Part shown: in pieces, positions 1 to 64,000 of the stretch | Layout: each line of letters starts with the position of its first letter | How positions within the stretch are numbered: the first letter of the stretch is position 1 | Origin: a virus | Direction: 5' to 3' (one strand) | IMG/VR virus record: IMGVR_UViG_3300023281_001121 | Location: 1 to 64,000 of that record | DNA: 64,000 nucleotides | Made by a program: the position numbers and the translations under genes | Notes under the pieces: model-generated | Databases searched by the model: none | Seen by the model: only the letters and a program-made list of their open reading frames with translations | Told to the model about the DNA's origin: nothing

Positions 1-223
1 CCTCCCCAGGCTTACCGAGTAATCGGATGCGCCGATTCTCCCACGGTATCAACGACAAGTCATTAAGAACGGGATCGTCGTGGCACTGCGAACACAAGGC
101 CCATCCCTCGCCCTGTACCTTGGTGGGCATCGGTACCCACCAGCATCGGCAGTCGTGACAGAACAGCGCACGGCTATGCGGCCTTCCCTGTCGCATGCGC
201 GCTTTGCTCTTCGTACCAGCCAT
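1..223 (-). CDS. Zinc-ribbon protein, partial (3' end outside window)
   Basis: An open frame from an ATG at 223 runs off the left edge without a stop, giving at least 74 residues. It starts MAGTKSKARMRQG and carries two CxxC pairs (CHDC and CSQC) about 25 residues apart, the pattern of a small treble-clef or zinc-ribbon protein that binds one Zn ion. A GGGAAGG sequence lies just upstream of the start. It overlaps the end of the upstream gene by 50 bases. Function is not recognised; DNA or RNA binding is the usual role of such phage mini-proteins. A different reading frame here with its own stop looks non-coding because it breaks the Cys pattern. Confidence 0.6.
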   Translation of the reverse strand, partial: MAGTKSKARMRQGRPHSRALFCHDCRCWWVPMPTKVQGEGWALCSQCHDDPVLNDLSLIPWENRRIRLLGKPGE

Positions 224-512
224 GCTCGAAAGCCTTCCCGGTCCCGTATTTTTTTACGAGCCTTTCGACCGTAGTCCAATCTGGGCCAGGACGGTTGGGC
301 CGATTACTACGTTCAAGCTCCGGGTACAAACGGCCACGAAGGTATCCGTACGCGAGCAGCGCGCTTCTTGCCTCTCGACGCACAATTCCCCGTCTGTGTT
401 CACATAGCGAAGCTCGACGTAGTCCGGCGGATCGTCGCTCTTCGTGACGGATGATTTGCGCTTCTGCTGCAAGGCTTTTGATCTTTACTTTTAGAAATTG
501 GCGATTGTCCAT
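174..512 (-). CDS. Conserved phage hypothetical protein, 112 aa
   Basis: The gene starts at ATG 512 with an AGGAG ribosome-binding site about 8 bases upstream. The N-terminus is a basic amphipathic helix (MDNRQFLKVKIKSLAAEAQ) followed by an Arg/Glu-rich helical region, and the protein is strongly basic overall. I recall similar small basic proteins in other tailed phages, but none has a function I can name. It is the second-to-last gene visible in this leftward operon and overlaps the zinc-ribbon gene downstream. No membrane segment or catalytic motif is visible. Confidence 0.6.
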   Translation of the reverse strand: MDNRQFLKVKIKSLAAEAQIIRHEERRSAGLRRASLCEHRRGIVRREARSALLAYGYLRGRLYPELERSNRPNRPGPDWTTVERLVKKYGTGKAFEHGWYEEQSAHATGKAA

Positions 513-591
513 GATGTTCTCCTGATGAAAATAATCGAAAATAATCGAGTATTTTCAAGCAGGAGGATCACGGCATTCACGTATCCGGAAG

Positions 592-661
592 TGGACCGCT
601 CACAGGGAATCGAACCCTGGCAAACGGGATTGAAAGCCCGTTGCGAAACCTATCTGAGCGG
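592..661 (-). tRNA. tRNA-like gene with encoded CCA, reduced D-arm and 8-base anticodon loop
   Basis: Read on the minus strand, bases 661-655 (CCGCTCA) pair with 602-596 (TGAGCGG), followed by a discriminator T and encoded CCA (594-592). The T-arm is canonical: stem CAGGG/CCCTG and loop TTCGATT (614-608). The anticodon stem ACGGG/CCCGT (641-637 with 628-624) closes an 8-base loop, CTTTCAAT. The D region is only 13 bases (654-642) and forms no normal D-arm. The anticodon is ambiguous: UUC (Glu) or UCA (opal), depending on which loop base is extra. Its 5' end overlaps the 3' end of the membrane-protein gene by 12 bases. It could be a functional odd tRNA, a decaying tRNA or a tRNA-derived site. 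Confidence 0.5.
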
Positions 662-1021
662 TATTCGATTCGTACAGTCATCTGGTCTCATCCATGTCGT
701 GTCGTCTGCAACGAGTGCGCATTCGAGAGCGCGAGTTGCCGGTGGTCCGGTACCTGCCGCGCAGACGTATGTGACGTTGCCACACTCCCAGTATTCTTTG
801 ACGTAGATCGGAGTGCCGTCGTCTTCGATGCCGATCTGTCCTGGAACGGTGTTCGCAGCCACGACCGTGCAACCGGAAACCGAGAACAGCCAGGCGAAGA
901 AGAAGACCACGACGCCAGCGAATAACAGCTTACCGAGCGGCTCCATCATCTGCGCGTTCCGTCGCTCCTTGCGCTCGTAGTACGTCTCGCCCGGCAACCA
1001 ATCTCGATCTCGTCTATTCAT
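650..1021 (-). CDS. Small membrane or lipoprotein-like protein, 123 aa
   Basis: After a charged N-terminal stretch of about 30 residues there is one strongly hydrophobic segment (residues 32-48). It ends in SVSGC, which resembles a lipobox with Cys51. The rest is a small polar domain with four further cysteines that could form disulphides in the periplasm. This is either a type II membrane protein or a lipoprotein with a long n-region. Its ATG overlaps the upstream stop (ATGA). A superinfection-exclusion or envelope role would fit the topology but is not shown. The 3' end overlaps the tRNA-like gene. Confidence 0.55.
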   Translation of the reverse strand: MNRRDRDWLPGETYYERKERRNAQMMEPLGKLLFAGVVVFFFAWLFSVSGCTVVAANTVPGQIGIEDDGTPIYVKEYWECGNVTYVCAAGTGPPATRALECALVADDTTWMRPDDCTNRIPLR

Positions 1022-1191
1022 AACCCTGCCTTTTCGTTTTCACGTCTCTGCATCGAAAGCATTTTCCGCATCTGAATGTTGAGCTTGTTCGTCCGTCGCT
1101 TTGCCTGACTCGACCACTTCGGCCCCGATCGCGCGGGATTGACACCCTTGCGATGTGTCGTGCCCTTCTTGTTGCTAACCCGCTTGCTCAT
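1018..1191 (-). CDS. Small basic protein, 57 aa
   Basis: The frame begins at ATG 1191 (MSKRVSNKKGTTHR). A GGAGG sequence lies about 13 bases upstream, and the start overlaps the previous gene by 17 bases. A longer version starting at 1257 would overlap that gene by 83 bases and is less likely. The product is very rich in Lys and Arg with no hydrophobic core, so nucleic-acid binding or an unstructured role is plausible. It is translationally coupled to the membrane protein downstream by an ATGA junction. No family is recognised. Confidence 0.5.
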   Translation of the reverse strand: MSKRVSNKKGTTHRKGVNPARSGPKWSSQAKRRTNKLNIQMRKMLSMQRRENEKAGL

Positions 1192-1564
1192 GCTCTTGGT
1201 CGAGGCCTCCGCGTGCGATCCATACTGCTTTCTTGTGACCGATCTTCGCCTTTTCAAGGCTAGTGTATCGCTCCTGATAATCGTTATGAGTGCTACCGAA
1301 AATCATCGTCTCCCACAGCACCGGAGTGCGGTCGGACGACCGTAGGCTCTTGTTGTGATCTAGGCACAGGAACACCGTCGAAACTTCGCACTCGACGCCG
1401 TCAACGCTGTCCTCAGCTGAGATCTTCGTCTTCTCAATGATGCGTCGATCGAGATCCTCTGCCATCCACTTGCAGGCTGTGAGCATCTCAGTGAGGACCG
1501 GCTCGTTGTTTTCATCGAGCGTGTACCATTTCGGGCCAAGCCGATCGTCATCCAATATGCTCAC
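1175..1564 (-). CDS. Conserved phage protein, 129 aa
   Basis: The central and C-terminal part (VSTVFLCLDHN, then PVLWETMIFGS, then YQERYTSLEKAKIGH) matches a pattern I recognise from many tailed phages, where the motif reads roughly 'vSTVFLglDHn...PvLfETMvFGg...rYsTweEAeaGH'. That family has no established function to my knowledge. The protein is acidic, soluble and lacks membrane segments. It is coupled to the upstream gene by an ATGA overlap at 1561-1564. Coding status is very likely; role is unknown. Confidence 0.7.
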   Translation of the reverse strand: MSILDDDRLGPKWYTLDENNEPVLTEMLTACKWMAEDLDRRIIEKTKISAEDSVDGVECEVSTVFLCLDHNKSLRSSDRTPVLWETMIFGSTHNDYQERYTSLEKAKIGHKKAVWIARGGLDQEHEQAG

Positions 1565-1887
1565 GAATCCAGATCCGGCGAATCATGGGCGCTCGCGTGC
1601 TTGTGAGCATGGATTCCGCGCGCGACTCCAATCTGAAACAGCATCTGACCACCCTCAATGGTGAAGGCGTCTTCGTCGGCGACGTTGAGAAGAAACTGCG
1701 CCATGAATCCGATCAGGGCCATGTAGACATTCGCGTTCTGCTCCTCATGCATGATGAGACCGAATTGCGTCAGCATCGCCTCAGTCAGCATCTCAACGCG
1801 ATCAGAGTCACATTCTTTGCACATGATGAGCCAGAGTTCTTCTGACTCGCCAATCGCGCGAACTAGGTTTTCTGATGGATCGGTCAT
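1561..1887 (-). CDS. Hypothetical helical protein, 108 aa
   Basis: An acidic, mostly helical protein (MTDPSENLVRAIGESEE). A moderately hydrophobic middle (YMALIGFMAQFLLNVA, about residues 55-70) could be a buried helix rather than a membrane span. The C-terminus is His/Asp-rich. ATG overlaps the upstream stop region. No family recognised. Confidence 0.55.
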   Translation of the reverse strand: MTDPSENLVRAIGESEELWLIMCKECDSDRVEMLTEAMLTQFGLIMHEEQNANVYMALIGFMAQFLLNVADEDAFTIEGGQMLFQIGVARGIHAHKHASAHDSPDLDS

Positions 1888-2114
1888 TTGTCTGGGTTCA
1901 TCACGAAGTCGTCTGACATACGCGTAGGCTCCGCAGACCCAGTCAATATGACCGCGTCCATGCGAGAGACCTGCTCTGCGTACATGTTGATCGCCGTCTT
2001 CAGCTGTTCGGTTGGGAACGGTTCTGTGTTGACCAACTCTTCAAGGATCGAGAACATCGCCCTGATGCGTTCGCGCCCGTGCATCGTAAAGCAAACTTCT
2101 CTTTCGGCGCTCAT
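1884..2114 (-). CDS. Hypothetical protein, 76 aa
   Basis: Starts MSAEREVCFTMHG and contains a predicted pair of helices with no catalytic motif. Both ends are coupled: the ATG overlaps the stop of the upstream gene, and the stop overlaps the next start. It is likely a co-translated accessory protein. No homology is recognised. Confidence 0.5.
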   Translation of the reverse strand: MSAEREVCFTMHGRERIRAMFSILEELVNTEPFPTEQLKTAINMYAEQVSRMDAVILTGSAEPTRMSDDFVMNPDK

Positions 2115-2443
2115 CCTACTGGCAGATCCTCTCCGAATGCGTCATCCGGCTTCGGTGGCCACTCGCCTCTCTGGAACATGCTCATCTCATCGAGCAAGTC
2201 ACTCAGACGGTCAGCCACGATCAGCGGCTCTGCCGCCACAGTACCACGCAACTCTTGGAGAATCCCCTGGAGGTGCTTGAAAAACGACGGCTCGCCATCG
2301 ACGCGCAAGAACGAGTGATCCGTGATCGTGAACATGTAGCGCACCTTGCCGCCATTCGGCATTGGCGCATCGAGCCAGATCTGGTCAGGCGGAACCTGCT
2401 CGTCATCGATGACGTCGATGCCGTTAACGGTGCATTTGTTCAC
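2111..2443 (-). CDS. Hypothetical protein, 110 aa, GTG start
   Basis: The start is taken as GTG 2443, which overlaps the upstream TGA (GTGA) and has GAGGTGAAGG just upstream. An in-frame ATG at 2467 lies inside the upstream gene and lacks a good site. The product has a beta-rich N-terminal half (VNKCTVNGIDVIDD...KVRYMFTITDHSF) and a helical C-terminal half. No known domain is recognised. Confidence 0.55.
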   Translation of the reverse strand: MNKCTVNGIDVIDDEQVPPDQIWLDAPMPNGGKVRYMFTITDHSFLRVDGEPSFFKHLQGILQELRGTVAAEPLIVADRLSDLLDEMSMFQRGEWPPKPDDAFGEDLPVG

Positions 2444-2703
2444 CCCTTCACCTCGAACACATGCCACACGAAGCCACCCACCTGAACCGTGCCCAGATGC
2501 TTGAGGTCAATCGGCGGTAATTCGTGCCCTGTTCCGGCGACGATGAAGCGACGCTGTTCTTGCGCCGCAAAAGAATCGACTCGCGCCCAGAAAGTTATCT
2601 GTTCGTACTGCACGTCGACGTGCAGAACTTCCGCGCCAATCGGCAGCGGGACGTACTGCTCACCACCCTGCACGAACAAAGTGTATTTGAATACTGTCTC
2701 CAT
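2440..2703 (-). CDS. DUF7352-like conserved phage protein, 87 aa
   Basis: The order of motifs is an N-terminal strand (METVFKYTL), a PIGAEVLHVDVQ segment, FWARVD, then LGTVQ and a terminal FVWHVFE. This is the pattern I know from the DUF7352 family of small beta-barrel-like phage and prophage proteins, whose function is unknown. The second of two adjacent ATGs is chosen because it sits 7 bases from AGGAG. It is tightly coupled to neighbours on both sides. Confidence 0.65.
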   Translation of the reverse strand: METVFKYTLFVQGGEQYVPLPIGAEVLHVDVQYEQITFWARVDSFAAQEQRRFIVAGTGHELPPIDLKHLGTVQVGGFVWHVFEVKG

Positions 2704-2891
2704 CATCCGTCTCCTACGAGCTTCGTCTTCTGTTTGAGATCGGTCATCATGGTGTGGACCGCTTTTGGCATGTCGTTCTGCTCGATCGCAGAGGCAACCC
2801 GGATCAACGCGGCAACATCTTTGGACTGCTGTGCGAGTCCGAACTTGCGCATCACGTTGACGATCTTTCGGTAATGATTCCAGTCAACCAT
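2703..2891 (-). CDS. Small helical protein, 62 aa
   Basis: A short, all-helical, slightly basic protein (MVDWNHYRKIVNVMRK). Start and stop overlap adjacent genes (TGATG upstream, ATGATG downstream). No family recognised; codon choice resembles its neighbours. Confidence 0.5.
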   Translation of the reverse strand: MVDWNHYRKIVNVMRKFGLAQQSKDVAALIRVASAIEQNDMPKAVHTMMTDLKQKTKLVGDG

Positions 2892-3217
2892 CAGAACATC
2901 GCCTCCTGCACAGAAAGCAAGTTATCAATTTTCCCAAGCCGCCAGTAGTGAATCGGACGACCGTATTCGCCATACGTTTGATGTATTGTTTTCTCAAGGA
3001 AGCCAGCACGCGTCAGATTGCGCATCACACGGCTGATCGAATGTCTAGGAGCAGTCGGTAACACCAACCGATTAACGTCTTCGGGCGTCAACAATTCCGA
3101 TGAGTGCCGCAGAAAGAATTTGAGCGTTTCCGCTTCCTGGCCTTTCGCGCTTTCTATGTACTGGCGCAACTGCGCGCCAGTCACTCTCGTAGTGTTGTAG
3201 TAGCTGTCGTCGGCCAT
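2891..3217 (-). CDS. Winged-helix DNA-binding protein, 108 aa
   Basis: Helices at about residues 15-40 (AQLRQYIESAKG) lead into an LTPEDVNRLV helix, a recognition-like helix (ISRVMRNLTRAGFLEKT) and a two-strand wing (HQTYGEYGRPIHYWRL). This is the arrangement of a winged helix-turn-helix domain, as in MarR-like and primase/DnaD-associated proteins. It is probably a small transcriptional regulator of this operon or of host genes; the target is unknown. Its ATG overlaps the upstream gene's stop region. Confidence 0.55.
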   Translation of the reverse strand: MADDSYYNTTRVTGAQLRQYIESAKGQEAETLKFFLRHSSELLTPEDVNRLVLPTAPRHSISRVMRNLTRAGFLEKTIHQTYGEYGRPIHYWRLGKIDNLLSVQEAMF

Positions 3218-3477
3218 CAGAACGGAACCGAGCCGTCGTCGGTGCCGAGAGTCTGCTGCTCTGGCTTCGCCGCTTTCTTCTCGTCCTGGTTCTTGCGGTG
3301 CTTGGCCGCGTTAGCGCAGGTATCGAAGTGCGACGAATGCACGTCTTTGTCGAACAGGCACTCGACGTCCATGTCGACTGTGTCAGCATCGACCGGCATC
3401 CACTTGTCGCTTTTCGTTTTCAGGAAGATGATCGGCGCTTGGCACGACCTGCAGTTTTTTATTTTGTGACTGGCCAT
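3217..3477 (-). CDS. Zinc-binding mini-protein, 86 aa
   Basis: The start is ATG 3477 (MASHKIKNCRSCQAPI), overlapping the upstream TGA. An N-terminal CxxC, a later Cys (ECLFDKD) and a His-rich HSSHFDTC...H segment give a zinc-finger-like ligand set in the first 60 residues. The C-terminal tail is charged and probably disordered. Short phage proteins opening 'C..C...I....T...KW.PvD' are common next to replication or regulatory genes, with no known function. Confidence 0.6.
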   Translation of the reverse strand: MASHKIKNCRSCQAPIIFLKTKSDKWMPVDADTVDMDVECLFDKDVHSSHFDTCANAAKHRKNQDEKKAAKPEQQTLGTDDGSVPF

Positions 3478-3644
3478 CAGCCGCACTCCTCTTCGAAACT
3501 AACTGCGTGCATTTTTCGACGCAGACATTCAGGGCACTCTCTCTCGACCTTGTCAGGAAAGGGGAGAGTCGCCCACCACATACCGACTACGCAGCTGCAG
3601 AGGCTGCACGTCCAGACCAAGATACCGATTTGCCACCACGTCAT
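3477..3644 (-). CDS. Small membrane protein, 55 aa
   Basis: An ATG at 3644 overlaps the upstream stop (ATGA), and the TGA at 3479-3477 overlaps the next ATG, so the frame fits exactly between its neighbours. The product begins MTWWQIGILVWTCSLCSCVV: one transmembrane helix (residues about 4-24) rich in Trp and Cys. A cytosolic tail with a CPEC motif follows. It is probably an inner-membrane protein with a small metal-binding tail. Function unknown. Confidence 0.6.
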   Translation of the reverse strand: MTWWQIGILVWTCSLCSCVVGMWWATLPFPDKVERECPECLRRKMHAVSFEEECG

Positions 3645-3994
3645 GTCGACTCCCGATGCAATGGATCAATGATCTTTTTAACACCATTGAGAACGTGACG
3701 CATGTTAGAAGCACTGATTGCATCGATCCCCATGCCGTTTTCCTTTAGCACTTCGTGTGCCTTTTTGAAATCCGGCTCAGGGAATACCTCCAGCGGATAC
3801 GCGTCGATCCACTTAGTGAGCGTCTGCATCCCGCCCTCTAACTCTTCGATCCTGTCGACGCATTCCTTGAATCGATTCGCGATGAGGTTAAAGACCATAC
3901 CACGGACGAAATCGTTCTTGTCCAGCATTTCCTGCGCGGTTTTTTTTAGCTCTTCTGCGAGGTCCGCTACGGGCATCGTCGCCATATCCGCCAT
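3641..3994 (-). CDS. Hypothetical helical phage protein, 117 aa
   Basis: Starts MADMATMPVADLAEEL with AGGAGT 8-10 bases upstream. It is a helical protein with a coiled-coil-like middle and a C-terminal segment (ISASNMRHVLNGVKKII) that I associate with other uncharacterised phage proteins. The strong ribosome-binding site supports this start even though the upstream gene overlaps its first 107 bases in another frame. Confidence 0.6.
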   Translation of the reverse strand: MADMATMPVADLAEELKKTAQEMLDKNDFVRGMVFNLIANRFKECVDRIEELEGGMQTLTKWIDAYPLEVFPEPDFKKAHEVLKENGMGIDAISASNMRHVLNGVKKIIDPLHREST

Positions 3995-4238
3995 GTCGTT
4001 TCACTCCTGTCTGTATCGCGCGAAGACCCAGTGTCGTCAGGTACATCGTTCGCACCCAGATGTCATATCGCGGTTCTGTTCGCACCCATCGTTTGTCGAT
4101 GCACTGTTGTTCCAGTTCGCGTCGTCGGTGCGGATTCGGGCACACCATAACTGAGCAGCCGAGTGACCCCATTCCAAGGTCGTCCATTTTCTTCAGGTCA
4201 TGAAGGAATCGCAGCTGCCCTTTGGAAATGCTGGGCAT
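3888..4238 (-). CDS. Hypothetical protein, 116 aa
   Basis: ATG 4238 overlaps the upstream TGA (TGATG). The first 75 residues look like a compact fold (KGQLRFLHDLKKMDD, then a helix-turn-helix-like YLTTLGLRAIQTG). The last 36 residues are basic and lie in the part that overlaps the next gene, so they may be unstructured. No family is recognised; a small DNA-binding protein is possible. Confidence 0.5.
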   Translation of the reverse strand: MPSISKGQLRFLHDLKKMDDLGMGSLGCSVMVCPNPHRRRELEQQCIDKRWVRTEPRYDIWVRTMYLTTLGLRAIQTGVKRHGGYGDDARSGPRRRAKKNRAGNAGQERFRPWYGL

Positions 4239-4513
4239 CAGCCTGTGACGTGCTTCACCGCCCACATCACCGCTTCCTCGATCTTCGTCTGCGCGAGCGC
4301 GAGTTCGCGAGACGCCTGACGGTTGGACGCGTCCGCGACCTCGCCAAAAGGACCGGTACCGCCGATTACGTGCAGTAGATTCACGAAGGCAAGACCTTGG
4401 TCTTTGACCTCCATCATCTGAACCTTCTCTTCGTCGTTGAGTACGCGGTACTGATGTCGCATCAGGTTGTTGCCGATGCGCTCGTCGGATGTGCTGTCTA
4501 CGTTTTCGGCCAT
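4238..4513 (-). CDS. Acb2/Tad1-like hairpin-domain protein (probable anti-CBASS/anti-Thoeris sponge), 91 aa
   Basis: The start is ATG 4513 (MAENVDSTSD), overlapping the upstream TAA. The protein is two long helices. Helix 1 contains QYRVLNDEEK...VKDQG with Tyr22 and Lys37 fifteen residues apart, the same spacing as the ligand-binding Tyr11 and Lys26 of the phage anti-CBASS protein Acb2. Helix 2 (ASRELALAQTKIEEAVMWAVKH) has the family's 'SREl.lA.T.l..avMW.v' signature. Known members form multimers that sequester cyclic oligonucleotides (Acb2) or gcADPR (Tad1). The assignment is from remembered family patterns, not from a search. It sits among small accessory genes, as anti-defence genes usually do. 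Confidence 0.6.
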   Translation of the reverse strand: MAENVDSTSDERIGNNLMRHQYRVLNDEEKVQMMEVKDQGLAFVNLLHVIGGTGPFGEVADASNRQASRELALAQTKIEEAVMWAVKHVTG

Positions 4514-4746
4514 TATTCTTTCCTGTGGAGTGTGAGTTTGAATGTCTTGTCGGAGGGATTGGTCTCGATGTTCATGTAGAAATCCCCGGCAGCGTCGACC
4601 TCTTCGACGGGCAGCGTGATCTCGCCGCCGAGCCTGCCAAGGAAGCACAGCAGCAGATCGCTCTTCATTTTTTTGAACGCCTCCTGCATCTCTTCTGGGA
4701 GTTCGTCTTGCGTGTAGATTTTGTCGCTGTCGAGTTGCTCGCTCAT
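4513..4746 (-). CDS. Hypothetical acidic protein, 77 aa
   Basis: The frame from ATG 4746 (MSEQLDSDKIYTQDEL) overlaps the upstream stop (ATGA) and ends TAATG into the next gene. Longer in-frame versions extend into the sulfotransferase gene and look non-coding. It is helical at the N-terminus (PEEMQEAFKKMKSDLLL) and then beta-rich. No family recognised. Confidence 0.55.
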   Translation of the reverse strand: MSEQLDSDKIYTQDELPEEMQEAFKKMKSDLLLCFLGRLGGEITLPVEEVDAAGDFYMNIETNPSDKTFKLTLHRKE

Positions 4747-5393
4747 CGTCCGTAGACCGCCCTGTTTTCCCACATGTAAAGATCGTCCGCGTAATGCTCT
4801 AGCAACTTGAATGCCATCGTCGCGATGCCGTCGTACATCGCAGTCCACGGATCGCCGTTCGGATAAGTCTTGTTGTTCAGATGCACGACCGCGAGCGTTG
4901 ATTCGATCTCCCAGGTGCGTACGAACTGTGGCCACGCGGTTTCGACCTCGTCGAGACGCATGACCTGGACGTGTCCCAGCCAGCCCCTAGCAAGACGAAG
5001 GCCTATGCTCTGCGGGCGGAAATGTGGATCGAGGTTCTCCGGATTTTGCGACGTCAGGATGCGCAACAGCCGACCGACGAATTGATCGAACTGCATCTCC
5101 GGTCGAAAGTCGTAGGTCTTGAACGGCTGGTAGAAGTGATCTCGGATCAGATGATTCCACGCACTGACACAGCGCGCCAGCGGATGGCGAACGAAGCAGC
5201 CGGTGACGAGCGGCTCAGGCCACGTTGCAGCTTGCTTGATGTCGCCGACCAGCGTGCGGCCTTCGTCTTTGGAACTCGCGCCGCGATCGACGGCTCCACC
5301 GGGCGTCGTCAGAAACATGTTCGTCAGCGAGGTGTGTCCGGACTTGTTGAACGTCACGAAGCGCACGCCGTGCCGCTGCAGGATGTGAGTCAT
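4743..5393 (-). CDS. Sulfotransferase family 2 (PAPS-dependent) protein, 216 aa
   Basis: The N-terminal FNKSGHTSL (residues 15-23) is a 5'-phosphosulfate-binding loop. FVRHPLARCVSAW (residues 67-79) is the 3'-phosphate-binding motif, very close to the 'vRHPfeRlvSAy' signature of carbohydrate sulfotransferases (PF03567). These enzymes move sulfate from PAPS to a sugar or other hydroxyl. The length is near a minimal catalytic domain and there is no signal peptide, so it should act in the host cytoplasm. The substrate is unknown: host surface glycan precursors, phage DNA modifications or signalling molecules are all possible. Neighbours are small accessory genes. The family is confident; the biological role is open. 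Confidence 0.75.
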   Translation of the reverse strand: MTHILQRHGVRFVTFNKSGHTSLTNMFLTTPGGAVDRGASSKDEGRTLVGDIKQAATWPEPLVTGCFVRHPLARCVSAWNHLIRDHFYQPFKTYDFRPEMQFDQFVGRLLRILTSQNPENLDPHFRPQSIGLRLARGWLGHVQVMRLDEVETAWPQFVRTWEIESTLAVVHLNNKTYPNGDPWTAMYDGIATMAFKLLEHYADDLYMWENRAVYGR

Positions 5394-5674
5394 CGGGGGT
5401 CCTTGAAGGGCGGATAGGGAGGTCCATCCGGAATTGGGCGCTCTGAGAACGGCTCAGGCGGCTTTTTGTCGCCAAATTCGTCGTGAGTGGCGAAAAACGA
5501 CTTATCCTGGTGATCGAGCAGCAATGCCGCCGATTCGAGGATCTTGCGCTGAGAATGCGCCGATAATCCGGAAATTGCGCCAACAACGGTCGTCAGAGCG
5601 TCTGTTTCGAGTTTTGCGACCTCTGGATCGCCTAATTGGACCCAATTCCCGGATCTGCCGTCTAATTCCGCCAA
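5390..5674 (-). CDS. Hypothetical protein, 94 aa, TTG start
   Basis: Translation is best started at TTG 5674 (MAELDGRSGN), preceded by GGGGA and lying about 20 bases after the predicted start of transcription from the promoter at 5701-5730. The N-terminal half is helical and the C-terminal 30 residues are Pro-rich (PPEPFSERPIP). It would be the first gene of the strongly promoted unit that includes the sulfotransferase and the Acb2-like gene. No family recognised. Confidence 0.5.
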   Translation of the reverse strand: MAELDGRSGNWVQLGDPEVAKLETDALTTVVGAISGLSAHSQRKILESAALLLDHQDKSFFATHDEFGDKKPPEPFSERPIPDGPPYPPFKDPR

Positions 5675-5700
5675 AATGTTCCCCAGTTCGCGAAAAAACC

Positions 5701-5730
5701 GTTATAGCGCGGTTCCGAGCTTTATGTCAA
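5701..5730 (-). promoter_or_regulatory. Sigma70-type promoter, consensus -35
   Basis: On the minus strand there is a perfect TTGACA (5730-5725), an 18-base spacer and TATAAC (5706-5701). Transcription would begin near 5694 and run left into the 94-aa gene, the sulfotransferase and the accessory genes beyond. It is one of the best promoter matches in the window. Confidence 0.75.
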
Positions 5731-5779
5731 CCGAAGTTGCGCCAAGAATCGCCACATACGCCGTTCCACATGGAACAAT

Positions 5780-5965
5780 TCACGATTTCCACAACGAAAG
5801 CGCCAGATACAGCGCCAGTTGGGCGAAAAACGCGACTTTCCAGACGACGCGAGCCTTGTGGGCCTGATCCAGCTGCCGAGCCTGCGACGCGATCATGATT
5901 CCGCCGACCCGGAGCCGTTCCTTCAACTCCGCAACCCGCCGCTGGCACTCATGCATCTCAGTCAT
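5780..5965 (-). CDS. Small single-span membrane protein, 61 aa
   Basis: A charged helical N-terminus (MTEMHECQRRVAELKERL) leads to a hydrophobic C-terminal helix (about residues 42-58, WKVAFFAQLALYLALSL). This is a tail-anchored topology. The ATG overlaps the upstream stop (ATGA). A 105-base gap containing the promoter follows it. No family recognised. Confidence 0.5.
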   Translation of the reverse strand: MTEMHECQRRVAELKERLRVGGIMIASQARQLDQAHKARVVWKVAFFAQLALYLALSLWKS

Positions 5966-6546
5966 TCGGATTCCTGCGCATTTTCGGCCCGAACATCCCC
6001 GATTCTGACCTCCACGACCTCCATATCGGCAATTCTGGCGCGGATCTGGGCCTCAGAAGCCCACCAGCACTCGCAGCCCCAGACGACGTCGCCATTGTCG
6101 AGCGTGATTTTCGGGTTCGTCATGCCAGGAATCTTCATACCGCCAACCTCATCCGGCGGGATCTCCATGCCGCTGTACTCACCATACCCGAGTACCTTAG
6201 CCACGCCGTCAGTTGCCGACAGCAGCGCCCCTACGCGGTCTCCCTTGAGGTTTCCGCCCGAGATCTGGTACCGCTCCTGCATCATCTCCAGCGACTTACG
6301 GAGCATCCTGTAGAGCTTCCGCTTGCCCCAGAACGTGATCGCCGCCGAATCGTCATCTCCCGGCCTGTGAATGAACGGACCCTGGCGGTTATCCGGCATC
6401 CAACCCTCATTCGGATCGTCCACCTCATTGATCGTCACCGGCAGATACTGGTACATCCGCAAGCCCACGAAATCACCGTCATCAGTGGACTTCTCAACCC
6501 ACTCGATTCGATCGGTCATCTCCTCAGCGTAGACGTTAATCCTCAT
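5962..6546 (-). CDS. Conserved phage protein, 194 aa
   Basis: The start is ATG 6546 (MRINVYAEEMTDRIEWVEK) with AGGAG separated by an A-rich spacer. The protein contains GPFIHRPGDDDSAAITFWGKR, a block I recognise as conserved in many phage hypothetical proteins. It ends in a beta-rich domain with CECWW. The family has no assigned function to my knowledge. The longer in-frame reading upstream to 6666 lacks a ribosome-binding site. Early expression is suggested by the promoter at 6750-6778. Confidence 0.7.
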   Translation of the reverse strand: MRINVYAEEMTDRIEWVEKSTDDGDFVGLRMYQYLPVTINEVDDPNEGWMPDNRQGPFIHRPGDDDSAAITFWGKRKLYRMLRKSLEMMQERYQISGGNLKGDRVGALLSATDGVAKVLGYGEYSGMEIPPDEVGGMKIPGMTNPKITLDNGDVVWGCECWWASEAQIRARIADMEVVEVRIGDVRAENAQESE

Positions 6547-6686
6547 TTTTTTTTCTCCTGGATTGGGGGAAGACAAAAAACCGACTTCCCGGTGCATAGG
6601 TACCCGCAATTCGGGCAAATTTTGGCCTGCTCGATTCTCCACCAGCCTAGGACACGTTCCCACCACCCCTTACCGCTCCTAGCCAT
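6543..6686 (-). CDS. Zinc-ribbon mini-protein, 47 aa
   Basis: The start is ATG 6686 (MARSGKGWWERVLG) with AGGAG 9 bases upstream. Residues from about 25 give CPNCGYLC...C, a knuckle of one zinc ribbon. It is the first gene after the predicted promoter at 6750-6778 and overlaps the next gene by ATGA. Function unknown. Confidence 0.55.
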   Translation of the reverse strand: MARSGKGWWERVLGWWRIEQAKICPNCGYLCTGKSVFCLPPIQEKKK

Positions 6687-7132
6687 CTCTGGGACTCCTG
6701 TTAATTCGATTTGAAGAAAGTGGGTACAACTGACTGATTGAAGGATCAATATATAAGATAAGTACCTTTAAGTATCAAGGGGTACCCCCTATATGTCTAT
6801 GATTCCTAAAGACTTTAATCATTATTCTAGCGCGCGTGGGGTGGGCAGGGGGGGAGGGGGGAGGGGGGGGTGCCCCCCTGGTCGACATGCAATGCGTATA
6901 ATAATTATTATGGAAAGCGGGGGTATAAAACGTAGGATCTATGCGGGTTGTAGCGCCACGCGCTGTGCTGGCTGTGTGCTGCTGGCCACCAGGCCACACG
7001 TAAGCTACTGATTTATATATGTGATGATGCATGTTCGATCAATCTCATATGCGATGCACACACACACGCACATCAACCTGCATCACGTACCCCCATGGCC
7101 TGTACCCTATGTAGTACGTGGGCTGCATGGTG
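6687..7132. other. 446-base intergenic region with G-tracts, palindrome and CA repeat; possible control or origin region
   Basis: No credible gene is seen. The left third (6690-6835) is AT-rich and holds a promoter. GGGGTACCCC at 6779-6788 is a perfect palindrome. Bases 6838-6870 contain five runs of 3-8 Gs, a strong G-quadruplex pattern on the plus strand, with a short C-run just after. A (CA)5-type repeat lies at 7056-7066, and AT-rich patches occur near 7010-7030. Because replication-initiation-type genes lie immediately upstream (7133-8562), this is a candidate origin or copy-control region, which is inference only. Confidence 0.4.
6750..6778 (-). promoter_or_regulatory. Sigma70-type promoter
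   Basis: The minus strand reads TTGATA (6778-6773), 17 bases, then TATATA (6755-6750). It would transcribe leftward into the zinc-ribbon mini-gene at 6686 with a leader of about 55 bases. The GGGGTACCCC palindrome abuts the -35 side and could be an operator. Confidence 0.65.
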
Positions 7133-7726
7133 CTAGGCCTGGGGTGCAGGCAGGGTGCGTGCATCAGGTAGTGCTTCAGCATGTAGTGCAGCATGGGCCT
7201 TGTCCCTGTCACCTATCAGTACGACCTGGCCTAGTGTGTAAGCCCCTGTATTGTCTAGGCTTTCTATCCTACCTGCCAGGTGGCGTGGGCCTGGGCCTGG
7301 TGGCCTGGCATGGTAGGCCTCGTATACCGAAGTGAAGTCTTTTCCTATGTAGGACAATGACTTAGTGGTCTGCTCGCAGAGCCAGATCCACCCCCCGATA
7401 CGCTCCACTGTGGGCACCACCAGGGCATCGTCGAAGGCGATCGATCGATACGAGCCGTGAGACCTGATCGCTCCCAGGACCTTGTGCCATGCGGCCTGAG
7501 CGCGGTCTGTGGCCGATCCCTGGATGAGTGTGACCAGGTCTGCCGGGCGGGGCATGAACTTGGAGCTTGCCAGGTGCAGGTGCGTGGCCTTGCTGATCTG
7601 CTCGATCGTGAAGCTCTCCAGGACGCTCCACCAAAGCTCCAGGGCCGAGTCGGTGATCTCTTGACCGTAGACCTCAGCTGCTCCCAGGACGATCGTCGCG
7701 AACGCTGGGCGGTCGTCGTTCTTCAC
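7133..7726 (-). CDS. DUF6475-like replication-associated protein, 197 aa, GTG start
   Basis: GTG 7726 overlaps the upstream TGA (GTGA) and is preceded by GGGG. The N-terminus (VKNDDRPAFATIVLGAAEVYG) is followed by a helical region. AIRSHGSYRSIAFDDALV...VERIGGWIWLC is the signature I associate with DUF6475 proteins, which follow DUF1376 replication-initiation genes in many phages and prophages. By that position it probably acts as a helicase-loader or primosome-type partner. The last 50 residues are Pro/Gly/Ala-rich and look disordered. The biochemical role is inferred from context. Confidence 0.6.
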   Translation of the reverse strand: MKNDDRPAFATIVLGAAEVYGQEITDSALELWWSVLESFTIEQISKATHLHLASSKFMPRPADLVTLIQGSATDRAQAAWHKVLGAIRSHGSYRSIAFDDALVVPTVERIGGWIWLCEQTTKSLSYIGKDFTSVYEAYHARPPGPGPRHLAGRIESLDNTGAYTLGQVVLIGDRDKAHAALHAEALPDARTLPAPQA

Positions 7727-8562
7727 TCGTTGCCCCGGTCGATGAAGCGTTGCGCTGCTCCGACGTTCTGCTGGGTACGCGTCCCGTGTTCCTGCACCGG
7801 GTACGCTTCGGTCCACAGCTGGGCTTCACGCGACAGAAAGAATTCAGCCCTCTTCACGTAGCTTGTCCCGATCTTGCCAGCGGCCTGCTGTTGATCGCGA
7901 TACCGTCTGGCCCCTGCCATGATCTCAGCCCAGTCTGTTCCTGTGTCGACGAGCGCGTTCGCTTTGTCGAGGGCCTTCGCCCAGCCTTGTGTGCCGTCGC
8001 GCTCTGGGTACGTTGCTCTGAACGCTTGCCACATTGCGTTGCTGACTGGCTTCGACTTCGAACGTTTAGAGTCTTCTCCGTTGGCTCTGGGTTTTGATCT
8101 TGATGTGGATATGGATGTGGATCTGGATACCATTGCTAACCCATGGCCTTCAGCATGTGCTTCAGCATCTGCCGGAGCATGTGCTGCAGCATGTGCATCA
8201 GCATCCTCATCGGCCTCAGGCATCACACTGTCATCGATGTCCTGGACGCGTCCGTGCCACCTCACCTGAGCAGCCTTGCGTCCCTGTTCAACGCGATCGG
8301 CCATCGTGCCGCGTATCTCTTCCAGCCGTGGATTGATTCCGCCGGGGAACTTCGGCCCCAGGACATCGAGATGCGTCGCAGCAGAATCAGCGATGCGTGA
8401 CAGCGCCTTGTGGTTGTCGATCGGCACCTGGCCGTTGATCCACTGGTAAGACAACAGGCGGATGTATGCGCCGACTTGCTCGTCGTCCCACGCCATCGTC
8501 GCCGTCGCGAAGTCACTCGCGTAAAATTGAAACCAGGGCCTGAGGCGGCTCTTGTCAGACAT
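7723..8562 (-). CDS. DUF1376 (YdaU-type) replication initiation protein, 279 aa
   Basis: Residues about 8-95 (RPWFQFYASDFATATMAWDDEQVGAYIRLLSYQW...) match the DUF1376/YdaU domain, typical of phage replication-origin proteins with a winged-helix fold. A His/Ala/Asp-rich low-complexity linker follows (about residues 125-150, repeats of the type AxAHA). A C-terminal helical domain (AMWQAFRATYPERDG...) resembles those of primosomal initiators. It is followed, with overlap, by the DUF6475-like gene, so the two probably act as an initiator and loader pair. The origin may lie in the non-coding region downstream. Confidence 0.7.
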   Translation of the reverse strand: MSDKSRLRPWFQFYASDFATATMAWDDEQVGAYIRLLSYQWINGQVPIDNHKALSRIADSAATHLDVLGPKFPGGINPRLEEIRGTMADRVEQGRKAAQVRWHGRVQDIDDSVMPEADEDADAHAAAHAPADAEAHAEGHGLAMVSRSTSISTSRSKPRANGEDSKRSKSKPVSNAMWQAFRATYPERDGTQGWAKALDKANALVDTGTDWAEIMAGARRYRDQQQAAGKIGTSYVKRAEFFLSREAQLWTEAYPVQEHGTRTQQNVGAAQRFIDRGNE

Positions 8563-8573
8563 CGCGTGCCCGG

Positions 8574-8873
8574 TCAGGCAGCGGCAGTGTCTGGATCTGG
8601 AGCGTGCGAACGCGGTACGCGATCGTCCGGCACGTTCACCTCTCCGAGCAGGTCATCCTTCATCACATCGAAACCCTTCGCCCGTGCTGCGCGACTCAAA
8701 ATGCCCGCGTACAAATCAGCGGACAAGAAAGGCAACGCGCCCGCCTTGTGCCATTTGCCAACGGCCTGGCGCGAGACGCTGAAGCCTGCGCGCTTGGTGA
8801 CGAGCTTCGCCACATCTTCGCGTGTTCCCAGGTGGTCGAGGACCTTCTGGGTTAGGGTTTTCTCAGTGGTCAT
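8574..8873 (-). CDS. Cro/CI-like helix-turn-helix regulator, 99 aa
   Basis: Residues 18-50 (REDVAKLVTKRAGFSVSRQAVGKWHKAG) form a helix-turn-helix of the YdaS/Cro type. A C-terminal tail follows (DDLLGEVNVPDD...). It is the first minus-strand gene next to the divergent control region, which contains several inverted repeats, so it is likely the regulator of one or both divergent transcripts. The start lacks a good Shine-Dalgarno sequence, suggesting low or leaderless translation. No integrase or lysis-lysogeny gene set is visible, so this is not evidence of a temperate lifestyle by itself. Confidence 0.6.
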   Translation of the reverse strand: MTTEKTLTQKVLDHLGTREDVAKLVTKRAGFSVSRQAVGKWHKAGALPFLSADLYAGILSRAARAKGFDVMKDDLLGEVNVPDDRVPRSHAPDPDTAAA

Positions 8874-9073
8874 TTTTTGATCAATCGGTTGGTCTGCGGA
8901 GGCAGCTGAGACTACTCCGGTTGACGCGCAAATGCTACTTCGGTTGCGGTCTTTTCCACCGTCGAATAAGGCCTAGCGAAACCTAGGTTGACAGGGACAC
9001 GTCCTGGGTATACGGTCGTACGCGACCGAGTTGGTCAGCCGGGAAACCGGTCCAGAAACAACGGAGAGCCAGG
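8874..9073. promoter_or_regulatory. Divergent control region with operator-like palindromes
   Basis: The 200 bases between the HTH regulator and the rightward operon hold an inverted repeat CCTAG-N6-CTAGG (8972-8987). It directly abuts a plus-strand TTGACA (8988-8993). TATACG (9009-9014) follows at a short 15-base spacing, so the promoter is imperfect and may need activation. GGTCG-TACG-CGACC (9014-9027) is a second palindrome next to the -10. The positions are those expected for operators of the adjacent regulator. Confidence 0.5.
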
Positions 9074-9235
9074 ATGGACAGCAACAAATTCGACTACATC
9101 AACCACCCCAATTTCGCCTCCTCAACCGGGCCTTGGAGCCTGGGTCTTGAGGTCCGCGAAGCGGTCAACCTAGAAGACCGCGACGACGACCACAAAGCCG
9201 AAGCTGCGCAGCTGCAGCAGGTTCTCTGGTCATGA
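9074..9235 (+). CDS. Small protein, 53 aa
   Basis: ATG 9074 is preceded by CGGAGAGCCAGG. The frame encodes MDSNKFDYINHPNFASS... and ends with a TGA that overlaps the next ATG (ATGA). It is acidic at the C-terminus and has no membrane segment. It is the first gene of the rightward operon. Function unknown. Confidence 0.5.
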   Translation: MDSNKFDYINHPNFASSTGPWSLGLEVREAVNLEDRDDDHKAEAAQLQQVLWS

Positions 9236-9486
9236 GCGCCGCATCCAACAATCGATTCCACGGGCGCGCTCGCGACCAGGTCGAGCTAGTCGCTCGCCGC
9301 GTCGTCGAGATCGAGATCCGCGACGTGTACGGAAAATCCCTGGCGTATCCATTGAACCGCGAAGCCGGACTGATCGCTGAGCTATCCGGCCATCGCACCC
9401 TGACACGCGGCGCGCTCAGCCTGGCCGAAGGTCTCGGATTCGAGATCGAGGTTGTGAACCGTCGCAGCGTGGAGGAGTTGGGTTGA
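9232..9486 (+). CDS. Hypothetical protein, 84 aa
   Basis: A small mixed alpha/beta protein starting MSAASNNRFHGRARDQ, coupled by ATGA to the preceding gene. No family recognised. Codon use matches the operon. Confidence 0.5.
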   Translation: MSAASNNRFHGRARDQVELVARRVVEIEIRDVYGKSLAYPLNREAGLIAELSGHRTLTRGALSLAEGLGFEIEVVNRRSVEELG

Positions 9487-9560
9487 GAGGAGGCAACGCA
9501 GAGCGGCTTGCGGGCCGCTCGACGGTGTCACTTCCGGCATCCACCAACGGAGAATCCAAG
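9487..9560 (+). promoter_or_regulatory. Structured leader, copy A of a repeated element
   Basis: CGCAGAGCGGC (9498-9508) begins a hairpin, AGCGGC (9502-9507) with GCCGCT (9514-9519). It is followed by CGACGGTGT and then a CAACGGAGA ribosome-binding site before ATG 9561. The same order of elements recurs at 10995-11061 and 13356-13418. It could be an RNA regulatory or processing site. Confidence 0.55.
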
Positions 9561-9842
9561 ATGGAAATTCAATCAGCAGTAATACGAGTCACCGACCTTC
9601 GCGTCCACGTCGATGTGGTAGTCGATGGCCAGGAGCAGCGCAGCTTTGTCATCTACGACGGCAACACCGAGGCTCACGAGGAAGCCGCTGTGCAGTATCT
9701 CTTCCAGTCGATCGGTCTCCCCTTCCGCAAGATCGGCCTGGTCGATGAGCGCAGCGAGGAGGAGGTCGAGGAGGTCTCGCCCTGGCGTCCGGACCCGATC
9801 TACTCCGCAGGCCTGGCCTACGCTGCGGGGTACCCGGATTAG
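9561..9842 (+). CDS. Hypothetical protein, 93 aa
   Basis: The start is ATG 9561 (MEIQSAVIRVTDLRVHVDV), following CGGAGA. A longer frame back to 9483 would run through the hairpin leader and is unlikely. The protein is beta-rich at the N-terminus, then acidic, with a Tyr/Ala-rich end. No family recognised. Confidence 0.55.
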   Translation: MEIQSAVIRVTDLRVHVDVVVDGQEQRSFVIYDGNTEAHEEAAVQYLFQSIGLPFRKIGLVDERSEEEVEEVSPWRPDPIYSAGLAYAAGYPD

Positions 9843-9938
9843 ATCAACGCCGAAACCGGGGTTACAATCCCCGGTCGATCTGCGGGTGGTCTCGCAGGTC
9901 CTGAAGATGGCAGACCCATTTAGATTCGGAGAAGCAAG
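9843..9938 (+). promoter_or_regulatory. Structured leader of the MoxR ATPase gene
   Basis: AGATC (9841-9845) pairs with GATCT (9877-9881) around an inner stem ACCGGGG/CCCCGGT (9855-9861 with 9869-9875, loop TTACAAT). Two further small hairpins follow (GCG...CGC and GGTC...GACC) before CGGAGAAG and the start codon. There is no T-run, so it is more likely a folded 5' leader or attenuator than a terminator. Confidence 0.45.
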
Positions 9939-10994
9939 ATGCAAACGAAAGTTCAGTTGACACAAATGACAAGCGACGTGCTGCTGCAGACGTTGCGAGT
10001 CAACGCGCTGGCCCAGGAGCCATCGTTCACCTGGGGATCGCCTGGCATTGGCAAGTCAGACGTTCACCAGCAATTGGCCGACAGTCTCAACGCGCCGCTG
10101 ATCGATCTCAGAGCGAGCCAGTGGGACGCGGTCGACACTCGCGGCATTCCCTTTGTCGATCGCGCCGATGGCGCGGCACCGACGACTCGTTGGGCTGTGC
10201 CGGACGTGTTCCCATCAGCTGAGTACGCTGCGAAGCACGAATGGGTGGTGCTGTTCCTGGACGAGCTAAACCTGGCCGCGCCTTCGGTGCAGTCCGCGCT
10301 CTACCAGCTGATCTTGTCGCGCCGCCTTGGCGACTACGTCCTGCCGGACAACGTCGTCCTGTTCGCAGCTGGCAACCTGGAGACCGATCGCAGTGGCGTG
10401 CATCGGATGAGCCAGGCGCTGGCCGATCGGTTCTTTCACTACCAGCTGATCGTCGACAACCTGGCCTGGGAAAAATGGGCGCTCGAAAATGACCTGCACG
10501 TTGCGACCATCGCGTACAACCGATGGCGTCCGCAGCATCTGCACGACTGGGACGCGAAGTCGGTGAGCAAAGCTCAGGCGACACCGCGCTCCTGGTACAA
10601 GGTCAGCAAGGTCCTGAAGATCATCGAGGCCGAGGGCATCAACGGCCAGGTCGAAGCGGGCCTGGTCACCGGCAAGATCGGTGAGAGTGTCGGCGCGGAG
10701 TTCATCGGCTTCCTGAAGATCTACCGCAACCTGCCGGACCCAGATGGCGTGATACTCGCGCCGGATGCGGCCCCGGTGTCTGAGGACCCAGCCGTGAGTT
10801 ACGCGCTCTGCGGCGCGCTGGCTGAGCGTGCGACCGATGGCAACATCGACCGCATCATTCAGTACGCGGAGCGGCTGCAGCCTGAGTTCATGACGCTGCT
10901 GATTCGCAGCGCAGCCGTGCGTCATCCTGAGGTGCAATCCACCAAGGGCTTCATGAAATGGGCGAGCAAAAACGCTGACGTTTTAATCAAGTAG
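9939..10994 (+). CDS. MoxR-family AAA+ ATPase, 351 aa
   Basis: Walker A is GSPGIGKS (residues 33-40). Walker B is VVLFLDEL (103-110). A sensor-1 Asn sits in FAAGN (146), and an ALADRF segment near 165 provides a likely arginine finger. This is the MoxR/RavA/NorQ type of AAA+ ATPase, which uses ATP to remodel or load metal cofactors onto partners that carry VWA domains. The next two genes encode a DUF3150 protein and a metallopeptidase-VWA protein, so the three very probably form one chaperone-like complex. The start ATG follows CGGAGAAG. Confidence 0.8.
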   Translation: MQTKVQLTQMTSDVLLQTLRVNALAQEPSFTWGSPGIGKSDVHQQLADSLNAPLIDLRASQWDAVDTRGIPFVDRADGAAPTTRWAVPDVFPSAEYAAKHEWVVLFLDELNLAAPSVQSALYQLILSRRLGDYVLPDNVVLFAAGNLETDRSGVHRMSQALADRFFHYQLIVDNLAWEKWALENDLHVATIAYNRWRPQHLHDWDAKSVSKAQATPRSWYKVSKVLKIIEAEGINGQVEAGLVTGKIGESVGAEFIGFLKIYRNLPDPDGVILAPDAAPVSEDPAVSYALCGALAERATDGNIDRIIQYAERLQPEFMTLLIRSAAVRHPEVQSTKGFMKWASKNADVLIK

Positions 10995-11061
10995 GGGGGC
11001 ATCGCAGAGCGGCCTGGCTATGAGGCCGCTCGACGATGCAATCCCGCATCAACGGAGAACC
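10995..11061 (+). promoter_or_regulatory. Structured leader, copy B of the repeated element
   Basis: CGCAGAGCGGCC (11003-11014) starts a 7-bp hairpin, AGCGGCC (11008-11014) with GGCCGCT (11024-11030). It is followed by CGACGATG and CAACGGAGA directly before the DUF3150 gene. Confidence 0.55.
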
Positions 11062-11967
11062 ATGATGGAAACCAAAAACAGTAATGAGCGACTAATGATC
11101 GTTCGGCTGGGCATCCACCAGTGGTACCCGCGCAAGTTTGACCTGAAGGCAACGAAGACGATCGCCGACGTGCATGGCGTGAGCATCGAGCGAGCCGGAC
11201 GGTTCAATAAAATCCTGGTCGACCTGGCCGAGATTAAGCCGCTGCAGAAACGTCTGCGGCTACTGCGCGATGACCACTACGCGATGACCTGCCCGTTCGG
11301 TGATAACGGTCAACGCGCGCTGTGCGCCGAGTTGTATTTCGATCACGTCGCAATGGTGCGCGATGCGATCGTGGACATCGACCGCCTGGCCGATGACTAC
11401 GCGGCGAAGTACGACGACGAGCGTGCGAAGGCGAAGCTCGCGCTGAATGGTCTGTTCAATCCGGATGACTATCCTGACTCGAACGAATTGCGCGCGCGCT
11501 TCAGTGTCGACTTCGGTTACGAGCCGCTGCCCAGTGGTGACGGTGTCAACGCGTGGACCGCGCTCGACGACTCGGCACGCGAGGCAATTCGCGAAGAGCT
11601 TCAGGCATCGATGGACGCGGCGGTCGAAGGCGCGCACAAGGATGTCGTCAATCGAATCGTCGAGAAGGCGCAGCACTTTGTGAAGCGCGTTCGCGAGATC
11701 GATGAAGAGGTGAAGCTGACCGATAAGAACAGCGGCAAGGGCCGGATTCACGACAGCGTCGTTGGTCATCTGCGCGACATCGTCGACCTGGTTTTGCGCG
11801 GGCTGAATGTCACGGGCGACCAAGCCCTGGCGAAGCTCGCAGCTGACCTGGACGAGGCCCTGGCAGGTGTCACGACCGATCGCATTCGCAACGGCTCGAC
11901 TCTCAGACTTGAGCGCGCCGACGCGGTCGAGAATGCCGTCGCGAAATTCGCGGGAGTGTACGGATGA
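11062..11967 (+). CDS. DUF3150 protein, MoxR/VWA partner, 301 aa
   Basis: It begins MMETKNSNERLMIVRLGIHQWYPRK, and this opening plus the following ATKTIAD region is the N-terminal pattern I know from DUF3150. That family is regularly found between MoxR ATPases and VWA proteins in phages and plasmids. The rest is long helices, probably coiled-coil, with no catalytic motif. It is likely the adaptor or substrate component of the complex. The stop overlaps the start of the VWA gene (ATGA), indicating coupled synthesis. Confidence 0.7.
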   Translation: MMETKNSNERLMIVRLGIHQWYPRKFDLKATKTIADVHGVSIERAGRFNKILVDLAEIKPLQKRLRLLRDDHYAMTCPFGDNGQRALCAELYFDHVAMVRDAIVDIDRLADDYAAKYDDERAKAKLALNGLFNPDDYPDSNELRARFSVDFGYEPLPSGDGVNAWTALDDSAREAIREELQASMDAAVEGAHKDVVNRIVEKAQHFVKRVREIDEEVKLTDKNSGKGRIHDSVVGHLRDIVDLVLRGLNVTGDQALAKLAADLDEALAGVTTDRIRNGSTLRLERADAVENAVAKFAGVYG

Positions 11968-13355
11968 GCGACAAAGCGGCACAGGCCAAAGCCGAGAAGG
12001 CCTTGCACGATGCAACGCGCATCCTGCGAAATCACCGGGCGAAGGTGGTGCAGTCGCACCCCTTCTTCGGTGCGCTACTGCTGAAGCAGAAACTCGTCGC
12101 GTCTCGCGATGTGCAGACGCTCGCGACAAATGGCAAAGAGCTTTTCTACAATCCGGACTACGTCAACGGTCAGCGTACCGAGTACCTGACATTCGACGTT
12201 GCGCATGAAGCTCTGCACCCGGCACTGGGTCATCACGTCCGACGCGGCGATCGTCGCTTCGACTGGTGGAACGAGGCCTGCGACTTTGTCATTAACCCGA
12301 TCCTGCGCGATGCAGGATTCCATGTGCCGGACGATGCGTTGATGCGTCCGGACCTGGAGGGCATGCACTCCGAAGGCGCTTACAAGATCCTGGAAGGCGA
12401 GCGTGCCCAGCCCGATACCGGTGGCGGTGGTGACGACGGTGACCAGGGCCAGGAGCCGGACGAGGCTGGCCAGGACACGTCCCAGGCACCTCCTCAGCCC
12501 AAGCCGATCGAGGAGCCGCAGGACGAGCCTGGCGATTCCGAGGGTCAGGACGACGGCGACCAGGGCGAAGGCTCTGGTGACGGCTCTGGTGACGCCCAGG
12601 ACGGCGATTCGGGCCAGCAGCAGCAGGTCCCGAGCTTTGGAGGTGCGGGTGCGGTTCTCGATGCGCCCGTGGCCACCGAGGCTGAGCGCGTCGCTGAGGA
12701 GCAGGACTGGAAGGTGTCACTGACCCAGGCGGCAAACCTGGCAGCGGCCAGCAAGTCGGCTGGGAATCTCCCGGCTGACCTGCTGCGGCACATCGAGGAG
12801 ATCCTGGAGCCGAAGGCAAACTGGCGCGAGATCTTGCGCCGGTTCATGGATCAATTCTCCCAGGAAGATTCGACCTGGGCGGTGCCGAATCGAAAGATGA
12901 TCGGCGAAGGTCTCTACCTGCCCAGCATGCGCTCCGAGAAGCTGCCGCCGATCTTGTTTGTGATCGACGCGTCGTCGTCCATGCCTGACGAGTCACTGCA
13001 GCAGGCGGGCGGCGAATTGCAATCGATCATCGACGAGCTTAAGCCTGAGTTCCTGGACGTGATCGTCCACGACACAAGCGTGCGCGGCGAGCCTGAGCGA
13101 TTCGCGCCTGACGAGCCGGTGGTTCTGAAGGCGCGTGCCGGTGGCGGTACCGCATTCGCTCCAGTGTGCGAGTGGATCGAGAACGCCGAGGAGGAGTACG
13201 CGTGCGTCGTCTGGTTCACTGACCTGGACCCGTGGGACTGGGACGACTGTAAGCCGCCTGAGGTGCCGTTGGTCTGGATCGACTGGACGGGCCAGGACAA
13301 TCCCGATGTGCCGTTTGGCGATGAGGTGGTGCCGCTGGATGACGACTGGAGTTGA
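11964..13355 (+). CDS. DUF2201-type metallopeptidase-like plus VWA-like protein, 463 aa
   Basis: The N-terminal domain (1-150) has HEALH (residues 81-85), an HExxH zinc motif, followed by WNEACDFVIN with Glu104 as possible further ligand. A disordered Asp/Gly/Gln-rich linker spans about 150-230. The C-terminal domain contains FVIDASSSM with the DxSxS metal-ion-dependent adhesion site (Asp335, Ser337, Ser339) of VWA folds. This is the architecture of the VWA-like/DUF2201 'putative metallopeptidase' family that pairs with MoxR ATPases. Substrate unknown; it may process or remodel a host or phage protein. Confidence 0.8.
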   Translation: MSDKAAQAKAEKALHDATRILRNHRAKVVQSHPFFGALLLKQKLVASRDVQTLATNGKELFYNPDYVNGQRTEYLTFDVAHEALHPALGHHVRRGDRRFDWWNEACDFVINPILRDAGFHVPDDALMRPDLEGMHSEGAYKILEGERAQPDTGGGGDDGDQGQEPDEAGQDTSQAPPQPKPIEEPQDEPGDSEGQDDGDQGEGSGDGSGDAQDGDSGQQQQVPSFGGAGAVLDAPVATEAERVAEEQDWKVSLTQAANLAAASKSAGNLPADLLRHIEEILEPKANWREILRRFMDQFSQEDSTWAVPNRKMIGEGLYLPSMRSEKLPPILFVIDASSSMPDESLQQAGGELQSIIDELKPEFLDVIVHDTSVRGEPERFAPDEPVVLKARAGGGTAFAPVCEWIENAEEEYACVVWFTDLDPWDWDDCKPPEVPLVWIDWTGQDNPDVPFGDEVVPLDDDWS

Positions 13356-13418
13356 TACCGCAGAGCGGCCTGGCTTCGGCCAGGCTGCTCGACGGTGTTA
13401 ATTGAAGAGGAGGAGAGC
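13356..13418 (+). promoter_or_regulatory. Structured leader, copy C of the repeated element
   Basis: CGCAGAGCGGCC begins an 11-bp hairpin (13364-13374 with 13379-13389, one G-U pair) closed by a UUCG tetraloop. It is followed by CGACGGTGTT and GAGGAGGAG before the ATG. It is the most stable of the three copies. Confidence 0.6.
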
Positions 13419-13739
13419 ATGGCAGAAAACGAGAACTGGGTGCGGCGCACGGTCAGCAACATGAAGGCGCTGATCGCTGCGACCGAAGCGAAGAAGATCG
13501 ACCATTTGCCGGGCGAGCCGTTCCCGCGAACCGAGGGCGAGAAGCAGCAGCTGCACGTCGATGCATCGACCGATCGATGCCGACGTTGCGGCGACTACAC
13601 TCCGATCCTGGTAGCGGACACTGGGCCGTTGGTGATCTGCCGATCGTGCGAGGCTGAACTGAAGGCGAGCGACGGTGGCGCGATGTGGTTCACCGATATG
13701 CTGGCGAAGCTGTCGAAGGCGGGAGAAAAGGCTGCGTGA
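13419..13739 (+). CDS. Zinc-ribbon protein, 106 aa
   Basis: ATG 13419 (MAENENWVRRTVSNMKAL) follows AGGAGG. A treble-clef pair, CRRC and CRSC, is separated by about 19 residues (about residues 54-77), with helical flanks. Probably binds one Zn ion; it may contact nucleic acid or the preceding MoxR/VWA complex. No family recognised. Confidence 0.6.
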   Translation: MAENENWVRRTVSNMKALIAATEAKKIDHLPGEPFPRTEGEKQQLHVDASTDRCRRCGDYTPILVADTGPLVICRSCEAELKASDGGAMWFTDMLAKLSKAGEKAA

Positions 13740-13872
13740 GAGGCCGCAGGGGGCGACATCGGCGCGCGACCCTGCCCATGGTATTCACCAAGGTGAGCCA
13801 AATTCTGGGCAGGGACGCGACGCCGGGGTCCGGCGCGCATTACACGAAAGATATAGTCCGACGAGGGAATCC
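13740..13872 (+). ncRNA. Structured intergenic RNA with a group-I-intron-like S element
   Basis: A perfect 8-bp stem CCCTGCCC/GGGCAGGG (13770-13777 with 13807-13814) is followed by a CGCCGG-GGT-CCGGCG hairpin (13821-13835). AAAGATATAGTCC (13847-13859) comes next and matches the conserved S element (J8/7 plus the 3' strand of P7) of group I introns. The matching GACTAT strand is not found nearby, so a complete intron core is not visible. It may be an intron remnant or an unrelated folded leader for the next gene. Confidence 0.4.
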
Positions 13873-14361
13873 ATGATGGGAAATCAACAAGCTGTTCTTG
13901 ATGAAATGACCGACGAATTCGAACTACAGATCTGGGACGGTGAAAAGTACGAGGTCGAAGATTCTGGCGACGATCCGGAGATGCGGATGAAACCGTCGTG
14001 GTTGAGTCCGACCGTCTGGTGTTCGGTGTTCGCACCGCGTGCATCGACGAGGTCGTGGCGACGTGTCCGTACCAGCAAGCTGCGCGACGACAAGCCGAAG
14101 TATCGGCGACCGCGCAAGAAGGCCGAGCGCGGCTTCCTGGTCGAGTTGCAAGCTGAAGCATACGTCGACTGGTTGATCGCAACGCGTGGCAAAGATGATC
14201 TCTGCGACATACCGATGTGGTCGTGCGGGAAAACAGGCTACGCGCTGGAAGCGCAGCAGTGCATGAACGCCGAATTGAACAGGCGAAAAATTAAGCGGTG
14301 GGGATTCAAGATCCTGCCGCGCAATCACAACGAGGTGGTCGAGGAGCATGACGATGGTTGA
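13873..14361 (+). CDS. Hypothetical protein, 162 aa
   Basis: Two adjacent ATGs at 13873 and 13876 follow GAGGGAATCC. The N-terminal 40 residues are acidic, the middle is Arg/Lys-rich, and the last part (QAEAYVDWLIATRGKDDLCDIPMW...) is helical with several Cys. No catalytic motif or family is recognised. Confidence 0.55.
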   Translation: MMGNQQAVLDEMTDEFELQIWDGEKYEVEDSGDDPEMRMKPSWLSPTVWCSVFAPRASTRSWRRVRTSKLRDDKPKYRRPRKKAERGFLVELQAEAYVDWLIATRGKDDLCDIPMWSCGKTGYALEAQQCMNAELNRRKIKRWGFKILPRNHNEVVEEHDDG

Positions 14362-14803
14362 TCGCATCCCGATGGACGCCCCATCCGAGTGGGTCCAGGA
14401 TCTGCTCAAGACCTGGATCGACCAGATAGAGGACGATGAGACGTTGATCATGATCACGATGATGATCACTCATCGCCGTCGCGTCGTGTCCGCAGAGAAA
14501 GCACAGCGCCTCATGGCCGACTACTGGGTTGACTTCGGTTCCCTGGAGAGAGGCACGCAGCTGTTCTTGAATCAGCCGCTGAATGTCGACGGTCGACCGG
14601 TTGGTATAGGGCGGGGCCGCGCACGCACCGTGCTTACCTTTCAATCGTACAACGCGCAGCACGCGTCGATCATGGTGACGCTGCCATGGACGAGCGTGGC
14701 GACCAACATGCATGAGATGCAGATCGACGAAATAATTCTGCACGGCGTCTCGCTTGAAAAGCACAGACATCTCAAACCAGCAGACGATGGGTTACCGTTT
14801 TGA
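14354..14803 (+). CDS. Hypothetical protein, first of a tandem pair, 149 aa
   Basis: Starts at ATG 14354 (MVDRIPMDAPSEWVQDLL), which is correctly spaced from GAGGAG; the ATG at 14348 is too close. It shares SEWVQxLLxxWxxQI...ETL at the N-terminus and a TLPW block later with the next gene, so the two are paralogues. The fold seems to be an N-terminal helix bundle plus a beta domain. Function unknown. Confidence 0.6.
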   Translation: MVDRIPMDAPSEWVQDLLKTWIDQIEDDETLIMITMMITHRRRVVSAEKAQRLMADYWVDFGSLERGTQLFLNQPLNVDGRPVGIGRGRARTVLTFQSYNAQHASIMVTLPWTSVATNMHEMQIDEIILHGVSLEKHRHLKPADDGLPF

Positions 14804-15222
14804 AAAAGAGTGAACGAGGAAAGCCGAGCGAGTGGGTGCAGGAGTTACTGCAGGAATGGGTGAGCCAGATCACCAGTGCCGAAACGCTCGACCACCTGGT
14901 GCGCGTGATCATGAAGCGCAAGAAGGATCTGCACCTGTTGAGCGATAAAGAAAAGATCGCTCGACTCATCGCGACGTACAAAGACATCGAGTACGGTGAA
15001 GTGCTATGGCTGAAAGAGCCATACGGCATTCCGCCCGCAGCGTTGGACCCGAAAAGGCGACGCAAATATCAGCGCGTGAAATTCTACTCGTATCAGCCGC
15101 GCAAGAAATTACTTTGGGTCACGTTGCCATGGCTTCCGGCTGATAAGAGAACCGTGCCGATGCGCATGCGTGACATCGAACGGTACCAACCATCACGAAC
15201 AGAACCTGAGATCAGGAGGTAG
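14800..15222 (+). CDS. Hypothetical protein, second of a tandem pair, 140 aa, TTG start
   Basis: TTG 14800 overlaps the upstream TGA. The sequence KPSEWVQELLQEWVSQI and WVTLPWLPADKR align with the preceding protein, showing a tandem duplication. It is more basic than its paralogue. Function unknown. Confidence 0.6.
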   Translation: MKKSERGKPSEWVQELLQEWVSQITSAETLDHLVRVIMKRKKDLHLLSDKEKIARLIATYKDIEYGEVLWLKEPYGIPPAALDPKRRRKYQRVKFYSYQPRKKLLWVTLPWLPADKRTVPMRMRDIERYQPSRTEPEIRR

Positions 15223-15225
15223 GAC

Positions 15226-15792
15226 ATGCCCAGAGTTACGCACGTTAAAAAAGCCCAGAAGGACAACCCCGTCTGCAAGAAAGGTGAGTCCTACTACTGG
15301 TGGAAATTCCGCTACGGTGGCAAACGCTACTCGCTCACGCGACCGAAGGCCAGCCAGCTTACGCAGTCGGCCTACTACGGAAGTCTGTATGAGGTGGAGG
15401 AGCGCATCGCGGAAGAGGCCTGCGGCACGGCTGAGGAGATGGAGGCCCTGCGCGATGAGATCTCTGAGGAGATCCGCAACATCGGCCAGGAGTGCCAGGA
15501 CAGTCTCGACAACATGCCCGACTCGTTGCAGCAAGGACCGACTGGCGAACTGTTGCAGGAGCGGATCGACGCCTGCGATGGAGCAGCGGACGAGATCGAA
15601 AGCATCGACATCGACATCGAGTTCGAGGCTGAGGAGATGGACGACGATCCCGAGTGGGACGAGACCGAGCGCGAGGAAGCGATCGAGAACCATCGTGCCG
15701 AGGAGGAGGAGCGTGAGGCGAACGAGCTTATTGACTGGCTCGACGAGAAGCGCACCGAGATGACCGAAGCCATTGGTAACTGCCACGTATAG
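15226..15792 (+). CDS. Conserved phage protein with acidic coiled coil, 188 aa
   Basis: The first 50 residues (MPRVTHVKKAQKDNP...SYYWWKFRYGGKRYS) are basic and match an opening I recognise in many phage hypothetical proteins ('VKkArkDNPvvKkGesYYWWKFRfGGKrYS'). From residue 55 to the end it is extremely acidic and helical, probably a coiled coil. The charge split suggests binding to nucleic acid or to a basic partner. AGGAGG precedes the ATG. Confidence 0.7.
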   Translation: MPRVTHVKKAQKDNPVCKKGESYYWWKFRYGGKRYSLTRPKASQLTQSAYYGSLYEVEERIAEEACGTAEEMEALRDEISEEIRNIGQECQDSLDNMPDSLQQGPTGELLQERIDACDGAADEIESIDIDIEFEAEEMDDDPEWDETEREEAIENHRAEEEEREANELIDWLDEKRTEMTEAIGNCHV

Positions 15793-15802
15793 GAGGCAAG
15801 AC

Positions 15803-16039
15803 ATGAAGAGATTCACAGTTAAGGGCACGGGGGCATTCCCCATCGACATGCTTCGGTACGATGCATGCTGGCCAGATCACGCAGCGGACGCTATCGCTAT
15901 CCAGGACACGTACCACCGACGTGAGCGCCAGCAAAACAGACGCTTCACCGTGACGCTTTGCGGGGTAGGTCAGGGCGCTCCCACGGTCGCGAGGTGGGAA
16001 TCCTTCGGGGTGACCATCGAGGCGGTGCAGCCGCTGTGA
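15803..16039 (+). CDS. Hypothetical protein, 78 aa
   Basis: ATG 15803 (MKRFTVKGTGAFPIDMLRYD) follows AGGAGGCAAGAC. This start gives a small alpha/beta protein with a DACWPDHAADAIAIQ segment. Similar small proteins occur in other phages as uncharacterised products. It is coupled to the next gene by GTGA. Confidence 0.6.
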   Translation: MKRFTVKGTGAFPIDMLRYDACWPDHAADAIAIQDTYHRRERQQNRRFTVTLCGVGQGAPTVARWESFGVTIEAVQPL

Positions 16040-16362
16040 GTCGCGTCACGATCGCGGCGGTCGAGCGCATCATCTTCGACTCGTACCTGCAGGACGGGGT
16101 ACCACTAACGGTCAACGAGATCCGTGAGCGCAGCGCACTGAGCGCCAGTGCTGTCAGGGACGCGTTGTCATTATCTCGAAAGCTCTCGCGAACGAGACGA
16201 GAGGTGGTGATCATGTCGAAGCGGTTCAACGCGGCGAACCTGGTGCATCAGCATCGAGAAGTCGCGGCCTATTATCCGACGCGCGACTGGCTGCGCGAGA
16301 TCATCGGCCAGTTGCGACGCGAGAAACACTACAACGACACAGAGAGGAAATTTTGCAGATGA
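16036..16362 (+). CDS. Helix-turn-helix protein, 108 aa, GTG start
   Basis: GTG 16036 overlaps the upstream TGA. Residues about 20-45 (LTVNEIRERSALSASAVRDALSLS) form a clear helix-turn-helix typical of winged-helix regulators. The C-terminal half is basic. Probably a DNA-binding regulator in the early operon. Confidence 0.55.
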   Translation: MSRVTIAAVERIIFDSYLQDGVPLTVNEIRERSALSASAVRDALSLSRKLSRTRREVVIMSKRFNAANLVHQHREVAAYYPTRDWLREIIGQLRREKHYNDTERKFCR

Positions 16363-16520
16363 ACATACTGAACGACAGTGACCATAAAAAGCTGACCGAG
16401 TTCGCTATGCAAGGTCAGTCCGAGGGCAGCAAGTACCCAGGCATGAGCTACGAGGATGGCATCATGGCTGTGCTGGACGTGATCGATGAGAACCAGACTG
16501 CGGACGAGGTGATCGAGTGA
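16359..16520 (+). CDS. Small acidic protein, 53 aa
   Basis: The frame from ATG 16359 (overlapping the upstream TGA) encodes MNILNDSDHKKLTEFAMQGQ and ends at 16520, overlapping the next GTG. It is a compact, acidic, helical mini-protein. No family recognised; it fits its neighbours exactly, which supports coding. Confidence 0.55.
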   Translation: MNILNDSDHKKLTEFAMQGQSEGSKYPGMSYEDGIMAVLDVIDENQTADEVIE

Positions 16521-16717
16521 GCGCGGTACGTGAGTTGATTGAGGGAGAAGGCCTGACCGTGGAAGACGTTCGCATTTTCCTGGACGAGCTACGCGAGTCA
16601 GGTGAGAAGAACATGTACGCGTCAGGTCAGGATCTGGAGGAGCATTTCGGTTTCGACAAGAGGCAAGCCAGGCCCATCGTCACGGCGTACCTTAGGACGG
16701 GCTTACGTGACATCTAG
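16517..16717 (+). CDS. Hypothetical helical protein, 66 aa, GTG start
   Basis: GTG 16517 overlaps the previous TGA. The sequence MSAVRELIEGEGLTVED followed by SGQDLEEHFGFDKRQARPIV looks like a small helix-turn-helix domain. It overlaps the next gene by 11 bases. Confidence 0.5.
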   Translation: MSAVRELIEGEGLTVEDVRIFLDELRESGEKNMYASGQDLEEHFGFDKRQARPIVTAYLRTGLRDI

Positions 16718-16943
16718 GGTCCGACTGATTGCGGTGCCGCTGTTCGAGCTACTTGCTCAGCAGTTCGAAGCGCGCCGCACAGACTGGTTTATCCGCTGGT
16801 TGTACGCAGACGGGATAGACCTGCGGGTGGACGACTACGACGCGATGACGACGGCACACTATCGAGTGCCGGTAGAAGTGTTAACCCCGGCGTTTCTGAA
16901 AGAGGCGCGGGCCTTGTGGCGATCATTACCAAGAAGGAGATAA
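16707..16943 (+). CDS. Hypothetical protein, 78 aa, GTG start
   Basis: The frame is taken from GTG 16707 (VTSRVRLIAVPLFELLAQ). Upstream in-frame codons lie inside the previous gene. It is alpha/beta with several Trp and Asp residues. No family recognised; the start is uncertain. Confidence 0.45.
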   Translation: MTSRVRLIAVPLFELLAQQFEARRTDWFIRWLYADGIDLRVDDYDAMTTAHYRVPVEVLTPAFLKEARALWRSLPRRR

Positions 16944-16945
16944 TC

Positions 16946-17383
16946 ATGGGATACACACACTACTGGCGACACGGCGATTTAGATCAGGCGAAGTGGGATG
17001 AGTTCGCGAGACGTGCGAAGCTGCTCATCGAGGCGAGCGATGTGCCTGTTGTTTGGGAGTACGATGAGCCTAAGCGCAAGCCCGAAATAACAGGCCTAGT
17101 GGTTCGGTTCAACGGCGTGGGTGAGGACGGACATGAGACGTTCTATTTTCAGCGACAGCCGAGGCATCATGAGTGGGAAGACAAGTCCAAGCACCCGTTT
17201 AATTTCACCAAGACCGCGCGCAAACCGTACGACGAGATCTGCGTCGCGATACTTATCGAAGCTGAGCGCATCTTCGGCGAAGATTTCAGCTGGTCGAGCG
17301 ACGGCGAAGGCGAGCGTGGCTACAAAAAGGCAGGCCTTGCTCTCATCGCGCTAATAGATCAGCAGCTGCAGATGTCTATCTAG
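16946..17383 (+). CDS. MGYTHYW-type conserved protein, 145 aa
   Basis: ATG 16946 follows AAGGAGATAATC. The opening MGYTHYWRHGD and later GLVVRFNGVGEDGHETFYF...FNFTKTARKPYD are the conserved blocks of a widespread phage and bacterial protein family whose function is unknown. The fold appears alpha/beta and cytosolic. It is soluble and complete. Probably a substrate-binding or enzymatic domain, which is inference only. Confidence 0.7.
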   Translation: MGYTHYWRHGDLDQAKWDEFARRAKLLIEASDVPVVWEYDEPKRKPEITGLVVRFNGVGEDGHETFYFQRQPRHHEWEDKSKHPFNFTKTARKPYDEICVAILIEAERIFGEDFSWSSDGEGERGYKKAGLALIALIDQQLQMSI

Positions 17384-17391
17384 GAGGGACT

Positions 17392-17904
17392 ATGAGCGAG
17401 AGGCAGATACCTATCCATCCGGAGCGCGGGCTGGACCCGCATCTGACGTTCTGTCCGCGTTGTGGCGGCGAGACTAACGGGCTGACGATCGGTGTAATCC
17501 GAAAGGCAGAGATCCCCAACGGTCAGCTGGTCTACGCCCAGCGCGGCAGCGAACAGAAGATGCGAAAGCGTTTGCTGGAGCAGGGAATGATCTCCGACCA
17601 TGAGCGCCTTGACTGGCGCGAACTTGGTGAGAACGAACGCGTACCAGATAGCAGTGTCTGCGAGCAGTGCAAAACGGAACTGACCGACTGGGCCGACCTG
17701 GTGAAGCAGGGCGGATGTTATTTCAAATGCAATCAGTGCGGCTGCAATGGGGTCATCAACCCCGGATCGGAAATGGCAGCAGCTGTGCGCAAGGCAACGG
17801 GCAAGCCGCCACCCCAACCGTGTGGCGTCGCGTTCGAAACGTGTGACTCACACAAAGCAACCATAGAAGAGGAGACCGACGATGGGAAGACCGAGGAAAC
17901 CTAG
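17392..17904 (+). CDS. Zinc-ribbon protein, 170 aa
   Basis: Three Cys-rich knuckles are present: CPRCGG (residues 21-26), CEQCK (near 89) and CNQCGC (near 112). They suggest one or two zinc sites. The C-terminal 40 residues are charged and disordered. It overlaps the next gene by 23 bases. Likely nucleic-acid binding; no family recognised. Confidence 0.6.
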   Translation: MSERQIPIHPERGLDPHLTFCPRCGGETNGLTIGVIRKAEIPNGQLVYAQRGSEQKMRKRLLEQGMISDHERLDWRELGENERVPDSSVCEQCKTELTDWADLVKQGGCYFKCNQCGCNGVINPGSEMAAAVRKATGKPPPQPCGVAFETCDSHKATIEEETDDGKTEET

Positions 17905-18121
17905 GTGTGTAATTGATGGGTGCGACGATATTGCTGTGTACAAGAAAGCGCAGCTATGTCATCGATGCTACAACCGTATCGCTTGGCAGCTGAAGCAGGG
18001 AGTGTCGTGGGCAGTTCGCCGCGCGCGTAGGCTCCAATCGTGGCAGTCAGGGCTTGAGGTGGTGCTGGGTAACGTCAGCACAATCGAGTCGAAGCAGGAT
18101 CGCCGAAGGCGACGCGCGTGA
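17882..18121 (+). CDS. Small zinc-finger protein, 79 aa
   Basis: MGRPRKPRCVIDGCDD... with C..C followed by CHRCYNR gives one zinc finger, and then a basic helical tail ends in RRRRA. AGGAG sits before the ATG, inside the previous gene's end. Similar fingers occur in phage mini-proteins and in AP2/HNH-associated domains, but the nuclease residues are absent. Confidence 0.6.
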   Translation: MGRPRKPRCVIDGCDDIAVYKKAQLCHRCYNRIAWQLKQGVSWAVRRARRLQSWQSGLEVVLGNVSTIESKQDRRRRRA

Positions 18122-18339
18122 CGTTACCCGTCGACATTCCGATGGTGCCAATCTACATTCCGAAACAGCCAGAGGAATGTATCAAGCTCCCGTTGTTCAC
18201 CCATGAAGTGATCAACGAGGGCACGCGCGAGGAAGCACTCGTCATCTTCAATCACGGGCGAACGTATCGCGTCGAGTACGCCTGGGGCTGGTTCATGCGA
18301 TTGTGTTTACGGGTGAAGGAATGGAAACCTATCACGTAA
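18118..18339 (+). CDS. Hypothetical protein, 73 aa, GTG start
   Basis: GTG 18118 overlaps the upstream TGA. The protein is beta-rich (VPIYIPKQPEECIKLPLF...) with no family recognised. It overlaps the exonuclease gene by 19 bases. Confidence 0.5.
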   Translation: MTLPVDIPMVPIYIPKQPEECIKLPLFTHEVINEGTREEALVIFNHGRTYRVEYAWGWFMRLCLRVKEWKPIT

Positions 18340-19103
18340 GAGCGTCGAGCATAGCCCCGTTCGCGGATTGTGCGGCAATGTGGGCGGCGAGGGTATTGGA
18401 GGGGCTGAACCTTCCATCCTCGCCGCCTGCGACGATCGGTACCGCCGTGCATAAGAGTACGGGCGTGTTCGATCAGGCCAAGCTCGACGGCGAGATCGTG
18501 ACTGCGGATGACGCAGCCGAGGTGTGTTTGGCTCACATCAAGGACCCTGGTGAGGACGTGGACTGGACAGGTGTCAGCATAAAGAAAGCTGCCGAGGTGG
18601 CGCTAGGCGTGCATACACGCTATTGCAAAGACATCGCTCCGATCCACGACTACCTCGCGATCGAGCAGACCATGGACGAATTGGAATTGGTCTGGGACGA
18701 TCTTGGGATCAAGCTCATCCTCACGGGCACGCTCGACAGGTTGTTCGCTAAGGGTGAAGAGATAGGTGTCGCCGACCTGAAGACCGGCGCACGGGCCTGC
18801 TCGCAGACGAGCGGCAAACACAAGGCCCAAGTCGGCGCGTACGAATTACTCGCCGAGAAGAAAACGGGTATGATGGTGACAATGCCTGGGGAACTGATTC
18901 AGCTGCAGACGAGCAGCAACTACCGCGCTGCTGTGCATCCGGTGGTTAACGCTCGCGTCGCTCTTCTAGGCGACGACAATCACGCTGGCATCCTGACCCA
19001 CATGGCCAAGTCACTCAAGAGTGGTGATTTTTTAGGCAACCCATCGTCATGGTTGTGCAGTCCGAAATACTGCCCAGCGTGGGAACGATGTATTTACAAA
19101 TAG
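18321..19103 (+). CDS. PD-(D/E)XK exonuclease, Cas4/RecB-like with Fe-S cysteines, 260 aa
   Basis: The start METYHVRASS at 18321 has GAAGGA upstream. RecB-nuclease motifs are in order: GTAVH (His44), AIEQ (Glu115), GTLDR (Asp139), ADLKTG (Asp152, Lys154) and QVGAYELL (Gln170, Tyr174). Cys17 and the C-terminal Cys246, Cys251 and Cys257 form the four-cysteine pattern of Cas4/AddB 4Fe-4S nucleases. It probably resects DNA ends to produce single strands for the RecT annealase encoded next. No helicase partner is visible. Family assignment is strong; polarity is unknown. Confidence 0.8.
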   Translation: METYHVRASSIAPFADCAAMWAARVLEGLNLPSSPPATIGTAVHKSTGVFDQAKLDGEIVTADDAAEVCLAHIKDPGEDVDWTGVSIKKAAEVALGVHTRYCKDIAPIHDYLAIEQTMDELELVWDDLGIKLILTGTLDRLFAKGEEIGVADLKTGARACSQTSGKHKAQVGAYELLAEKKTGMMVTMPGELIQLQTSSNYRAAVHPVVNARVALLGDDNHAGILTHMAKSLKSGDFLGNPSSWLCSPKYCPAWERCIYK

Positions 19104-19110
19104 GAGAGTC

Positions 19111-20151
19111 ATGATGACGACCGTAGCAGACTTACGAAAGCCCAAGACCGCGCTCGCTGAGGTGATGAAGCAGCCGCCGAAGCAGCGCATCCAGACGTTG
19201 TTGCAGGAGAACAAGAAAGAGATCGCCGCAGCGTTACCGAAGCATCTCAACATCGATCGCATGCTGACGATCGCGCAGACAGCAGCGACATCGGTACCGG
19301 CGCTACTTGAGTGCTACACGCCATCTCTGTTCGGCGCGATGATCAAATGCACGCAGCTGGGCCTGGAGCCGAATAACGCGATGGGCCAGGCGTATCTGGT
19401 TCCATTCCGCAATCGGAAGCAGAACCGCAAAGACGTGCAGCTGATCATTGGCTACAAGGGATTGATCGACCTGGCACGCAGGTCAGGACACGTTGTCAGT
19501 ATCAACGCCCAGGCAGTGCGCGAGGGCGACAAGTTCGAATGGGAGTTCGGACTGAATGAGAAGCTCGTTCATGTTCCCGGCGACAATCGCGGCGAGATCA
19601 CGCACTTCTATGCGTACGCAAAACTCGTTGGCGGGGGGCACCAGTTCGACGTGCAGACGCGCGCAGACATCGACAAGCTCATGCAGTCAACGCAGTCGAA
19701 AGGCGAGTACGGTCCATGGGCGGATTATTACGAGCAGATGGGGCGGAAATCGATGATTAGACGCATAAGCTCTTACTTGCCGATGTCCATTAGTCAGGCC
19801 GAAGCGACGTCTCTAGATAGCCGCGCAGACGCAGGTCTCGACCAGGGACTGGAAGGTGTACTCAGTGGCGACTACACGGTGCTGCCGGACACTGAGGAGC
19901 CTCAGGCGTTGCCCGAGCCGATCACCGACATCAACGGTGAGATCTTCGATCCGGAGCAACACCAGGAATCGGATGGTGAGCCGGTCTACAACAAGGATCA
20001 GTCGTTCAGAAAGAAACGCGCGAAGCCATCGCAACCGGCTACGTCGCAAGAACAACCGCCGACAACGGGAGACCCAGGAGCAGGAGCCGAAGACCCCGGC
20101 ACAGGAGAAGCACCACCACCGGGAGGCGATGAAGGCTTCGGCATCGAGTAA
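19111..20151 (+). CDS. recT: RecT-family single-strand annealing protein, 346 aa
   Basis: The core (residues about 40-250) has IKCTQLGLEPNNAMGQAYLVPF followed by VQLIIGYKGLIDLARRSG, the hallmark blocks of RecT/Redbeta-superfamily annealases. The last 90 residues are Pro/Gln/Gly/Glu-rich and disordered, longer than in classical RecT, and may bind single-strand-binding proteins. It pairs with the exonuclease just upstream as a phage recombination system. Two adjacent ATGs occur at the start after GGAGAG. Confidence 0.9.
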   Translation: MMTTVADLRKPKTALAEVMKQPPKQRIQTLLQENKKEIAAALPKHLNIDRMLTIAQTAATSVPALLECYTPSLFGAMIKCTQLGLEPNNAMGQAYLVPFRNRKQNRKDVQLIIGYKGLIDLARRSGHVVSINAQAVREGDKFEWEFGLNEKLVHVPGDNRGEITHFYAYAKLVGGGHQFDVQTRADIDKLMQSTQSKGEYGPWADYYEQMGRKSMIRRISSYLPMSISQAEATSLDSRADAGLDQGLEGVLSGDYTVLPDTEEPQALPEPITDINGEIFDPEQHQESDGEPVYNKDQSFRKKRAKPSQPATSQEQPPTTGDPGAGAEDPGTGEAPPPGGDEGFGIE

Positions 20152-20175
20152 TTAACCGCAAACCAGGAGGGACGC

Positions 20176-20388
20176 ATGTTAGTTCTAGAGAGATACTTAA
20201 AGCAGGGAGTGAAGATCGGCGACGACGTGCTGATACAGGTTCTGGAGATCCGCCCTGTTCTGGGTGGTAAGCCAGCAGCCGTTAGGCTAGGTATCGCCGC
20301 ACCCGATAGCACCCGCATCCAGAAAGAGGAAGTCTGGATCGAGCAGCAGAATCCGGAGTTTAAGAAAAATGCAACTAACGAAACTTAG
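20176..20388 (+). CDS. csrA: CsrA-family RNA-binding regulator, 70 aa
   Basis: MLVLERYLKQGVKIGDDVLI...VRLGIAAP...IQKEEVW aligns along its length with CsrA ('MLiLtRrvGEtl.IGDdv.v.Vl...vRiGi.AP..v.vhReEiy'). CsrA dimers bind GGA motifs in mRNA leaders and block or activate translation. The key C-terminal arginine of E. coli CsrA (Arg44) is Lys here, a conservative change, and Arg6 is kept. The gene lies between recT and a Rad50-like gene. It may control phage leaders with CGGAGA motifs or rewire host Csr regulation. Confidence 0.8.
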   Translation: MLVLERYLKQGVKIGDDVLIQVLEIRPVLGGKPAAVRLGIAAPDSTRIQKEEVWIEQQNPEFKKNATNET

Positions 20389-21796
20389 TATCGATTCGTT
20401 CCTGCAGATAAAGGCGATGGACCTGGACCTCAGCGAGGCCCCGGTCCATCTGATCTGCGGTCACAACGAATGCGGCAAGTCCAGCATCCATGAGGCAATA
20501 CGGTATGCGATGTTGGGCGAGACAGATCGGGTCTCTCTAAAAAGGGAGTACCCACTTATGGTCCGTGCTGGCGCGAAAACTGCGTCAGTACGGATCGATT
20601 TTGTCGACAACGAAGGTAACCATGACTTCATCGCTCGCGATGTTGGTAGCGGCAAGGTGACCGATGGTGACGACACTGACCCACAGTTCGGTATCGATAC
20701 TGTCATGGATGCAACCAAGTATCCACTGATGGACCCGAAGCATCAGCGTACGTTCCTGACAGACCTTCTACAGATCCGAATCGATCGCGGTAAGGTCAGG
20801 GCCAACATGTTGCGCAAGGGACTGCCGGAATCGTTCTGCGAGATCTTGCAGCCGATGTTGCGTGCCGGGTTCGATCCCACGCACAAGGAAGCGAAGTCTC
20901 AACAGAGCCAGGCACGGGCACGTTGGGAGCAGCTTACCGGCGAGAAGTGGGGATCGACGAAGGGCGGCGAATGGAAGCCCGAGAAGAGGCCAGTCATCCA
21001 GGCGATGAGGGACGCAGCGAGCCGTGAAGCTGAGAAGTATCGGCTCGCGTATAACTCGGCGCTCGAAAATCTCGGCGAGGTGAAAGCCCACCAGGGCGGG
21101 TTCGGTGGACCGTGCCCCAACTGCGAGACGATGCTGGTATGGAGCGGGAGGCACATGAAGCTCCAATCGGACGAGCCGACGCGGGAAGAGCTAGGCGACG
21201 CCGCGAAAGCGGCTAAGGAAGTTGAGGGCCTGGAGAAGGTGTGGGTCCAAGAGCGTGAGCGAGTCGCACAGATGGAAGCCGACATCGAGTTCAATGGCCG
21301 CATGGCAGAGATCCAAGTCGAGGCTCAGGAGATCAACGCGGAGATCCTGAACTGGATGATGGCAGCAGAGATGTTAGCGCCGGACGGCATCCCGAGTCAG
21401 ATGATCGCCGAGGAACTGAAGCCGATCAATGAGCGGTTACGTGAGACTTCTATTGCCACGTCGTGGGAACAAGTTGTCATCACCCCCACAGTGCAGATCA
21501 CGATCGGTTCGCTGCCCTATTCCCTTTGTAGTGAAAGCTCGCAGTGGCGTGCGCAAGCCGCAATCGCTGAGGCGATCAGCACGCTTGGTGAACTGGGCAT
21601 TCTTTGTCTCGATCGAATCGACGTACTGGACATACCGAATCGTGCGCGACTGCTGAAGTGGATCAACTCGGTGGCAGACCAGCACAACACGATCCTTTTG
21701 TTTGGTACCCTTAAAGAAAAGCCGCAGAAGCTGCCCGGTACCTTCAGCGTTCACTGGCTCGACAGGGGCGAGGAGTTAACGGACGCGCCGTTTTGA
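20369..21796 (+). CDS. Rad50/SbcC-like ABC ATPase with zinc hook, 475 aa
   Basis: The N-terminal motif GHNECGKSS (31-39) is Walker A. A coiled-coil middle contains CPNC (249-252), the CxxC zinc hook of Rad50. The C-terminal region has an ABC-signature-like SESSQWR (388-394) and Walker B ILCLDRIDVLD (411-421). The residue after the Walker B Asp is Arg, not the usual catalytic Glu, so hydrolysis may be slow or use another residue. It is much shorter than SbcC and no SbcD/Mre11 nuclease is nearby. It probably supports recombination with the exonuclease and RecT. It overlaps csrA by 20 bases. Confidence 0.75.
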   Translation: MQLTKLSIDSFLQIKAMDLDLSEAPVHLICGHNECGKSSIHEAIRYAMLGETDRVSLKREYPLMVRAGAKTASVRIDFVDNEGNHDFIARDVGSGKVTDGDDTDPQFGIDTVMDATKYPLMDPKHQRTFLTDLLQIRIDRGKVRANMLRKGLPESFCEILQPMLRAGFDPTHKEAKSQQSQARARWEQLTGEKWGSTKGGEWKPEKRPVIQAMRDAASREAEKYRLAYNSALENLGEVKAHQGGFGGPCPNCETMLVWSGRHMKLQSDEPTREELGDAAKAAKEVEGLEKVWVQERERVAQMEADIEFNGRMAEIQVEAQEINAEILNWMMAAEMLAPDGIPSQMIAEELKPINERLRETSIATSWEQVVITPTVQITIGSLPYSLCSESSQWRAQAAIAEAISTLGELGILCLDRIDVLDIPNRARLLKWINSVADQHNTILLFGTLKEKPQKLPGTFSVHWLDRGEELTDAPF

Positions 21797-21909
21797 TAGA
21801 AGGGGTCTACGGTCATATGGTGAAGGCAGGTGCGACTGCTGGTAGCCACTCGCATATAGAGCCGTACTGTCTGGGCGGGTCAGACGCCCCTTTCCACCGG
21901 AGTTAAACG
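21797..21909 (+). promoter_or_regulatory. Intergenic leader with GC hairpin
   Basis: Contains GGGCG...CGCCC with a 7-base loop near 21877-21893 followed by CTTTCC, and a short CCGGAG ribosome-binding site before the ATG at 21910. It could be a weak terminator for the recombination block or a folded leader. No small gene is seen. Confidence 0.3.
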
Positions 21910-22182
21910 ATGGCTTACACGCAGGCACAATTCGAAGCGATCTTCCAGACTGTCACGGCAGTCAGTCATCAGATCGTCAAAATAGACTGGGAAGAGATGC
22001 GGGTCTGGGTAGACAAAATCGTCGGACCAGATTCAGTGAAAAATCCCGATCGGATGGAAGATCTGCAGAACCTGCAAATTGCGATCGGTGCGTTCGGAAA
22101 AATGCAAGATGTCCTTAGAGAGACGGGGATTCCGATCCGGAACCCCATCCACATGATTCCTAAGGAACCGCCAGGCCCGTAG
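21910..22182 (+). CDS. Hypothetical helical protein, 90 aa
   Basis: MAYTQAQFEAIFQTVTAVSHQIVKIDWEEM is an amphipathic helix, and the C-terminus is Pro-rich. It is the last gene of the rightward operon. No family recognised; the CCGGAG ribosome-binding site supports translation. Confidence 0.5.
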   Translation: MAYTQAQFEAIFQTVTAVSHQIVKIDWEEMRVWVDKIVGPDSVKNPDRMEDLQNLQIAIGAFGKMQDVLRETGIPIRNPIHMIPKEPPGP

Positions 22183-22416
22183 ACGGCGGCTCTAGGTGCG
22201 GGGCAATGCCCCAAGGGTGGCTAACGGCGCAAAGACCACGTTAGCACTTCACCATACCTTTCGATGTTCATCTCTGCTGAATTACCACCGTGTGCTTGCA
22301 GCAACGACGGTGCAACCTCAGCTTCAATGCCTACGGGCCTGACGTCTCTACCGCTTTCTTTGGCTTAACGCCCAACCAGATCCCAATGACAATCCCGATG
22401 AGTATCAGTAACCGAA
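22183..22416. terminator. Convergent gap with three hairpins, probable bidirectional termination zone
   Basis: Between the rightward and leftward operons lie GGGGC-AAT-GCCCC (22200-22212), GCTAACG/CGTTAGC (22220-22226 with 22239-22245) and CACCG/CGGTG (22286-22290 with 22308-22312). None has a clear T-run, so termination may be inefficient or Rho-assisted. Confidence 0.4.
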
Positions 22417-22420
22417 TTAT
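22331..22420 (-). CDS. Possible tiny membrane peptide (start uncertain)
   Basis: Directly after the 110-aa secreted protein, another frame reads IIRLLILIGIVIGIWLG, then KPKKAVETSGP and a stop at 22331. It looks like one transmembrane helix with a basic tail, as in small lysis or Rz1-like peptides. No ATG, GTG or TTG is well placed; a CTG at 22408 or re-initiation at the overlap would be needed. Coding is doubtful. Confidence 0.3.
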   Translation of the reverse strand: MIRLLILIGIVIGIWLGVKPKKAVETSGP

Positions 22421-22749
22421 TCGGTCACGGTCAGAATCGGGGGGAGCGGGGGGGATGGTGGTGGGGCTACCGTAAAACTGACTGCGTTACTGGGCGCTGA
22501 TGTGAGTCCGTTCGCAGTTTCCGCTGTCGCGACACATTGGTAAGTGCCCGGCGCGAAGTCCTCCGTACTCATCGTTTCGCCCATCGTATAGACGAACGTC
22601 TGACCCTCACAGATCAGCGTGACGTTCACCAGATCGCCTGCCACGATCGGCGTGCCATCTTCATAGTCGGTGGGGTTCTGCCATTCGAAGTCGGTCGCAA
22701 AAGCCGTGCCGACAAACAGCAGCATCACTAACGTAATCAATCGTTTCAT
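22417..22749 (-). CDS. Secreted protein with signal peptide and Pro-rich tail, 110 aa
   Basis: A classical signal peptide (MKRLITLVMLLFVGTAFA) is followed by a small beta-sandwich-like domain (VNVTLICEGQTFVYTM...CVATAETANG...VSFTV), resembling a fibronectin-III or Ig-like fold. A PPPSPPLPP tail follows. The mature protein is periplasmic. It sits at the end of the lysis region, so an outer-spanin-like or envelope role is possible. There is no lipobox cysteine, which argues against an o-spanin. Confidence 0.6.
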   Translation of the reverse strand: MKRLITLVMLLFVGTAFATDFEWQNPTDYEDGTPIVAGDLVNVTLICEGQTFVYTMGETMSTEDFAPGTYQCVATAETANGLTSAPSNAVSFTVAPPPSPPLPPILTVTE

Positions 22750-23051
22750 TTCGCCTCCTTATTGGCTGGTGCTGCCCAAACACCTAACAGTGTCGTGAGC
22801 AGCGTGACAAATTGCTCCATGGTCTGAGCGTCGTTGAACATAGGGCCGAGGAACGGCATCTGAGTGACCAGCCACCCGATGCCACCCCCGACTGTAGCTC
22901 CTATGAGTTTGTTGTACTGGCTGAGGCCTGCATCGTCCAGAGCCTTCTCGGTCGCCTTCTTGAAACGCTTCGCGACCTTGACGGCACGATGCGCGCGAAA
23001 CGCATCGTACCCCTTGCCAGCCAGTTTGCCGACGCCCAGGAGATCCGGCAC
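22746..23051 (-). CDS. Membrane-associated lysis-region protein, 101 aa, GTG start
   Basis: GTG 23051 overlaps the TAG of the upstream gene. Two hydrophobic helices (IGATVGGGIGWLVTQ and LLTTLLGVWAA) follow a basic amphipathic N-terminal half (VKVAKRFKKATEKAL). This suggests a holin-like or antiholin-like membrane protein. A longer frame upstream runs antiparallel to real genes and is not used. Confidence 0.5.
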   Translation of the reverse strand: MPDLLGVGKLAGKGYDAFRAHRAVKVAKRFKKATEKALDDAGLSQYNKLIGATVGGGIGWLVTQMPFLGPMFNDAQTMEQFVTLLTTLLGVWAAPANKEAK

Positions 23052-23245
23052 TAGATTACGCCGGGGGCACTCGGTGTCTTGTTGAAGCGGGCGAAGACCC
23101 ACGCGACAACGCCGACGATGCCCAGCTGGACTTGCGGGTCCAGTAGGAACGCTAACGCCGGAACGTACCCAACGATTAGGGTTGCCACGTATCCGACCAC
23201 ACCACCTATCACGGTGGCACTTGAAGTTCGAAGTCCTGTTTCCAC
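23051..23245 (-). CDS. Holin-like two-span membrane protein, 64 aa
   Basis: METGLRTSSATVIGGVVGYVATLIVG begins a first hydrophobic helix (about 12-36), and a second lies at about 40-53 (LGIVGVVAWVF). A short charged C-terminus follows (RFNKTPSAPGVI). Size, topology and position two genes from the amidase are those of a class II holin. Inference from topology and context. Confidence 0.55.
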   Translation of the reverse strand: METGLRTSSATVIGGVVGYVATLIVGYVPALAFLLDPQVQLGIVGVVAWVFARFNKTPSAPGVI

Positions 23246-23254
23246 GGTTTTCTC

Positions 23255-23593
23255 CTATTGACGAGTGACGGTTACTTTCCAGGTCATGCTTGGTGTCGTG
23301 CCGCCGACCACCCATGCGGTCGAGATGTTTCGCGGGCAATTCGGGATCGTGATCACTTCCAGTGCAGCGACGGATTGCTGCGCGAAGCTCGCCAGAACAT
23401 GGCGCTTGCCGTCGATGATGCCGATGATGTCAACGTCCAAAGTCATCGCGCCACCGCCAGCGGTGACATCGAGATAGGCGCGAACGTCCGGATGCTCTGA
23501 CGGGTATCGCTTGCTGATTGTTTCGAGATCAGGTCCGTCGCCACTGCCCGTGCCTTGCGGTCCTCGTTCGTCTAATACGCGTTCCTGATACAT
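23255..23593 (-). CDS. Hypothetical beta-rich protein, 112 aa
   Basis: The start is ATG 23593 (MYQERVLDERGPQGTGSGDG), overlapping the amidase stop. The second half is beta-rich (VRAYLDVTAGGGAMTLDVDIIGI...WKVTVTRQ). Similar short beta proteins accompany lysis or virion genes. No family recognised. Confidence 0.5.
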   Translation of the reverse strand: MYQERVLDERGPQGTGSGDGPDLETISKRYPSEHPDVRAYLDVTAGGGAMTLDVDIIGIIDGKRHVLASFAQQSVAALEVITIPNCPRNISTAWVVGGTTPSMTWKVTVTRQ

Positions 23594-24051
23594 CAGTCTC
23601 TCCTTTGAAGGTTCCGCCACCAATCTTTGACATCGAAATTGGGGCAGGTTTTCGACTTGGTGAAATCGTTGTGCCCGTAGACTCCGCAACCGGGATATTT
23701 CTGATCGAGGCCACGCACTATAAGCTCCAGAGTAGCCCACTGCTTGTCGGTGTAGTCGTTAACCGCCTTTCCTGTGGACTTGTGCATACCACCTACAAGG
23801 CAGATGCCGATGCTATTCGTATTTTTGCCGCGAATGTGCGCGCCTTGCTGCTCGACCGGTCTGCCAAGCTCTAGAGTTCCGTCGCGCTTAATAACGTAGT
23901 GGTAACCAATATCTCGCCATCCACGACCGCCCTCTGATTTCGGGTCAGTGTGCCATCGTCTAATTGTCTTCGCGCCGATAGTCGGATGCTGGCGCGGGTC
24001 ACGCGGTTTCGTGAACGAACAATGGATCGCGATTAGGTTAATCAACCTCAT
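23593..24051 (-). CDS. N-acetylmuramoyl-L-alanine amidase (T7-lysozyme type endolysin), 152 aa
   Basis: An Amidase_2 domain over the whole length: IAIHCS supplies His10, GYHYVI follows, and GHNDF...KTCPNFD supplies His127 and Cys136, the zinc ligands of T7 lysozyme. It cleaves the bond between muramic acid and L-alanine in peptidoglycan. There is no signal peptide, so release needs a holin, for which candidates lie just downstream. The length equals T7 lysozyme, with no extra binding domain. Confidence 0.88.
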   Translation of the reverse strand: MRLINLIAIHCSFTKPRDPRQHPTIGAKTIRRWHTDPKSEGGRGWRDIGYHYVIKRDGTLELGRPVEQQGAHIRGKNTNSIGICLVGGMHKSTGKAVNDYTDKQWATLELIVRGLDQKYPGCGVYGHNDFTKSKTCPNFDVKDWWRNLQRRD

Positions 24052-24446
24052 CCGGCGAGTCTCTCGATCGATTCGGTGATCCGAATGGTGTCTTCTCGCT
24101 GTTCTTTGCGCAAGGTTTCGTGCTGCCGTGATAGTTCTTTTCGAAGCTCACTGTGCTGCTGCGTGCCTTCCGTACGCACGACACTGACAGCCTTGAACAG
24201 CGAAGCACGGTCACTCTTGGATTCTTGCGCAAGTCCGGTAAGCGTTTCGCACTGTTTTTCCATTACCGCCAATTTGGCCTCATGGTCTCCCACAGTAGCC
24301 TGGACGCTGTTTAGCGCCTTCCAGATCACGCCGAATGGCACGATCAAAACGGCCCAGGCGAATTGCAGATAGTCCATGCCTTTGTCCTTAAATTTCGAAA
24401 AATAGCCGTCGCGCGAAATTCGACTTTCCAAGTCTTTAAAGCTCAC
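24048..24446 (-). CDS. Membrane protein with coiled-coil tail, 132 aa, GTG start
   Basis: Start at GTG 24446 after AGGAGTGAA. One transmembrane segment (about residues 29-45, FAWAVLIVPFGVIWKAL) is followed by a long coiled coil to the C-terminus. This is the topology of an inner-membrane spanin or of holin-associated proteins (DUF1043/YhcB-like shapes). As it sits next to the amidase, an i-spanin-like role is plausible but unproven. Confidence 0.55.
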   Translation of the reverse strand: MSFKDLESRISRDGYFSKFKDKGMDYLQFAWAVLIVPFGVIWKALNSVQATVGDHEAKLAVMEKQCETLTGLAQESKSDRASLFKAVSVVRTEGTQQHSELRKELSRQHETLRKEQREDTIRITESIERLAG

Positions 24447-24482
24447 ACGAATTCACTCCTATATGCTACAGACGTTTTCACT

Positions 24483-27400
24483 TTAGAAGAAATCGATCAG
24501 CGGTTCGACCTGTGCCGCGAGTGCGTTACGTTGCTTTGTCAAGGTATCAGTTAACGCTTGTCGACGTTGAGGAGAGAGTCTGCGATCCATCGATATGATG
24601 TTCATCTGCTTATTGACTGCGCTGATCTCGCGGGTCACTCGACGTAGATGCGGGAGGGCAGCGAGTTTCTGGCTTTCATTCGCAGCGATACCGAACGCTG
24701 CATCACCTCGACCCTCTTCCTGATAGATCTTCAGTGTGCGGGCAAGGCCATCAGCCTCGCTTAGCATCTCCCATATCAGTCGGTTGTACTTGGTCGTCGT
24801 TGGGATCTCGCCGCGCTTGAATCTCTCGATTACCGGCAACTCATGCAGTCTCTTCGACGTTAGCTCACCGAGCGTGCGCTCAGGTCCGTATAGGATGGAC
24901 TCGGTCATCACATTGCCGACGCCCATTGCATACACACCTAGCGCACCGAAGTAACCGCGAACGAAATGCTCAAGTCGCTTAGGTGACTGCAACCAGTCCG
25001 GAGCAGCTTCAGGCATCGCGTCGCCAACCCACTTCGCGAACTCCCCCGTGCGCCAGTCGTACTGACGTTCAGGCAGAAGGTTCTCCATGCCAGCCGGGAT
25101 GATCGGAGAATCGGTGAAGAAGCTTGTGTTGTAGTAGCTCTCCATCCACGGCTTAACAAGCTGCGGGACCGGGTTGAACGCGAACGTGTCAGTCGTCGCT
25201 GCGAGCATGCGCTCTGCAAATAGATCCCACCCATCAAGACCCTTCATGGACCGAAGCATTCTCTCTGGTATCGTCGAGAAGATGACTCCAGACTCAAATG
25301 GTTTCGGGATGCGGAAATGTTCGTCGCCGACCCAGAAATGATAGTAGGTGTCTTTGTCCCACTCGCTCACTTCGTCATACCGCTCGTCGTCGTCGTTGTA
25401 CAACGCTAACGCGATCGACGCCATCATCAAGCCGCCGCCCTTGGCGAGGAAGTTCATGGGATGTTCTTTCGCGCCGCGATACAGTCGATTGAGTCCCTGC
25501 ACTCTCGCATTCAGGAACGGCACGATCTGGATCATCGTCTGCGTTGCAGCCCAGTCTCCGGAGCGCGTGAAGTTGAGGAGATCCTGCGCCTGGTATGCAG
25601 CCTCCGCAGGCGACGGGATGCCCTCATTTATAGCTTGTCTGGACGCGTCCGCACCAGACATGCCGGTGGCAGTAAGCTCAGCGATCCTTCCATCCCACCG
25701 AGCTTTCAGTGTGTTGTACACGCGAACTCGATTACCGAACTCGGATGCGGTACCGACTCGACGCCACCACTTGAGCATATTCTTTGGTGACACGACGGTC
25801 TTCATGAATCCGCTGACGTCCTTGACGCCCATGTCTTTGAGCAGTCCACGGATCTGATCAGGATGTGAGTCGTAGAACCCGCCGCCGCCTCGACCTGCAT
25901 ACGCAAGCGCAAGCATCGCCGGGCTGTCGTTGTACGCTTCACGCAGCGAACTGATCGGCGCACCGAGAGACTTGATCGGGACGTCGCTCACTACGAACGT
26001 GGTCACCGTGTCACGTATCCAGTTGGCGATCATGAAGGCTGGATCGACAGTGACACCAATCGTCAGCCACTTCTTCGACGTCCTAAATAGCGACATCATC
26101 CCGCCGAACTGTTGGCCAGTCATGCCGCCGATCGAGCGCATGAGCATGCGGTCAGTCACTGCGTAGTATTGGGGCTTGCCCTTCTCCCACACGGTAACGA
26201 CATCACCACCCGGAGGCTTCATCCTCGTCCAGAACGTAGCCCATCGCTCCTGCTCACTCTTCGGCCACTGGTTGTAGATCGCTTCCGCGCCAGCGGCGTC
26301 AGAAGCATTGATCATGCCAGCCTTCAGCATCAGTTCTGAGATCTGCTTGGCGTTCAGAGAGAGGATCGGGCGCGCGACCTGGTCGAGCTTGATCATCGAC
26401 CTCGTTACCAGTCCGACCTTGGCGATGCGCTTCATTGCCTCGTTGCGATAGGTGCGCTCCAACAGGTACGCCGTGTTCATAAACATGGACTCGACGACGT
26501 TACCCTCTAGTCGCAGCGCGTCACCTTCACGATCAACGCCACCAGTCAGCTTAAAGATACCGCTCCCGCCGACATCAATTCGTTGACGTCCTGCTCCTGG
26601 TTCGCTGCGCCCTTCCAGCTGCATCGCCTCGCGCCAGAAAGGAACGTATTCGTACTGCCTCCACAGCGCCGCTTCCTTCTTATCGAGTACGCCACGGTTG
26701 ATCGCGAGATCGATGTTGGCCTGGTTCAAGCTATCCCACTTCGACAGGACCTCTTCGAAGACCTGCTCGTACGTGCGTCCGTCTGGAGCGGTACGAGTTT
26801 TCGCCCAGTCCAATGTCTCCGTCACCAGCTGCTCATCGAGCAACTTCTCTCTGGCTCTAGGCGTGCCGTGAGTACCCTTGGCCTTGTCTTGTTGAATGAT
26901 TCGCTGCGCTCGTCGAGCGACCATCCATTTCTCCCAGTTGCGCAGCTGACTGGTACCACCAATAGCTGATAGCGGCTGGAAGATCTCGGTGAATCCTTGA
27001 CCGTTGACTGGGTTTGAGAACTGACCGCCTTTGAATGATGGGATGCCATGACGCATGACCGCGCCCATCACGTTGTTGAAATTTCGTAACGTGCTGTAGG
27101 CTTTGTACGCACTGGCAGAAGCGTCGAGCAGCCCGTCTGCCAGCTGTATCTTCAGGCTCTTCGCAGCCTTCGTTTCCAGTACCTTGATCTGATTGCCCGA
27201 GTCGAGCAGTCCCTGCGTAAGCTCGTCGTACGCATTGTCATGGAATTCCTGGAGCCGCTTCTTCAGGCGGTCAACGAACGACATCTCTCGCTGAGGGATG
27301 TTCATCTTCTCTTCCCAACGACCGTCGAGATCATCGTTCATTGGGGCGCTCTCTTGCGAGAGGTACGGCACATCGAATTCTTCCGCAAGATCTTCAAGCG

Positions 27401-30400
27401 CGGAGCCTAGCTCCTGATCGTTGCTCGCTTTACGAACGCGGTCGAGGTTCTTCGACTTCAGGAACTCGCTGTACTTGTCGCTACTGCGATCGATTCCAAG
27501 CCCACCAGCCATCAGCGCACGGCGCTCCGCTCGTCTCTTGCTGGTACGGATGAGTCCTATCACGTCGGCGTCTGTCGGTGTCACCGTGAATCCCAGCTGC
27601 CGGACGAAAATCTTGACGCGGGCGATGATCTCCTTCATGACAGCGGCCCTACCGTTCATCGTCTCGGCTAGGTACGCAACGATCTCTTCAGTGAAGATGT
27701 CTTCGCCATTCTTCTCGATCGAGTAGCCTCGACCCATCATCACTCCGATAGCGTCGTTGATCGCATCGTTATCAGAGTTCAGGATGATCTTCTTTAGCTC
27801 AGGCAGTAGAGCCGTCTTCCACTTAGGCATCTGGCTCATCGTGAAGTGTCCGAACGTCTCATGCTGAATTGTTGCTTCGATGTCCGCAACGCTTTGCATG
27901 TTACCGGCAACGATCCAGATCTCTTTCTTGCTTGGCTGATACATCCCCTTGATGGTGGAGGCTCTGCCTCTTACGTTAGCCGGAAGATCATTCTGCGTCT
28001 CCACAACCCGAATGCGGACCAACGACGACAGGCTATTGATGACGTCAAGGATCTGGAACCGAACCTCACCGGCAGTGAAACTGCGTTGCTTGCCCTTGCG
28101 ACCTCGCGGGTTCTTGACGACGCGATCGTCTGAGGTTAGGAGCGTCTGTCCTTCGGCTGGATCGGTAAGCTGTTCAGCAGCCCCCTCTGCTGCTGACGCA
28201 GGCCTGGCAGTCTCGGAGAGGCGGGGTTCGTCTGTTCCAGCCCGCTGATCTGACGATTCAGAAACCGTGCCTGAGCCTGGTTCCCCGGCGGCAGGGGCCT
28301 GCGTGGTCTGTAGACTGGCATCGCGTTCTCCTACTTTTGCTTTCGGGGTTTGGAGTCCTTTTGCGGACTCGGCTTTGATTGCTGCCCTGATGATGGACTG
28401 GACTTCTTTGGCAGCACTATCGAGCTTCCCTCTGAGAAGATTGGATCGTCCTCTGGAACGGAGGCTCTTACGGTACGAATTGCCATTGCCTGTCTCCCAT
28501 TCGCCTTCGGAGCCGTGCTTCTCCAGGCGAGTCTCAACTAGATCAACGTCGATGGTGAGATTGTGCCGGTCTGTCAGTGCAAGGAACTCACCCTCTTTGA
28601 CGTCAGATATTGTACCAGCCGTATCGGTGCCAAGCGTGAGACGTTCCATGATCATTTGTTTCATGGCTTTGACACTGCGGAACTGACCGGTCTCCTTTCC
28701 TGCCTTGGTTTTGATCTCTGTGCGCTCGACCGTGATAGCAATTCCAGGAGCCTGATCACCTAGGCGCTGCGCTCCGCGCCACCCAACAGCCAACTCTGGG
28801 AACAGTTCGGTGAACTCCTTCATGAACGCTTCGGATACGGCAGCGTCACCTAACCCGCCTTCGCCCTGAGGATCAGAATACATGTAGATCGTGATGGAAT
28901 TAGCGCCTGACTTTTGCGGCTTGGTTCGGTACACCTCGCTCTGCTGGAGCAGAAGACCGATGACGTCAGCGAGATCTGCGGCGCGTGCCTCACTCGCCAG
29001 TGTGGTTAGCTGTGCCGATGGGTTAGGACTGAAGTCGGCGTACCCACCTGGAACGTATTCAATGCTAGTGGTCTGGCTTTGAACTAGACCCTTAGCAATC
29101 GGGATGACCTTGTCGACGACCTCCTGAGTAACTCGCGTGCGCTGCTCGACTGACAGCTTCGCCCACGCTGCAGCGAACAACTTCTCCATCGGCGAGCCAG
29201 ACCCAAACTCAACCTCGAATGAGAGCAGCTGCTCGTTCTTGGTGAAGGCAGCACTCGGAGTTTCTGGGCCACGACCGGTAGTAGGCAGCGACACCGTGGT
29301 AACCATGTGAGTCCAGTCGACTGCCTGAACTTCAGCTGCTGTCCATCCACCGCCGTCGAAGCCTTCCTTGTTCAGCTGTCTGGCAACGGCATTGTAGAAC
29401 GCGACGCCTGACTGGTATGCGGGTTCACCTGGCACGCCACTCTTCTGATCAATGACCAGTTTCGCTGCCTTCTTTCCGAACCTCTCCTGCAGATACGCCA
29501 GATAGGTGTCATCGATGAAGCCAACACCTCTTGATGCGTGGACATCTATAACTGCTGGCTGCATCCCACGGATGTCATGCCCCATGACGGTCCTGGTCAG
29601 CGTACCGATTGCACTATCGAGGAAGTCGTGGAGCTTCAGGCCGATGCCCTTCTCAACGACGCCTCCTGAGAAGAACGTCTTCAGCTGCTCTTCGCTAAGG
29701 CCTGCCTTCGATAGGTCTGGTGCGCCGCGAGACTTCTCGTCAGCGTTCAGCAAATTACGCATCGCTCCAGATGGTGACTCGTTCTTGTTCGCCATCAGCC
29801 AGCCGACCATCAACTCGTCCGCTCTCTCTGATCCGAACTTCTGATGGAATACCTTGCGAACGTCTCGATACCAGGTGCGAAACTCCTTGGTCGACTCAAA
29901 GTTATCGCGGATCTGTTTGACCTTGTCGCGAGGTTTCTGCTGACCGACGACTATCGTCCCGTCTTTGTCCTTCAGCACCGTGCGTGCGTTGCCTGCCGGT
30001 AACGCTCCACCGGTCACGGCTTTTGCTAGTCGTTTAAGATGCCTCCGCACATTACCAACCGCGTCTTTCGGTACTGGTCTCTGCACAGTTGGATTGTCAC
30101 GACGGATCTCGAACGCTTCCTGATCGAAGGTCCCGCTGGGTGGCCGCGTCAACGTACCAGCATTACCTTGCTCTGCAACGAAGCCAGCTGCCTCGTAGAA
30201 CTGCCGAAGCTCAGCGACCTTCATGCCCTGGTCGGCTGCGTCTTCCTTGGTCGGCGTGACAGTTAGTGTGACGTCGTTCTTGTCAGCTATCTGAGTGGTC
30301 TCGAAAAGCACGTCACCGGCTGCAGCCTGCGCTGGAGTCTCGTCACCGCGCTTGATCAACTCCTCGATCTTGACCGTGCCACGTTTCGGGCTTGAGACCT

Positions 30401-33400
30401 GGACGACAGCATCGCTCTTCACGACCTGCTGCGGAGCCGCCTTGTTCTGAACAACGCTCTTCGACAGATCCTTGGCGAAGCCGTCGACCCTCTCGTCACC
30501 AGTCTTGCGCGAGTTGGGGGAACCATCCTTCGGCGTGCTGCTGAACAGAGGCTCACTGCCAGACTGTTTCGATCGCACAGCTTCGGCAAGATTCTCGGCG
30601 ATCGTCTGACGATTATCGCGAGATTTGACAGTGACGCCTAACTCGGCAGCAGTTTCCTGAAGATCCTTACGTGACTGCTTTGCCAACTCCTCAACTGGTG
30701 ACTGGGCGCGAGCTATGGCAGCAGCCCGAGTTTCGCGAGCGCGCTGTCTTTCTCGTTGCTCTACGGTCGGACCTTTTTGTGCAGCCGTTTTCGGAATTTT
30801 GGCCGCGCCGATTTTTTCGGATTTGGCATCTGCGGGCCGCTGTGCATTCACTTTTGTGAGCAGATTCGATAATGCTTTCGACGCACCGCGAGCGGCTTTG
30901 TCGTTCTGCTCGATTGCCTGCGCGTCCTCAGCATTAGACGCCTCGTTAATTGCATCCACTGCAGCATCGAAGTCGGTAACGACTAGATGTCCGTCCTCGA
31001 TCGTCAGCCCATCGACCTGGACACCTCCGTCTGTGCGAACCTCAAGCGCGCTGGCCTGCGCTGTCGTTAGCTTGACCCGAACGGCTTCGGCTTCGGAGAC
31101 TTGGTTGTCTACTAGCCTCTGAAGCTGGGCTGCTTTGTTACCGCTGACAGGCAGATCATTGTTCTGCAGCACGGTGCGCAGTTCGTCCGAAGTGACTACA
31201 TCTATGCGGACGTCTTCTACAGTCAGGGTACGAGAAGGATCTTTGAATGCGGCGTCGAGTTGACGGTCATCAAGTATCTCTACCTTCGGACTCGCCCCGG
31301 TGGTCTCGGTAACGGGTTGCGCTGCTGCGGCGACTGGTTGCTCCGCTGGTTCGCCTTCAACTCCCCGTGGCTGTTCTTGCCTATCGGGTTCCGCGCTCCG
31401 CTCTGCACGTCCGTCCGGCTGTTGAACATCCTCGCTGCCTTCCCCGCTGACGCCTTCGGGCTTAGCCCTTGGCTTCGAAACTTTTTCTTGAGGCTGTTGA
31501 ACTGTTTCGGCACTGGGAGTCTCCTTGGCAGCAGCAGCTGCCTGCGTTCCGATGTCTTCCTCTTGGACGGTGGTCTCATCCACCTCTTCGGCCTGGGCCT
31601 GTGCCGTACCGATGGCTTCGTCTGTCGTGACGTTGACCGCCTGACCAGCAGGTCCAGCTGGCGGCGCGACGTCTGGCTTCTCACCAGGCTCACCTTCCTG
31701 AGTTGAAGCTGCAGCCTCTTCGGCATCACCGAGAGGTCGATCGCCCGGTCGGCCCGTGACGAAGTTCGCGCCTGCGCCTGGTACTAACATGCCAACGATC
31801 GTGGCTGGCAGTAGCACGTTGGTTTCGTCTTTGAATTTCTGGAACGCCTGCTCTACGGTGATCGTTTCCTGGCCGAGCATTATCATCGCTTCAGCCGGAC
31901 CCTCAAGGTACTCAGTGAGACCCTCGACCAGCCCGCCCAGCAGGCGAAGGCCAGCACCAGCAGCGAGCGAGTGTGGTGTCTTAATTGGAGCCAACAGAGC
32001 AGCTGCACCTGCCGAGTTTAAGATACCGCTGGCTGCGGTCATCATCAGGAACGCATTGTTGGCGGTAGACTGCGCGACGTCTTCCGGTACGCCTTGCTCG
32101 CGCAAGATGTTCAGCGTTTCGCGATAGGTCTGCGACCCTTCCAACATACCGCCAGCGATGCCGCCGACTGCTGTTGCTGTACCGATCGCTGCTCTACCGA
32201 TGCGAGCCATCTTCGCCTGCACCAGAGGATCTGCCATGTCAATCTGACGCCCGCCGACCCTCAGGAACCTGCCTGGCTGAGCTTGCCGTCGCACTCTACG
32301 CGGGAGTGCTTGACGCTGCGCTGCAGTCAGAGCGCCTTTCTTCAGCACCTCTGTCTCTGCCGCTCCACCGACTGTGCCTGCTACTCCTGCTCTCCTCGCA
32401 AGCTGAGACATGGCGAGCTTGCGGACTGCAGCGCGAGTGAGACCAATGGGGGTGAGGGTAGCGAACAGCGATGGAATGATCTGCCCTATCTGGTACGTCA
32501 GAAAGTCACCGTCTAGCAGAAGCTCAGGGTTCTCAAACACGTTGCCATCTGGGATGACTGCGCGCTCCGCGAACCCCTGGATGCGTGGCTGAAAGAACTC
32601 CTCGATACTCGTTCCCATGTTGGCAACAGCATCGATGCCTGTGATATTGCCCAGGTAGTTCAGGATCGTACCGGTGGACTCAGCCAAGCCAAGCCCACCT
32701 ACTGATAGACCTCTGCCAAGGTTCGCGAACAGACCGCCGCCCTCGCCCTGAGCTACGCGCTGAGCGCGCTGAGCGACAGCCTCTGGTGGCTCGTCAGGGG
32801 TGGGGTCAGCCCTGAGCCTGATGTCCTGCGTTGTAACCGGGGGCACAGACTCTGGATCTGGGGTCACAGCAGGCGTCGACTGAGCCATCATCTGGCGCTG
32901 AGCTTGCTGAGCTTGCCGTGTAAGGTTGCGGGCTTCTCTCAGGTTGGCCCCACCAGACGGCGGGAGAGGCTGCTCAGGAGGCGTGCCAGGTGGGCGGGGC
33001 AAGTCCGCACCACCACGGTCGATCGCTTGAGCTACAGCACGCTGGGCTGGTCCCTGCACGGTTGGCGGGGCAGGTAAGTCTGCCGGTGTGCTGGGGTCAG
33101 CCATCTGAGCCAGGCTCACCCGAGCAGGAGGCTCTTCCAGAGTGGCGTTGAAAGCCTCTCTGAACCGGCGAGTATGCGTCGGCAGATCGTCGGTGATCTC
33201 AGCGGGCTTGATCTCGGTGGGCTGGCGGGTACCTTCCTGGAAGCCACGGATGGCGTCGACCATCTCACGTCCACTCTCAGGACTGATCGCACCAGACCCC
33301 ATGCCAGCCTCTAGATTTCTGACGTTGCGCGCCCTGAGATCTAGGCTGTTGGCGTCCTCAAGAATCCTCGATGGATCAAGAGGATTCCTGGGCCTGGCTC

Positions 33401-33440
33401 CCTGAGCGACAGGCGGTGGGCGTGGTAGATCGATTGCCAT
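24483..33440 (-). CDS. Giant polyvalent internal-virion (ejection) protein, 2985 aa
   Basis: It is the largest gene in the window. The first 250 residues are Pro-rich, and Gly/Ala-rich hydrophobic helices occur at about 410-560. A SAP-type DNA-binding segment (about 747-785) is followed by a second SAP/Rho-N-like stretch. HETFGH (1860-1865) within IQHETFGHF is an HExxGH metallopeptidase-like motif. From about 2050 to 2900 the sequence resembles the LPD38-type domain found at the C-terminus of large polyvalent phage proteins (for example VDPAFMIANWIRD and KPFESGVIFSTIPERML). Such proteins are packaged and injected with the genome. It probably combines channel, protease and DNA-binding functions. 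No RNA-polymerase motifs were recognised. Confidence 0.75.
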   Translation of the reverse strand: MAIDLPRPPPVAQGARPRNPLDPSRILEDANSLDLRARNVRNLEAGMGSGAISPESGREMVDAIRGFQEGTRQPTEIKPAEITDDLPTHTRRFREAFNATLEEPPARVSLAQMADPSTPADLPAPPTVQGPAQRAVAQAIDRGGADLPRPPGTPPEQPLPPSGGANLREARNLTRQAQQAQRQMMAQSTPAVTPDPESVPPVTTQDIRLRADPTPDEPPEAVAQRAQRVAQGEGGGLFANLGRGLSVGGLGLAESTGTILNYLGNITGIDAVANMGTSIEEFFQPRIQGFAERAVIPDGNVFENPELLLDGDFLTYQIGQIIPSLFATLTPIGLTRAAVRKLAMSQLARRAGVAGTVGGAAETEVLKKGALTAAQRQALPRRVRRQAQPGRFLRVGGRQIDMADPLVQAKMARIGRAAIGTATAVGGIAGGMLEGSQTYRETLNILREQGVPEDVAQSTANNAFLMMTAASGILNSAGAAALLAPIKTPHSLAAGAGLRLLGGLVEGLTEYLEGPAEAMIMLGQETITVEQAFQKFKDETNVLLPATIVGMLVPGAGANFVTGRPGDRPLGDAEEAAASTQEGEPGEKPDVAPPAGPAGQAVNVTTDEAIGTAQAQAEEVDETTVQEEDIGTQAAAAAKETPSAETVQQPQEKVSKPRAKPEGVSGEGSEDVQQPDGRAERSAEPDRQEQPRGVEGEPAEQPVAAAAQPVTETTGASPKVEILDDRQLDAAFKDPSRTLTVEDVRIDVVTSDELRTVLQNNDLPVSGNKAAQLQRLVDNQVSEAEAVRVKLTTAQASALEVRTDGGVQVDGLTIEDGHLVVTDFDAAVDAINEASNAEDAQAIEQNDKAARGASKALSNLLTKVNAQRPADAKSEKIGAAKIPKTAAQKGPTVEQRERQRARETRAAAIARAQSPVEELAKQSRKDLQETAAELGVTVKSRDNRQTIAENLAEAVRSKQSGSEPLFSSTPKDGSPNSRKTGDERVDGFAKDLSKSVVQNKAAPQQVVKSDAVVQVSSPKRGTVKIEELIKRGDETPAQAAAGDVLFETTQIADKNDVTLTVTPTKEDAADQGMKVAELRQFYEAAGFVAEQGNAGTLTRPPSGTFDQEAFEIRRDNPTVQRPVPKDAVGNVRRHLKRLAKAVTGGALPAGNARTVLKDKDGTIVVGQQKPRDKVKQIRDNFESTKEFRTWYRDVRKVFHQKFGSERADELMVGWLMANKNESPSGAMRNLLNADEKSRGAPDLSKAGLSEEQLKTFFSGGVVEKGIGLKLHDFLDSAIGTLTRTVMGHDIRGMQPAVIDVHASRGVGFIDDTYLAYLQERFGKKAAKLVIDQKSGVPGEPAYQSGVAFYNAVARQLNKEGFDGGGWTAAEVQAVDWTHMVTTVSLPTTGRGPETPSAAFTKNEQLLSFEVEFGSGSPMEKLFAAAWAKLSVEQRTRVTQEVVDKVIPIAKGLVQSQTTSIEYVPGGYADFSPNPSAQLTTLASEARAADLADVIGLLLQQSEVYRTKPQKSGANSITIYMYSDPQGEGGLGDAAVSEAFMKEFTELFPELAVGWRGAQRLGDQAPGIAITVERTEIKTKAGKETGQFRSVKAMKQMIMERLTLGTDTAGTISDVKEGEFLALTDRHNLTIDVDLVETRLEKHGSEGEWETGNGNSYRKSLRSRGRSNLLRGKLDSAAKEVQSIIRAAIKAESAKGLQTPKAKVGERDASLQTTQAPAAGEPGSGTVSESSDQRAGTDEPRLSETARPASAAEGAAEQLTDPAEGQTLLTSDDRVVKNPRGRKGKQRSFTAGEVRFQILDVINSLSSLVRIRVVETQNDLPANVRGRASTIKGMYQPSKKEIWIVAGNMQSVADIEATIQHETFGHFTMSQMPKWKTALLPELKKIILNSDNDAINDAIGVMMGRGYSIEKNGEDIFTEEIVAYLAETMNGRAAVMKEIIARVKIFVRQLGFTVTPTDADVIGLIRTSKRRAERRALMAGGLGIDRSSDKYSEFLKSKNLDRVRKASNDQELGSALEDLAEEFDVPYLSQESAPMNDDLDGRWEEKMNIPQREMSFVDRLKKRLQEFHDNAYDELTQGLLDSGNQIKVLETKAAKSLKIQLADGLLDASASAYKAYSTLRNFNNVMGAVMRHGIPSFKGGQFSNPVNGQGFTEIFQPLSAIGGTSQLRNWEKWMVARRAQRIIQQDKAKGTHGTPRAREKLLDEQLVTETLDWAKTRTAPDGRTYEQVFEEVLSKWDSLNQANIDLAINRGVLDKKEAALWRQYEYVPFWREAMQLEGRSEPGAGRQRIDVGGSGIFKLTGGVDREGDALRLEGNVVESMFMNTAYLLERTYRNEAMKRIAKVGLVTRSMIKLDQVARPILSLNAKQISELMLKAGMINASDAAGAEAIYNQWPKSEQERWATFWTRMKPPGGDVVTVWEKGKPQYYAVTDRMLMRSIGGMTGQQFGGMMSLFRTSKKWLTIGVTVDPAFMIANWIRDTVTTFVVSDVPIKSLGAPISSLREAYNDSPAMLALAYAGRGGGGFYDSHPDQIRGLLKDMGVKDVSGFMKTVVSPKNMLKWWRRVGTASEFGNRVRVYNTLKARWDGRIAELTATGMSGADASRQAINEGIPSPAEAAYQAQDLLNFTRSGDWAATQTMIQIVPFLNARVQGLNRLYRGAKEHPMNFLAKGGGLMMASIALALYNDDDERYDEVSEWDKDTYYHFWVGDEHFRIPKPFESGVIFSTIPERMLRSMKGLDGWDLFAERMLAATTDTFAFNPVPQLVKPWMESYYNTSFFTDSPIIPAGMENLLPERQYDWRTGEFAKWVGDAMPEAAPDWLQSPKRLEHFVRGYFGALGVYAMGVGNVMTESILYGPERTLGELTSKRLHELPVIERFKRGEIPTTTKYNRLIWEMLSEADGLARTLKIYQEEGRGDAAFGIAANESQKLAALPHLRRVTREISAVNKQMNIISMDRRLSPQRRQALTDTLTKQRNALAAQVEPLIDFF

Positions 33441-33443
33441 GCA

Positions 33444-34532
33444 TTACAGACCGAATTCTTGCTCGACGAGTAACCTAGCCTCTTCACGTTGGATGCCCCG
33501 CTCCCGCATCAGCTGAATGATGCCAGCTTCGATTGCAATATCCTCGTTACTAGCATTGAGCGGAACGGTGTTTCCACTCGTCGTTTCAAGCAAGAACTTC
33601 TCACCAAGCGGGAACTCAGGAGTAGCATCACCCGTCTCGACGCTCCAACTCTGGGAAGGATCTAGCAACGCCGTCTCTAACGGACTGCCGGGGATGTTCA
33701 CAAACTCGCCCTGAGCGTTACGCTCCTGAGTTAACAACCTGCCCGAGCCATCGTCAGCATGGATCGTGCGTCGACTCAGACGCTGTTCAGACAGTCCTTG
33801 AATCCTTGCCAGTTCTGACGAGGTGGCAGCGCCACGCTCGTCGACCCTAAGACGTCGCTCCTCGAACCCGCGTTCACGTACTGCCGCGAGGCCTGGATCG
33901 AGTTCGTTCGCAGCTTCCAGTGCGTCGTCGAAGCGACCGCTAGGTGTCGCGGCGAATTGAGTACCGCCCGCTGTGCTGAAACCAACGCGACTGCCTTTGA
34001 TTAACTGCACCGCCCCTTCGGGCAGGCCAAGCTCTTCCCTCAACTCAGAACGAGGTGGCGTGGAGATCGTGCGGCCTGATCCCGCGTTAGCAGTAAGCGG
34101 CACACTTTGTCGCGGACTGCCGACAGCCAAAGGACGTTCACCTAGATCCGGTGGCGCAACTTCAGGCGGTCGAACGCCAGGGAGCGCAGCAACAGTAGGG
34201 ATGTTTTCACGTCGCTCTATTGTCTCTCCCTCACGCACCGGTCCCTGAAGCTCCGGACGTGTGACGCTACCGTCTGGCTGACGCGTTGAGCCAGGAGCAA
34301 CAGGAGCAAGTGGCCCTGCGGTCTCTGGTTCTCGTACCGGACCAACGAAGCGTTCGCCTCCCTCATTGCGCTCCGCTCGAAACTCTGCGAACGCAGGGTT
34401 CGGAACCCGCTGGCCAGATCCTTGCCCGCGACTGCCCGGCCTTCGAATGGTTTCTGATGGCGGGGTATTAGCGCGCTGGAACGCGATGCGCTCGCGCCTC
34501 TGTCGCTCAATTTCTGCTCTGCCTCTAGCCAT
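33444..34532 (-). CDS. Disordered internal-virion or structural protein, 362 aa
   Basis: Rich in Arg, Pro, Glu and Gly with little predicted structure in the first 180 residues. A helical middle (DDALEAANELDPGLAAVRERGFEERRL) and a terminal helix (EDIAIEAGIIQLMRERGIQREEARLL) follow. It lies only 3 bases upstream of the giant gene. Likely a partner that is packaged with it. No family recognised. Confidence 0.5.
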   Translation of the reverse strand: MARGRAEIERQRRERIAFQRANTPPSETIRRPGSRGQGSGQRVPNPAFAEFRAERNEGGERFVGPVREPETAGPLAPVAPGSTRQPDGSVTRPELQGPVREGETIERRENIPTVAALPGVRPPEVAPPDLGERPLAVGSPRQSVPLTANAGSGRTISTPPRSELREELGLPEGAVQLIKGSRVGFSTAGGTQFAATPSGRFDDALEAANELDPGLAAVRERGFEERRLRVDERGAATSSELARIQGLSEQRLSRRTIHADDGSGRLLTQERNAQGEFVNIPGSPLETALLDPSQSWSVETGDATPEFPLGEKFLLETTSGNTVPLNASNEDIAIEAGIIQLMRERGIQREEARLLVEQEFGL

Positions 34533-34541
34533 GTCTACCTC

Positions 34542-36914
34542 CTAGCACGGGCAAGACTTGATCTTGGTCTCGCCAGCAAATGCGTTTTCGATTCTGGACT
34601 CACCAGTGTTCTCGTTCTTGTTCGTGTTATTCGTGCCACCGTGCATGGTCGTGTCCTGGTCAACCTTCGACTCATGGAACCGACCAAGCTGCGCGGCAGA
34701 GATCTGGGCTGCTGATCTAGAAGCTGCCGCTGAAGCTGTCGCGCCTGACGTTGATGCGGCTGCTGAAGATGTGGCATTCGCCTGGGTAGCAGATTCGATA
34801 GTTCCGCCAACGTGACCCTGGAAATCAACCCGCTCACCGAATAGCGAAACGTACTGCTGGAATCTTCCCACCTCTCCATTTACTTCAGCCGCGAACCCGC
34901 GCACCTTGGAGTCATAGATCGACGCAACTGCATTCGATTGATCGACCAGCACGCGTGCCGCGTCCACCTCTCTCTGACTCTCGGCGGTGAATGCCTGCAC
35001 ATCGACGCCGAACCTGCTCACCTCACCTTCGAATCGTCGAACCTCTGCGTCCACTTGGGACGCGTACTGACGAACCCGAGAGTCGAACGACTCGTTGTTC
35101 GCACGCTTGGTGTCGACGATGATCTGAGATGCGCTAACGTCTCGACCTATCTGCGCGTTGAACGCCTGGACGTCACCCTGGTACCGCTGCACTTCAGAAT
35201 TGTATCGACCTGTCTCTGCCTGACTCTCAGCTGTGAGCCTGTTGACCTGCGCGGCAAACACCTGAGTCTCTGAGTTCAACTCGGCAGTGATCGCCTCAAT
35301 CTGAGCGCGCACCGCCTCGATGCTCGCGCGGAAGCTCTCGATCTTGAACCGTTCAACATCGATTTCCTGTTGCTTGGACTGGCTTTCAGCACTCACCACC
35401 GCGCTGTACGCCTCGACCTCGTTCTTGAAAGCCTCGACTTCACTGGAGAACGTGTCGATCTTCAGGCGCTCAGCGCCAACGCGTGACGTGTAGATGTCGG
35501 TCGCGATAGCAGCGGCCCGCACCTCCGTGGCGTAGCCCTCGATCTCAGCGGAGAACTTATCAATGATCAGGCGGTTGCTATCGATGACGAATCGCGATGC
35601 TTCCAGCTGCGATTTGAATAGCTCGAACGTCGCTAGAACGGCTTCGATCTGCGCCCGATAGTTGTCGACCTTCGCCGCGTTGATCTCGCCCTTGATCCGC
35701 TCTCCGTCAAGCTCCGCTCTGAACACATCGAGCTTCAGGACTTCGCCTTCCAACTCAGTCTTGAACACCTCTGACTCGGTGCGGTACGCCACCACGTCCG
35801 CGTTGTACCGCGTGACCTGAGCGTTGAATAACTGCAGCGCCAGATCAACAGTCGTCCTGGCGATCTCGAACCCAAGCTGCTGTCGATTCAGATCATCCGT
35901 GACTAGGGCAATCTCTAGTCGCCCAGACTCAGTGACAGCGAACCTGACATTCTCCACCTCCATCTCGGCCTGCTTGATGGCCTGGTCCCTGGAGAGAGAA
36001 CTGCTCTTGTCCTGATTGCCCTGAAGTATTTCCTGGTTGCGTTTAACGAGCGCACCTGGAGGCATCGAGAATCCGCGAGCGGAAAACTCTTCGAAGGCTT
36101 CCTCTCTCGCCTGCAATCCGATGGCATCTTCACGCTCGCGCGCACGTTGCCAGATTGCCTGGTAGATGGCGTCCGACAACCCGGTCGATGTATCGCTTAA
36201 CCAGAGATCGAGCTTTGTCTGCAGCGACGATAGAAGTGACGAGACGTACGCCGACTGAGTGAACGAGAAAGTCGCAGTCGGATCTGCCGGACTGCCAACC
36301 AGGACCGCATCGAACGACGGGATGATTACCGTTGGCGATGACGGCAGAACGATCTGCTCCAGTGTCGGAGCAGCAGGGAGAGCAGACGAAGGTGTTGGCG
36401 GCAACGTAACTGCAGCGAACGAGCCGATGGTAGGAGCGACCTTCGTGAACTCACTGGGAGGCAGCGGCAGATTGATTGCAGGCTTGATCGCAGTCAGCTG
36501 CGGCGCAGGGTCAACCACATTGGCCGAGATGCTCGCCAACGATGGAGCGTCAGGAGATGATGGGAACGCGTCCGCGACAGGTACCGTGCCGAAGAACGAC
36601 GGAGAGTTGAATGAGCCGCCGCTGAATGACGGTGCTGTCGCACTGCCAACAGAAGGAGGAGCGAGGTCAGCCGGTGGGGCGGGCGGGGCCGGAATGAATA
36701 GCGCCGCACCAGAGAACAATGGCGAAGTGATCGCCGAGAGTCCAGGCACAACCGGATCGGGTGGAGCTACCGGAGGAGCAGGTATCGCGACAGTCCCGCC
36801 CTGAAATGGCGGCTCGCTCAAAGTACCTACAGTGCTGAACGACGCCGCTGTAAGTGGGGTGTTGATACCCTGCTGGATGATTGCCAGCCCTTCGTCTGCA
36901 AAATCAACAGCCAT
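34542..36914 (-). CDS. Long coiled-coil virion protein, 790 aa
   Basis: The N-terminal 215 residues are Pro/Ala-rich with repeated PxxP segments. Residues about 220-700 are nearly all helical with an aromatic at roughly heptad positions (FKTELEGEVLKLD, YRAQIEAVLATF and similar), indicating a very long coiled coil. An Ala/Ser/Gln-rich stretch and a polar tail end in KSCPC. It may be a fibre, tail-needle or internal-core component. It sits between the large internal proteins and the tail genes. Function not recognised. Confidence 0.6.
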   Translation of the reverse strand: MAVDFADEGLAIIQQGINTPLTAASFSTVGTLSEPPFQGGTVAIPAPPVAPPDPVVPGLSAITSPLFSGAALFIPAPPAPPADLAPPSVGSATAPSFSGGSFNSPSFFGTVPVADAFPSSPDAPSLASISANVVDPAPQLTAIKPAINLPLPPSEFTKVAPTIGSFAAVTLPPTPSSALPAAPTLEQIVLPSSPTVIIPSFDAVLVGSPADPTATFSFTQSAYVSSLLSSLQTKLDLWLSDTSTGLSDAIYQAIWQRAREREDAIGLQAREEAFEEFSARGFSMPPGALVKRNQEILQGNQDKSSSLSRDQAIKQAEMEVENVRFAVTESGRLEIALVTDDLNRQQLGFEIARTTVDLALQLFNAQVTRYNADVVAYRTESEVFKTELEGEVLKLDVFRAELDGERIKGEINAAKVDNYRAQIEAVLATFELFKSQLEASRFVIDSNRLIIDKFSAEIEGYATEVRAAAIATDIYTSRVGAERLKIDTFSSEVEAFKNEVEAYSAVVSAESQSKQQEIDVERFKIESFRASIEAVRAQIEAITAELNSETQVFAAQVNRLTAESQAETGRYNSEVQRYQGDVQAFNAQIGRDVSASQIIVDTKRANNESFDSRVRQYASQVDAEVRRFEGEVSRFGVDVQAFTAESQREVDAARVLVDQSNAVASIYDSKVRGFAAEVNGEVGRFQQYVSLFGERVDFQGHVGGTIESATQANATSSAAASTSGATASAAASRSAAQISAAQLGRFHESKVDQDTTMHGGTNNTNKNENTGESRIENAFAGETKIKSCPC

Positions 36915-36954
36915 CTCTACGCTCCATCTAGATCTCGGCTGAGTGTATCAAAGG

Positions 36955-38451
36955 CTAAGCCCTGAAGGCGATGTCACCGCCCACAGATTGACCCTGGCTC
37001 CCGCCTTTGTCTTGGTCAAGCAATGCTGGCTGCGCCAGCCCTGCCGCTTCAAGTCCTCCTGATGCGCCAGCACTAACTTTTGGGGAACCATCACCGTCAA
37101 GGAGGAACCAGAACGTGCGGCTGTTGAGATTTGACTCAGCGCCAACATTGTAATTGCCAGACGTCGTATTCCCCTGAATCCAAGCCAAGCCTGCTAGGTT
37201 AGCCCCCATCAAGAAGCCACTAACCAGTCCCGGAAGGTGAAATGCTGACCTCCCCCAGTTCGAACAGTATTGCGGTGACAGCCAGACGTCCTTGTCCTTT
37301 TCAATGTGAGACTCGAACGGATCTACACCAGCAAAAGGTTTGAACCCAGTAGCATGCTTACCATCAGGCCCTCCGTAAAAGAATCCGATCGCGGCGTCAC
37401 AGCCTGCGTTCTTGTAAAGCAAGACGATCTCTCGCTCTGAAAGCACCTCGCCAGTTTCGTCATTCCGCTCAGTCCAGTTGATGATCGCAAAGTCGCGACG
37501 TAACCCTGCTCCTAAGTTCCGTGCGTCAAGCAAAGTAGGCATCGGTTTGTCACCACGATCCAGTGCCGTCGCACTGCTAGTCAAAGACTGGCCTCGCGCT
37601 TTCGATGCGTCTTTTTGCAAACCGCCCATGTCCCTACTGATAACGATAGTTTCATCCTGAACGCTTGGCGATGTGTAGAAGCCCTCATACAGCGTCGGAA
37701 CGATATTATTTCCGTTGCACAACGTCGACCCTAGGGGGGAACCCAGCATGGTGATGATGGCATTCAGATGGATATTGGTGCCTATGACGTCGCCACCTTC
37801 CGTGATGTCCTGCTGATCACAAGGCGCAAGCCTCGCGACGTGCCCGTTGTCGTTTATGTTGAAATGATTGCCGCCTTCGAATGCTATCCAGGAGTCCTGC
37901 GTGTACATATTTTCGTAGACCGCACCGTTGTAGAGGAATTCGTTTCTCAATCTTAGGTACCCACCGACTGGGTCTTCCCCCTGAGTGCAATAGAGAACTC
38001 CCTCAAAGATGCTGGGGAGGTAGGGCCATGATAGGTCGGTCGCCTCTGAGACCTGCGCCGAACCTCCCGGCTCGTCCACCCCTAATATCTGAGAGAACAT
38101 TCGCTTCCCTGGTATGCCGTACGGGAATGGGCATTGAACCATTCCGGCAAGCAAGGTCTGTATCCTCTGATTCTCTTCAGCACCTCGTTGCTGCACGGTA
38201 GCCCTAGCCATCGGTGTCGGACCAGTTGCGTCGTAAACAACAGTAATTTCTGTGTTCTCATCCGCACTGAATCTACCGACCGCCCTACCGCCCTCTGCAT
38301 CTCCGGTGTGCGACTCGTTCTGCAGACGCGAGACCATGTTCTCGACCATCATCTTGATTTGTCCAGAGACTGGAGAGTCAGACGCAAAGTAGATGTCGAC
38401 AGTCTCGATGTCGCCGTCTTCGTTATCGTCTAGACCAGACCAGAGAGCCAT
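36955..38451 (-). CDS. Hypothetical virion protein, 498 aa
   Basis: MALWSGLDDNEDGDIETVD opens a mixed alpha/beta protein with about nine cysteines and many Gly-rich loops. It follows the 520-aa repeat protein with no gap (TAG then ATG). Its size and position suggest a tail or internal-virion component. No domain recognised. Confidence 0.55.
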   Translation of the reverse strand: MALWSGLDDNEDGDIETVDIYFASDSPVSGQIKMMVENMVSRLQNESHTGDAEGGRAVGRFSADENTEITVVYDATGPTPMARATVQQRGAEENQRIQTLLAGMVQCPFPYGIPGKRMFSQILGVDEPGGSAQVSEATDLSWPYLPSIFEGVLYCTQGEDPVGGYLRLRNEFLYNGAVYENMYTQDSWIAFEGGNHFNINDNGHVARLAPCDQQDITEGGDVIGTNIHLNAIITMLGSPLGSTLCNGNNIVPTLYEGFYTSPSVQDETIVISRDMGGLQKDASKARGQSLTSSATALDRGDKPMPTLLDARNLGAGLRRDFAIINWTERNDETGEVLSEREIVLLYKNAGCDAAIGFFYGGPDGKHATGFKPFAGVDPFESHIEKDKDVWLSPQYCSNWGRSAFHLPGLVSGFLMGANLAGLAWIQGNTTSGNYNVGAESNLNSRTFWFLLDGDGSPKVSAGASGGLEAAGLAQPALLDQDKGGSQGQSVGGDIAFRA

Positions 38452-40014
38452 CTATTTTTTGAGCCTCTTCTCGGCGATCTTGGTTTCCAGTTCGAGCGTA
38501 TCGAGCTTGACATCTCCACCGGCAACATTCTCGATGTCGACCTGGTGGTACCTGCTCTTAATCCCGCGTTTGAATTTGCTTCGCTCTGTGGTCCTCGCGC
38601 TCGCCGACTGTCGCAAGTTGTACGGTCCACTGGAGATCCCCTGATCCGTAACGAGCGTGAGTTGAAGCTGACCGGATGAACCCACACCTATGTATGCTCC
38701 GGTCACCCTCTTGAGAAGAGACGCCTCTGGACCGTTCTCATAGAACGCACCGAAGTCTGTTGATCCGATCGTAGCTATAGCGTCGATGTCTATTCCATCG
38801 TCGTCGTCTCCATCGAGGAGATAGATGCCATCACTGCGAGCGCCAAGGAAGTCCTGTCCGATCGCAGCGAAGGCATCAAAGTCGTAGTTCTCGTATCGCG
38901 CTGGTGCGCCCGTGTTCTGATTAAGCACCCATGTGTAAAGCTCCTCTGTTGTGTCCAGGAAGTAAGCGCCCTGCGCGTAGCCGGTCAACTCGGCAAGGGC
39001 TTGGATCAGGTAGGCCGAGTCACCGAATCCAGTCAGGGCAGCATAGACATTGAGTCCGTACTGACCATCAGTGAACCCGTTCTCTGCCTGGTATGCGTTG
39101 AGGACTGCCGTGGCATCAACGAACCCGTTCAGCGCGTTGTAAATAGCAAGCGTGTACTGACTGTCGGTTCTGAGTTGAGCTAACTGAAGGACCGAGATCG
39201 CGTACGCGCTATCGACACGTCCTTCCAGTTGCAGCAGAGCGTTGAGGTCGTAGTGGACACCAAACTTTTCTTCTATGAGTTGGTATACATCTATAGCCGA
39301 CTGCGCATCCAGATGACCGTTCGACTCAATGAATGTGTTCAGAGCATACTGGGCAATCGCAGCTTGCTCGCGCGCCTCCCAGGCGTTGAGGTCGTAGGCC
39401 CCTGTCGCGATTCCATTCTCTTGCTGCTGATACGTCAGGTAGTCGTACGAACTGACGGCGCTCATCAACAGGTCAACATAGATGTCTATGCTGTACAGGC
39501 CACCGAGATAACCCTGAGCGAGAAGATAGATGTCCAGCTGATACTGCGAATTGAAGACTTGTTCATCAGCCTCGAATGCCAGGAGGTCGTAGTTGCCCTG
39601 CTTCTGATCGTCGAGTTCAACAAAAGCGAGTAGCTGGTATTCCATCTCGCCAGCGGACCCTTCCAACTCGGCGTAGGCATTGAGAACGTACTTGCCAGAA
39701 CCGATGATGTCGCCTTCTGCCTGGTATGCGTTTAGGTCTGCGTTGCCTTGAAGGACTGTGTTCTCAAACTCTTCGAACCCAGCGAGGAAATACGCACCGC
39801 CAAAGATCCCTCCCTTGGGATCTGTTTCGCCTTGACCGAGAGTGGCGTCGCCCGCTTGATACTGGACCCCGATCTCGACCTGGTACTCACTGTTGGCCTG
39901 CTGATCGTAGGAGGTGTAGTTGTGGAGGTATTGCCCCACGCCCAACGGACCCTGGAGAGCCGACTTACCTTTATGTAAGACCTGCAGATGAACCGAAGTG
40001 ACACGAATAGCCAT
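38452..40014 (-). CDS. Tail protein with eighteen 16-17-residue repeats, 520 aa
   Basis: Residues about 74-358 are a tandem array with pattern [QA]-Y-x-L-x-x-Y-x-x-L-x-G-x-x-x-[GSA]. The first aromatic or equivalent falls at residues 75, 92, 109, 126, 142, 158, 174, 190, 207, 223, 239, 255, 271, 287, 303, 319, 335 and 351. The period is 17 at first, then 16. Alternating hydrophobic residues with turn-forming Gly/Asn suggest a beta-solenoid or curli-like stack. The C-terminal 150 residues (GIYLLDGDDDD..., GSSGQLQLTLVTDQG) look like a tail-hub or fibre-attachment domain. The ATG overlaps the upstream stop. I do not recognise the repeat as a named family. Confidence 0.65.
   Translation of the reverse strand: MAIRVTSVHLQVLHKGKSALQGPLGVGQYLHNYTSYDQQANSEYQVEIGVQYQAGDATLGQGETDPKGGIFGGAYFLAGFEEFENTVLQGNADLNAYQAEGDIIGSGKYVLNAYAELEGSAGEMEYQLLAFVELDDQKQGNYDLLAFEADEQVFNSQYQLDIYLLAQGYLGGLYSIDIYVDLLMSAVSSYDYLTYQQQENGIATGAYDLNAWEAREQAAIAQYALNTFIESNGHLDAQSAIDVYQLIEEKFGVHYDLNALLQLEGRVDSAYAISVLQLAQLRTDSQYTLAIYNALNGFVDATAVLNAYQAENGFTDGQYGLNVYAALTGFGDSAYLIQALAELTGYAQGAYFLDTTEELYTWVLNQNTGAPARYENYDFDAFAAIGQDFLGARSDGIYLLDGDDDDGIDIDAIATIGSTDFGAFYENGPEASLLKRVTGAYIGVGSSGQLQLTLVTDQGISSGPYNLRQSASARTTERSKFKRGIKSRYHQVDIENVAGGDVKLDTLELETKIAEKRLKK
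38922..39795 (-). repeat. 18-unit protein repeat region (16-17 residues per unit)
   Basis: Coding repeat within the 520-aa protein, about 48-51 bases per unit. Units are diverged at DNA level, so the repeat is ancient and maintained by protein structure. Confidence 0.7.
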
Positions 40015-41216
40015 TAGCTAACGATCTCGTAGCCGATCTCTGCGGCGTTCACCTCTGCCATCGTCCATGGCGCTGTGGTATCAGGGTTGTCCTCATAGAT
40101 GTGGTAGAGCGCCTGGAATTCAGATTCCGTCAGCGTCAGAGTCGTGCCGACTCCCTCCGTAGTGCCTTCGAAGATGACAACGCGAGCAGTGCGCGTGCCT
40201 GTATCAAGCGTGTCCTTTGCGATGGCCATGACCTGCACCGCCTGGACCGATCCGAACAGATCCTCCGGGACCACCGAAGTGAACGTGTCAACACGGTCCT
40301 TGTTAGTCGCGACGTTGGCCTCGTTGTACGTGGTGTCGAAATCATGCTGGACCTCGTCCACCATCAGCGCGTTGTTGGTGCCAGATTGAGGAGTGAAGTC
40401 AATCTCGCCGACAACTTCGGCTGATGGGTAGAGGACGTCGATGGTTGCAGGGTAAATAAAGTCCTGCTCCCCAGCGACAGCCGGATCAATAATGTGGAGA
40501 TCAGTGATTCGATAGATAGCTCCGGAACCAATAGTTGAGTTGGGATACAGATCTCCAGACGAGAACCAGATCTGATCCATGACATCGGTGCCTCCGATCG
40601 ACGTGTCGAGGCCATTACCAAGGAACCAAACGTCTCCGTCGACTCGGACCTCTATCTCACCTACAGAGTTATCAATCTTGACCCGGAACTCAACGTAGTA
40701 CCACTTGCCTAGCTCCAACGCATGGAAGGTCGAGTCGCCCGCAGCCTCTGCGTCGTCCTCTCCCTCCCAGAAGAATCCACTGCCGGTGCCCAACTGAATC
40801 CGCATGTACGCAAGGTTAGTCTCACCCTGATCACCGAAGAAGTTGAACTCAGTCGTGACGTGAGTGAAGTTACCGGAGTCGTCTCGGAAATAGAGGAACG
40901 TGTCATCACCATGGATCTGCGCTGGGTTCCATCCCTCCAACATCAGATTGAAGCCGACGATGTACTCGTCTTTCGACGGTAGATCTATCTTCACGTTCGC
41001 TGACTGCGACGCTCCGATGTTTCCCTTGAACCTCAAACATCCAGGCGCAGGGGAACGCGGCGACTGGGTACCCGAAGGCATAGTCGTCGGTCCACCTGTT
41101 GGCAGGATCTCGATGTTGTTACCGAGAACCGCTCCATCTTTCGTGAGCGTGTAACGCGCCTCCAGGTCCTGGAAGCCGCGATACTGGCTCCAGGATTCCA
41201 TCCACACGACACTCAT
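40014..41216 (-). CDS. LamG-like tail protein, distant member of a five-gene family, 400 aa
   Basis: The start is ATG 41216 (MSVVWMESWSQYRGF), overlapping the upstream TAA. A jelly-roll domain (LELGKWYYVEFRVKIDNSVGEIEVRVDGDVW) is the concanavalin/LamG pattern also present in the four genes at 54265-58371. The C-terminal module (DTTYNEANVATNKDR, then EGTTEGVGT, then WTMAEVNAAEIGYEI) is shared with them too. These probably decorate the tail and bind host glycans. It is separated from its paralogues by about 13 kb. Confidence 0.7.
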   Translation of the reverse strand: MSVVWMESWSQYRGFQDLEARYTLTKDGAVLGNNIEILPTGGPTTMPSGTQSPRSPAPGCLRFKGNIGASQSANVKIDLPSKDEYIVGFNLMLEGWNPAQIHGDDTFLYFRDDSGNFTHVTTEFNFFGDQGETNLAYMRIQLGTGSGFFWEGEDDAEAAGDSTFHALELGKWYYVEFRVKIDNSVGEIEVRVDGDVWFLGNGLDTSIGGTDVMDQIWFSSGDLYPNSTIGSGAIYRITDLHIIDPAVAGEQDFIYPATIDVLYPSAEVVGEIDFTPQSGTNNALMVDEVQHDFDTTYNEANVATNKDRVDTFTSVVPEDLFGSVQAVQVMAIAKDTLDTGTRTARVVIFEGTTEGVGTTLTLTESEFQALYHIYEDNPDTTAPWTMAEVNAAEIGYEIVS

Positions 41217-42001
41217 TACACAAAGATCCTTACCCCGATGCGGAACGCATTGTTGGTCTGCGACTGGTTCGTTCCAGCAGGAACCGTTCGCTTGAGCCAC
41301 CAACCTTGGTAGTCGCCTGCACTGAGATCAGGGATCACGATGCCGCTCGCGTAGTCGACCGGGTTGTTGTCATCGAAGTCGATCGTGAGTGCCGGGTCCG
41401 TATCCTCGTTGGCGATCACGCCGAGCGCGATGTTCTTCGCCTCGTCACCGATAGCGATCTGAATCACGTCCTGTCCAGGCGTGTTCTGCTCGACCCACAT
41501 ACGGATGTCGACCATCGCGTCCGTAGCGTGATCATTCTCCCAGTAGACACCACGGAACTCGATGTCTCCCGCCTTGGCGTCAGCCTTGGCCACATCATCG
41601 AACATGTTGTTCGCGATGTTGGTGATCGTGATCGTGTTGGTCTGATCACTGGATGGCAATGCGCCTGAGGTCACGGTGACCTTCAGCACTCCACCATTGC
41701 TCGCTCCCTGAATGGCGTAGGCACCATTCGTGGACACGTCCACCGCGACACCCGCTGTGCCGTTGAGAGGCGTCCACCGTAACGTGGTGTTGACACTGTC
41801 GAACGCCAGCGTGCCGTCACCCTCGTCGTTGCCAGCGGCGTCATCGATAACCACGCCTGTGATGGTCGTTGGCGCGCTGGGCGTCTGCGAAAGAATGTCC
41901 TTGGTGCCCGCAGTGGATTTGGCTCCACCCAGGTCCAGGTTCGGATCGGTGTTCGCGGCACCTCCCGAGTGGACGATTTTCAGATCAGCTAATGTAGCCA
42001 T
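41216..42001 (-). CDS. Virion protein, 261 aa
   Basis: Beta-rich protein starting MATLADLKIVHSGGAANTDPNLDL. The C-terminal pattern (DLSAGDYQGWWLKRTVPAG...FRIGVRIFV) resembles the end of the 251-aa protein at 43592-44347 (AAQGCWLELTLTAG...VTMRVSGNTV), suggesting related domains. Likely tail or baseplate. Confidence 0.6.
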   Translation of the reverse strand: MATLADLKIVHSGGAANTDPNLDLGGAKSTAGTKDILSQTPSAPTTITGVVIDDAAGNDEGDGTLAFDSVNTTLRWTPLNGTAGVAVDVSTNGAYAIQGASNGGVLKVTVTSGALPSSDQTNTITITNIANNMFDDVAKADAKAGDIEFRGVYWENDHATDAMVDIRMWVEQNTPGQDVIQIAIGDEAKNIALGVIANEDTDPALTIDFDDNNPVDYASGIVIPDLSAGDYQGWWLKRTVPAGTNQSQTNNAFRIGVRIFV

Positions 42002-42011
42002 GATTCACTCC

Positions 42012-43265
42012 TCAAATTGCACTGCCCCTGCGAGCGGTCTCCAGGGTTACATAGTCAGGCGCGAGATAGGACGATTCCACTCCCGTACCCATCGTTGCAA
42101 CGATCTGCCGCAAGCCTCTCTGCTCACGGAAGATCATCGCACCATTCTCAAAGTTGCTAACTGCAGACTTGTCTTCTTGGACGTTCGTGATCTGAGCCTC
42201 AAGGCCACCGATCACGATCCCGAAATCACTGAACCATGCGACGTTGTCAGACTTGGGGATGTCGAGTCCAGTGCCCTTCACCGCACCGTACGGCAGCACA
42301 GCACGTTGCTGGAACTCGTTCGTGTCAACCCCACTGATCCAATAGGTCTGATCGGCACAGATGTAAATGCCATCAGCCACTGCCTTCATCACGGTCACGT
42401 CGCTTGGGAACTGCAGATAGTTCATGTGCGGCTTCACAAGCCCGTAACGCATCGCGTCGGTGTACCAGACCACCTTCCCTTGAGCGATGTAGATGCGCCC
42501 GTTGTGGTACTCCAGGACCGTTCCGGGTGCCGGTGTGACCCCATGTTGAGTCTGCAGCCTGATGTCCTGATTGTTGGACACCTGGGTGATCCGGAACGAA
42601 GGCACGCCAGTGATGAACTCTCCGACTCGATACAGGCCTTCGCCGTTAACTTCCGAACAGTAGACCCGCACCTTGCTGGCTTCCGTTGACGTGGGTATGT
42701 CGGTCAGCGTTATCGTTCCGCCGTCCGCTGTCACCTCAGCGATCTTCGCTAACGGTGTGCCACTTTCCTCGCCGTCGTCAGCGACGAACGTCATGGCAAC
42801 CTGGTAGGTTCCTGCTGTTAATCCACCGCCGGTATCAGAGACAACCAGTGTTGGCTGATCAACAGGTGGAGTGATGCCCCACGGCTTGACGAGTCCATCC
42901 GCTGTGAGCCTGCCGGTCAGGAGTCCGTTCGAGTAATAGATGTCATTGTTCACGCTCACGTAGAACATCGGGTGTGGCCCTACGCCCATACGAATCATCA
43001 GGCGCACCCAGCTGCCAGACATCTTGACCAGTTCCCATAGGGTACCGCTCTCGACGAACAGAACTTTTTCACCGTTGGAGTAAAGCGTTCCGCGCTCGAT
43101 CGTGCCGGTCCAGATTTTTGTCCGGCCACGACGACGTAAGAGGTTGCCCGTGTCGGTGATGTCGTAGTTGACGCTGCGCCTGAGCGCAGTGACCGGCAAC
43201 TCCTCAGCACCAAGGATGTTGTTCTCACCGTCAGGGAAGCCAGTGTATTTCGGATACGTCGGCAT
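42012..43265 (-). CDS. Beta-propeller-like tail protein, 417 aa
   Basis: An N-terminal RRSVNYDITDTGNLLRRRGRTKIW and repeated short strands (LFVESGTLWELV, FYVSVNNDIYYSN) resemble podoviral virion proteins with propeller folds ('vNvDitdsGklrrR.G'). A fibronectin-like middle (GTYQVAMTFVADDGEESGTPLA) is present. Probably a tail-shaft or stabilisation protein. Assignment is by pattern recall only. Confidence 0.55.
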   Translation of the reverse strand: MPTYPKYTGFPDGENNILGAEELPVTALRRSVNYDITDTGNLLRRRGRTKIWTGTIERGTLYSNGEKVLFVESGTLWELVKMSGSWVRLMIRMGVGPHPMFYVSVNNDIYYSNGLLTGRLTADGLVKPWGITPPVDQPTLVVSDTGGGLTAGTYQVAMTFVADDGEESGTPLAKIAEVTADGGTITLTDIPTSTEASKVRVYCSEVNGEGLYRVGEFITGVPSFRITQVSNNQDIRLQTQHGVTPAPGTVLEYHNGRIYIAQGKVVWYTDAMRYGLVKPHMNYLQFPSDVTVMKAVADGIYICADQTYWISGVDTNEFQQRAVLPYGAVKGTGLDIPKSDNVAWFSDFGIVIGGLEAQITNVQEDKSAVSNFENGAMIFREQRGLRQIVATMGTGVESSYLAPDYVTLETARRGSAI

Positions 43266-43582
43266 CAGCGATCAATAACTAGAAGCAGCCCTTCGGCTTC
43301 AAGTGTATTGCCCAGGTCTGTGCTGACGGTGTACGTCACCTTGTAGGTCTTGCCGTCGACCCCCGCATCGATACGCTGCTGTGCGATCTGCCCAGTGAAC
43401 GTCGCACTCGACGGGAACGTGAGATCGGTGGTCGCGACGACAGAGCCATCAGCCAGCACTTCCTCCTGCCCGACCGAGTCGACGGCGCTGATGGTTTCAG
43501 CTGGCGTCTGCACCATCTTCGGGGCGAAGTCCATGTCATAGAGGCGGGACTCAGCCGGTTGCTTTTCAAGCAGGTCTGGCAT
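43265..43582 (-). CDS. Fibre-tail adaptor-like protein, 105 aa
   Basis: MPDLLEKQPAESRLYDMDFAPKM followed by beta strands and DGKTYKVTYTVSTDLGN...EAEGLLLVI is the pattern of short Ig-like phage proteins annotated as fibre-tail adaptors. The ATG overlap with the propeller-like gene suggests they assemble together. Confidence 0.55.
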   Translation of the reverse strand: MPDLLEKQPAESRLYDMDFAPKMVQTPAETISAVDSVGQEEVLADGSVVATTDLTFPSSATFTGQIAQQRIDAGVDGKTYKVTYTVSTDLGNTLEAEGLLLVIDR

Positions 43583-43591
43583 GATGTTCCC

Positions 43592-44347
43592 CTAGACCGT
43601 GTTCCCGCTCACCCGCATGGTGACAGTCGTGTTCTGCGCGCCAAGGCCAGCAGTCAACGTAAGCTCCAACCAGCAACCTTGTGCGGCACCCGCTGTCAGG
43701 TTCTGGGAGTTCGCCACGTTCTTGTTGGCTGAGTCGAACGTGCCTGCTGGGGCTGTTTGCCGATTGGACGCACCGTTGTCGCCAGTGTCATCCAGTGTCG
43801 CTGGCAGCATGAAAGCCACCACCGTCTGAGGATCGGCCTGCTCGATGATGACCGCACTGGTCAGCGTTAGCGTGCCGTGGTTGTTCTTGAAGAAGATCTT
43901 GTCGTAGTACGTTCTGGTACTTCCTCCGGACGCGTCCGCAGCAGCATCATAGAAAGGCCTGCGTATCTCTAGGACCGCTGGCTCCATGCTCGCGATCGTG
44001 GTGTCGGTATCCTGGTCACGGACGGTCACCGTTCCCGTAGTCGACGCCGACTTGATTATCTTCAGCACGCGCTCGAATGCAGTTCCCGAGATGAGTACGA
44101 CGCCCACACCGCTCAGTGTTGCGACATCGTTGACCAGTTCGCCAGCTGCATTACGCCCATGGACGGTGATCGTCTGGGTCGTATCGCCAGAATTACTGGA
44201 CAGGATCTCGATCTCATCCGTGGCCACGATGTCGACAAACACAACACGCTTGGTCAGCGAGATCGCCCCGCCGATGTTTGTCGGAGTGTCATCATCGGGC
44301 ATCGTGGCTGAGCCATAAGCGACGATGTCAGCAGCTACGATTGGCAT
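43592..44347 (-). CDS. Beta-rich virion protein, 251 aa
   Basis: Starts MPIVAADIVAYGSATMPDDD. The sequence is almost entirely beta with Thr/Ser/Asn-rich strands, and the end resembles the 261-aa protein at 41216-42001. Likely tail structural protein; no catalytic motif. Confidence 0.6.
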   Translation of the reverse strand: MPIVAADIVAYGSATMPDDDTPTNIGGAISLTKRVVFVDIVATDEIEILSSNSGDTTQTITVHGRNAAGELVNDVATLSGVGVVLISGTAFERVLKIIKSASTTGTVTVRDQDTDTTIASMEPAVLEIRRPFYDAAADASGGSTRTYYDKIFFKNNHGTLTLTSAVIIEQADPQTVVAFMLPATLDDTGDNGASNRQTAPAGTFDSANKNVANSQNLTAGAAQGCWLELTLTAGLGAQNTTVTMRVSGNTV

Positions 44348-44361
44348 AATCTATCTCCTAG

Positions 44362-44571
44362 TCAAAACTCGGCAGAAATCATCTGCCAGCCATAATGATC
44401 TGGTGCCTTCGGCAGTCCACAAGGACCCAGCGCCACCGCCTTCGATGCCAAGGCGAAGTCGCCCAAAGTGCGCACGAAGAAAAACGCTAGGCGCACCAGC
44501 AGGGAGCGTACCAAGTCTCCCGCGATGCATCCGCGTGTCGACTGAGCCTGGCTGGACATGCGAAGACACAT
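44362..44571 (-). CDS. Small virion-region protein, 69 aa
   Basis: ATG 44571 overlaps the upstream TGA (TGATG). The frame MCLRMSSQAQSTRGCI...HYGWQMISAEF has codon use like its neighbours. A competing frame with a GTG at 44569 is Arg/Gly-rich and less convincing. Contains a short hydrophobic stretch (SLLVRLAFFFVRTLG). No family recognised. Confidence 0.5.
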   Translation of the reverse strand: MCLRMSSQAQSTRGCIAGDLVRSLLVRLAFFFVRTLGDFALASKAVALGPCGLPKAPDHYGWQMISAEF

Positions 44572-45122
44572 CACACTCTCGTTAGAGTGATCTCGCCTGG
44601 GTTAGGCGTGTTGGCATCGAACGTCTGATCGATCTGAATTCCGCTGATACCAGGAGGGGAATTCCTGCCAGTGGGAGACTCCACGACTGGAGATCCAGCA
44701 AGCAGACCGAAGAACTGATACATCTCATCGATCTTCGGCTGCTGAATAGACACGCCTGAGACCGCCTGAGAGATGCTGACGTTGACGAAGGCACCTGGTG
44801 CGATCGGGTTGCCACCACCGTCAGAGACGATGACGCCTGACCCTACTGAGGCCTGCACATGAGTCGGACCAGGACGATCAGCGAACTGAATGCGCCATCC
44901 ATCCAGCATGGTCATGACGATGAGCGAGTTGCCGATCCCTGGAATGGGGATCTTGCCCTCAGCCTTAGCGATCTCAGAGTCATCGATGAAGTCTGGCTGC
45001 ATACGATGGAACGCTATCGCATCGAAGACTTCCTGGATCGTGATGTCCAGAGTAGGCAACTCGATCTCCACGATCGCGGTGTCGTGATGGAACGTGAACC
45101 TGAGGTCTTGAGTTTCAGGCAT
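44571..45122 (-). CDS. Virion protein, 183 aa
   Basis: The start MPETQDLRFTFHHD at 45122 follows 1 base after the upstream stop. An N-terminal alpha/beta half (DAIAFHRMQPDFIDD) precedes a beta-rich, Gly/Pro-rich half. Position among tail genes suggests a baseplate or assembly role. No family recognised. Confidence 0.55.
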   Translation of the reverse strand: MPETQDLRFTFHHDTAIVEIELPTLDITIQEVFDAIAFHRMQPDFIDDSEIAKAEGKIPIPGIGNSLIVMTMLDGWRIQFADRPGPTHVQASVGSGVIVSDGGGNPIAPGAFVNVSISQAVSGVSIQQPKIDEMYQFFGLLAGSPVVESPTGRNSPPGISGIQIDQTFDANTPNPGEITLTRV

Positions 45123-45123
45123 G

Positions 45124-45396
45124 TCACTGCTTAGTGGCAATCGCGGATAGGGCTAAGTCTCGCTTCTCGCATTGAGCGATCAGTGCTGTCCACTCGCGCT
45201 TCACCCGCTGGGCTTTCTGAATCGCCTCTTCGAAATGAGCGATGTCCTTGTCTGCCTGCGCGACCGCCGCCTTGAGTTGGTCGGCATCGTACATAGGCCA
45301 TTTCTCCCTGAAGGCCTGGCGCTCCTCCGGAGTACGGAGTATCGCTCTGACCTGGTCCTCCAGGGAGATTTCGGCATGCCCGTTCGTCTCGCTCAT
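45124..45396 (-). CDS. Helical coiled-coil protein, 90 aa
   Basis: MSETNGHAEISLEDQVRAI leads to a helical hairpin (DADQLKAAVAQADKDIAHFEEAIQ). The ATG overlaps the upstream stop (ATGA). Could be a small tail chaperone, as similar helical proteins sit between tail genes in other phages. Confidence 0.5.
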   Translation of the reverse strand: MSETNGHAEISLEDQVRAILRTPEERQAFREKWPMYDADQLKAAVAQADKDIAHFEEAIQKAQRVKREWTALIAQCEKRDLALSAIATKQ

Positions 45397-47897
45397 GTCG
45401 CGATAGTATCAGGCGTACGAATCGCGGCCTGTATCAGACCGCCGCTGCTGATGGTGTTCTCAATCTCGAACGGCTGGATGGGATCAACCGAGCCACCGTT
45501 GCGCACCCTGATCAACACCGGGATGTCTGTCAGGTACACCAGGTTGGCGCTTGAGATCGTTACCGGGTCACCGCCACTAGCGATTACATCGAGGATCGGG
45601 ATGTACGCGGTGTCGGCAGCGTTCAGATCGTACGGGATCTCATTGATGCCGTAGACGTCCGACGTATCCCAGTTGTTATCACCACCACCACTCAGAGGAG
45701 TGTGCGTGATCGTCGTCGTGCCGATCGCAGTTGCCACGCCCCAGCTGTTGTCCGTGCGGTTGTTGATGATGTCGCCAATCTGCGCGGCGTTGCCGTCAGA
45801 GAAGTCGACGCCCGAGTCGGTTAGCACCGTGGCTGGCGCAGCATCTGTGCCTGTGATCGTGCCACCCGAGTGATCGACCGCGCTCAGGACTAGATCTGTG
45901 CCAGTGAACGATGAGTATCGGAACCGAAGCTCCCGGATATTCACCGTGTCGACCACGCGGATCACACCGCTCTCTGGCGTGTCGTTCGGAACCGTCGCAT
46001 CGAGACGGATCTGAGTGTCGTCGACACCGTTGAACACCGTCGCTGGAGCAGCCATACCGTGCTGTGCTTTATCGATTGAGCCAGCAGGCCCTGTCAGCAC
46101 GAAGATGCCGACGCGATCAGAGTCCGTTCCGTTCACACCCGTCACCGACGCGTTGATGAACAGCGGTGGGTTGCGGACATTACCATCGTCATCGATCAGC
46201 TGGAACGCCTGCACGTCGGCAGGGGCAACATCGGTCAGAACCACACCAGGCGCACCGAAGTAGATGCCACCAGCGAAGGTGCCGAGAGGTGCTGACTTCG
46301 GTGTCGTGATCGTTCTCGTTGATGCAACGGTGGCGAAATCGGTGTACGACGCCTGCACAGGGTTGTCGCCAACCTGGGTGATCGCGTTCTGAGTGAAGAA
46401 CCGCGTGTTGCGCATGATCAGGTCGCCGGTCGCGCCATCGTCATGGTCAGCGACTACCGTGCCCTGAGCAACCAGCGCATCGCCCGAGTCATGGAAGTAG
46501 AGCGTCTCGCCTTCGACGAACGCGCCTGTCTGCGTGTTGTACTGGGCCTGGAGATCCTCGCCGATGTAGAACTCTCCGCGAATGCCTTCGGCATCGGTGA
46601 GGTAGGTACCGCCGCCACCTCGACCACGTCGACACTCAGCCTTGTGGAACTCGTACAGGTCAGTCACCGTGTTGGCGTTGCAGTCGACCGCGATCGAGTA
46701 AGGGAACGCCGCCTGGCCACCGCCGAGCGACACATCTGTGGCCGCGAACACGATCGTTGGATCTAACGTCAAGTTGGCTGGGCCGATGTCGGAAGGGGCT
46801 ACCGCTGTCATGGCACCGCCGCCAGCACCACTCAAGGTACCCGTCGCGCCAGTGAAGTCAGCGAGCGCGGGTCCGATGAGGTAATAGCTCAGGACGATGT
46901 TCGGGTTAGAAGCTCCAACTTCGGTGACGATGCCCTGGATCGTCGAGTCCGAATCATCGGTGATCACCTCGCCAACGACGAACGTACCGGAACTGGTACC
47001 GGCAGCTGTCATCTGACGCAGCCCGGTGGCGTTGTTCAGGTCACCGCCTGTCGCCAACGGGACAGGCTGTCTGCCGCCCGTGGTCAGATCGATGATGAAG
47101 TTGTCGTACAGCGAACCGTACTGACGAGCGAACACCGTGATCTCTGCGTCGTCGATCTCGACATTGGTCGACTTCACTTTTACCAGGATGTCGACCTGCC
47201 CAGAACCCCACCAACGAACACCGGAGCCGACCGCGCGCGAGACTAGCTCCGCACCGTCCTGAAGGATGTACAGCGTGCTGTTGACGAAGATCGTACCCAG
47301 TGTGAATACGTTCGTCCAAAGGCTCTCGCCGGTCTCAGATGCGAGACCGCCGCCTGACGCGGCAGCGTAGGTGTCGGTGAAGTCTCCCGCAGCGGACGAG
47401 CCACCCACCGTGTAGGGTTCTGTCGCGGCGTCATCGAACAGGTCGGTAGCAGGATCATCAGGACGTATCCAAACGACGCCCACCTCCGCACTGTAGCGTT
47501 CATCGAACGCCAGGATGGTGGCTGTGTCACCGGTCGTCGTGCCGGTGATCGTGCGGCCCAGGTCGGCAGTGCCGAACGGTGTGCCCGCGCCTGAGCCATC
47601 GTACGAGATCGCGCGGATCTCCCCAGCTGCCCAGCCTAATGTCGCGAACGCGCCTCCTGTGATGTACTCAGAGGATTCATCATCGAAGAACCACTGGTTG
47701 ATCCAGGTGAAGGCTGTCGGTGTCTGAGCCGACATCGGGACGGGGTCGTCCATCTGATCCGGCTCATCGAAAAGGTCTTGGAGGGCGCTGTAAAGTGCGA
47801 TAGCGGTGTCGGTAACCGTGGGAGATACAGCTGTGTCGCGGTAGACCCGCTTCGCTGTGTAGTCGATGTCCCAGCGGTTGCCTAGAAATGTGCCCAT
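45393..47897 (-). CDS. Large beta-rich tail protein, 834 aa
   Basis: Starts at ATG 47897 (MGTFLGNRWDIDYTAKRVYR) with GGAGGAG 6 bases upstream; a longer frame to 47936 passes through a hairpin leader. The opening (yRDTAVSPTVTDTAIALYSALQDLFDE) is helical, and the rest is Gly/Thr/Asp-rich strands with several repeated GT-x-TGDT segments. Likely a tail-spike or baseplate protein. Translation may be limited by the leader hairpin described separately. Confidence 0.65.
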   Translation of the reverse strand: MGTFLGNRWDIDYTAKRVYRDTAVSPTVTDTAIALYSALQDLFDEPDQMDDPVPMSAQTPTAFTWINQWFFDDESSEYITGGAFATLGWAAGEIRAISYDGSGAGTPFGTADLGRTITGTTTGDTATILAFDERYSAEVGVVWIRPDDPATDLFDDAATEPYTVGGSSAAGDFTDTYAAASGGGLASETGESLWTNVFTLGTIFVNSTLYILQDGAELVSRAVGSGVRWWGSGQVDILVKVKSTNVEIDDAEITVFARQYGSLYDNFIIDLTTGGRQPVPLATGGDLNNATGLRQMTAAGTSSGTFVVGEVITDDSDSTIQGIVTEVGASNPNIVLSYYLIGPALADFTGATGTLSGAGGGAMTAVAPSDIGPANLTLDPTIVFAATDVSLGGGQAAFPYSIAVDCNANTVTDLYEFHKAECRRGRGGGGTYLTDAEGIRGEFYIGEDLQAQYNTQTGAFVEGETLYFHDSGDALVAQGTVVADHDDGATGDLIMRNTRFFTQNAITQVGDNPVQASYTDFATVASTRTITTPKSAPLGTFAGGIYFGAPGVVLTDVAPADVQAFQLIDDDGNVRNPPLFINASVTGVNGTDSDRVGIFVLTGPAGSIDKAQHGMAAPATVFNGVDDTQIRLDATVPNDTPESGVIRVVDTVNIRELRFRYSSFTGTDLVLSAVDHSGGTITGTDAAPATVLTDSGVDFSDGNAAQIGDIINNRTDNSWGVATAIGTTTITHTPLSGGGDNNWDTSDVYGINEIPYDLNAADTAYIPILDVIASGGDPVTISSANLVYLTDIPVLIRVRNGGSVDPIQPFEIENTISSGGLIQAAIRTPDTIAT

Positions 47898-47944
47898 GAG
47901 TGACTCCTCCAAATGGATGGGGGGCTTTAGAGTCACTCTTGCGA
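47898..47944 (-). promoter_or_regulatory. Start-sequestering hairpin leader of the 834-aa tail gene
   Basis: On the minus strand GAGTGACTC (47938-47930) pairs perfectly with GAGTCACTC (47906-47898), which touches the ATG. The ribosome-binding GGAGG lies within or beside the stem-loop. The element begins GTCGCAAGAGTGAC and is shared with the capsid gene leader. Confidence 0.6.
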
Positions 47945-47989
47945 CTTACGAGCCGAGTTTTACCAGAATTCCTGTCTCGCTGCTACCTG

Positions 47990-50773
47990 CTAGTCCGCAA
48001 AGGTCGCGCCAGCACTGACGTAGCTCTTTGACGAAGCGTCATAAGTCGCGCCAATACTGTGAGCGCCAGTGGCTGCACGATCAGCACGAATGATGGTCAG
48101 CTGAAGCCCACCGTCGACCAGTTTGTCCGCACGCCGGATCGAGCCGACGCCGCTGGCAGCTGGTGGGAACGTGTCCAGGTCGTCCGTGACAGAGAACATC
48201 ACGTCGATCGCTGGCTGTGTCGTGTTGTTCAGAGAGATCGACGGGTTCGACGTCACTGCCTGGCCGACGCTGTTGGCGTCATCCTCTTCGGCACCAGTCC
48301 CTGCCAGGTTGATGATGGCGAACGCGAGGAACCGAATCGGTGCAGCGGCACTCAGCGTCAAGACGATGTCCTTGGTTCCTTCGTCAGCGTCTGGGATGTC
48401 GTACCGGTACAGGAACATCTCATGGAACTCAGATCCCTCCTGGACGAAGTTACCGCCAGCCGTGTCGACCATCGCGTTGCCGTCGTAGTTGAGCGACGTG
48501 ACGGTGAGGTTTGCAGTCGCGTCCCAGTACCCGCAGCCAACGACGAGCTTGCGTCGAGTGCCTCCCGGCAGCTTGACCTTCGCCGTGAGCGTCGTGCCTG
48601 ACACGTCGTTAGAGATCTGTCCGTGCTTGGAGATGTCGAAGCGCGTGGCGTCGATCAATCCGGCGTTGGTGTCTTCGTTCAGGGCGACGGTGGTGGACAA
48701 GCCAGTACCAATGATCAGCCCTGGGTTGGCTGCTGGGAAGTACCTTGTGTCTCCTGGGGAGGACTTGCGGACATTGATTACGACCGGCGTGTCTGAAGCA
48801 TAATTGTAGGTCGCATCTGCATAGACTCCCGATGCGTTCGTTCGTCCTTGCGAGATCAAGCTATTATCGCTGGCATCTCGGATGCTAACGATCACGTCTT
48901 CCAAGCCGGTTCCGCCGACATCCTCTACTGTCACGCTCAGCGTTACCGTACTCACAAAATTGACAGTAGTCCCAGCGTCAACCAGGTCCTGGTTCGCCTC
49001 CACGAACGAGGTGTCCGATGAAGTGTTATCCACCAGATTGATCGTTACCGTATCTGTTGGGCCGTAATCAACTCGAAAGTCATTCGTGTTGCCCGAGAAA
49101 ACGAATCCACGAATGTTGTACGTGGTGTTTCCAGACCCTTTAAGCAAGATTCCTTTCGAGCAGTTCTGAATCGTTACATCTCGCACGGTGTCGGCTGATG
49201 GGTCGGCAGACCCCAGGTCAAGGGCGGCATGCTTTGCCGGAACCACCGAGCTATCAATGGTCGTCTTTTTAAGGAACGCGCCGTTACGAACTCGGACGGA
49301 CCCCATGCCGGTAAGTGAGCAGCCAACCATATCGACGTTCGGGTCTTCAAGCCTGATGTCGCCAGCCATATCTACCGTCGTGCCGTCCGTGTTGGACTCC
49401 TGCGTCGGGTTCGTGCCGGAACTGGTGAAGGCGCTGATACGGAAGCGCACCCAGTAACGTGTGTCAGAGTCGATTGCAGTTGCAGCCCAGTCGTCGGGTA
49501 TCGCCCAGTTGACGGCTTGAGCGCCGGTCGTAGCGTAATTCGCTGTGCCATCAGTGACATCGGTCAGGCTCGACCATGTGGTGCCGTCGTAATACTCCCA
49601 CGTCCCGGTCCACGTCCCGCCCTTCGCCGTTACCAGGTTCAGGTTCAACGCATAGAAGCGTTCATCGTGACCGAAATAAGTCGCGTCGTTCAGTGCTTGC
49701 GTAGCAGGCATCAACACTTGATCGGTACGACCAGTCCCACCATTGGCGTTAGAAGTAACGTCCGTGAAGCCAGTACCGTTGTCTTCTACCTTGACGTTCC
49801 TCAGCTGGTCGGCGTAGACCGCGTCATTTCCAAGCATCGTCACGCCGTAGTAGTTGACCGCATCTACGTCGGCGTCTATCGCCTCAACACGAAACGGAGC
49901 AGCCCCGGCTGCGCGAAGAACGCCACCACCCGCACCTTCCTGATCTACACCGCTGCCGCTCGTCGTCCCAAGCTGAAAATGATTGATCGAGGCGTCAGCA
50001 TTGCCAACGTGCCGGAACTTGTACATTGAACCGGAGACCGGCAAGTCTTCAAAAATGACAACAGCGTTAGTGTCCTCGAAATAGCTGGCGGCAGTACCCG
50101 GTCCCTGAAACAGAGCGCCAGCGTTCAAGTAGAACACGCCACCCACATCTCGCAGGATGCCGTAACCAGCCGCCACGTCTGCCGCCGACCACTCAAGGAA
50201 CGTGCCGCGAGCGCCAGTCGTGCCTCCCTCGATGCTGACCTCGTTGCCCTCCCAGAGCATGTCGTGAACTGCCAGTGCCTTGCCGTTGGCGTCCACGAAA
50301 TCCACTCGGCAACCTGCGTCAACGACCGCAAGAATATCGGATGGGACCGTACCGATTACCTCGTCAAACGGTTTGCGGGGATCGACCACCAACATCAACC
50401 AACCGTTGTATACGGCTACTTGTTTGTCCGATCCATAAACAGTCCATGCGCCGAGATTTGTTTGGTCGCCAATCTGCAAGCGCGCACCGTAAGTCGCCAA
50501 GGCACTGATGCTCTGCGACAACTTGCACCACATTCTCAAATGAACATTCTCAAGACTGCGAGAGGTGAAACTAGCAAAAGAAATGCCGACCCCAGCATTG
50601 ACCTTGCCAGCCTCGATGCAGCCGGTGTTCTCCACCTGTGATGCCGTATTCAACGCGATCATCGACCACCCATTGACCGGAGTAGTCGTAGGCAACGTCC
50701 AACCACCCGTACCGTCTGCCCGATCTATGCGAGTGAAGTCTCCGTTAGTGATCGGGTCTACTGTTACTGCCAC
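47990..50773 (-). CDS. Large tail-fibre-like protein, 927 aa
   Basis: MAVTVDPITNGDFTRIDRAD starts a beta-sandwich domain with a carbohydrate-binding look. A right-handed beta-helix-like middle follows (DIRLEDPNVDMVGCSLTGMGSVRVRNGAFLKK and similar ladders), then an Ig-like segment (VTVEDVGGTGLEDVIVSIRDASDNSL) and a C-terminal beta domain. This architecture suits a receptor-binding or spike protein. No enzymatic residues could be identified. Confidence 0.6.
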   Translation of the reverse strand: MAVTVDPITNGDFTRIDRADGTGGWTLPTTTPVNGWSMIALNTASQVENTGCIEAGKVNAGVGISFASFTSRSLENVHLRMWCKLSQSISALATYGARLQIGDQTNLGAWTVYGSDKQVAVYNGWLMLVVDPRKPFDEVIGTVPSDILAVVDAGCRVDFVDANGKALAVHDMLWEGNEVSIEGGTTGARGTFLEWSAADVAAGYGILRDVGGVFYLNAGALFQGPGTAASYFEDTNAVVIFEDLPVSGSMYKFRHVGNADASINHFQLGTTSGSGVDQEGAGGGVLRAAGAAPFRVEAIDADVDAVNYYGVTMLGNDAVYADQLRNVKVEDNGTGFTDVTSNANGGTGRTDQVLMPATQALNDATYFGHDERFYALNLNLVTAKGGTWTGTWEYYDGTTWSSLTDVTDGTANYATTGAQAVNWAIPDDWAATAIDSDTRYWVRFRISAFTSSGTNPTQESNTDGTTVDMAGDIRLEDPNVDMVGCSLTGMGSVRVRNGAFLKKTTIDSSVVPAKHAALDLGSADPSADTVRDVTIQNCSKGILLKGSGNTTYNIRGFVFSGNTNDFRVDYGPTDTVTINLVDNTSSDTSFVEANQDLVDAGTTVNFVSTVTLSVTVEDVGGTGLEDVIVSIRDASDNSLISQGRTNASGVYADATYNYASDTPVVINVRKSSPGDTRYFPAANPGLIIGTGLSTTVALNEDTNAGLIDATRFDISKHGQISNDVSGTTLTAKVKLPGGTRRKLVVGCGYWDATANLTVTSLNYDGNAMVDTAGGNFVQEGSEFHEMFLYRYDIPDADEGTKDIVLTLSAAAPIRFLAFAIINLAGTGAEEDDANSVGQAVTSNPSISLNNTTQPAIDVMFSVTDDLDTFPPAASGVGSIRRADKLVDGGLQLTIIRADRAATGAHSIGATYDASSKSYVSAGATFAD

Positions 50774-51183
50774 GACCTACTCCAACGATCGCAGCACAAA
50801 GCGATCAGGCAGGGGATAGCGTGACCTTCCCCTTCCATCACCCGAACATGCGTGCCAGGGGTCTCTGAATCTCCGTAACCCGTATCGTCATGCCCTGCGA
50901 CGTAGACCACGTTGTCTGCTGGATGCTGATACTCGCTAACGTGCTTCGTCGCAGTCGGATCGAGGTACACCCACTCATGATCAGGGTGAGCTGCCTGAGC
51001 CTGCTCTAGCGACTCGAACACAGTCGGAGCGACGGCAGGGTAATCAGCACCAGCGGGGTGAATGCACGCAATCTCGCCGCCAAACATATACGCGAACTGA
51101 TCGAGAATAGACGCCACAGAAGCAGCCGACAGCACTCCTCCTCGGTCGTCGTCTTCGGTGTAGAAAAGGTAGATAACGGCCAT
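50764..51183 (-). CDS. Alpha/beta protein, possible SPOUT-type RNA methyltransferase, 139 aa
   Basis: ATG 51183 (MAVIYLFYTEDDDRGG). The middle reads HPADNVVYVAGHDDTGYGD, similar to the SPOUT knot 'vyvfGsE..Gl'. The end, HAIPCLIALCCDRW, sits where SPOUT enzymes have 'LN.s.A.a..ly'. The rest (EWVYLDPTATKHVSEYQ) is compatible. If correct it would methylate RNA, which is unexpected inside a tail operon. It overlaps the neighbouring fibre gene by 10 bases. Low certainty. Confidence 0.4.
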   Translation of the reverse strand: MAVIYLFYTEDDDRGGVLSAASVASILDQFAYMFGGEIACIHPAGADYPAVAPTVFESLEQAQAAHPDHEWVYLDPTATKHVSEYQHPADNVVYVAGHDDTGYGDSETPGTHVRVMEGEGHAIPCLIALCCDRWSRSWQ

Positions 51184-51189
51184 CAGCAA

Positions 51190-54100
51190 TCAGCCCCCTC
51201 GTGGGTTAGGCTCGAACACGGTCCAACGCGTCCCTTGAGCATCCGCTGTCCAGGCGGTGGGCTGTGATTGTGAACGCCAGCCGGTAGGGCATTGCTCTGC
51301 GTACCAGACTTGGGGTGGGTCTGCGTTCCATAGGGTTGGTAAACATGCCGCCTCCCACGCGGTGTCATCTGCTTCAGCAAGCCAGACGCCACCGATCTCT
51401 TCATCGGGGGCTTGCCATTCTGTCCCAGGTTCGTCTGATTGTGCATCAACCAGTAGCGTCTCGGCTACCCATAGGCTCTTACACTTCGCAGCAACCCAGA
51501 CCGTTGGGTCACAATCTGCCACCCAGAAGTTGCAATCTTCAAGGGCGTGGTCGACGAATAGCGCAAAAGTTGGGTCGAGCCACTCGTACGGAATGACGTA
51601 AACAGCATCCGGATCTCCACCCCATGAGATCGGGATCACCCGAGTCTCATCGAGAATACCGCGAGCTTCCCACGGTATGCCGTGGCTGAATTCTTTGAAG
51701 AAGATCTGCTGCCATGCGATCGGGATGAGGTTATCGAACGTCACGAAGGTCTCTTGCAGCCACTCGATCGGACTCGAATGATCGGACGCAAAGCCACCTC
51801 TGAACTCGTAGGGTATGACCGAGTCAGCAGCAGTGAATGGTGATGTCCAGTCGAACGGAATCGAGTCGCCAGCAGTCGCATCGAGGACCCATTCGACCGG
51901 CATGGAGTGCTGAGCATCGAAGCTGCCTTGCCACTCGATCGGCATGACGTTACCGGAGGCGACGACTCCACCCCATGAGATGGGCATCGGATGATCCGTG
52001 TCGAGGAACCCAGACCAGTCGATCGGTATCTGATGATCCAGCAGTAGCTCAGCGAACCACTCTATCGGCATGCCGTTATTTTTCAGCACGTCCTGGGTCC
52101 ACTCGACCGGGATCGCATTGTCCTTGTCGATGATGATCGTCAGCCGCCACTGATACGGGATGACATGATCCATCAGCAACTCAAGCTGCCACTCAACCGG
52201 AATAACATGATCGAGATTCAGCGCCTGCTGCCATTCGATAGGCGTCTCATGCAGGGACACAATGACGTTCTCAAGCAACCACTCGATCGGCATCTGATGA
52301 TCTAAGTCGAGTTCGGTAAGCCACTCGATCGGTGCTGGCTCGTCGACCTGTAGATCAGTCTTCCATTCGAACAGGATCGCTAAGTCCGCACCCGGATCTG
52401 CGAACGGTCCTTTCCATGAAGCAGGTATCTGTCGATCGAGAGCTAACTCAGTCGTCCATGTGATGGGAATAACCGAGTCGTGCGACGGGAACATCCGCAC
52501 GTTCCACTCGTACGGAATGATGTGATCTTGCCTGATGCCAGTGACCCACTCGACCGGAATGCTGTTGTCGAGATCGAGGACTCCGGACCAGTTGATCGGG
52601 ATCTGATAATCGACACCGAACGGTCCTTGCCATTCTATTGGTGGGAGGTGGTCAGAACTTATCCCTGCCAGCCATGAGACAGGAATCTGATGGTCGCCGG
52701 GGGTAGTTACGTTGATCCATTCGAATGGCACCTGGTGATCGAGCAGGAGATCGAGCTTCCACTCGACCGGGATGGAATTGTCAGGCTCAACGAACCCAGA
52801 CCAGTTTATGTTGAGAGCATTATCAGACGCGATGCCTTGCAACCATGAGACCAGGATGATCGAGTCGTGTGGCACGATCTCGTTGATCCACTCGAACGGG
52901 GCCTGGTGATCGAGCAGTAACTCTGTTATCCACTCGACTGGTATCACATGATCCGACTGAACCTGCGGCTGTCGCCAGTCAATCGGGGTCTGATGATCGA
53001 GGCCAAGACCCTGCAACCATGAAACGGGGATGACGTGATCGAGGCCAAGACCCTGCAGCCACTCGACAGGTATCTGCCGGTCCATCAACAGTTCGGTTGT
53101 CCACTCGTACGGAATGATGTGATCGATCAGTAACTCACCACTCCACTCGACAGGTATCTGATGATCGAGAGCTAGTTCGGTTGTCCACTCGATAGGAATT
53201 ATGTGATCCGAATCGACCGGCGTCTCAGCCGGGACGTTGTACAACACCTCAACCGCTAGGGACGAAACTCGCAGATTCGGGTTAGCTTCTGTCTGAAGCA
53301 CCTCGACAGTTTCAGAAGTGACCCGCACAGGAGCGGTCGAATCAGCGTGCAGCGCCTCTGTCGCCAGAGTAGAGACACGCGTGGTTGCTACCGCCGGTTT
53401 GTAGAGAACCTTGATCGCAGCATGGCTAAGGCGAACTGGAGCCGTGTCGTCCTGCGTCAGGACCTTAATTGCAGCATGACTAAGGCGAACGGGAGCCGTG
53501 TCGTCCTGCGTCAGGACCTTGATCGCTGAATGGGTAAGGCGAACTGGAAGCGCGGTGTCTGCTACGATCGGAGCCGCGTCTCCGTTCGTGCCGATCCCCA
53601 GATAGTCCAGGTGCATCGTACCGGTGTGAACAGTCCGACCAACGCCACCCCAACCGGCTGCAGTTATTCTGCTTCCGCTTGTGTCAGTAGTGTCGACGTC
53701 CCAACCGGACGGCTCCTCCTGGCCATCAGCCCAGAACTTCGCCTGGAGAGTGACAGTCGCTCCAGTGCCGTTGATCCTGAGCCTGATCCAGAGCCACTCA
53801 TTCGTTGGAACCCACGAACCGAAATCACCGAAGCGATCGAACCATGGTCCCTGTAAGTCGACATTCGACCCATCAGCTATGTTAGTGAATGACCCGGCGT
53901 CCCAACGACCAATGTTGAAAACACCTGTATCGCGAATCCCAGCGTAATAGGCAGTCCCACTACCACTGCCGCCAGAGGCTCTTCCATATAAGTGAAACTG
54001 ATTGTCGTCGTCGTTCGTTTGCCGGAACCGAGCAACCAATTCGATGTTGGCGCGGTTAGTATCGCCATCAATCGCATCAAGACTTTGGAGTTGTTGACCG

Positions 54101-54255
54101 CTATCGCCAGTGGTGAACCTAAGAGTCCGGTCGTCCTCCTCACCTACAGCGGGATTCTCAACAGAGATCGCGGTTTCAGTAGCCCACCTGTTGGTGAAGG
54201 TCGTGCTATTGGAGCCAGTAGTTTGGCCCGCCAGCGTCTCGGAATAGGTGGTCAT
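51190..54255 (-). CDS. Tail protein with about 38 IPxxW repeats, 1021 aa
   Basis: Residues 1-245 form a LamG/concanavalin-like domain (LQGPWFDRFGDFGSW...TVTLQAKFW). Next come about six 18-residue units of type 'APVRLSHAAIKVL', then about 38 copies of a 14-residue unit with consensus D-H-x-I-P-[VI]-[ED]-W-x-x-x-L-x-L (residues about 345-885). A C-terminal Trp/Cys-rich domain has repeated WxA and CxxxW pairs. The regular spacing of Trp suggests a stacked beta fibre. It stands next to the LamG paralogue array. I know of IPVEW-type repeats only vaguely; no function is established here. Confidence 0.65.
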   Translation of the reverse strand: MTTYSETLAGQTTGSNSTTFTNRWATETAISVENPAVGEEDDRTLRFTTGDSGQQLQSLDAIDGDTNRANIELVARFRQTNDDDNQFHLYGRASGGSGSGTAYYAGIRDTGVFNIGRWDAGSFTNIADGSNVDLQGPWFDRFGDFGSWVPTNEWLWIRLRINGTGATVTLQAKFWADGQEEPSGWDVDTTDTSGSRITAAGWGGVGRTVHTGTMHLDYLGIGTNGDAAPIVADTALPVRLTHSAIKVLTQDDTAPVRLSHAAIKVLTQDDTAPVRLSHAAIKVLYKPAVATTRVSTLATEALHADSTAPVRVTSETVEVLQTEANPNLRVSSLAVEVLYNVPAETPVDSDHIIPIEWTTELALDHQIPVEWSGELLIDHIIPYEWTTELLMDRQIPVEWLQGLGLDHVIPVSWLQGLGLDHQTPIDWRQPQVQSDHVIPVEWITELLLDHQAPFEWINEIVPHDSIILVSWLQGIASDNALNINWSGFVEPDNSIPVEWKLDLLLDHQVPFEWINVTTPGDHQIPVSWLAGISSDHLPPIEWQGPFGVDYQIPINWSGVLDLDNSIPVEWVTGIRQDHIIPYEWNVRMFPSHDSVIPITWTTELALDRQIPASWKGPFADPGADLAILFEWKTDLQVDEPAPIEWLTELDLDHQMPIEWLLENVIVSLHETPIEWQQALNLDHVIPVEWQLELLMDHVIPYQWRLTIIIDKDNAIPVEWTQDVLKNNGMPIEWFAELLLDHQIPIDWSGFLDTDHPMPISWGGVVASGNVMPIEWQGSFDAQHSMPVEWVLDATAGDSIPFDWTSPFTAADSVIPYEFRGGFASDHSSPIEWLQETFVTFDNLIPIAWQQIFFKEFSHGIPWEARGILDETRVIPISWGGDPDAVYVIPYEWLDPTFALFVDHALEDCNFWVADCDPTVWVAAKCKSLWVAETLLVDAQSDEPGTEWQAPDEEIGGVWLAEADDTAWEAACLPTLWNADPPQVWYAEQCPTGWRSQSQPTAWTADAQGTRWTVFEPNPRGG
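51585..53225 (-). repeat. About 38-unit, 14-residue IPxxW protein repeat
   Basis: Roughly 42 bases per unit, with insertions of 1-3 residues in some units. DNA copies are diverged but IPVEW and LLLDH recur throughout. Confidence 0.75.
53408..53550 (-). repeat. 54-bp direct repeat, two full copies and a partial third
   Basis: Near-identical units start at 53408, 53462 and 53516 and encode DDTAPVRLSHAAIKVLTQ twice, plus a diverged third copy. The strong DNA identity points to recent duplication. Confidence 0.75.
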
Positions 54256-54264
54256 CTAGAACAT

Positions 54265-55293
54265 CTAGGTAACTAATTTAATGCCAAACTGCGCGGCGTT
54301 AACAGATGTCTCTGTCCAGTTGATTCCACCGTTAGGATCATTCTCGTACATGGCTTCTTTGTAATGGTAGTCAACGCCGAGAGACAGATTTGCACTGTCT
54401 ACCTCCGTCACGTTGCTCCTGGCCACCGTAGCTATCTCTCTGAACCCCGCCTCTTCTTTGCGAGCCAACAGAGACACCTGAACACCGAACACGTCACCGA
54501 TACTTGCCCCGGCTAGAGCGGCAAACCCATAGAGATCTTTATTGGTGGCTGTGGCCGAGTGAACGTACGTGGTGTCGTCATCGGGTGGGGCCATTTCATC
54601 GACGCGATCGGCGTTGGTCGAGCCAGCACCAACCGCCGTGAAATTATTAGTGGCCCCATCTGCGTCTGGCAGCAGCGTCTCGACAAACACATCCCCTAAC
54701 CTGGCAGTGTTGTCTGAACCGCTATCGTCCAGAACATAAACGTCATCGACCAAAGCATCAGTGAAGCTATGCCCGAAGAACCGAATCGTATCGATGAACG
54801 CGTCGGTGCCGTTCAGAGTATCCGCTGATGTCCCGGTGATGACGTTCTGCCCGTCAACGTAGACATCGTAGGTGCCGGTCGAGTCATGGAGCGTGACGTC
54901 CACCTCGATGTAATACCAGGTAGACATGGCAAGCCCCAACCCGCTACTAATCCCAAGTTGCGTCGACCCTCGATCGATTGAGATCTCGCCGCTGGCATTC
55001 GTTCTTAGGGTTATCTTCTCCACGCCTACGCCGAACGTATTGAAGATGTCTACGAGTTGAGGACCGGCGTTAACCAGGCGGTATGCGAATCCCACCACGA
55101 ACGATGCAGTAGTTGGCGGAACGGCGTGAGAAGCAAAGCCATTAGTGAAGACCATCTGCATGGCTCTGCCCACGCCATCTCTTCCTGCCGTGGACTGCGT
55201 CACGTAAGCGTCATTGTCGAAGTTCCACCCGCCTCGCCTTTGCTCCGCATCATCGTCGTACTGTTCGAAACCTTCAATGAAAAGCAATGCCAT
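54265..55293 (-). CDS. LamG-like tail protein, tandem family member 4, 342 aa
   Basis: ATG 55293 (MALLFIEGFEQYDDD). A jelly-roll core (STWYYIEVDVTLHDSTGTYDVYVDGQNV) and the shared C-terminal module (VDEMAPPDDDTTYVHS..., INWTETSVNAAQFGI) place it in the same family as the next three genes. It is the most diverged of the tandem four. Probably a receptor-binding decoration. Confidence 0.7.
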   Translation of the reverse strand: MALLFIEGFEQYDDDAEQRRGGWNFDNDAYVTQSTAGRDGVGRAMQMVFTNGFASHAVPPTTASFVVGFAYRLVNAGPQLVDIFNTFGVGVEKITLRTNASGEISIDRGSTQLGISSGLGLAMSTWYYIEVDVTLHDSTGTYDVYVDGQNVITGTSADTLNGTDAFIDTIRFFGHSFTDALVDDVYVLDDSGSDNTARLGDVFVETLLPDADGATNNFTAVGAGSTNADRVDEMAPPDDDTTYVHSATATNKDLYGFAALAGASIGDVFGVQVSLLARKEEAGFREIATVARSNVTEVDSANLSLGVDYHYKEAMYENDPNGGINWTETSVNAAQFGIKLVT

Positions 55294-55297
55294 AGTT

Positions 55298-56320
55298 TTA
55301 CGCCTGTAGTTTGTAACCGAACTCGCCTGCGTCGACCTCACTGGCAGTCCAGACTGCAGCACCTGATGGGTGGTCAACGAATAGGCTCTGCCACCAACTA
55401 TAATCTCCGTACGCCGGATAGAAGTCTGCGCTTTCGCCTTCAGTCACTCCATCGTACGCGACAGCCCTCATCGTTCGCGGACCTGTCTCTGTCTTCCTGG
55501 AATGCACATTAACAGCAACCGCATGCACTGTGGTTGGACTGCCGGATAGATTGTCGTGCGCATGACGATCGGTACTGGGCGCGACAGTGTCTTCGTTATA
55601 GGTTGTGTCATCGTCAGGGTCTCCAACCTCGTCCACGTTCTGCCAGTTCGCCCCGGCTGACGGAGTGAACTCAGCGTCAGCGCCAACGCCAGACGGATAG
55701 AGAGTTTCGATACCACAATCGCCAATGAAGTCGTTCAGCCTGGAGCCAGTGGTGTCCAAGATGTAGAGGTCGTCGAACCCGCTGTCGAGCGTGTTGCTGC
55801 CAAGGAGTTGCAGTGCGTTCGTGCCAACCGGGCCTGAACCGTTAAGCGTGTCGAGTCCGGTCTCGTTTATCCACACTTCATTGTTGACACGGACCTCAAC
55901 CGTCCCAACCGTATTGCTAATCAATGCCTTAATCTCGATGTGATTCCAGACACCTAACGGAAGAGCTTTGTCGCTGAAGGCAATGTCTGTAGTGCCACCG
56001 CGACTGACGACGATCTTGTTCCCGATGCTGGACCCGAACCCGAGATGAATCCATTCATTCCCATAGAGTCGCACCCAGTCGCTCGTCTCGCCTCTATCAA
56101 GCTTCAGAGCGAATCCAATGATGATCGTTACGCTTAGGGGATAAGGATGAGCAAGATTCGTATTTCCCAGCAGAACAGTAGCCATGCCAACGCCGTTTCG
56201 CCCGGTTTGCGCGTTCGCACCTGTCGCCTCACCGCTGCCGCCTACAGCCCATTTGTAAGGGAACTTTTTGATCTGATCTGACGAGTAGTAGTCGAACCCG
56301 TCCATGAAAAGCAGCGCCAT
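55298..56320 (-). CDS. LamG-like tail protein, tandem family member 3, 340 aa
   Basis: ATG 56320 (MALLFMDGFDYYSSDQIKK), overlapping the upstream TGA. LamG-like core (HIEIKALISNTVGTVEVRVNNEVW) and C-terminal DDDTTYNEDTV...HPSGAAVWTASEVDAGEFGYKL. Closely related to the member at 57352-58371. Confidence 0.72.
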   Translation of the reverse strand: MALLFMDGFDYYSSDQIKKFPYKWAVGGSGEATGANAQTGRNGVGMATVLLGNTNLAHPYPLSVTIIIGFALKLDRGETSDWVRLYGNEWIHLGFGSSIGNKIVVSRGGTTDIAFSDKALPLGVWNHIEIKALISNTVGTVEVRVNNEVWINETGLDTLNGSGPVGTNALQLLGSNTLDSGFDDLYILDTTGSRLNDFIGDCGIETLYPSGVGADAEFTPSAGANWQNVDEVGDPDDDTTYNEDTVAPSTDRHAHDNLSGSPTTVHAVAVNVHSRKTETGPRTMRAVAYDGVTEGESADFYPAYGDYSWWQSLFVDHPSGAAVWTASEVDAGEFGYKLQA

Positions 56321-57342
56321 CAAACCACCTCGAATCCGAATTGCCCACTGTTTATTTCTGCCGCAGTCCAGACCGCAGCGCCTGATGGATGATCTTCGAA
56401 TATGGTTTGCGCCCACTGATACGTGTTGAGAGTAGGAGTGAAGACTGCGCCGACACCTTCGGTTGTCCCGTCATGAGCAACAGCCCTCACATCACCAACT
56501 CCATTCACCGTTCGCTTAGCATACGCGTTAACGGCTACTGCATGAACGGTGTCAGGGGTTCCCACTAGATTCCCGTGAGCGTGACGATCTTTGTCGGTAG
56601 AAGTAGATGACTCAACGTAAGTCGTATCGTCGTCTGGCACCAACTCATCGACAGCCTCCCAGTTAGTTCCTGCTAGAGGGGTCCAATCGGAACTCGCTCC
56701 GACGCCCGTAGGATAGATAGTCTCTATCCGCACATCCCCGATAAAGTCATTCAGCCTAGAGCCGCTGGTATTCAAAATGTAGACGTCATCGAGAATAGGA
56801 GCGATGTCATTCGACCCGAAGAAGATGATGCTGTCGCATTCAGCGTCTCCTGACAGGGACGTGTCCAGGCTAGTTATCTCTGGGATGCCAGCGACACTAG
56901 ATCCGTTAAGGCGCATCTCCAGCGTGCCTGCCGTGTTATGGAACGCTATCTTTATCTCGATGTAGTTCCAAGTGTCAGGCGAGATCAGCGTAGCGGAACG
57001 ACCGATTTCAACGGTGCCTCCAGTCTGAAACTGCAGCGCCCCACCGTTAGTCATAAAGACGCCGACTTGCGTGGTTGCGCCATCTCTGAATCGAAGGAAT
57101 TCAGTATTCGCTTGGCGGGAATACTTAAACGCAAACCCGATCACCACGGTCGAAGTAACCGTGAATGCCTTCTCTATGTTAGCGAGCGCGAGCATGTTGA
57201 TTGCCTGACCAACACCGTCGCGTCCCACGACAGCATTCAGCCCTGTCGAGACGAAGAACCCGCTAGGGGTGAACTTGTTCTCCAGGTCGTCTGTCTGATC
57301 GCTGGTGTAGTGATCGAACCCTTCCATTAAGATCAGCGACAC
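56320..57342 (-). CDS. LamG-like tail protein, tandem family member 2, 340 aa, GTG start
   Basis: GTG 57342 (MSLILMEGFDHYTSDQ) after AGGAGAGAACG. Same layout: DTWNYIEIKIAFHNTAGTLEMRLNG core and a DDDTTYVESSTSTDKDRHAHGN...EINSGQFGFEV end. It overlaps the next gene by one base. Confidence 0.7.
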   Translation of the reverse strand: MSLILMEGFDHYTSDQTDDLENKFTPSGFFVSTGLNAVVGRDGVGQAINMLALANIEKAFTVTSTVVIGFAFKYSRQANTEFLRFRDGATTQVGVFMTNGGALQFQTGGTVEIGRSATLISPDTWNYIEIKIAFHNTAGTLEMRLNGSSVAGIPEITSLDTSLSGDAECDSIIFFGSNDIAPILDDVYILNTSGSRLNDFIGDVRIETIYPTGVGASSDWTPLAGTNWEAVDELVPDDDTTYVESSTSTDKDRHAHGNLVGTPDTVHAVAVNAYAKRTVNGVGDVRAVAHDGTTEGVGAVFTPTLNTYQWAQTIFEDHPSGAAVWTAAEINSGQFGFEVV

Positions 57343-57351
57343 CGTTCTCTC

Positions 57352-58371
57352 CTACGCCTGGATCTTGTAACCGAACTCGCCAGAGTTTACTTCGCTCTCG
57401 GTCCACACGGCAGCGCCAGTAGGATGATCCTCAAAGAGAGCCTGCTGCCAAAAGTAGTCACCAAACGTAAAATACTGATCTGCGCTCTCGCCCTCGGTCG
57501 TTCCGTCGTAAGCGACCATCCTCACTGTTCTCGCTCCAGCTTCTGTCTTCTTCGCCCGAGCGTTAACGGCCACCGCGTGAATGTCGCCAATGTCTCCGAC
57601 TAGATTCCCCACAGTGAATCTGTCCTTGCTGGAGACAACCGTGTCCTCGTTGTAGGTGGTGTCGTCGTCAGGCACGACCTCATCGACGTTCTGCCAATTC
57701 GATCCAGCAGAAGGTGTGAAGTCAGTAGCCGCTCCAGCGCCATCAGGGTAAATGGTCTCGATGTACACCGGGCCTAGAAAGTCGTTGAGACGAGACCCTG
57801 TTGTATCAAGAATGTAGAAATCATCGATCACCGGCACATTGGAGTTGTCACCAATGATGTTCACCATGTCGATGGTCGCGTTGGCGCTAACCTGCGTGTC
57901 TTGATTGGTCAGCGGACCTATCTCTACATTCCCATCGACGCGCAGTTCAATCGTCCCGACCGAGTTATCGATCTTGATTCGCAATTCAACGTGAAACCAG
58001 GTGTCCACGGCGAACGTGCTTGACGACGTACCCAGAACCGTAGTCGTGCCTCGACGCACAACGAAATGATCCGAAGCATCGAACCCGAGAGACAGCTGGA
58101 TGGTGGCTAGATCATAGAACCGAATGTGTGAAACGCTAAGATTATTCGTGAACTTGTGATTGAACCCGATGATGATCTCACCGACACTCGTAAAGTTCCT
58201 GGCGATGTCTCCCAGACCCTGTAGCGAAATGGCAGATCCGCTGCCGATCGCACCGGTTACTGCGTTCATCGAGGAGGTGTAGAAGAGTCCTGTGCGTTGC
58301 CACTTGGTGGCAAGGTCTTCGTATTGGTCGCTACTGTAGTAGTCGAACCCATCCATAAAAAGAAGGGCCAT
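57352..58371 (-). CDS. LamG-like tail protein, tandem family member 1, 339 aa
   Basis: ATG 58371 (MALLFMDGFDYYSSDQYEDL). DTWFHVELRIKIDNSVGTIELRVDG is the jelly-roll signature strand pair. The C-terminal module runs DDDTTYNEDTVVSSKDRF to ESEVNSGEFGYKI. First of the tandem set in transcription order. Confidence 0.72.
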   Translation of the reverse strand: MALLFMDGFDYYSSDQYEDLATKWQRTGLFYTSSMNAVTGAIGSGSAISLQGLGDIARNFTSVGEIIIGFNHKFTNNLSVSHIRFYDLATIQLSLGFDASDHFVVRRGTTTVLGTSSSTFAVDTWFHVELRIKIDNSVGTIELRVDGNVEIGPLTNQDTQVSANATIDMVNIIGDNSNVPVIDDFYILDTTGSRLNDFLGPVYIETIYPDGAGAATDFTPSAGSNWQNVDEVVPDDDTTYNEDTVVSSKDRFTVGNLVGDIGDIHAVAVNARAKKTEAGARTVRMVAYDGTTEGESADQYFTFGDYFWQQALFEDHPTGAAVWTESEVNSGEFGYKIQA

Positions 58372-58374
58372 TTT

Positions 58375-58668
58375 TCACTCTTCCGCTTCTTCGCAGCCCG
58401 TACCTCTGCCCATCGATCGCCCGACAAGATCTTCGTACTGAGCCTGCGCAAGATCGAACGCGACTCGCTGGTCGTCCTCCAGCATGCCTTCGCATTCCAA
58501 AGCCCGGTAATTATTTATACGAGTCACTAGCGACGCCCTGATGACCGGAGCCATCTTGTCCATGAACCACCAGTTATGCACGGCGACTGCCGCGCCGCCA
58601 CACGCGACCAGCGTTGTCATAGCGCCGCCGACAGAGTTAATCCAGGCTATGGACTTGTGCAGACTCAC
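58375..58668 (-). CDS. Small membrane protein, 97 aa, GTG start
   Basis: GTG 58668 overlaps the upstream TGA. A hydrophobic Gly/Ala helix (about residues 12-32) is followed by a soluble helical tail (EDDQRVAFDLAQAQYEDL). An unusual location for a membrane protein between head and tail genes. No family recognised. Confidence 0.5.
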   Translation of the reverse strand: MSLHKSIAWINSVGGAMTTLVACGGAAVAVHNWWFMDKMAPVIRASLVTRINNYRALECEGMLEDDQRVAFDLAQAQYEDLVGRSMGRGTGCEEAEE

Positions 58669-58958
58669 AGCTGCAGGAAGGTCATCTCTACGCCAGCCGC
58701 AGGATCGATCGCGCCAGCTGTCGGATTGACGAATCTCACGGTCAACTCACCATCCGCCGTTGCCCACGCGGTTGCCGCGTAACTGACGCCATCGTCCAGG
58801 CCAGAGGCACCCAGATCGAATGCGACCAGGTATAGCTCACCGACCTTCACGCCCTGCAGTCCTGTTATTGCCACGTCGGTCGTCGTGATAGTGGCGAGCG
58901 ACGGCAGGTCCACATCGACCTGGTGGACTTCGTCGGCATTGATTCTGAATACGCTCAT
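58665..58958 (-). CDS. Beta-rich virion protein, 97 aa
   Basis: MSVFRINADEVHQVDVDLPS, then strands VAITGLQGVKVGELYLVAF and ELTVRFVNPTAGAIDPAAGV. The pattern is that of small phage proteins near the head completion genes, perhaps decoration. AGGAGA precedes the ATG. Confidence 0.55.
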   Translation of the reverse strand: MSVFRINADEVHQVDVDLPSLATITTTDVAITGLQGVKVGELYLVAFDLGASGLDDGVSYAATAWATADGELTVRFVNPTAGAIDPAAGVEMTFLQL

Positions 58959-58967
58959 GAAGATCTC

Positions 58968-59747
58968 CTAAAAGAAGTGCGGGCGCACCCGGCGCGGATA
59001 GTTTCGTTCCTGTCGACGGACACGCAGTAAACGGGCGCTGGGCCTCTCACCGACCTTCGCGTTGAATCTGGAAAGCGCATCAGCTGAGAGCTTCTTGTCC
59101 TCAGTCTCCGAATCACGTTTCAGGTACGCGAGATGCTGCATGTAATCCAGCAGGTCGTAGTGATGACGCGCCTCGATCTCTAGCTCGTCCAGGTGTCTAC
59201 TGGCCCACTTCATCGCTTTGACAGGAAGTCTCTGCACTGACAGGTGGACGACTCCAGCTACCTCAGGGATCGGATACAGATTGAACGAGCGCAGATCGAA
59301 GTCCTCAACGTAGAACTTCGGATCTCCCTTCGTGCCAGCACTGGACTCCAGATCCCACTCTGGATGCAGCCGGTCCATCCATGCGTGCGTACGCTTTTCG
59401 AGGTGATGCTCGTCGCCGGTAGCGTTTTCTACAAACTTCGCTTCGGTGATCGAGAGAATGCGCTCACTGAACTGATACCTCTGCTGATTGGCAGGGATCG
59501 AGATGTGAGTGATTGCCAGCCCGGCAGCGAGGTTTGCATCGGTGATCGGCTGGCGAAAGCAGAACTCGTCTTGTGCAGCGTTTGCGTATCTAACCAGTTC
59601 CGCGTTCTTCCACAGAAGACCGGTGTCGTCGTTCTTCCAGTTGACGTCGGTCACCGTGTCGCCAGGCAGGTCGTCTAAGTCCTGCCTGGCGAGAGTGACG
59701 AGGCCTTCCAGCTTGAACGGTGGAACAATATCCTGGACCGACGCCAT
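58968..59747 (-). CDS. Head-tail adaptor-like protein, 259 aa
   Basis: The long helical C-terminus (ELEIEARHHYDLLDYMQHLAYLKRDSE...LSADALSRFNAKV) and the N-terminal VRYANAAQDEFCFRQ match the podoviral connector/adaptor pattern I know as DUF6682-like. It would sit between the portal and the tail. Location downstream of the capsid genes supports this. Confidence 0.6.
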   Translation of the reverse strand: MASVQDIVPPFKLEGLVTLARQDLDDLPGDTVTDVNWKNDDTGLLWKNAELVRYANAAQDEFCFRQPITDANLAAGLAITHISIPANQQRYQFSERILSITEAKFVENATGDEHHLEKRTHAWMDRLHPEWDLESSAGTKGDPKFYVEDFDLRSFNLYPIPEVAGVVHLSVQRLPVKAMKWASRHLDELEIEARHHYDLLDYMQHLAYLKRDSETEDKKLSADALSRFNAKVGERPSARLLRVRRQERNYPRRVRPHFF

Positions 59748-59755
59748 TCATCCTC

Positions 59756-60274
59756 CTACGCAGTTGCTATGGCACGGATCTCCTGCTCTTCCTCGATCGC
59801 CTTGAGAAGAGTTGTCCGTGCCTGACCGCCCTCTTCTGCACCAGACAGCAGCACCAGCTGCGCGTCTGTGAGACCGGCGAGTTGATCACTCGCGTCGTGA
59901 ACCGTCATCTCCGAGATCGTCTTCACCATCTCGACTTCCAGGTCGTCGTCCTCTGGCCCTTCCTTCAGCGTCGGATCAGTGTCCGTGTCGCCAACCGGTA
60001 CGTCTGGTCCGGACGCGTCCGTGTCAGCCGGTGAAGTTTCTTCTTCAGGCTCTACTGCCGGGGAGTCATCACCGTAGATGGTGAAGCCCTCTGTGATGGA
60101 CAGCAGGCGTTGGATGTGCGCCTTGTCGGTGACTTCGCAAACGTGCGCTTCGCTGTCACCGTCCGTGAGATCCGGTCTCGGCTCGAACCGATACCTGACG
60201 CCTCCCGGAAAATTGGCGTCACTGCCTTGGACGCCACGCTTCGTGGCCCTGCGAATTAACGACTCGATGATCAT
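59756..60274 (-). CDS. Acidic virion-region protein, 172 aa
   Basis: An N-terminal beta domain (FPGGVRYRFEPRPDLTDGDSEAHVC) is followed by a highly acidic, Pro/Thr-rich disordered centre and a helical end (DASDQLAGLTDAQLVLLSG). Could be a head completion or assembly protein. First gene after the terminator at 60296-60326. No family recognised. Confidence 0.55.
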   Translation of the reverse strand: MIIESLIRRATKRGVQGSDANFPGGVRYRFEPRPDLTDGDSEAHVCEVTDKAHIQRLLSITEGFTIYGDDSPAVEPEEETSPADTDASGPDVPVGDTDTDPTLKEGPEDDDLEVEMVKTISEMTVHDASDQLAGLTDAQLVLLSGAEEGGQARTTLLKAIEEEQEIRAIATA

Positions 60275-60295
60275 GAGCTACTCCCCAGTCTGTTG

Positions 60296-60326
60296 ATAAA
60301 AAGATGGGGGCGTTTAAGCCCCCATC
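60296..60326 (-). terminator. Rho-independent terminator
   Basis: Minus strand: GATGGGGGC (60326-60318), loop TTAAAC, GCCCCCATC (60311-60303), then TTTTTAT. This is a perfect 9-bp GC-rich stem with a T-run. It lies just after the 154-aa gene, so it separates capsid transcription from the tail genes. Confidence 0.88.
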
Positions 60327-60364
60327 GACTCCACAAACCAACCGTACCGAAGACAGGTGGTTGA

Positions 60365-60829
60365 TTAACCTTCGAACTGCGAACCGAGTTCCGGTCTGGA
60401 CGTTAGGGTTGCCGCAACGCCCGCAGCCAGACCCGTCGTTGCCGCGACATCGATGTCGATCGTGATGTAACGGTCATAGTCCACCGCCGCCAGTTCGAGC
60501 GCAGCCTGCGTCTCGTACCGAACGACCGCAGCCGCCTGAACCGAAACAGCCGCCCCGAACAGCGTGGCGTCGGACGTCGCGCCGACGTCGTCTTCGATGC
60601 CGATGTCGATCGTGCCTGTCGCGCCCGAGTCCAGGTCGTCGTTCTCGACCACCAGAGACACGATGCGATGCTGCGCTGGAAGCTTGACCATCCGGACGCT
60701 CAGAGTGTTGTCCTCTGGTTCCGTCGCGATCATCTCGTAGCTCCCGCGCTGGACGGTCACTTGACCAGCTTGCGCCGATGCAATCGCCGGGCCAGCGTTG
60801 GAACCCATTACTGATGCTACTGTTGCCAT
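60365..60829 (-). CDS. Capsid-associated (decoration-like) protein, 154 aa
   Basis: MATVASVMGSNAGPAIASAQAG, then beta strands with ISLVVENDDLDSGATGTIDIGI-type turns. It lies immediately after the major capsid gene and before a strong terminator, the usual place of a decoration or minor capsid protein. AAGAGG precedes the ATG. Confidence 0.6.
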   Translation of the reverse strand: MATVASVMGSNAGPAIASAQAGQVTVQRGSYEMIATEPEDNTLSVRMVKLPAQHRIVSLVVENDDLDSGATGTIDIGIEDDVGATSDATLFGAAVSVQAAAVVRYETQAALELAAVDYDRYITIDIDVAATTGLAAGVAATLTSRPELGSQFEG

Positions 60830-60879
60830 GTCTGTTTCCTCTTAAAGTTGATCGGCTATAGAGTTACTGCCTGGTCCTC

Positions 60880-61998
60880 TTAACCTGGATCAGCCGAGTA
60901 CGTGTCCAGCGCGATAACGCCGAAGTCCTTAGCCGTTCCCTCGATGGTGAACCGAGTCTTTTTCAACCCGAAGATTGACGACGTCGAGATGATCAGCTGG
61001 TTGCCGTTGTCGCGAGTCTCTTCGTGCCAGTTGAACCGAAGTCCAGTGCCTGGAGAGCCGAACGCAACCACCGCAGCCTGCGAACCAAGGAACAGGGATC
61101 GTGCGGCTGGCTCTGCGCCACCGGCACCGGCATTCGTGAAACGAATTACGCCCTTATGGCTGTGCAGCACGACGTTGTTGTGCATGCCCAAGCCGCCCTT
61201 GAAGATCGGCGAGGATCGACCCTCTGCCGTCGCCGCTGCTTTCTGGATCTCCAACCAGTTCGACGCACCCGTCGCGGTTCGAAGATCGAAAGCCTGCCAT
61301 GGCGACATCAGAAGAACGTAATGCTCTTCGCCGTCGACCATGATCGGCTGGATCTGCGGCGTGCCTTGCGTGCCGCCGCCCATCATCACCGCCTTGGTGG
61401 CAGCACGATCGATCTCTAGCGTAGTGATCTGATCGTTGTCGCTGATCGTCGCGAACGATGTCGCGTCGCCACCGTACATGACGTGTTCCGCGTCCGGCGT
61501 GTCGAGACCGTTATTCGCGAAACCGGTGTAGCTCGTTGGGAAGATGTACTCGGTGTTGCCACCGCGTGATCCAGAAATGTAGATGAACAGAAGCTCATCG
61601 AAAATGCGGCCCCACCATTCTGCCTGGCGTGACCGAGCAACTCGGCGAAGATCGTGGATCGTGCGCTTGCGCGTCATGCGTCCACCTGAGTTCGTGCCAC
61701 CGCGCATCTGGTCGATGAAGACCGCGTCGGTGTAGAACTTGAGATCCTCCTCGGTGCCTTCCTGCACGTCGTCACCCTCGATGGGCTGTTGACGAAGCTG
61801 CATGGAGAGGTCGAAAGTGATCTGTTCGCCAGCGTCACTTTCTAATTGAGGAAGCATTTGAATGGGCATCGACGCTTCTGGTCCGACCCCCATGAACTTC
61901 TTATTGAAGTACGATACTCGCGCTGTGTCGACCGCGAGAAACGCTGAAAACCGCTTGACGGCTTTTGCGTCGTTAAGACCGATGATAGTCCGTGCCAT
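60880..61998 (-). CDS. Major capsid protein, N4-gp56 family, 372 aa
   Basis: MARTIIGLNDAKAVKRFSAFLAVDTARVSYF, then GPEASMPIQML, then EQITFDLSMQLRQQPIEGDD, and RGGTNSGGRMTRKRTIHDLRRVAR are the conserved blocks of the N4-gp56-type HK97-fold capsid proteins. The length is typical. Neighbours fit: scaffold upstream, decoration-like protein downstream. Translation probably depends on the structured leader at 62000-62044. Confidence 0.92.
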   Translation of the reverse strand: MARTIIGLNDAKAVKRFSAFLAVDTARVSYFNKKFMGVGPEASMPIQMLPQLESDAGEQITFDLSMQLRQQPIEGDDVQEGTEEDLKFYTDAVFIDQMRGGTNSGGRMTRKRTIHDLRRVARSRQAEWWGRIFDELLFIYISGSRGGNTEYIFPTSYTGFANNGLDTPDAEHVMYGGDATSFATISDNDQITTLEIDRAATKAVMMGGGTQGTPQIQPIMVDGEEHYVLLMSPWQAFDLRTATGASNWLEIQKAAATAEGRSSPIFKGGLGMHNNVVLHSHKGVIRFTNAGAGGAEPAARSLFLGSQAAVVAFGSPGTGLRFNWHEETRDNGNQLIISTSSIFGLKKTRFTIEGTAKDFGVIALDTYSADPG

Positions 61999-62044
61999 GG
62001 TGACAAACCTCCAACTCTGTTGGCTTTGCCGTCACTCTTGCGAC
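61999..62044 (-). promoter_or_regulatory. Start-sequestering leader of the capsid gene
   Basis: Minus strand: GTCGCAAGAGTGAC (62044-62031), then CAAA and CCAAC, which pair with GTTGG and TTTG, and GTCAC (62004-62000) pairs with GTGAC. The GGAGG ribosome-binding site lies inside. The same 14-base head, GTCGCAAGAGTGAC, and fold occur before the 834-aa tail gene. Confidence 0.55.
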
Positions 62045-62061
62045 GAACTGGGATGAGAGCT

Positions 62062-62283
62062 TCACGCTCCCTCTGGAGCGAGTTGTACACCATCTGGGGG
62101 TAGAACTTCAACTACTACGTCGTCAGGTGCATCAATCGCCAGGCGGGCAAACTTATTCCCCCGCTTATAGATCAGCTTCACGACGACCTTCCGAGAGTCG
62201 GAATCGGTGAACTTCAGCTTGTGATTGGTGGACAGATCCACCTCAACCTGGCCACCGCATTCGACATCTCGGAAAAGCGCCAC
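62062..62283 (-). CDS. Small beta-rich protein, 73 aa, GTG start
   Basis: GTG 62283, five bases after the scaffold stop, gives VALFRDVECGGQVEVDLSTNHK and ends DGVQLAPEGA. AAGGAA is about 14 bases upstream. Codon use is similar to the neighbours, while a longer in-frame reading upstream is antiparallel to scaffold coding and is rejected. Perhaps a head-assembly accessory. Confidence 0.5.
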   Translation of the reverse strand: MALFRDVECGGQVEVDLSTNHKLKFTDSDSRKVVVKLIYKRGNKFARLAIDAPDDVVVEVLPPDGVQLAPEGA

Positions 62284-62287
62284 GAAC

Positions 62288-63307
62288 TTAGTAATTCCTT
62301 GAATCCAGATACTTATCCGCTTCCGCCTTCGGCAGCTTGGAAAGAGCAGCCTCCAGGTCCATGCCTTCCAGCTTGTCGATCGCGGAGAACTGATCGCTCG
62401 TTTCCTCGTCCTCTGCGGCGGCAGGCACATCTGCCAGCGTCTTTGGCGGGGCACCCTGAGGCTTGTCCTCGATCTCCTTCTCGATGGCCTCTGCCTTTTT
62501 CTCGTCGTCAGGCTTGCCCTCGTCAACAGGCTTCGTGATATTGAAGGCCTCGCGCACCTGGCCAGCCGCTTCACGCAGGAACCAGCGATACGGCTTACCC
62601 TGGTTCTCATCGACCTTGTACATCTCGTCGAGCGCACCACGCAACGCACCGTAGATCACAGGATTCTTGAATTCATCGTTCTCCTCGATGAAGCGTTCAA
62701 CTTCCCACGACCAATGCTGGTCAGCACTCACCTCGTTGTTCGCGGAGACGAATTCGGCCTCACGCTTGTTGGCTGTGAGTTCGCTTAGCTTGGTTGTCAG
62801 CGTACGGTTTTCTTTCGCATGCGCCGCATACTCAATCTCGCCGTCTTCAAGCTTCTTGTCGAGCGCCTCGATGGCGTCGTTAGTCGCAGTCAGCTGCTCT
62901 TCGAAGTCCTCCGGTATCCCGCGTGCGAGTAGCTGCTGCCGGAACGAATCGACGACTGGCGGCGGCGCAGGCTCGTCTGCTGGCGTCTCGTCCGTCTTCG
63001 CGTCAGCGGCAGGCGTGCCTTCATCGGCAGGCTTCGCGTCAGCGGCAGGCTTCTCGTCAGCAGGCTTCTCGTCTTCCGCTGGCGTGTCCTTAGGGTCGGC
63101 AGCGGCGGCGGCTGGCTCGTCGTCGGACGCCTGGGGAAGATCATCCGGCTTAGAGTCAGCTTCGCCGCCGCCGCCGTCTGAATCGTCGGCAGCAGCTGTA
63201 GATGATTCTTCGCCGGTTCCCTCTGAGTCCTCTTCTTCCAATGCCGCGATCTCCTCTTCCGAGAGTCCCGCGTGCGAGATCTGTTCGTCTGTCACTTTAG
63301 TATTCAT
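62288..63307 (-). CDS. Scaffolding-like protein, 339 aa
   Basis: The first 120 residues are acidic, with Lys/Pro/Ala-rich repeats of the type DAKPADEKP. A helical centre (EEQLTATNDAIEALDKKLEDGEIEYAAHAKENRTL) and a conserved-looking VERFIEENDEFKNPVIYGALRGALDEMY segment follow. The charge pattern, helix content and position between portal and capsid are those of a scaffold. Confidence 0.7.
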   Translation of the reverse strand: MNTKVTDEQISHAGLSEEEIAALEEEDSEGTGEESSTAAADDSDGGGGEADSKPDDLPQASDDEPAAAAADPKDTPAEDEKPADEKPAADAKPADEGTPAADAKTDETPADEPAPPPVVDSFRQQLLARGIPEDFEEQLTATNDAIEALDKKLEDGEIEYAAHAKENRTLTTKLSELTANKREAEFVSANNEVSADQHWSWEVERFIEENDEFKNPVIYGALRGALDEMYKVDENQGKPYRWFLREAAGQVREAFNITKPVDEGKPDDEKKAEAIEKEIEDKPQGAPPKTLADVPAAAEDEETSDQFSAIDKLEGMDLEAALSKLPKAEADKYLDSRNY

Positions 63308-63333
63308 GCGTCACTCCTGCGACTGCTATGGGG

Positions 63334-64000
63334 TTATTGAACGACTCCGTTGCCATTGGCTGGTGGACGTTGAGGTTGGTCGAGGGGAACGATTGACCCG
63401 CTATTGTTCGGGGCAACCTCACCGCTCTCTTCTTTGAAACTGGCGAATAATTCATCTACTGCTGCAGCCAGCTGCGGATTCGCAGCCAGCCGTTCTGCAA
63501 TCTCCATGGCCTTGGCCATTGCCTCGCCTTCGGCGCGTGCTGCGTCGGAGGTGGTCTTCGCGGAACGTGTGGTCTTCGTCTCGATGTCCGCTTCCTGGTC
63601 GCGGATCTCTCGATCGCGATCTTCGGCTTTGGTCGCCTCGCGTGCCTTCAGCTGCTCTTCAGCATCTGGCGCATCCGGATCGGTCTGTCCGTTAAGCTCA
63701 CGTATGCGGCGAACCATCTCGTCGCGACCCGGAACGTCAACCAACTCAACAACGAGATCCAGCAGTTGCAGCTGGACGTCTGCCTCGAACTGGCCGAGCA
63801 GGTTCATCATGGACTCGAACATCGCCAGACGTAACGTCTCGCGGAAGTCCTGGGTGTCGACGATGAAGTCAGCCTTACTGCGAGCGATGTTGTTCTCGAT
63901 CTCCGTGCCGTCGTCTGTTTGCTGCGGCATGTTGATGTTGAGAAAATCACCGACGCCGCGATCGTTGGTGATTCGGATCACCTTCGGTTCGGTGTAATAC
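63334..64000 (-). CDS. Portal protein, C-terminal part (5' end outside window)
   Basis: The frame is open to the right edge and stops at 63334, giving about 222 residues of C-terminus. It contains IRITNDRGVGDFLNINMPQ, then KADFIVDTQDFRETLRLAMFESMM and LLDLVVELVDVPGRDEMVRRIRELNG, the blocks I associate with portal proteins of N4-gp56-capsid phages. A charged coiled-coil tail follows. The upstream part is not in the window. Confidence 0.72.
   Translation of the reverse strand, partial: YYTEPKVIRITNDRGVGDFLNINMPQQTDDGTEIENNIARSKADFIVDTQDFRETLRLAMFESMMNLLGQFEADVQLQLLDLVVELVDVPGRDEMVRRIRELNGQTDPDAPDAEEQLKAREATKAEDRDREIRDQEADIETKTTRSAKTTSDAARAEGEAMAKAMEIAERLAANPQLAAAVDELFASFKEESGEVAPNNSGSIVPLDQPQRPPANGNGVVQ

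Follow-up and report, generated by a model that had tools for sequence, protein, structure and literature searches.

Does a 91-aa protein encoded within a tightly packed block of phage genes belong to the Acb2/Tad1 sponges, and if so, which signal might it hold? Acb2/Tad1 sponges soak up small nucleotide alarm signals that set off bacterial anti-phage defence. The gene lies in the window, i.e., the whole analysed stretch of 64,000 nucleotides (positions 1 to 64,000 of IMG/VR record IMGVR_UViG_3300023281_001121), which is part of a 71-kb uncultured virus record. The virus is an uncultured tailed phage, and its major head protein shares ~50% identity with the major head proteins of four ~60-kb phages, Ochrobactrum phage POI1126, Erwinia phage PEp14, Burkholderia phage DC1, and Pseudomonas phage Itty13. 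A preliminary description had placed a 91-aa protein at 4238-4513, and an ORF lies exactly there, on the minus strand, a detail absent from that description. The gene and its two junctions are as follows:

4238..4513, minus strand: gene (P0001) for the Acb2/Tad1-hairpin protein, 276 bp, 91 aa, assigned by PF24729 match and AF2/Foldseek
4511..4515, minus strand: TAATG stop/start overlap with the upstream 77-aa gene (4513-4746), read by eye from the sequence
4236..4240, minus strand: TGATG stop/start overlap with the downstream 116-aa gene (3888-4238), read by eye

The full sequence of the protein is MAENVDSTSDERIGNNLMRHQYRVLNDEEKVQMMEVKDQGLAFVNLLHVIGGTGPFGEVADASNRQASRELALAQTKIEEAVMWAVKHVTG. An AGGA-type ribosome site can be read directly 5' of the ATG, and the opposite frame at 4238-4513, on the plus strand, is interrupted by a stop. 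Because its start and stop each overlap an adjoining gene, the hairpin gene is a member of a tightly packed minus-strand operon. Farther along the same strand block are genes for a DUF6475 protein and a DUF1376-like protein (the latter just below cut-off), which we take to be replication-type genes. Two genes upstream of the hairpin gene (4743-5393, minus strand), a 216-aa protein resembles Sulfotransfer_2 (E=2e-4, 21.9 bits, cut-off 22); no match to it was found in the phage collection, and it is possibly a phage sulfotransferase. Elsewhere in the window, a MoxR-like AAA ATPase followed one gene further by a DUF2201 metallopeptidase/VWA-like protein (9939-13355, plus strand) constitutes a MoxR-VWA-type pair within a phage, and a single ORF of 2985 aa (24483-33440, minus strand) perhaps encodes a giant virion-delivered protein of the kind found in Bcep22-like phages.

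The assignment of the protein to the Acb2/Tad1 hairpin family, which the preliminary description had proposed along with an HMM check, is secure. The hairpin model PF24729 matched it with E=1e-15 and 58.1 bits, about twice the curated Pfam cut-off of 27 bits, and also matched all 70 aligned relatives. The same model gives 70 bits with T4 Vs.4 and 65 bits with PaMx33 Acb2 (orf24), both proven sponges, and had no match in 14 control genomes. The top PHROG for the protein was PHROG 717 (1.6e-7), the group used to collect Vs.4 homologues (PMC10097602). A PDB search with the protein as a single sequence did not find Acb2; matches to Acb2 needed a profile built from 70 sequences, and with this profile of relatives the search retrieved Vs.4 (1.6e-4), PaMx33 Acb2 (1e-3), 'Acb2 homolog 43' (9ptq; 4e-3), and Tad1 (0.011). 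Matches to phycoerythrin in PDB and NCBIfam (E 0.02-0.7) were dismissed as chance, being far under the cut-off and confined to a GGTGP loop stretch. PADLOC holds no model for the protein, as expected for an anti-defence protein. The Acb2/Tad1 family is already known, making this protein a fresh relative of known sponges, and its branch may already be sampled in the sponge-diversity preprint of Hadary from 2025.

With the relatives from the fetched loci supplied as the alignment, AF2 returned a model with a mean pLDDT of 82.8 that bears out the description of a two-helix protein: a short N-terminal helix (residues 11-14) precedes an antiparallel hairpin (27-51/69-90). Confidence is highest in the cores of the hairpin helices (pLDDT 95-98), whereas residues 1-20 are poorly defined (~50-60). 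The hairpin comprises these parts:

4361..4435, minus strand: helix 1, residues 27-51, which includes Lys37 (AF2 model)
4313..4360, minus strand: extended helix-helix turn, residues 52-67 (alignment; pLDDT ~80)
4244..4309, minus strand: helix 2, residues 69-90 (AF2 model, alignment)

The turn is 16 residues longer than in most relatives, which lack this insertion in the alignment. Foldseek against PDB placed Vs.4/Acb2 chains at all of ranks 1-8 (prob 0.91-0.99), and the best viral matches were mostly proteins named Acb2/Tad1 hairpin. All E-values for the model were >0.1, which is weak because the protein is a small 91-aa hairpin. Neither of the outcomes said in the preliminary description to speak against a sponge, a missing HMM hit and a fold lacking the paired hairpin, occurred. 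The model has the architecture by which Acb2 is defined, a short N-terminal helix and two long helices (PMC12043709), here antiparallel and with no beta domain. A Tad1-type N-terminal beta-sheet domain would require strands that the AF2 model does not contain, only ~25 residues preceding helix 1, and Tad1 proper is thereby excluded.

The next question is whether the ligand site of Acb2 is kept. T4 Vs.4 is a hexamer with three bound cGAMP molecules, in which Y8 and F82 stack on the bases, Y8, H11, K23, and R79 make polar contacts, and A66, A73, A77, and L29 are required for assembly (PMC10097602); T68M weakens binding in T4 Acb2 (PMC12657230). Two residues had been singled out in the preliminary description as spaced 15 apart like their Acb2 counterparts, and they align without gaps to those of both PaMx33 and T4:

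4448..4450, minus strand: Tyr22, equivalent to T4 Acb2 Y8 and PaMx33 Acb2 Y11, ligand stacking (role of Y8: PMC10097602)
4403-4405, minus strand: Lys37, in helix 1, equivalent to T4 K23 and PaMx33 K26 (alignment)

Besides Y8=Y22 and K23=K37, the alignment pairs T4 R79 with K87 and T68 with T76, and the small residues of the hexamer interface A66, A73, and A77 with A74, A81, and A85; T4 L29 falls in an alignment gap, so no counterpart could be placed. Across 65 relatives, Y22, K37, K/R at 87, T76, A74, A81, and A85 are invariant or nearly so. Two T4 pocket residues differ (H11=L25, F82=T90), and both L25 and T90 are fixed within the branch; the functional PaMx33 Acb2 also departs from T4 at these positions, with L14 and A88. 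The conservation of the pocket positions suggests that most of the ligand site is retained, with a replacement at one stacking residue. Helix 2 hardly varies on three of its four faces (entropy 0.22-0.31 bits, against 0.91 for the fourth), as would be expected of a helix buried within an oligomer or a ligand site.

The sequence quoted earlier from helix 2, SRELALAQTKIEEAVMW, is present as quoted, and the conserved positions of this helix are R69, E70, A74, T76, E79, E80, A81, M83, W84, K87, and T90. A Thoeris-type, Tad1-like ligand is conceivable on this basis, with the SRExxxAxTxxEEAxMW helix 2 binding cyclic ADP-ribose isomers and not CBASS dinucleotides. The helix-2 signature is close to that of Tad1, and F82, which in T4 stacks on dinucleotides, is not kept. 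We nevertheless regard this ligand choice as rather unlikely, given that the protein is nearer to Acb2 in sequence and fold, that its model is without the Tad1 beta domain, and that Tyr22 and Lys37, which belong to the dinucleotide pocket, are retained with hardly an exception.

A novel ligand had also been suggested on the ground that helix 2, with its MWAVK, is diverged from well-studied members. This does not hold: T4 Acb2 has KEASMWACR and Tad1 has EEALMWMNR at this place, and the motif gives no ground for a new ligand, being shared with T4 Acb2, Tad1, and homologues from Clostridia, Bacilli, and Deltaproteobacteria. TKIEEAVMWA is in fact found letter for letter in homologues of Clostridia, Bacilli, and one deltaproteobacterium. 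Three loci (L108, L109, and L110) encode proteins of ~70-85 aa from Clostridia, a deltaproteobacterium, and Pullulanibacillus; their helix 2 is almost identical, SRE(R/K)SLAxTKIEEAVMWA, and the N-terminus is not in common with the window protein, which suggests that the superfamily has helix 2 as its conserved core. What the alignments show to be specific to the subfamily is instead an N-terminal segment, DxRxxNNxxRHxY:

4448..4498, minus strand: N-terminal subfamily motif, residues 6-22, DSTSDERIGNNLMRHQY (alignments of 65-75 relatives)

R12, N15, and R19 are invariant and D10, N16, H20, and Y22 nearly so, and the D10-R12-N15-N16-R19-H20 motif is absent from both T4 and PaMx33 Acb2 in the alignment. 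The N-terminal part contributes to the pocket in Acb2 (PMC12043709), so the branch motif could tune the ligand. A stronger version, in which a distinct Alphaproteobacteria-phage subfamily of sponges uses this invariant segment as a lid or extra pocket to capture a signal that none of the tested Acb2 and Tad1 proteins covers, is a tentative idea to which we give limited credence.

At least 199 homologous stretches occur in viral contigs; relatives are also encoded at 26 bacterial loci, which are mostly alphaproteobacterial and probably represent prophages. The relatives, 42-71% identical across all those found, are scattered over unrelated phages whose hosts, where known, are mostly Alphaproteobacteria. 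Per 55 aligned codons there are ~28 third-position differences against 13 first- and 9 second-position differences, a pattern in the coding sequences that points to purifying selection on the hairpin gene. A dead or chance ORF might be suspected of a gene this short whose relatives in deposited phages are annotated only as hypothetical, but the hundreds of conserved homologues, the purifying selection, and the operon overlaps refute it, leaving a negligible probability.

The neighbours of the relatives vary (terminase, portal, head protease, endolysin, helicase, exonuclease, and others), and a search for a conserved operon partner found no homologue of the window's neighbour genes near any relative. 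The family PF24729 is also absent from the four capsid-related phages. The lack of a constant partner together with this absence marks the gene as mobile cargo, which is consistent with anti-defence. As for the hosts, two of nine clear carriers had CBASS against 27 of 298 genomes in one order, which is no significant link (enrichment p ~0.2, a binomial estimate by hand).

Some relatives have unusual settings. In Sinorhizobium phage Aussie (L083, 5992-6228), the relative is flanked by the genes for the head-to-tail adaptor and the head-to-tail stopper, a location that is unusual for anti-defence, and only one relative (L057) has this gene context. In two phages (L042:5995-6684 and L053:5995-6720), the hairpin continues in frame into a tail of ~160 residues with 1-2 predicted membrane segments; the two tails resemble each other (E ~3e-4), and the fusions are conceivably a membrane-tethered sponge or a signal-gated lysis protein.

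These settings bear on a housekeeping or regulatory role, in which the hairpin would buffer a messenger nucleotide, e.g., c-di-GMP or c-di-AMP, or control lysis or virion assembly, with no part in counter-defence. The Aussie position, the membrane-tail fusions, relatives that adjoin endolysin genes, and the unusually tight conservation could all be read this way. The relatives have no constant neighbour or module, however, and the tested superfamily members described in PMC12043709 and PMC10097602 are signal sponges, and we consider such a role improbable. Across unrelated phages, the sequence is conserved more strictly than one would expect of a gene in an arms race, which counts to some degree against a sponge.

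On balance, the protein is probably one of the phage sponges for nucleotide signals within the Acb2/Tad1 hairpin superfamily. The sequence makes a function like that of Acb2 likely, and homology and the conserved pocket residues would together imply an anti-defence function. We read it as an oligomer that would take up cyclic nucleotides and so counter signalling of the CBASS or Thoeris kind, where we infer the oligomer, the ligand, and the anti-defence effect. As such, the protein would be made from an operon of small genes, which shares a strand block with replication-type genes, and through the small-residue faces of helix 2 (A74, A81, and A85) several copies would assemble into a ring or hexamer. 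In the pockets between protomers, Tyr22 could stack on a base, with Lys37 and Lys87 on the phosphates; a cyclic di- or trinucleotide, or a signal of the cyclic ADP-ribose type, may then be bound in the pockets and kept away from a host CBASS- or Thoeris-type effector, which would not be switched on. From sponges one can learn which nucleotide alarms are in use in a group of hosts. While the single window gene adds an expected member to a family already described, the widely shared, strongly conserved subfamily with its invariant extra motif suggests a common, constant signal in alphaproteobacterial hosts and, via the bound ligand, is a direct handle for finding it.

Compared with known systems, the protein shares with Acb2/Vs.4 of T4 (7UQ2) the PF24729 match, the short N-terminal element and hairpin, the MW in helix 2, and the residues Y8, K23, R79 (as K), T68, A66, A73, and A77. 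It has Thr for F82, Leu for H11, a different turn length, and a DxRxxNNxxRH motif that T4 Acb2 is without, and identity between the two is low (21-23% in the Foldseek alignments). PaMx33 Acb2 (p26; 8H2J, 8H2X) has a nearly identical start of helix 1, YRxL(S/N)xEE...VK, and its Y11, K26, and R85 positions are kept, whereas its helix 2 reads GMMAIIR against AVMWAVK and it lacks the N-terminal motif. Tad1 (7UAV, 8KBG) shares the helix-2 signature SREx...A.T..EEA.MW; its hairpin follows an N-terminal antiparallel beta-sheet domain (PMC12043709), unlike the window protein, which has no beta domain. The PF24729 proteins of Alphaproteobacteria phages, e.g., Sinorhizobium phage Aussie gp37, belong to the same subfamily and carry the N-terminal motif, although most lack the 16-residue turn insertion and their annotation is only hypothetical. 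DVVG_00015 of Dunaliella viridis virus SI2, deposited with an algal host, is of the same subfamily and has the same N-terminal motif.

Follow-up and report, generated by a model that had tools for sequence, protein, structure and literature searches.

A diverged array of 16-residue repeats ahead of a known virion-protein cap, and its possible role as a stalk on a short viral tail

Pseudomonas phage KPP25 ORF005 is a virion structural protein that PDB chain 26gp_Q represents across its full 620 residues, and its chain Q sequence is also held by PDB entries 26la and 44nx, together with 26la_X, a homologue of a long coiled-coil-like protein encoded near the gene studied here. The nozzle proteins T7 gp12, P22 gp10, Pa223 and SU10 carry a C-terminal beta domain. 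Beta-flowers (Pfam PF21784) are, in the portion of PMC10584680 drawn on here, barrels whose four to six petals are beta hairpins, and the F116-like phage phiC725A is characterised, in an excerpt of PMC5217972, as a podovirus whose tail fibres are long. Among open-access papers, judged by title and abstract opening, we found nothing on our repeat protein or on the KPP25 structure, a weak absence given that only open papers were covered. The protein encoded in the window (the whole 64,000-nucleotide stretch of virus DNA analysed here) shares with KPP25 ORF005 a C-terminal cap, an Hc3 gene upstream and a coiled-coil homologue downstream, whereas ORF005 has a different N-terminal part and the 16-residue array was not found in it (period z 0.8). 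By sequence matching, the cap is already known, and the array is without a Pfam match or a PDB sequence match.

Table 1. Position and basis of the repeat-protein gene, its parts and two neighbouring genes in the window.
Feature	Position	Strand	Basis
Repeat-protein gene	38452..40014	-	520 aa; ORF list, sequence, relatives with equal limits
N-terminal segment, residues 1-28	39931..40014	-	RVTxVxLxVL stretch common to related arrays (alignment, 8 proteins)
Degenerate units Y29 and Y44, with insertion	39793..39930	-	Unit census
18 regular 16/17-residue units, residues 75-366	38917..39792	-	Lag analysis, shuffles, unit census
C-terminal cap, residues ~357-519	38458..38946	-	PHROG 26502, PDB 26gp_Q; beta domain in AF2 model
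Neighbour: head closure Hc3 / nozzle-type protein	42012..43265	-	phrog_8040, E 2e-54; PDB 26fb_K, E 3.5e-37
Neighbour: long coiled-coil-like protein	34542..36914	-	Homologue of PDB 26la_X

The gene lies exactly where the first-pass annotation had placed it. It is encoded on the minus strand, and its ATG and the stop of the gene before it (40014-41303, minus strand) overlap. The eighteen-copy periodicity described there holds as well: between residues 61 and 366, a range picked after the repeat had been seen, 55 identities occur at lag 16 where about 24 are expected, and the maximum over 2000 shuffles and lags 5-40 was 44. Tyrosines mark the units at residues 75, 92, 109, 126, 142, 158, 174, 190 and 207 and then at every sixteenth residue up to 351, with another residue in place of the tyrosine in a few units. 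The spacing, which had been given as 17 and then 16 residues, does contain both values, 16 in 13 of the 17 gaps and 17 in the other four, and the 17s comprise the first three gaps plus a later one from 190 to 207. Ahead of the eighteen clear units stand two degenerate ones together with an inserted stretch of about 15 residues, which brings the total to 20 if a single gap of 31 is permitted. No tandem array was found in the repeat gene at the DNA level, and the DNA of the units has a mean pairwise identity of 38.5%, confirming that the copies have diverged. The 16-residue array is real, its DNA is diverged and its register has been kept. For a higher-order period, such as a propeller blade made of four units, there is at most a possible hint: unit similarity was slightly raised at a distance of four units (13.6 against about 11), and at seven too.

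Related arrays were recovered from IMG/VR by three routes. A protein search returned L002 and L003, which are 53-54% identical to the window protein; a two-unit DNA pattern matched 21 stretches and gave one further new real array, L148, of which L154 is a fuller form; and a pattern for the WVxNxNTGAP motif matched eight stretches, three on known contigs and five new (L164-L168), all five of which carry arrays. The resulting nine arrays hold 20 units (the window, L154 and L168), 19 (L002 and L003) or 18 (L164, L165, L166 and L167), and in all nine the last unit begins 16 residues ahead of NTGAP. The near-constant period and the 18-20 units in nine diverged arrays support the proposal of the first reading that structure keeps the spacing. 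Units at the same position are more alike than other units: identity is 51-53% against 22-23% among the window, L002 and L003, and in four pairs drawn from L164-L167 it is 50-65%, compared with about 32% elsewhere; the contrast between the window and L148 is weak (32% in register, 28% shifted by one unit and 22% elsewhere). This pattern indicates that the array is old and is neither expanding nor being homogenised. Bacterial and archaeal genomes, scanned twice, yielded no relatives, and none came from a megablast against phages with 24 kb of window sequence as the query.

Over the nine arrays the unit reads G-[FY]-L-D-x-[QE]-Y-x-L-[NDP]-A-[YF]-x-A-L-T. This refines the unit proposed at first, [QA]YxLxxYxxLxGxxxG: the best-conserved core of 157 units (L166 being represented by 7 of its 18), G11-[FY]12-L13-D14-x15-[QE]0-Y1-x2-L3, straddles the boundary drawn there. 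Positions 4-10 are variable, with P or G frequent in L164-L168, and the extra residue of the 17-mers falls, by eye, at about positions 10-15. All nine arrays are acidic, with 33-52 D+E against 4-10 K+R.

The C-terminal third of the protein belongs to a known family, so the initial remark that no match was recognised stands for the array only. The cap matches phrog_26502 (E 1.4e-24), a family that PHROG places in the category 'head and packaging', and 26gp_Q (E 6.5e-14), with 8e-37 for the cap family by profile; the family match is confined to residues 356-519, and a match along the whole length of KPP25 ORF005 or PHROG 26502 was not found. A DNA pattern for the cap retrieved at least 120 stretches in IMG/VR, and among the matches listed 117 of 127 frames, taken from all loci, match a cap profile built with the window included. 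Among the matches listed, a period with z > 4 precedes the cap in 49 of the 103 frames with at least 80 upstream residues: 21 in 30 frames, 20 in 10, 16 in 4 (counting L003 twice, also as L015), 18 in 3, and 22 and 26 in one each. After removal of frames left open and of caps that were incomplete or nearly identical, 80 of the listed matches remained, with period 21 in 23, period 20 in 9, period 16 in 3, period 18 in 2, other periods in 3, bare caps in 6 and no single period in 34. Period-21 repeats resembling LPALTASG are commonly seen in phage proteins; judged by eye, they may share their register with the 16-residue unit. Pfam searches of 73 members among the matches listed (bare caps, the AP1 frame and near-duplicates left out) gave Laminin_G_3 in seven and F5/8 type C in four, and the window protein has neither. 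In six relatives (L106, L107, L018, L043, L064 and L091; 152-194 aa) nothing but the cap is present, so some phages can do without the array or N-terminal part. A cap relative is also carried by Methanosarcina virus MetMV (L011, 2972-4372), which has an archaeal host on record, and another by phage phiC725A.

The gene is placed in a tail module beside Hc3 and coiled-coil genes, as in the cap family at large. Among the matches listed, which comprise 121 cap frames and include redundant contigs, an Hc3 homologue precedes the cap gene in 42 of the 45 loci with 5 kb of upstream sequence, and a coiled-coil homologue follows it in 56 of the 58 loci with 2.5 kb of downstream sequence, within 150 nt in 30 of them. 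For L164-L168 the counts are five of five and two of five, respectively, several of these stretches ending shortly after the gene. The match of the cap to a solved virion protein and these tail-gene neighbours support one part of the first-pass annotation, namely a scaffold-like array in a structural protein of the tail. A further gene (36955-38451, minus strand) separates the repeat gene from that of the coiled-coil protein; it has no PHROG or Pfam match, and its homologues among the loci compared occur only in L003 and L002 (25-27% identity). The second half of the gene directly before the repeat gene (40014-41303) matches phrog_2448, as do four tandem genes on the same strand (54265-55377, 55298-56416, 56320-57342 and 57352-58371); judged from these matches, the phrog_2448 genes are a paralogous set of virion-region proteins whose function is unassigned. 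The same operon holds a 2985-residue frame (24483-33440, minus strand), with phrog_18222 and phrog_9854 matches only in its last ~570 residues.

Structure prediction with AF2, which had been suggested as a check, modelled the cap and left the array at low confidence. From the single sequence the pLDDT was 31; from a 29-row alignment, in which MAFFT had offset the L148 row by one unit, the mean was 50, with residues 381-520 at 53-89 in blocks of ten and the array at 26-55. The cap model resembles the C-terminal domains of podophage tail chains (Pa223, Z 8.2; SU10, Z 7.9; T7, Z 6.7), in rows that cover the cap and not the array, and the names in BFVD rows include tail tubular protein B and proteins of the P22 gp10 type. 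Taken with the acidity of the arrays, this likeness in predicted shape to the T7 gp12, P22 gp10, Pa223 and SU10 nozzles would fit an array that extends or acidically lines the tail channel rather than standing outward, a reading we consider unlikely: furin and carbohydrate-binding modules reach about equal Z, the nozzle-type protein is here a separate gene (Table 1), and profile comparison of the cap with the C-terminal end of T7 gp12 is weak (hhalign E 0.02, probability 2.4). Foldseek against PDB releases to 2026-04-08 gave no match at E <= 0.001, and 26gp_Q was absent from the listed rows.

The fold of the array has to be judged from its sequence pattern and from a weak model. In the AF2 drawing units 4-7 contain strands, whereas units 9-17 contain helices, the latter at a pLDDT of about 50 or less. 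The hydrophobic moment of the four Y-group arrays favours a strand at positions 0-9 (1.6 at 160-170 degrees against 1.0 at 100) and is helix-like at positions 4-11. A repeat with one short helix per unit would account for the drawn helices and for the moment at positions 4-11, but the low confidence of those units and the richness of positions 4-10 in P and G in L164-L168 speak against it, and we regard it as quite improbable. The beta-solenoid of 16 residues per coil that was proposed at first is favoured by the strand-like alternation and by a unit length that is nearly constant, with 17-mers rare; the AF2 model, however, does not show a solenoid, and the P/G-rich second half of the unit and the D-G turn suit hairpins equally. 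The leaning to beta structure in that proposal is retained and the solenoid itself has become a minor possibility. A curli-like amyloid fibre, also raised in the first reading, would share with the array its short tandem repeats with aromatic and glutamine positions. The window array matches no Pfam family, curli families included at E <= 0.1 or 10, nothing points to amyloid, and the array is strongly acidic, of near-fixed size and joined to a virion-protein cap, so that this idea can practically be set aside. A sequence profile of the array alone matched no PDB chain at E <= 10.

One relative offers a lead to hairpins. L165 scores above the Pfam cut-off for the beta-flower family PF21784 (27.5 against 25 bits) and L164 below it, whereas the window protein (E <= 10) and the other six of the nine arrays have no match. 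Beta-flowers are alike in their short hairpin-like repeats and differ in having, in the part of PMC10584680 used, 4-6 petals against 18-20 units here, and we take the L165 match as a lead and not as membership. Together with the alternation at positions 0-9 and the P and G residues of the unit's second half, it makes the array lean to beta hairpins, a structure that would not have to form solenoid coils. In such hairpins the turn would fall at D14-x15, the strands at about 11-13 and 0-3, and the variable loop at 4-10.

The explanation that we prefer, at about even odds, is that the window protein is a short-tail structural protein of a podophage-type virus. Its cap would dock it on the tail, next to both the nozzle and the coiled-coil protein. 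The array would be built of short beta hairpins and form a stiff, acidic stalk or spacer, keeping the N-terminus a fixed distance away from the tail. Since some relatives carry a lectin-like domain at their N-terminal end, the protein would point outward N-terminus first, that terminus being the far end, and since other repeats or lectin-like domains take the place of the array in relatives, the stalk would be a module that can be exchanged while the dock stays constant. In favour of the stalk we count the cap match, the Hc3 and coiled-coil neighbours, the constant 16 residues to NTGAP, the swapped domains ahead of the cap and the fibres of phiC725A. Against it count the AF2 helices in units 9-17, the helix-like moment at 4-11, the beta-flower match missing from the window array and the PHROG category; against an outward array in particular, the lectin-like domains occur in 11 matches among the 73 listed members and not in the window protein. 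A bolder version, which we hold to be doubtful, is that the 16-residue unit represents a new, very short class of beta-hairpin repeat, forming closed, flower-like rings or a single long ribbon of set size on the tails of phages, which would exchange it for repeats of other classes while keeping the docking cap constant, a modular stalk system of short tails.

A repeat array without a family is now tied to a widespread family of virion proteins with a solved member, and this family carries unlike repeats or lectin-like domains at one place. If the stalk reading is true, the array would be a modular part of the short tail whose length and tip could be compared across many viruses, and it would also provide a natural hairpin-repeat scaffold.
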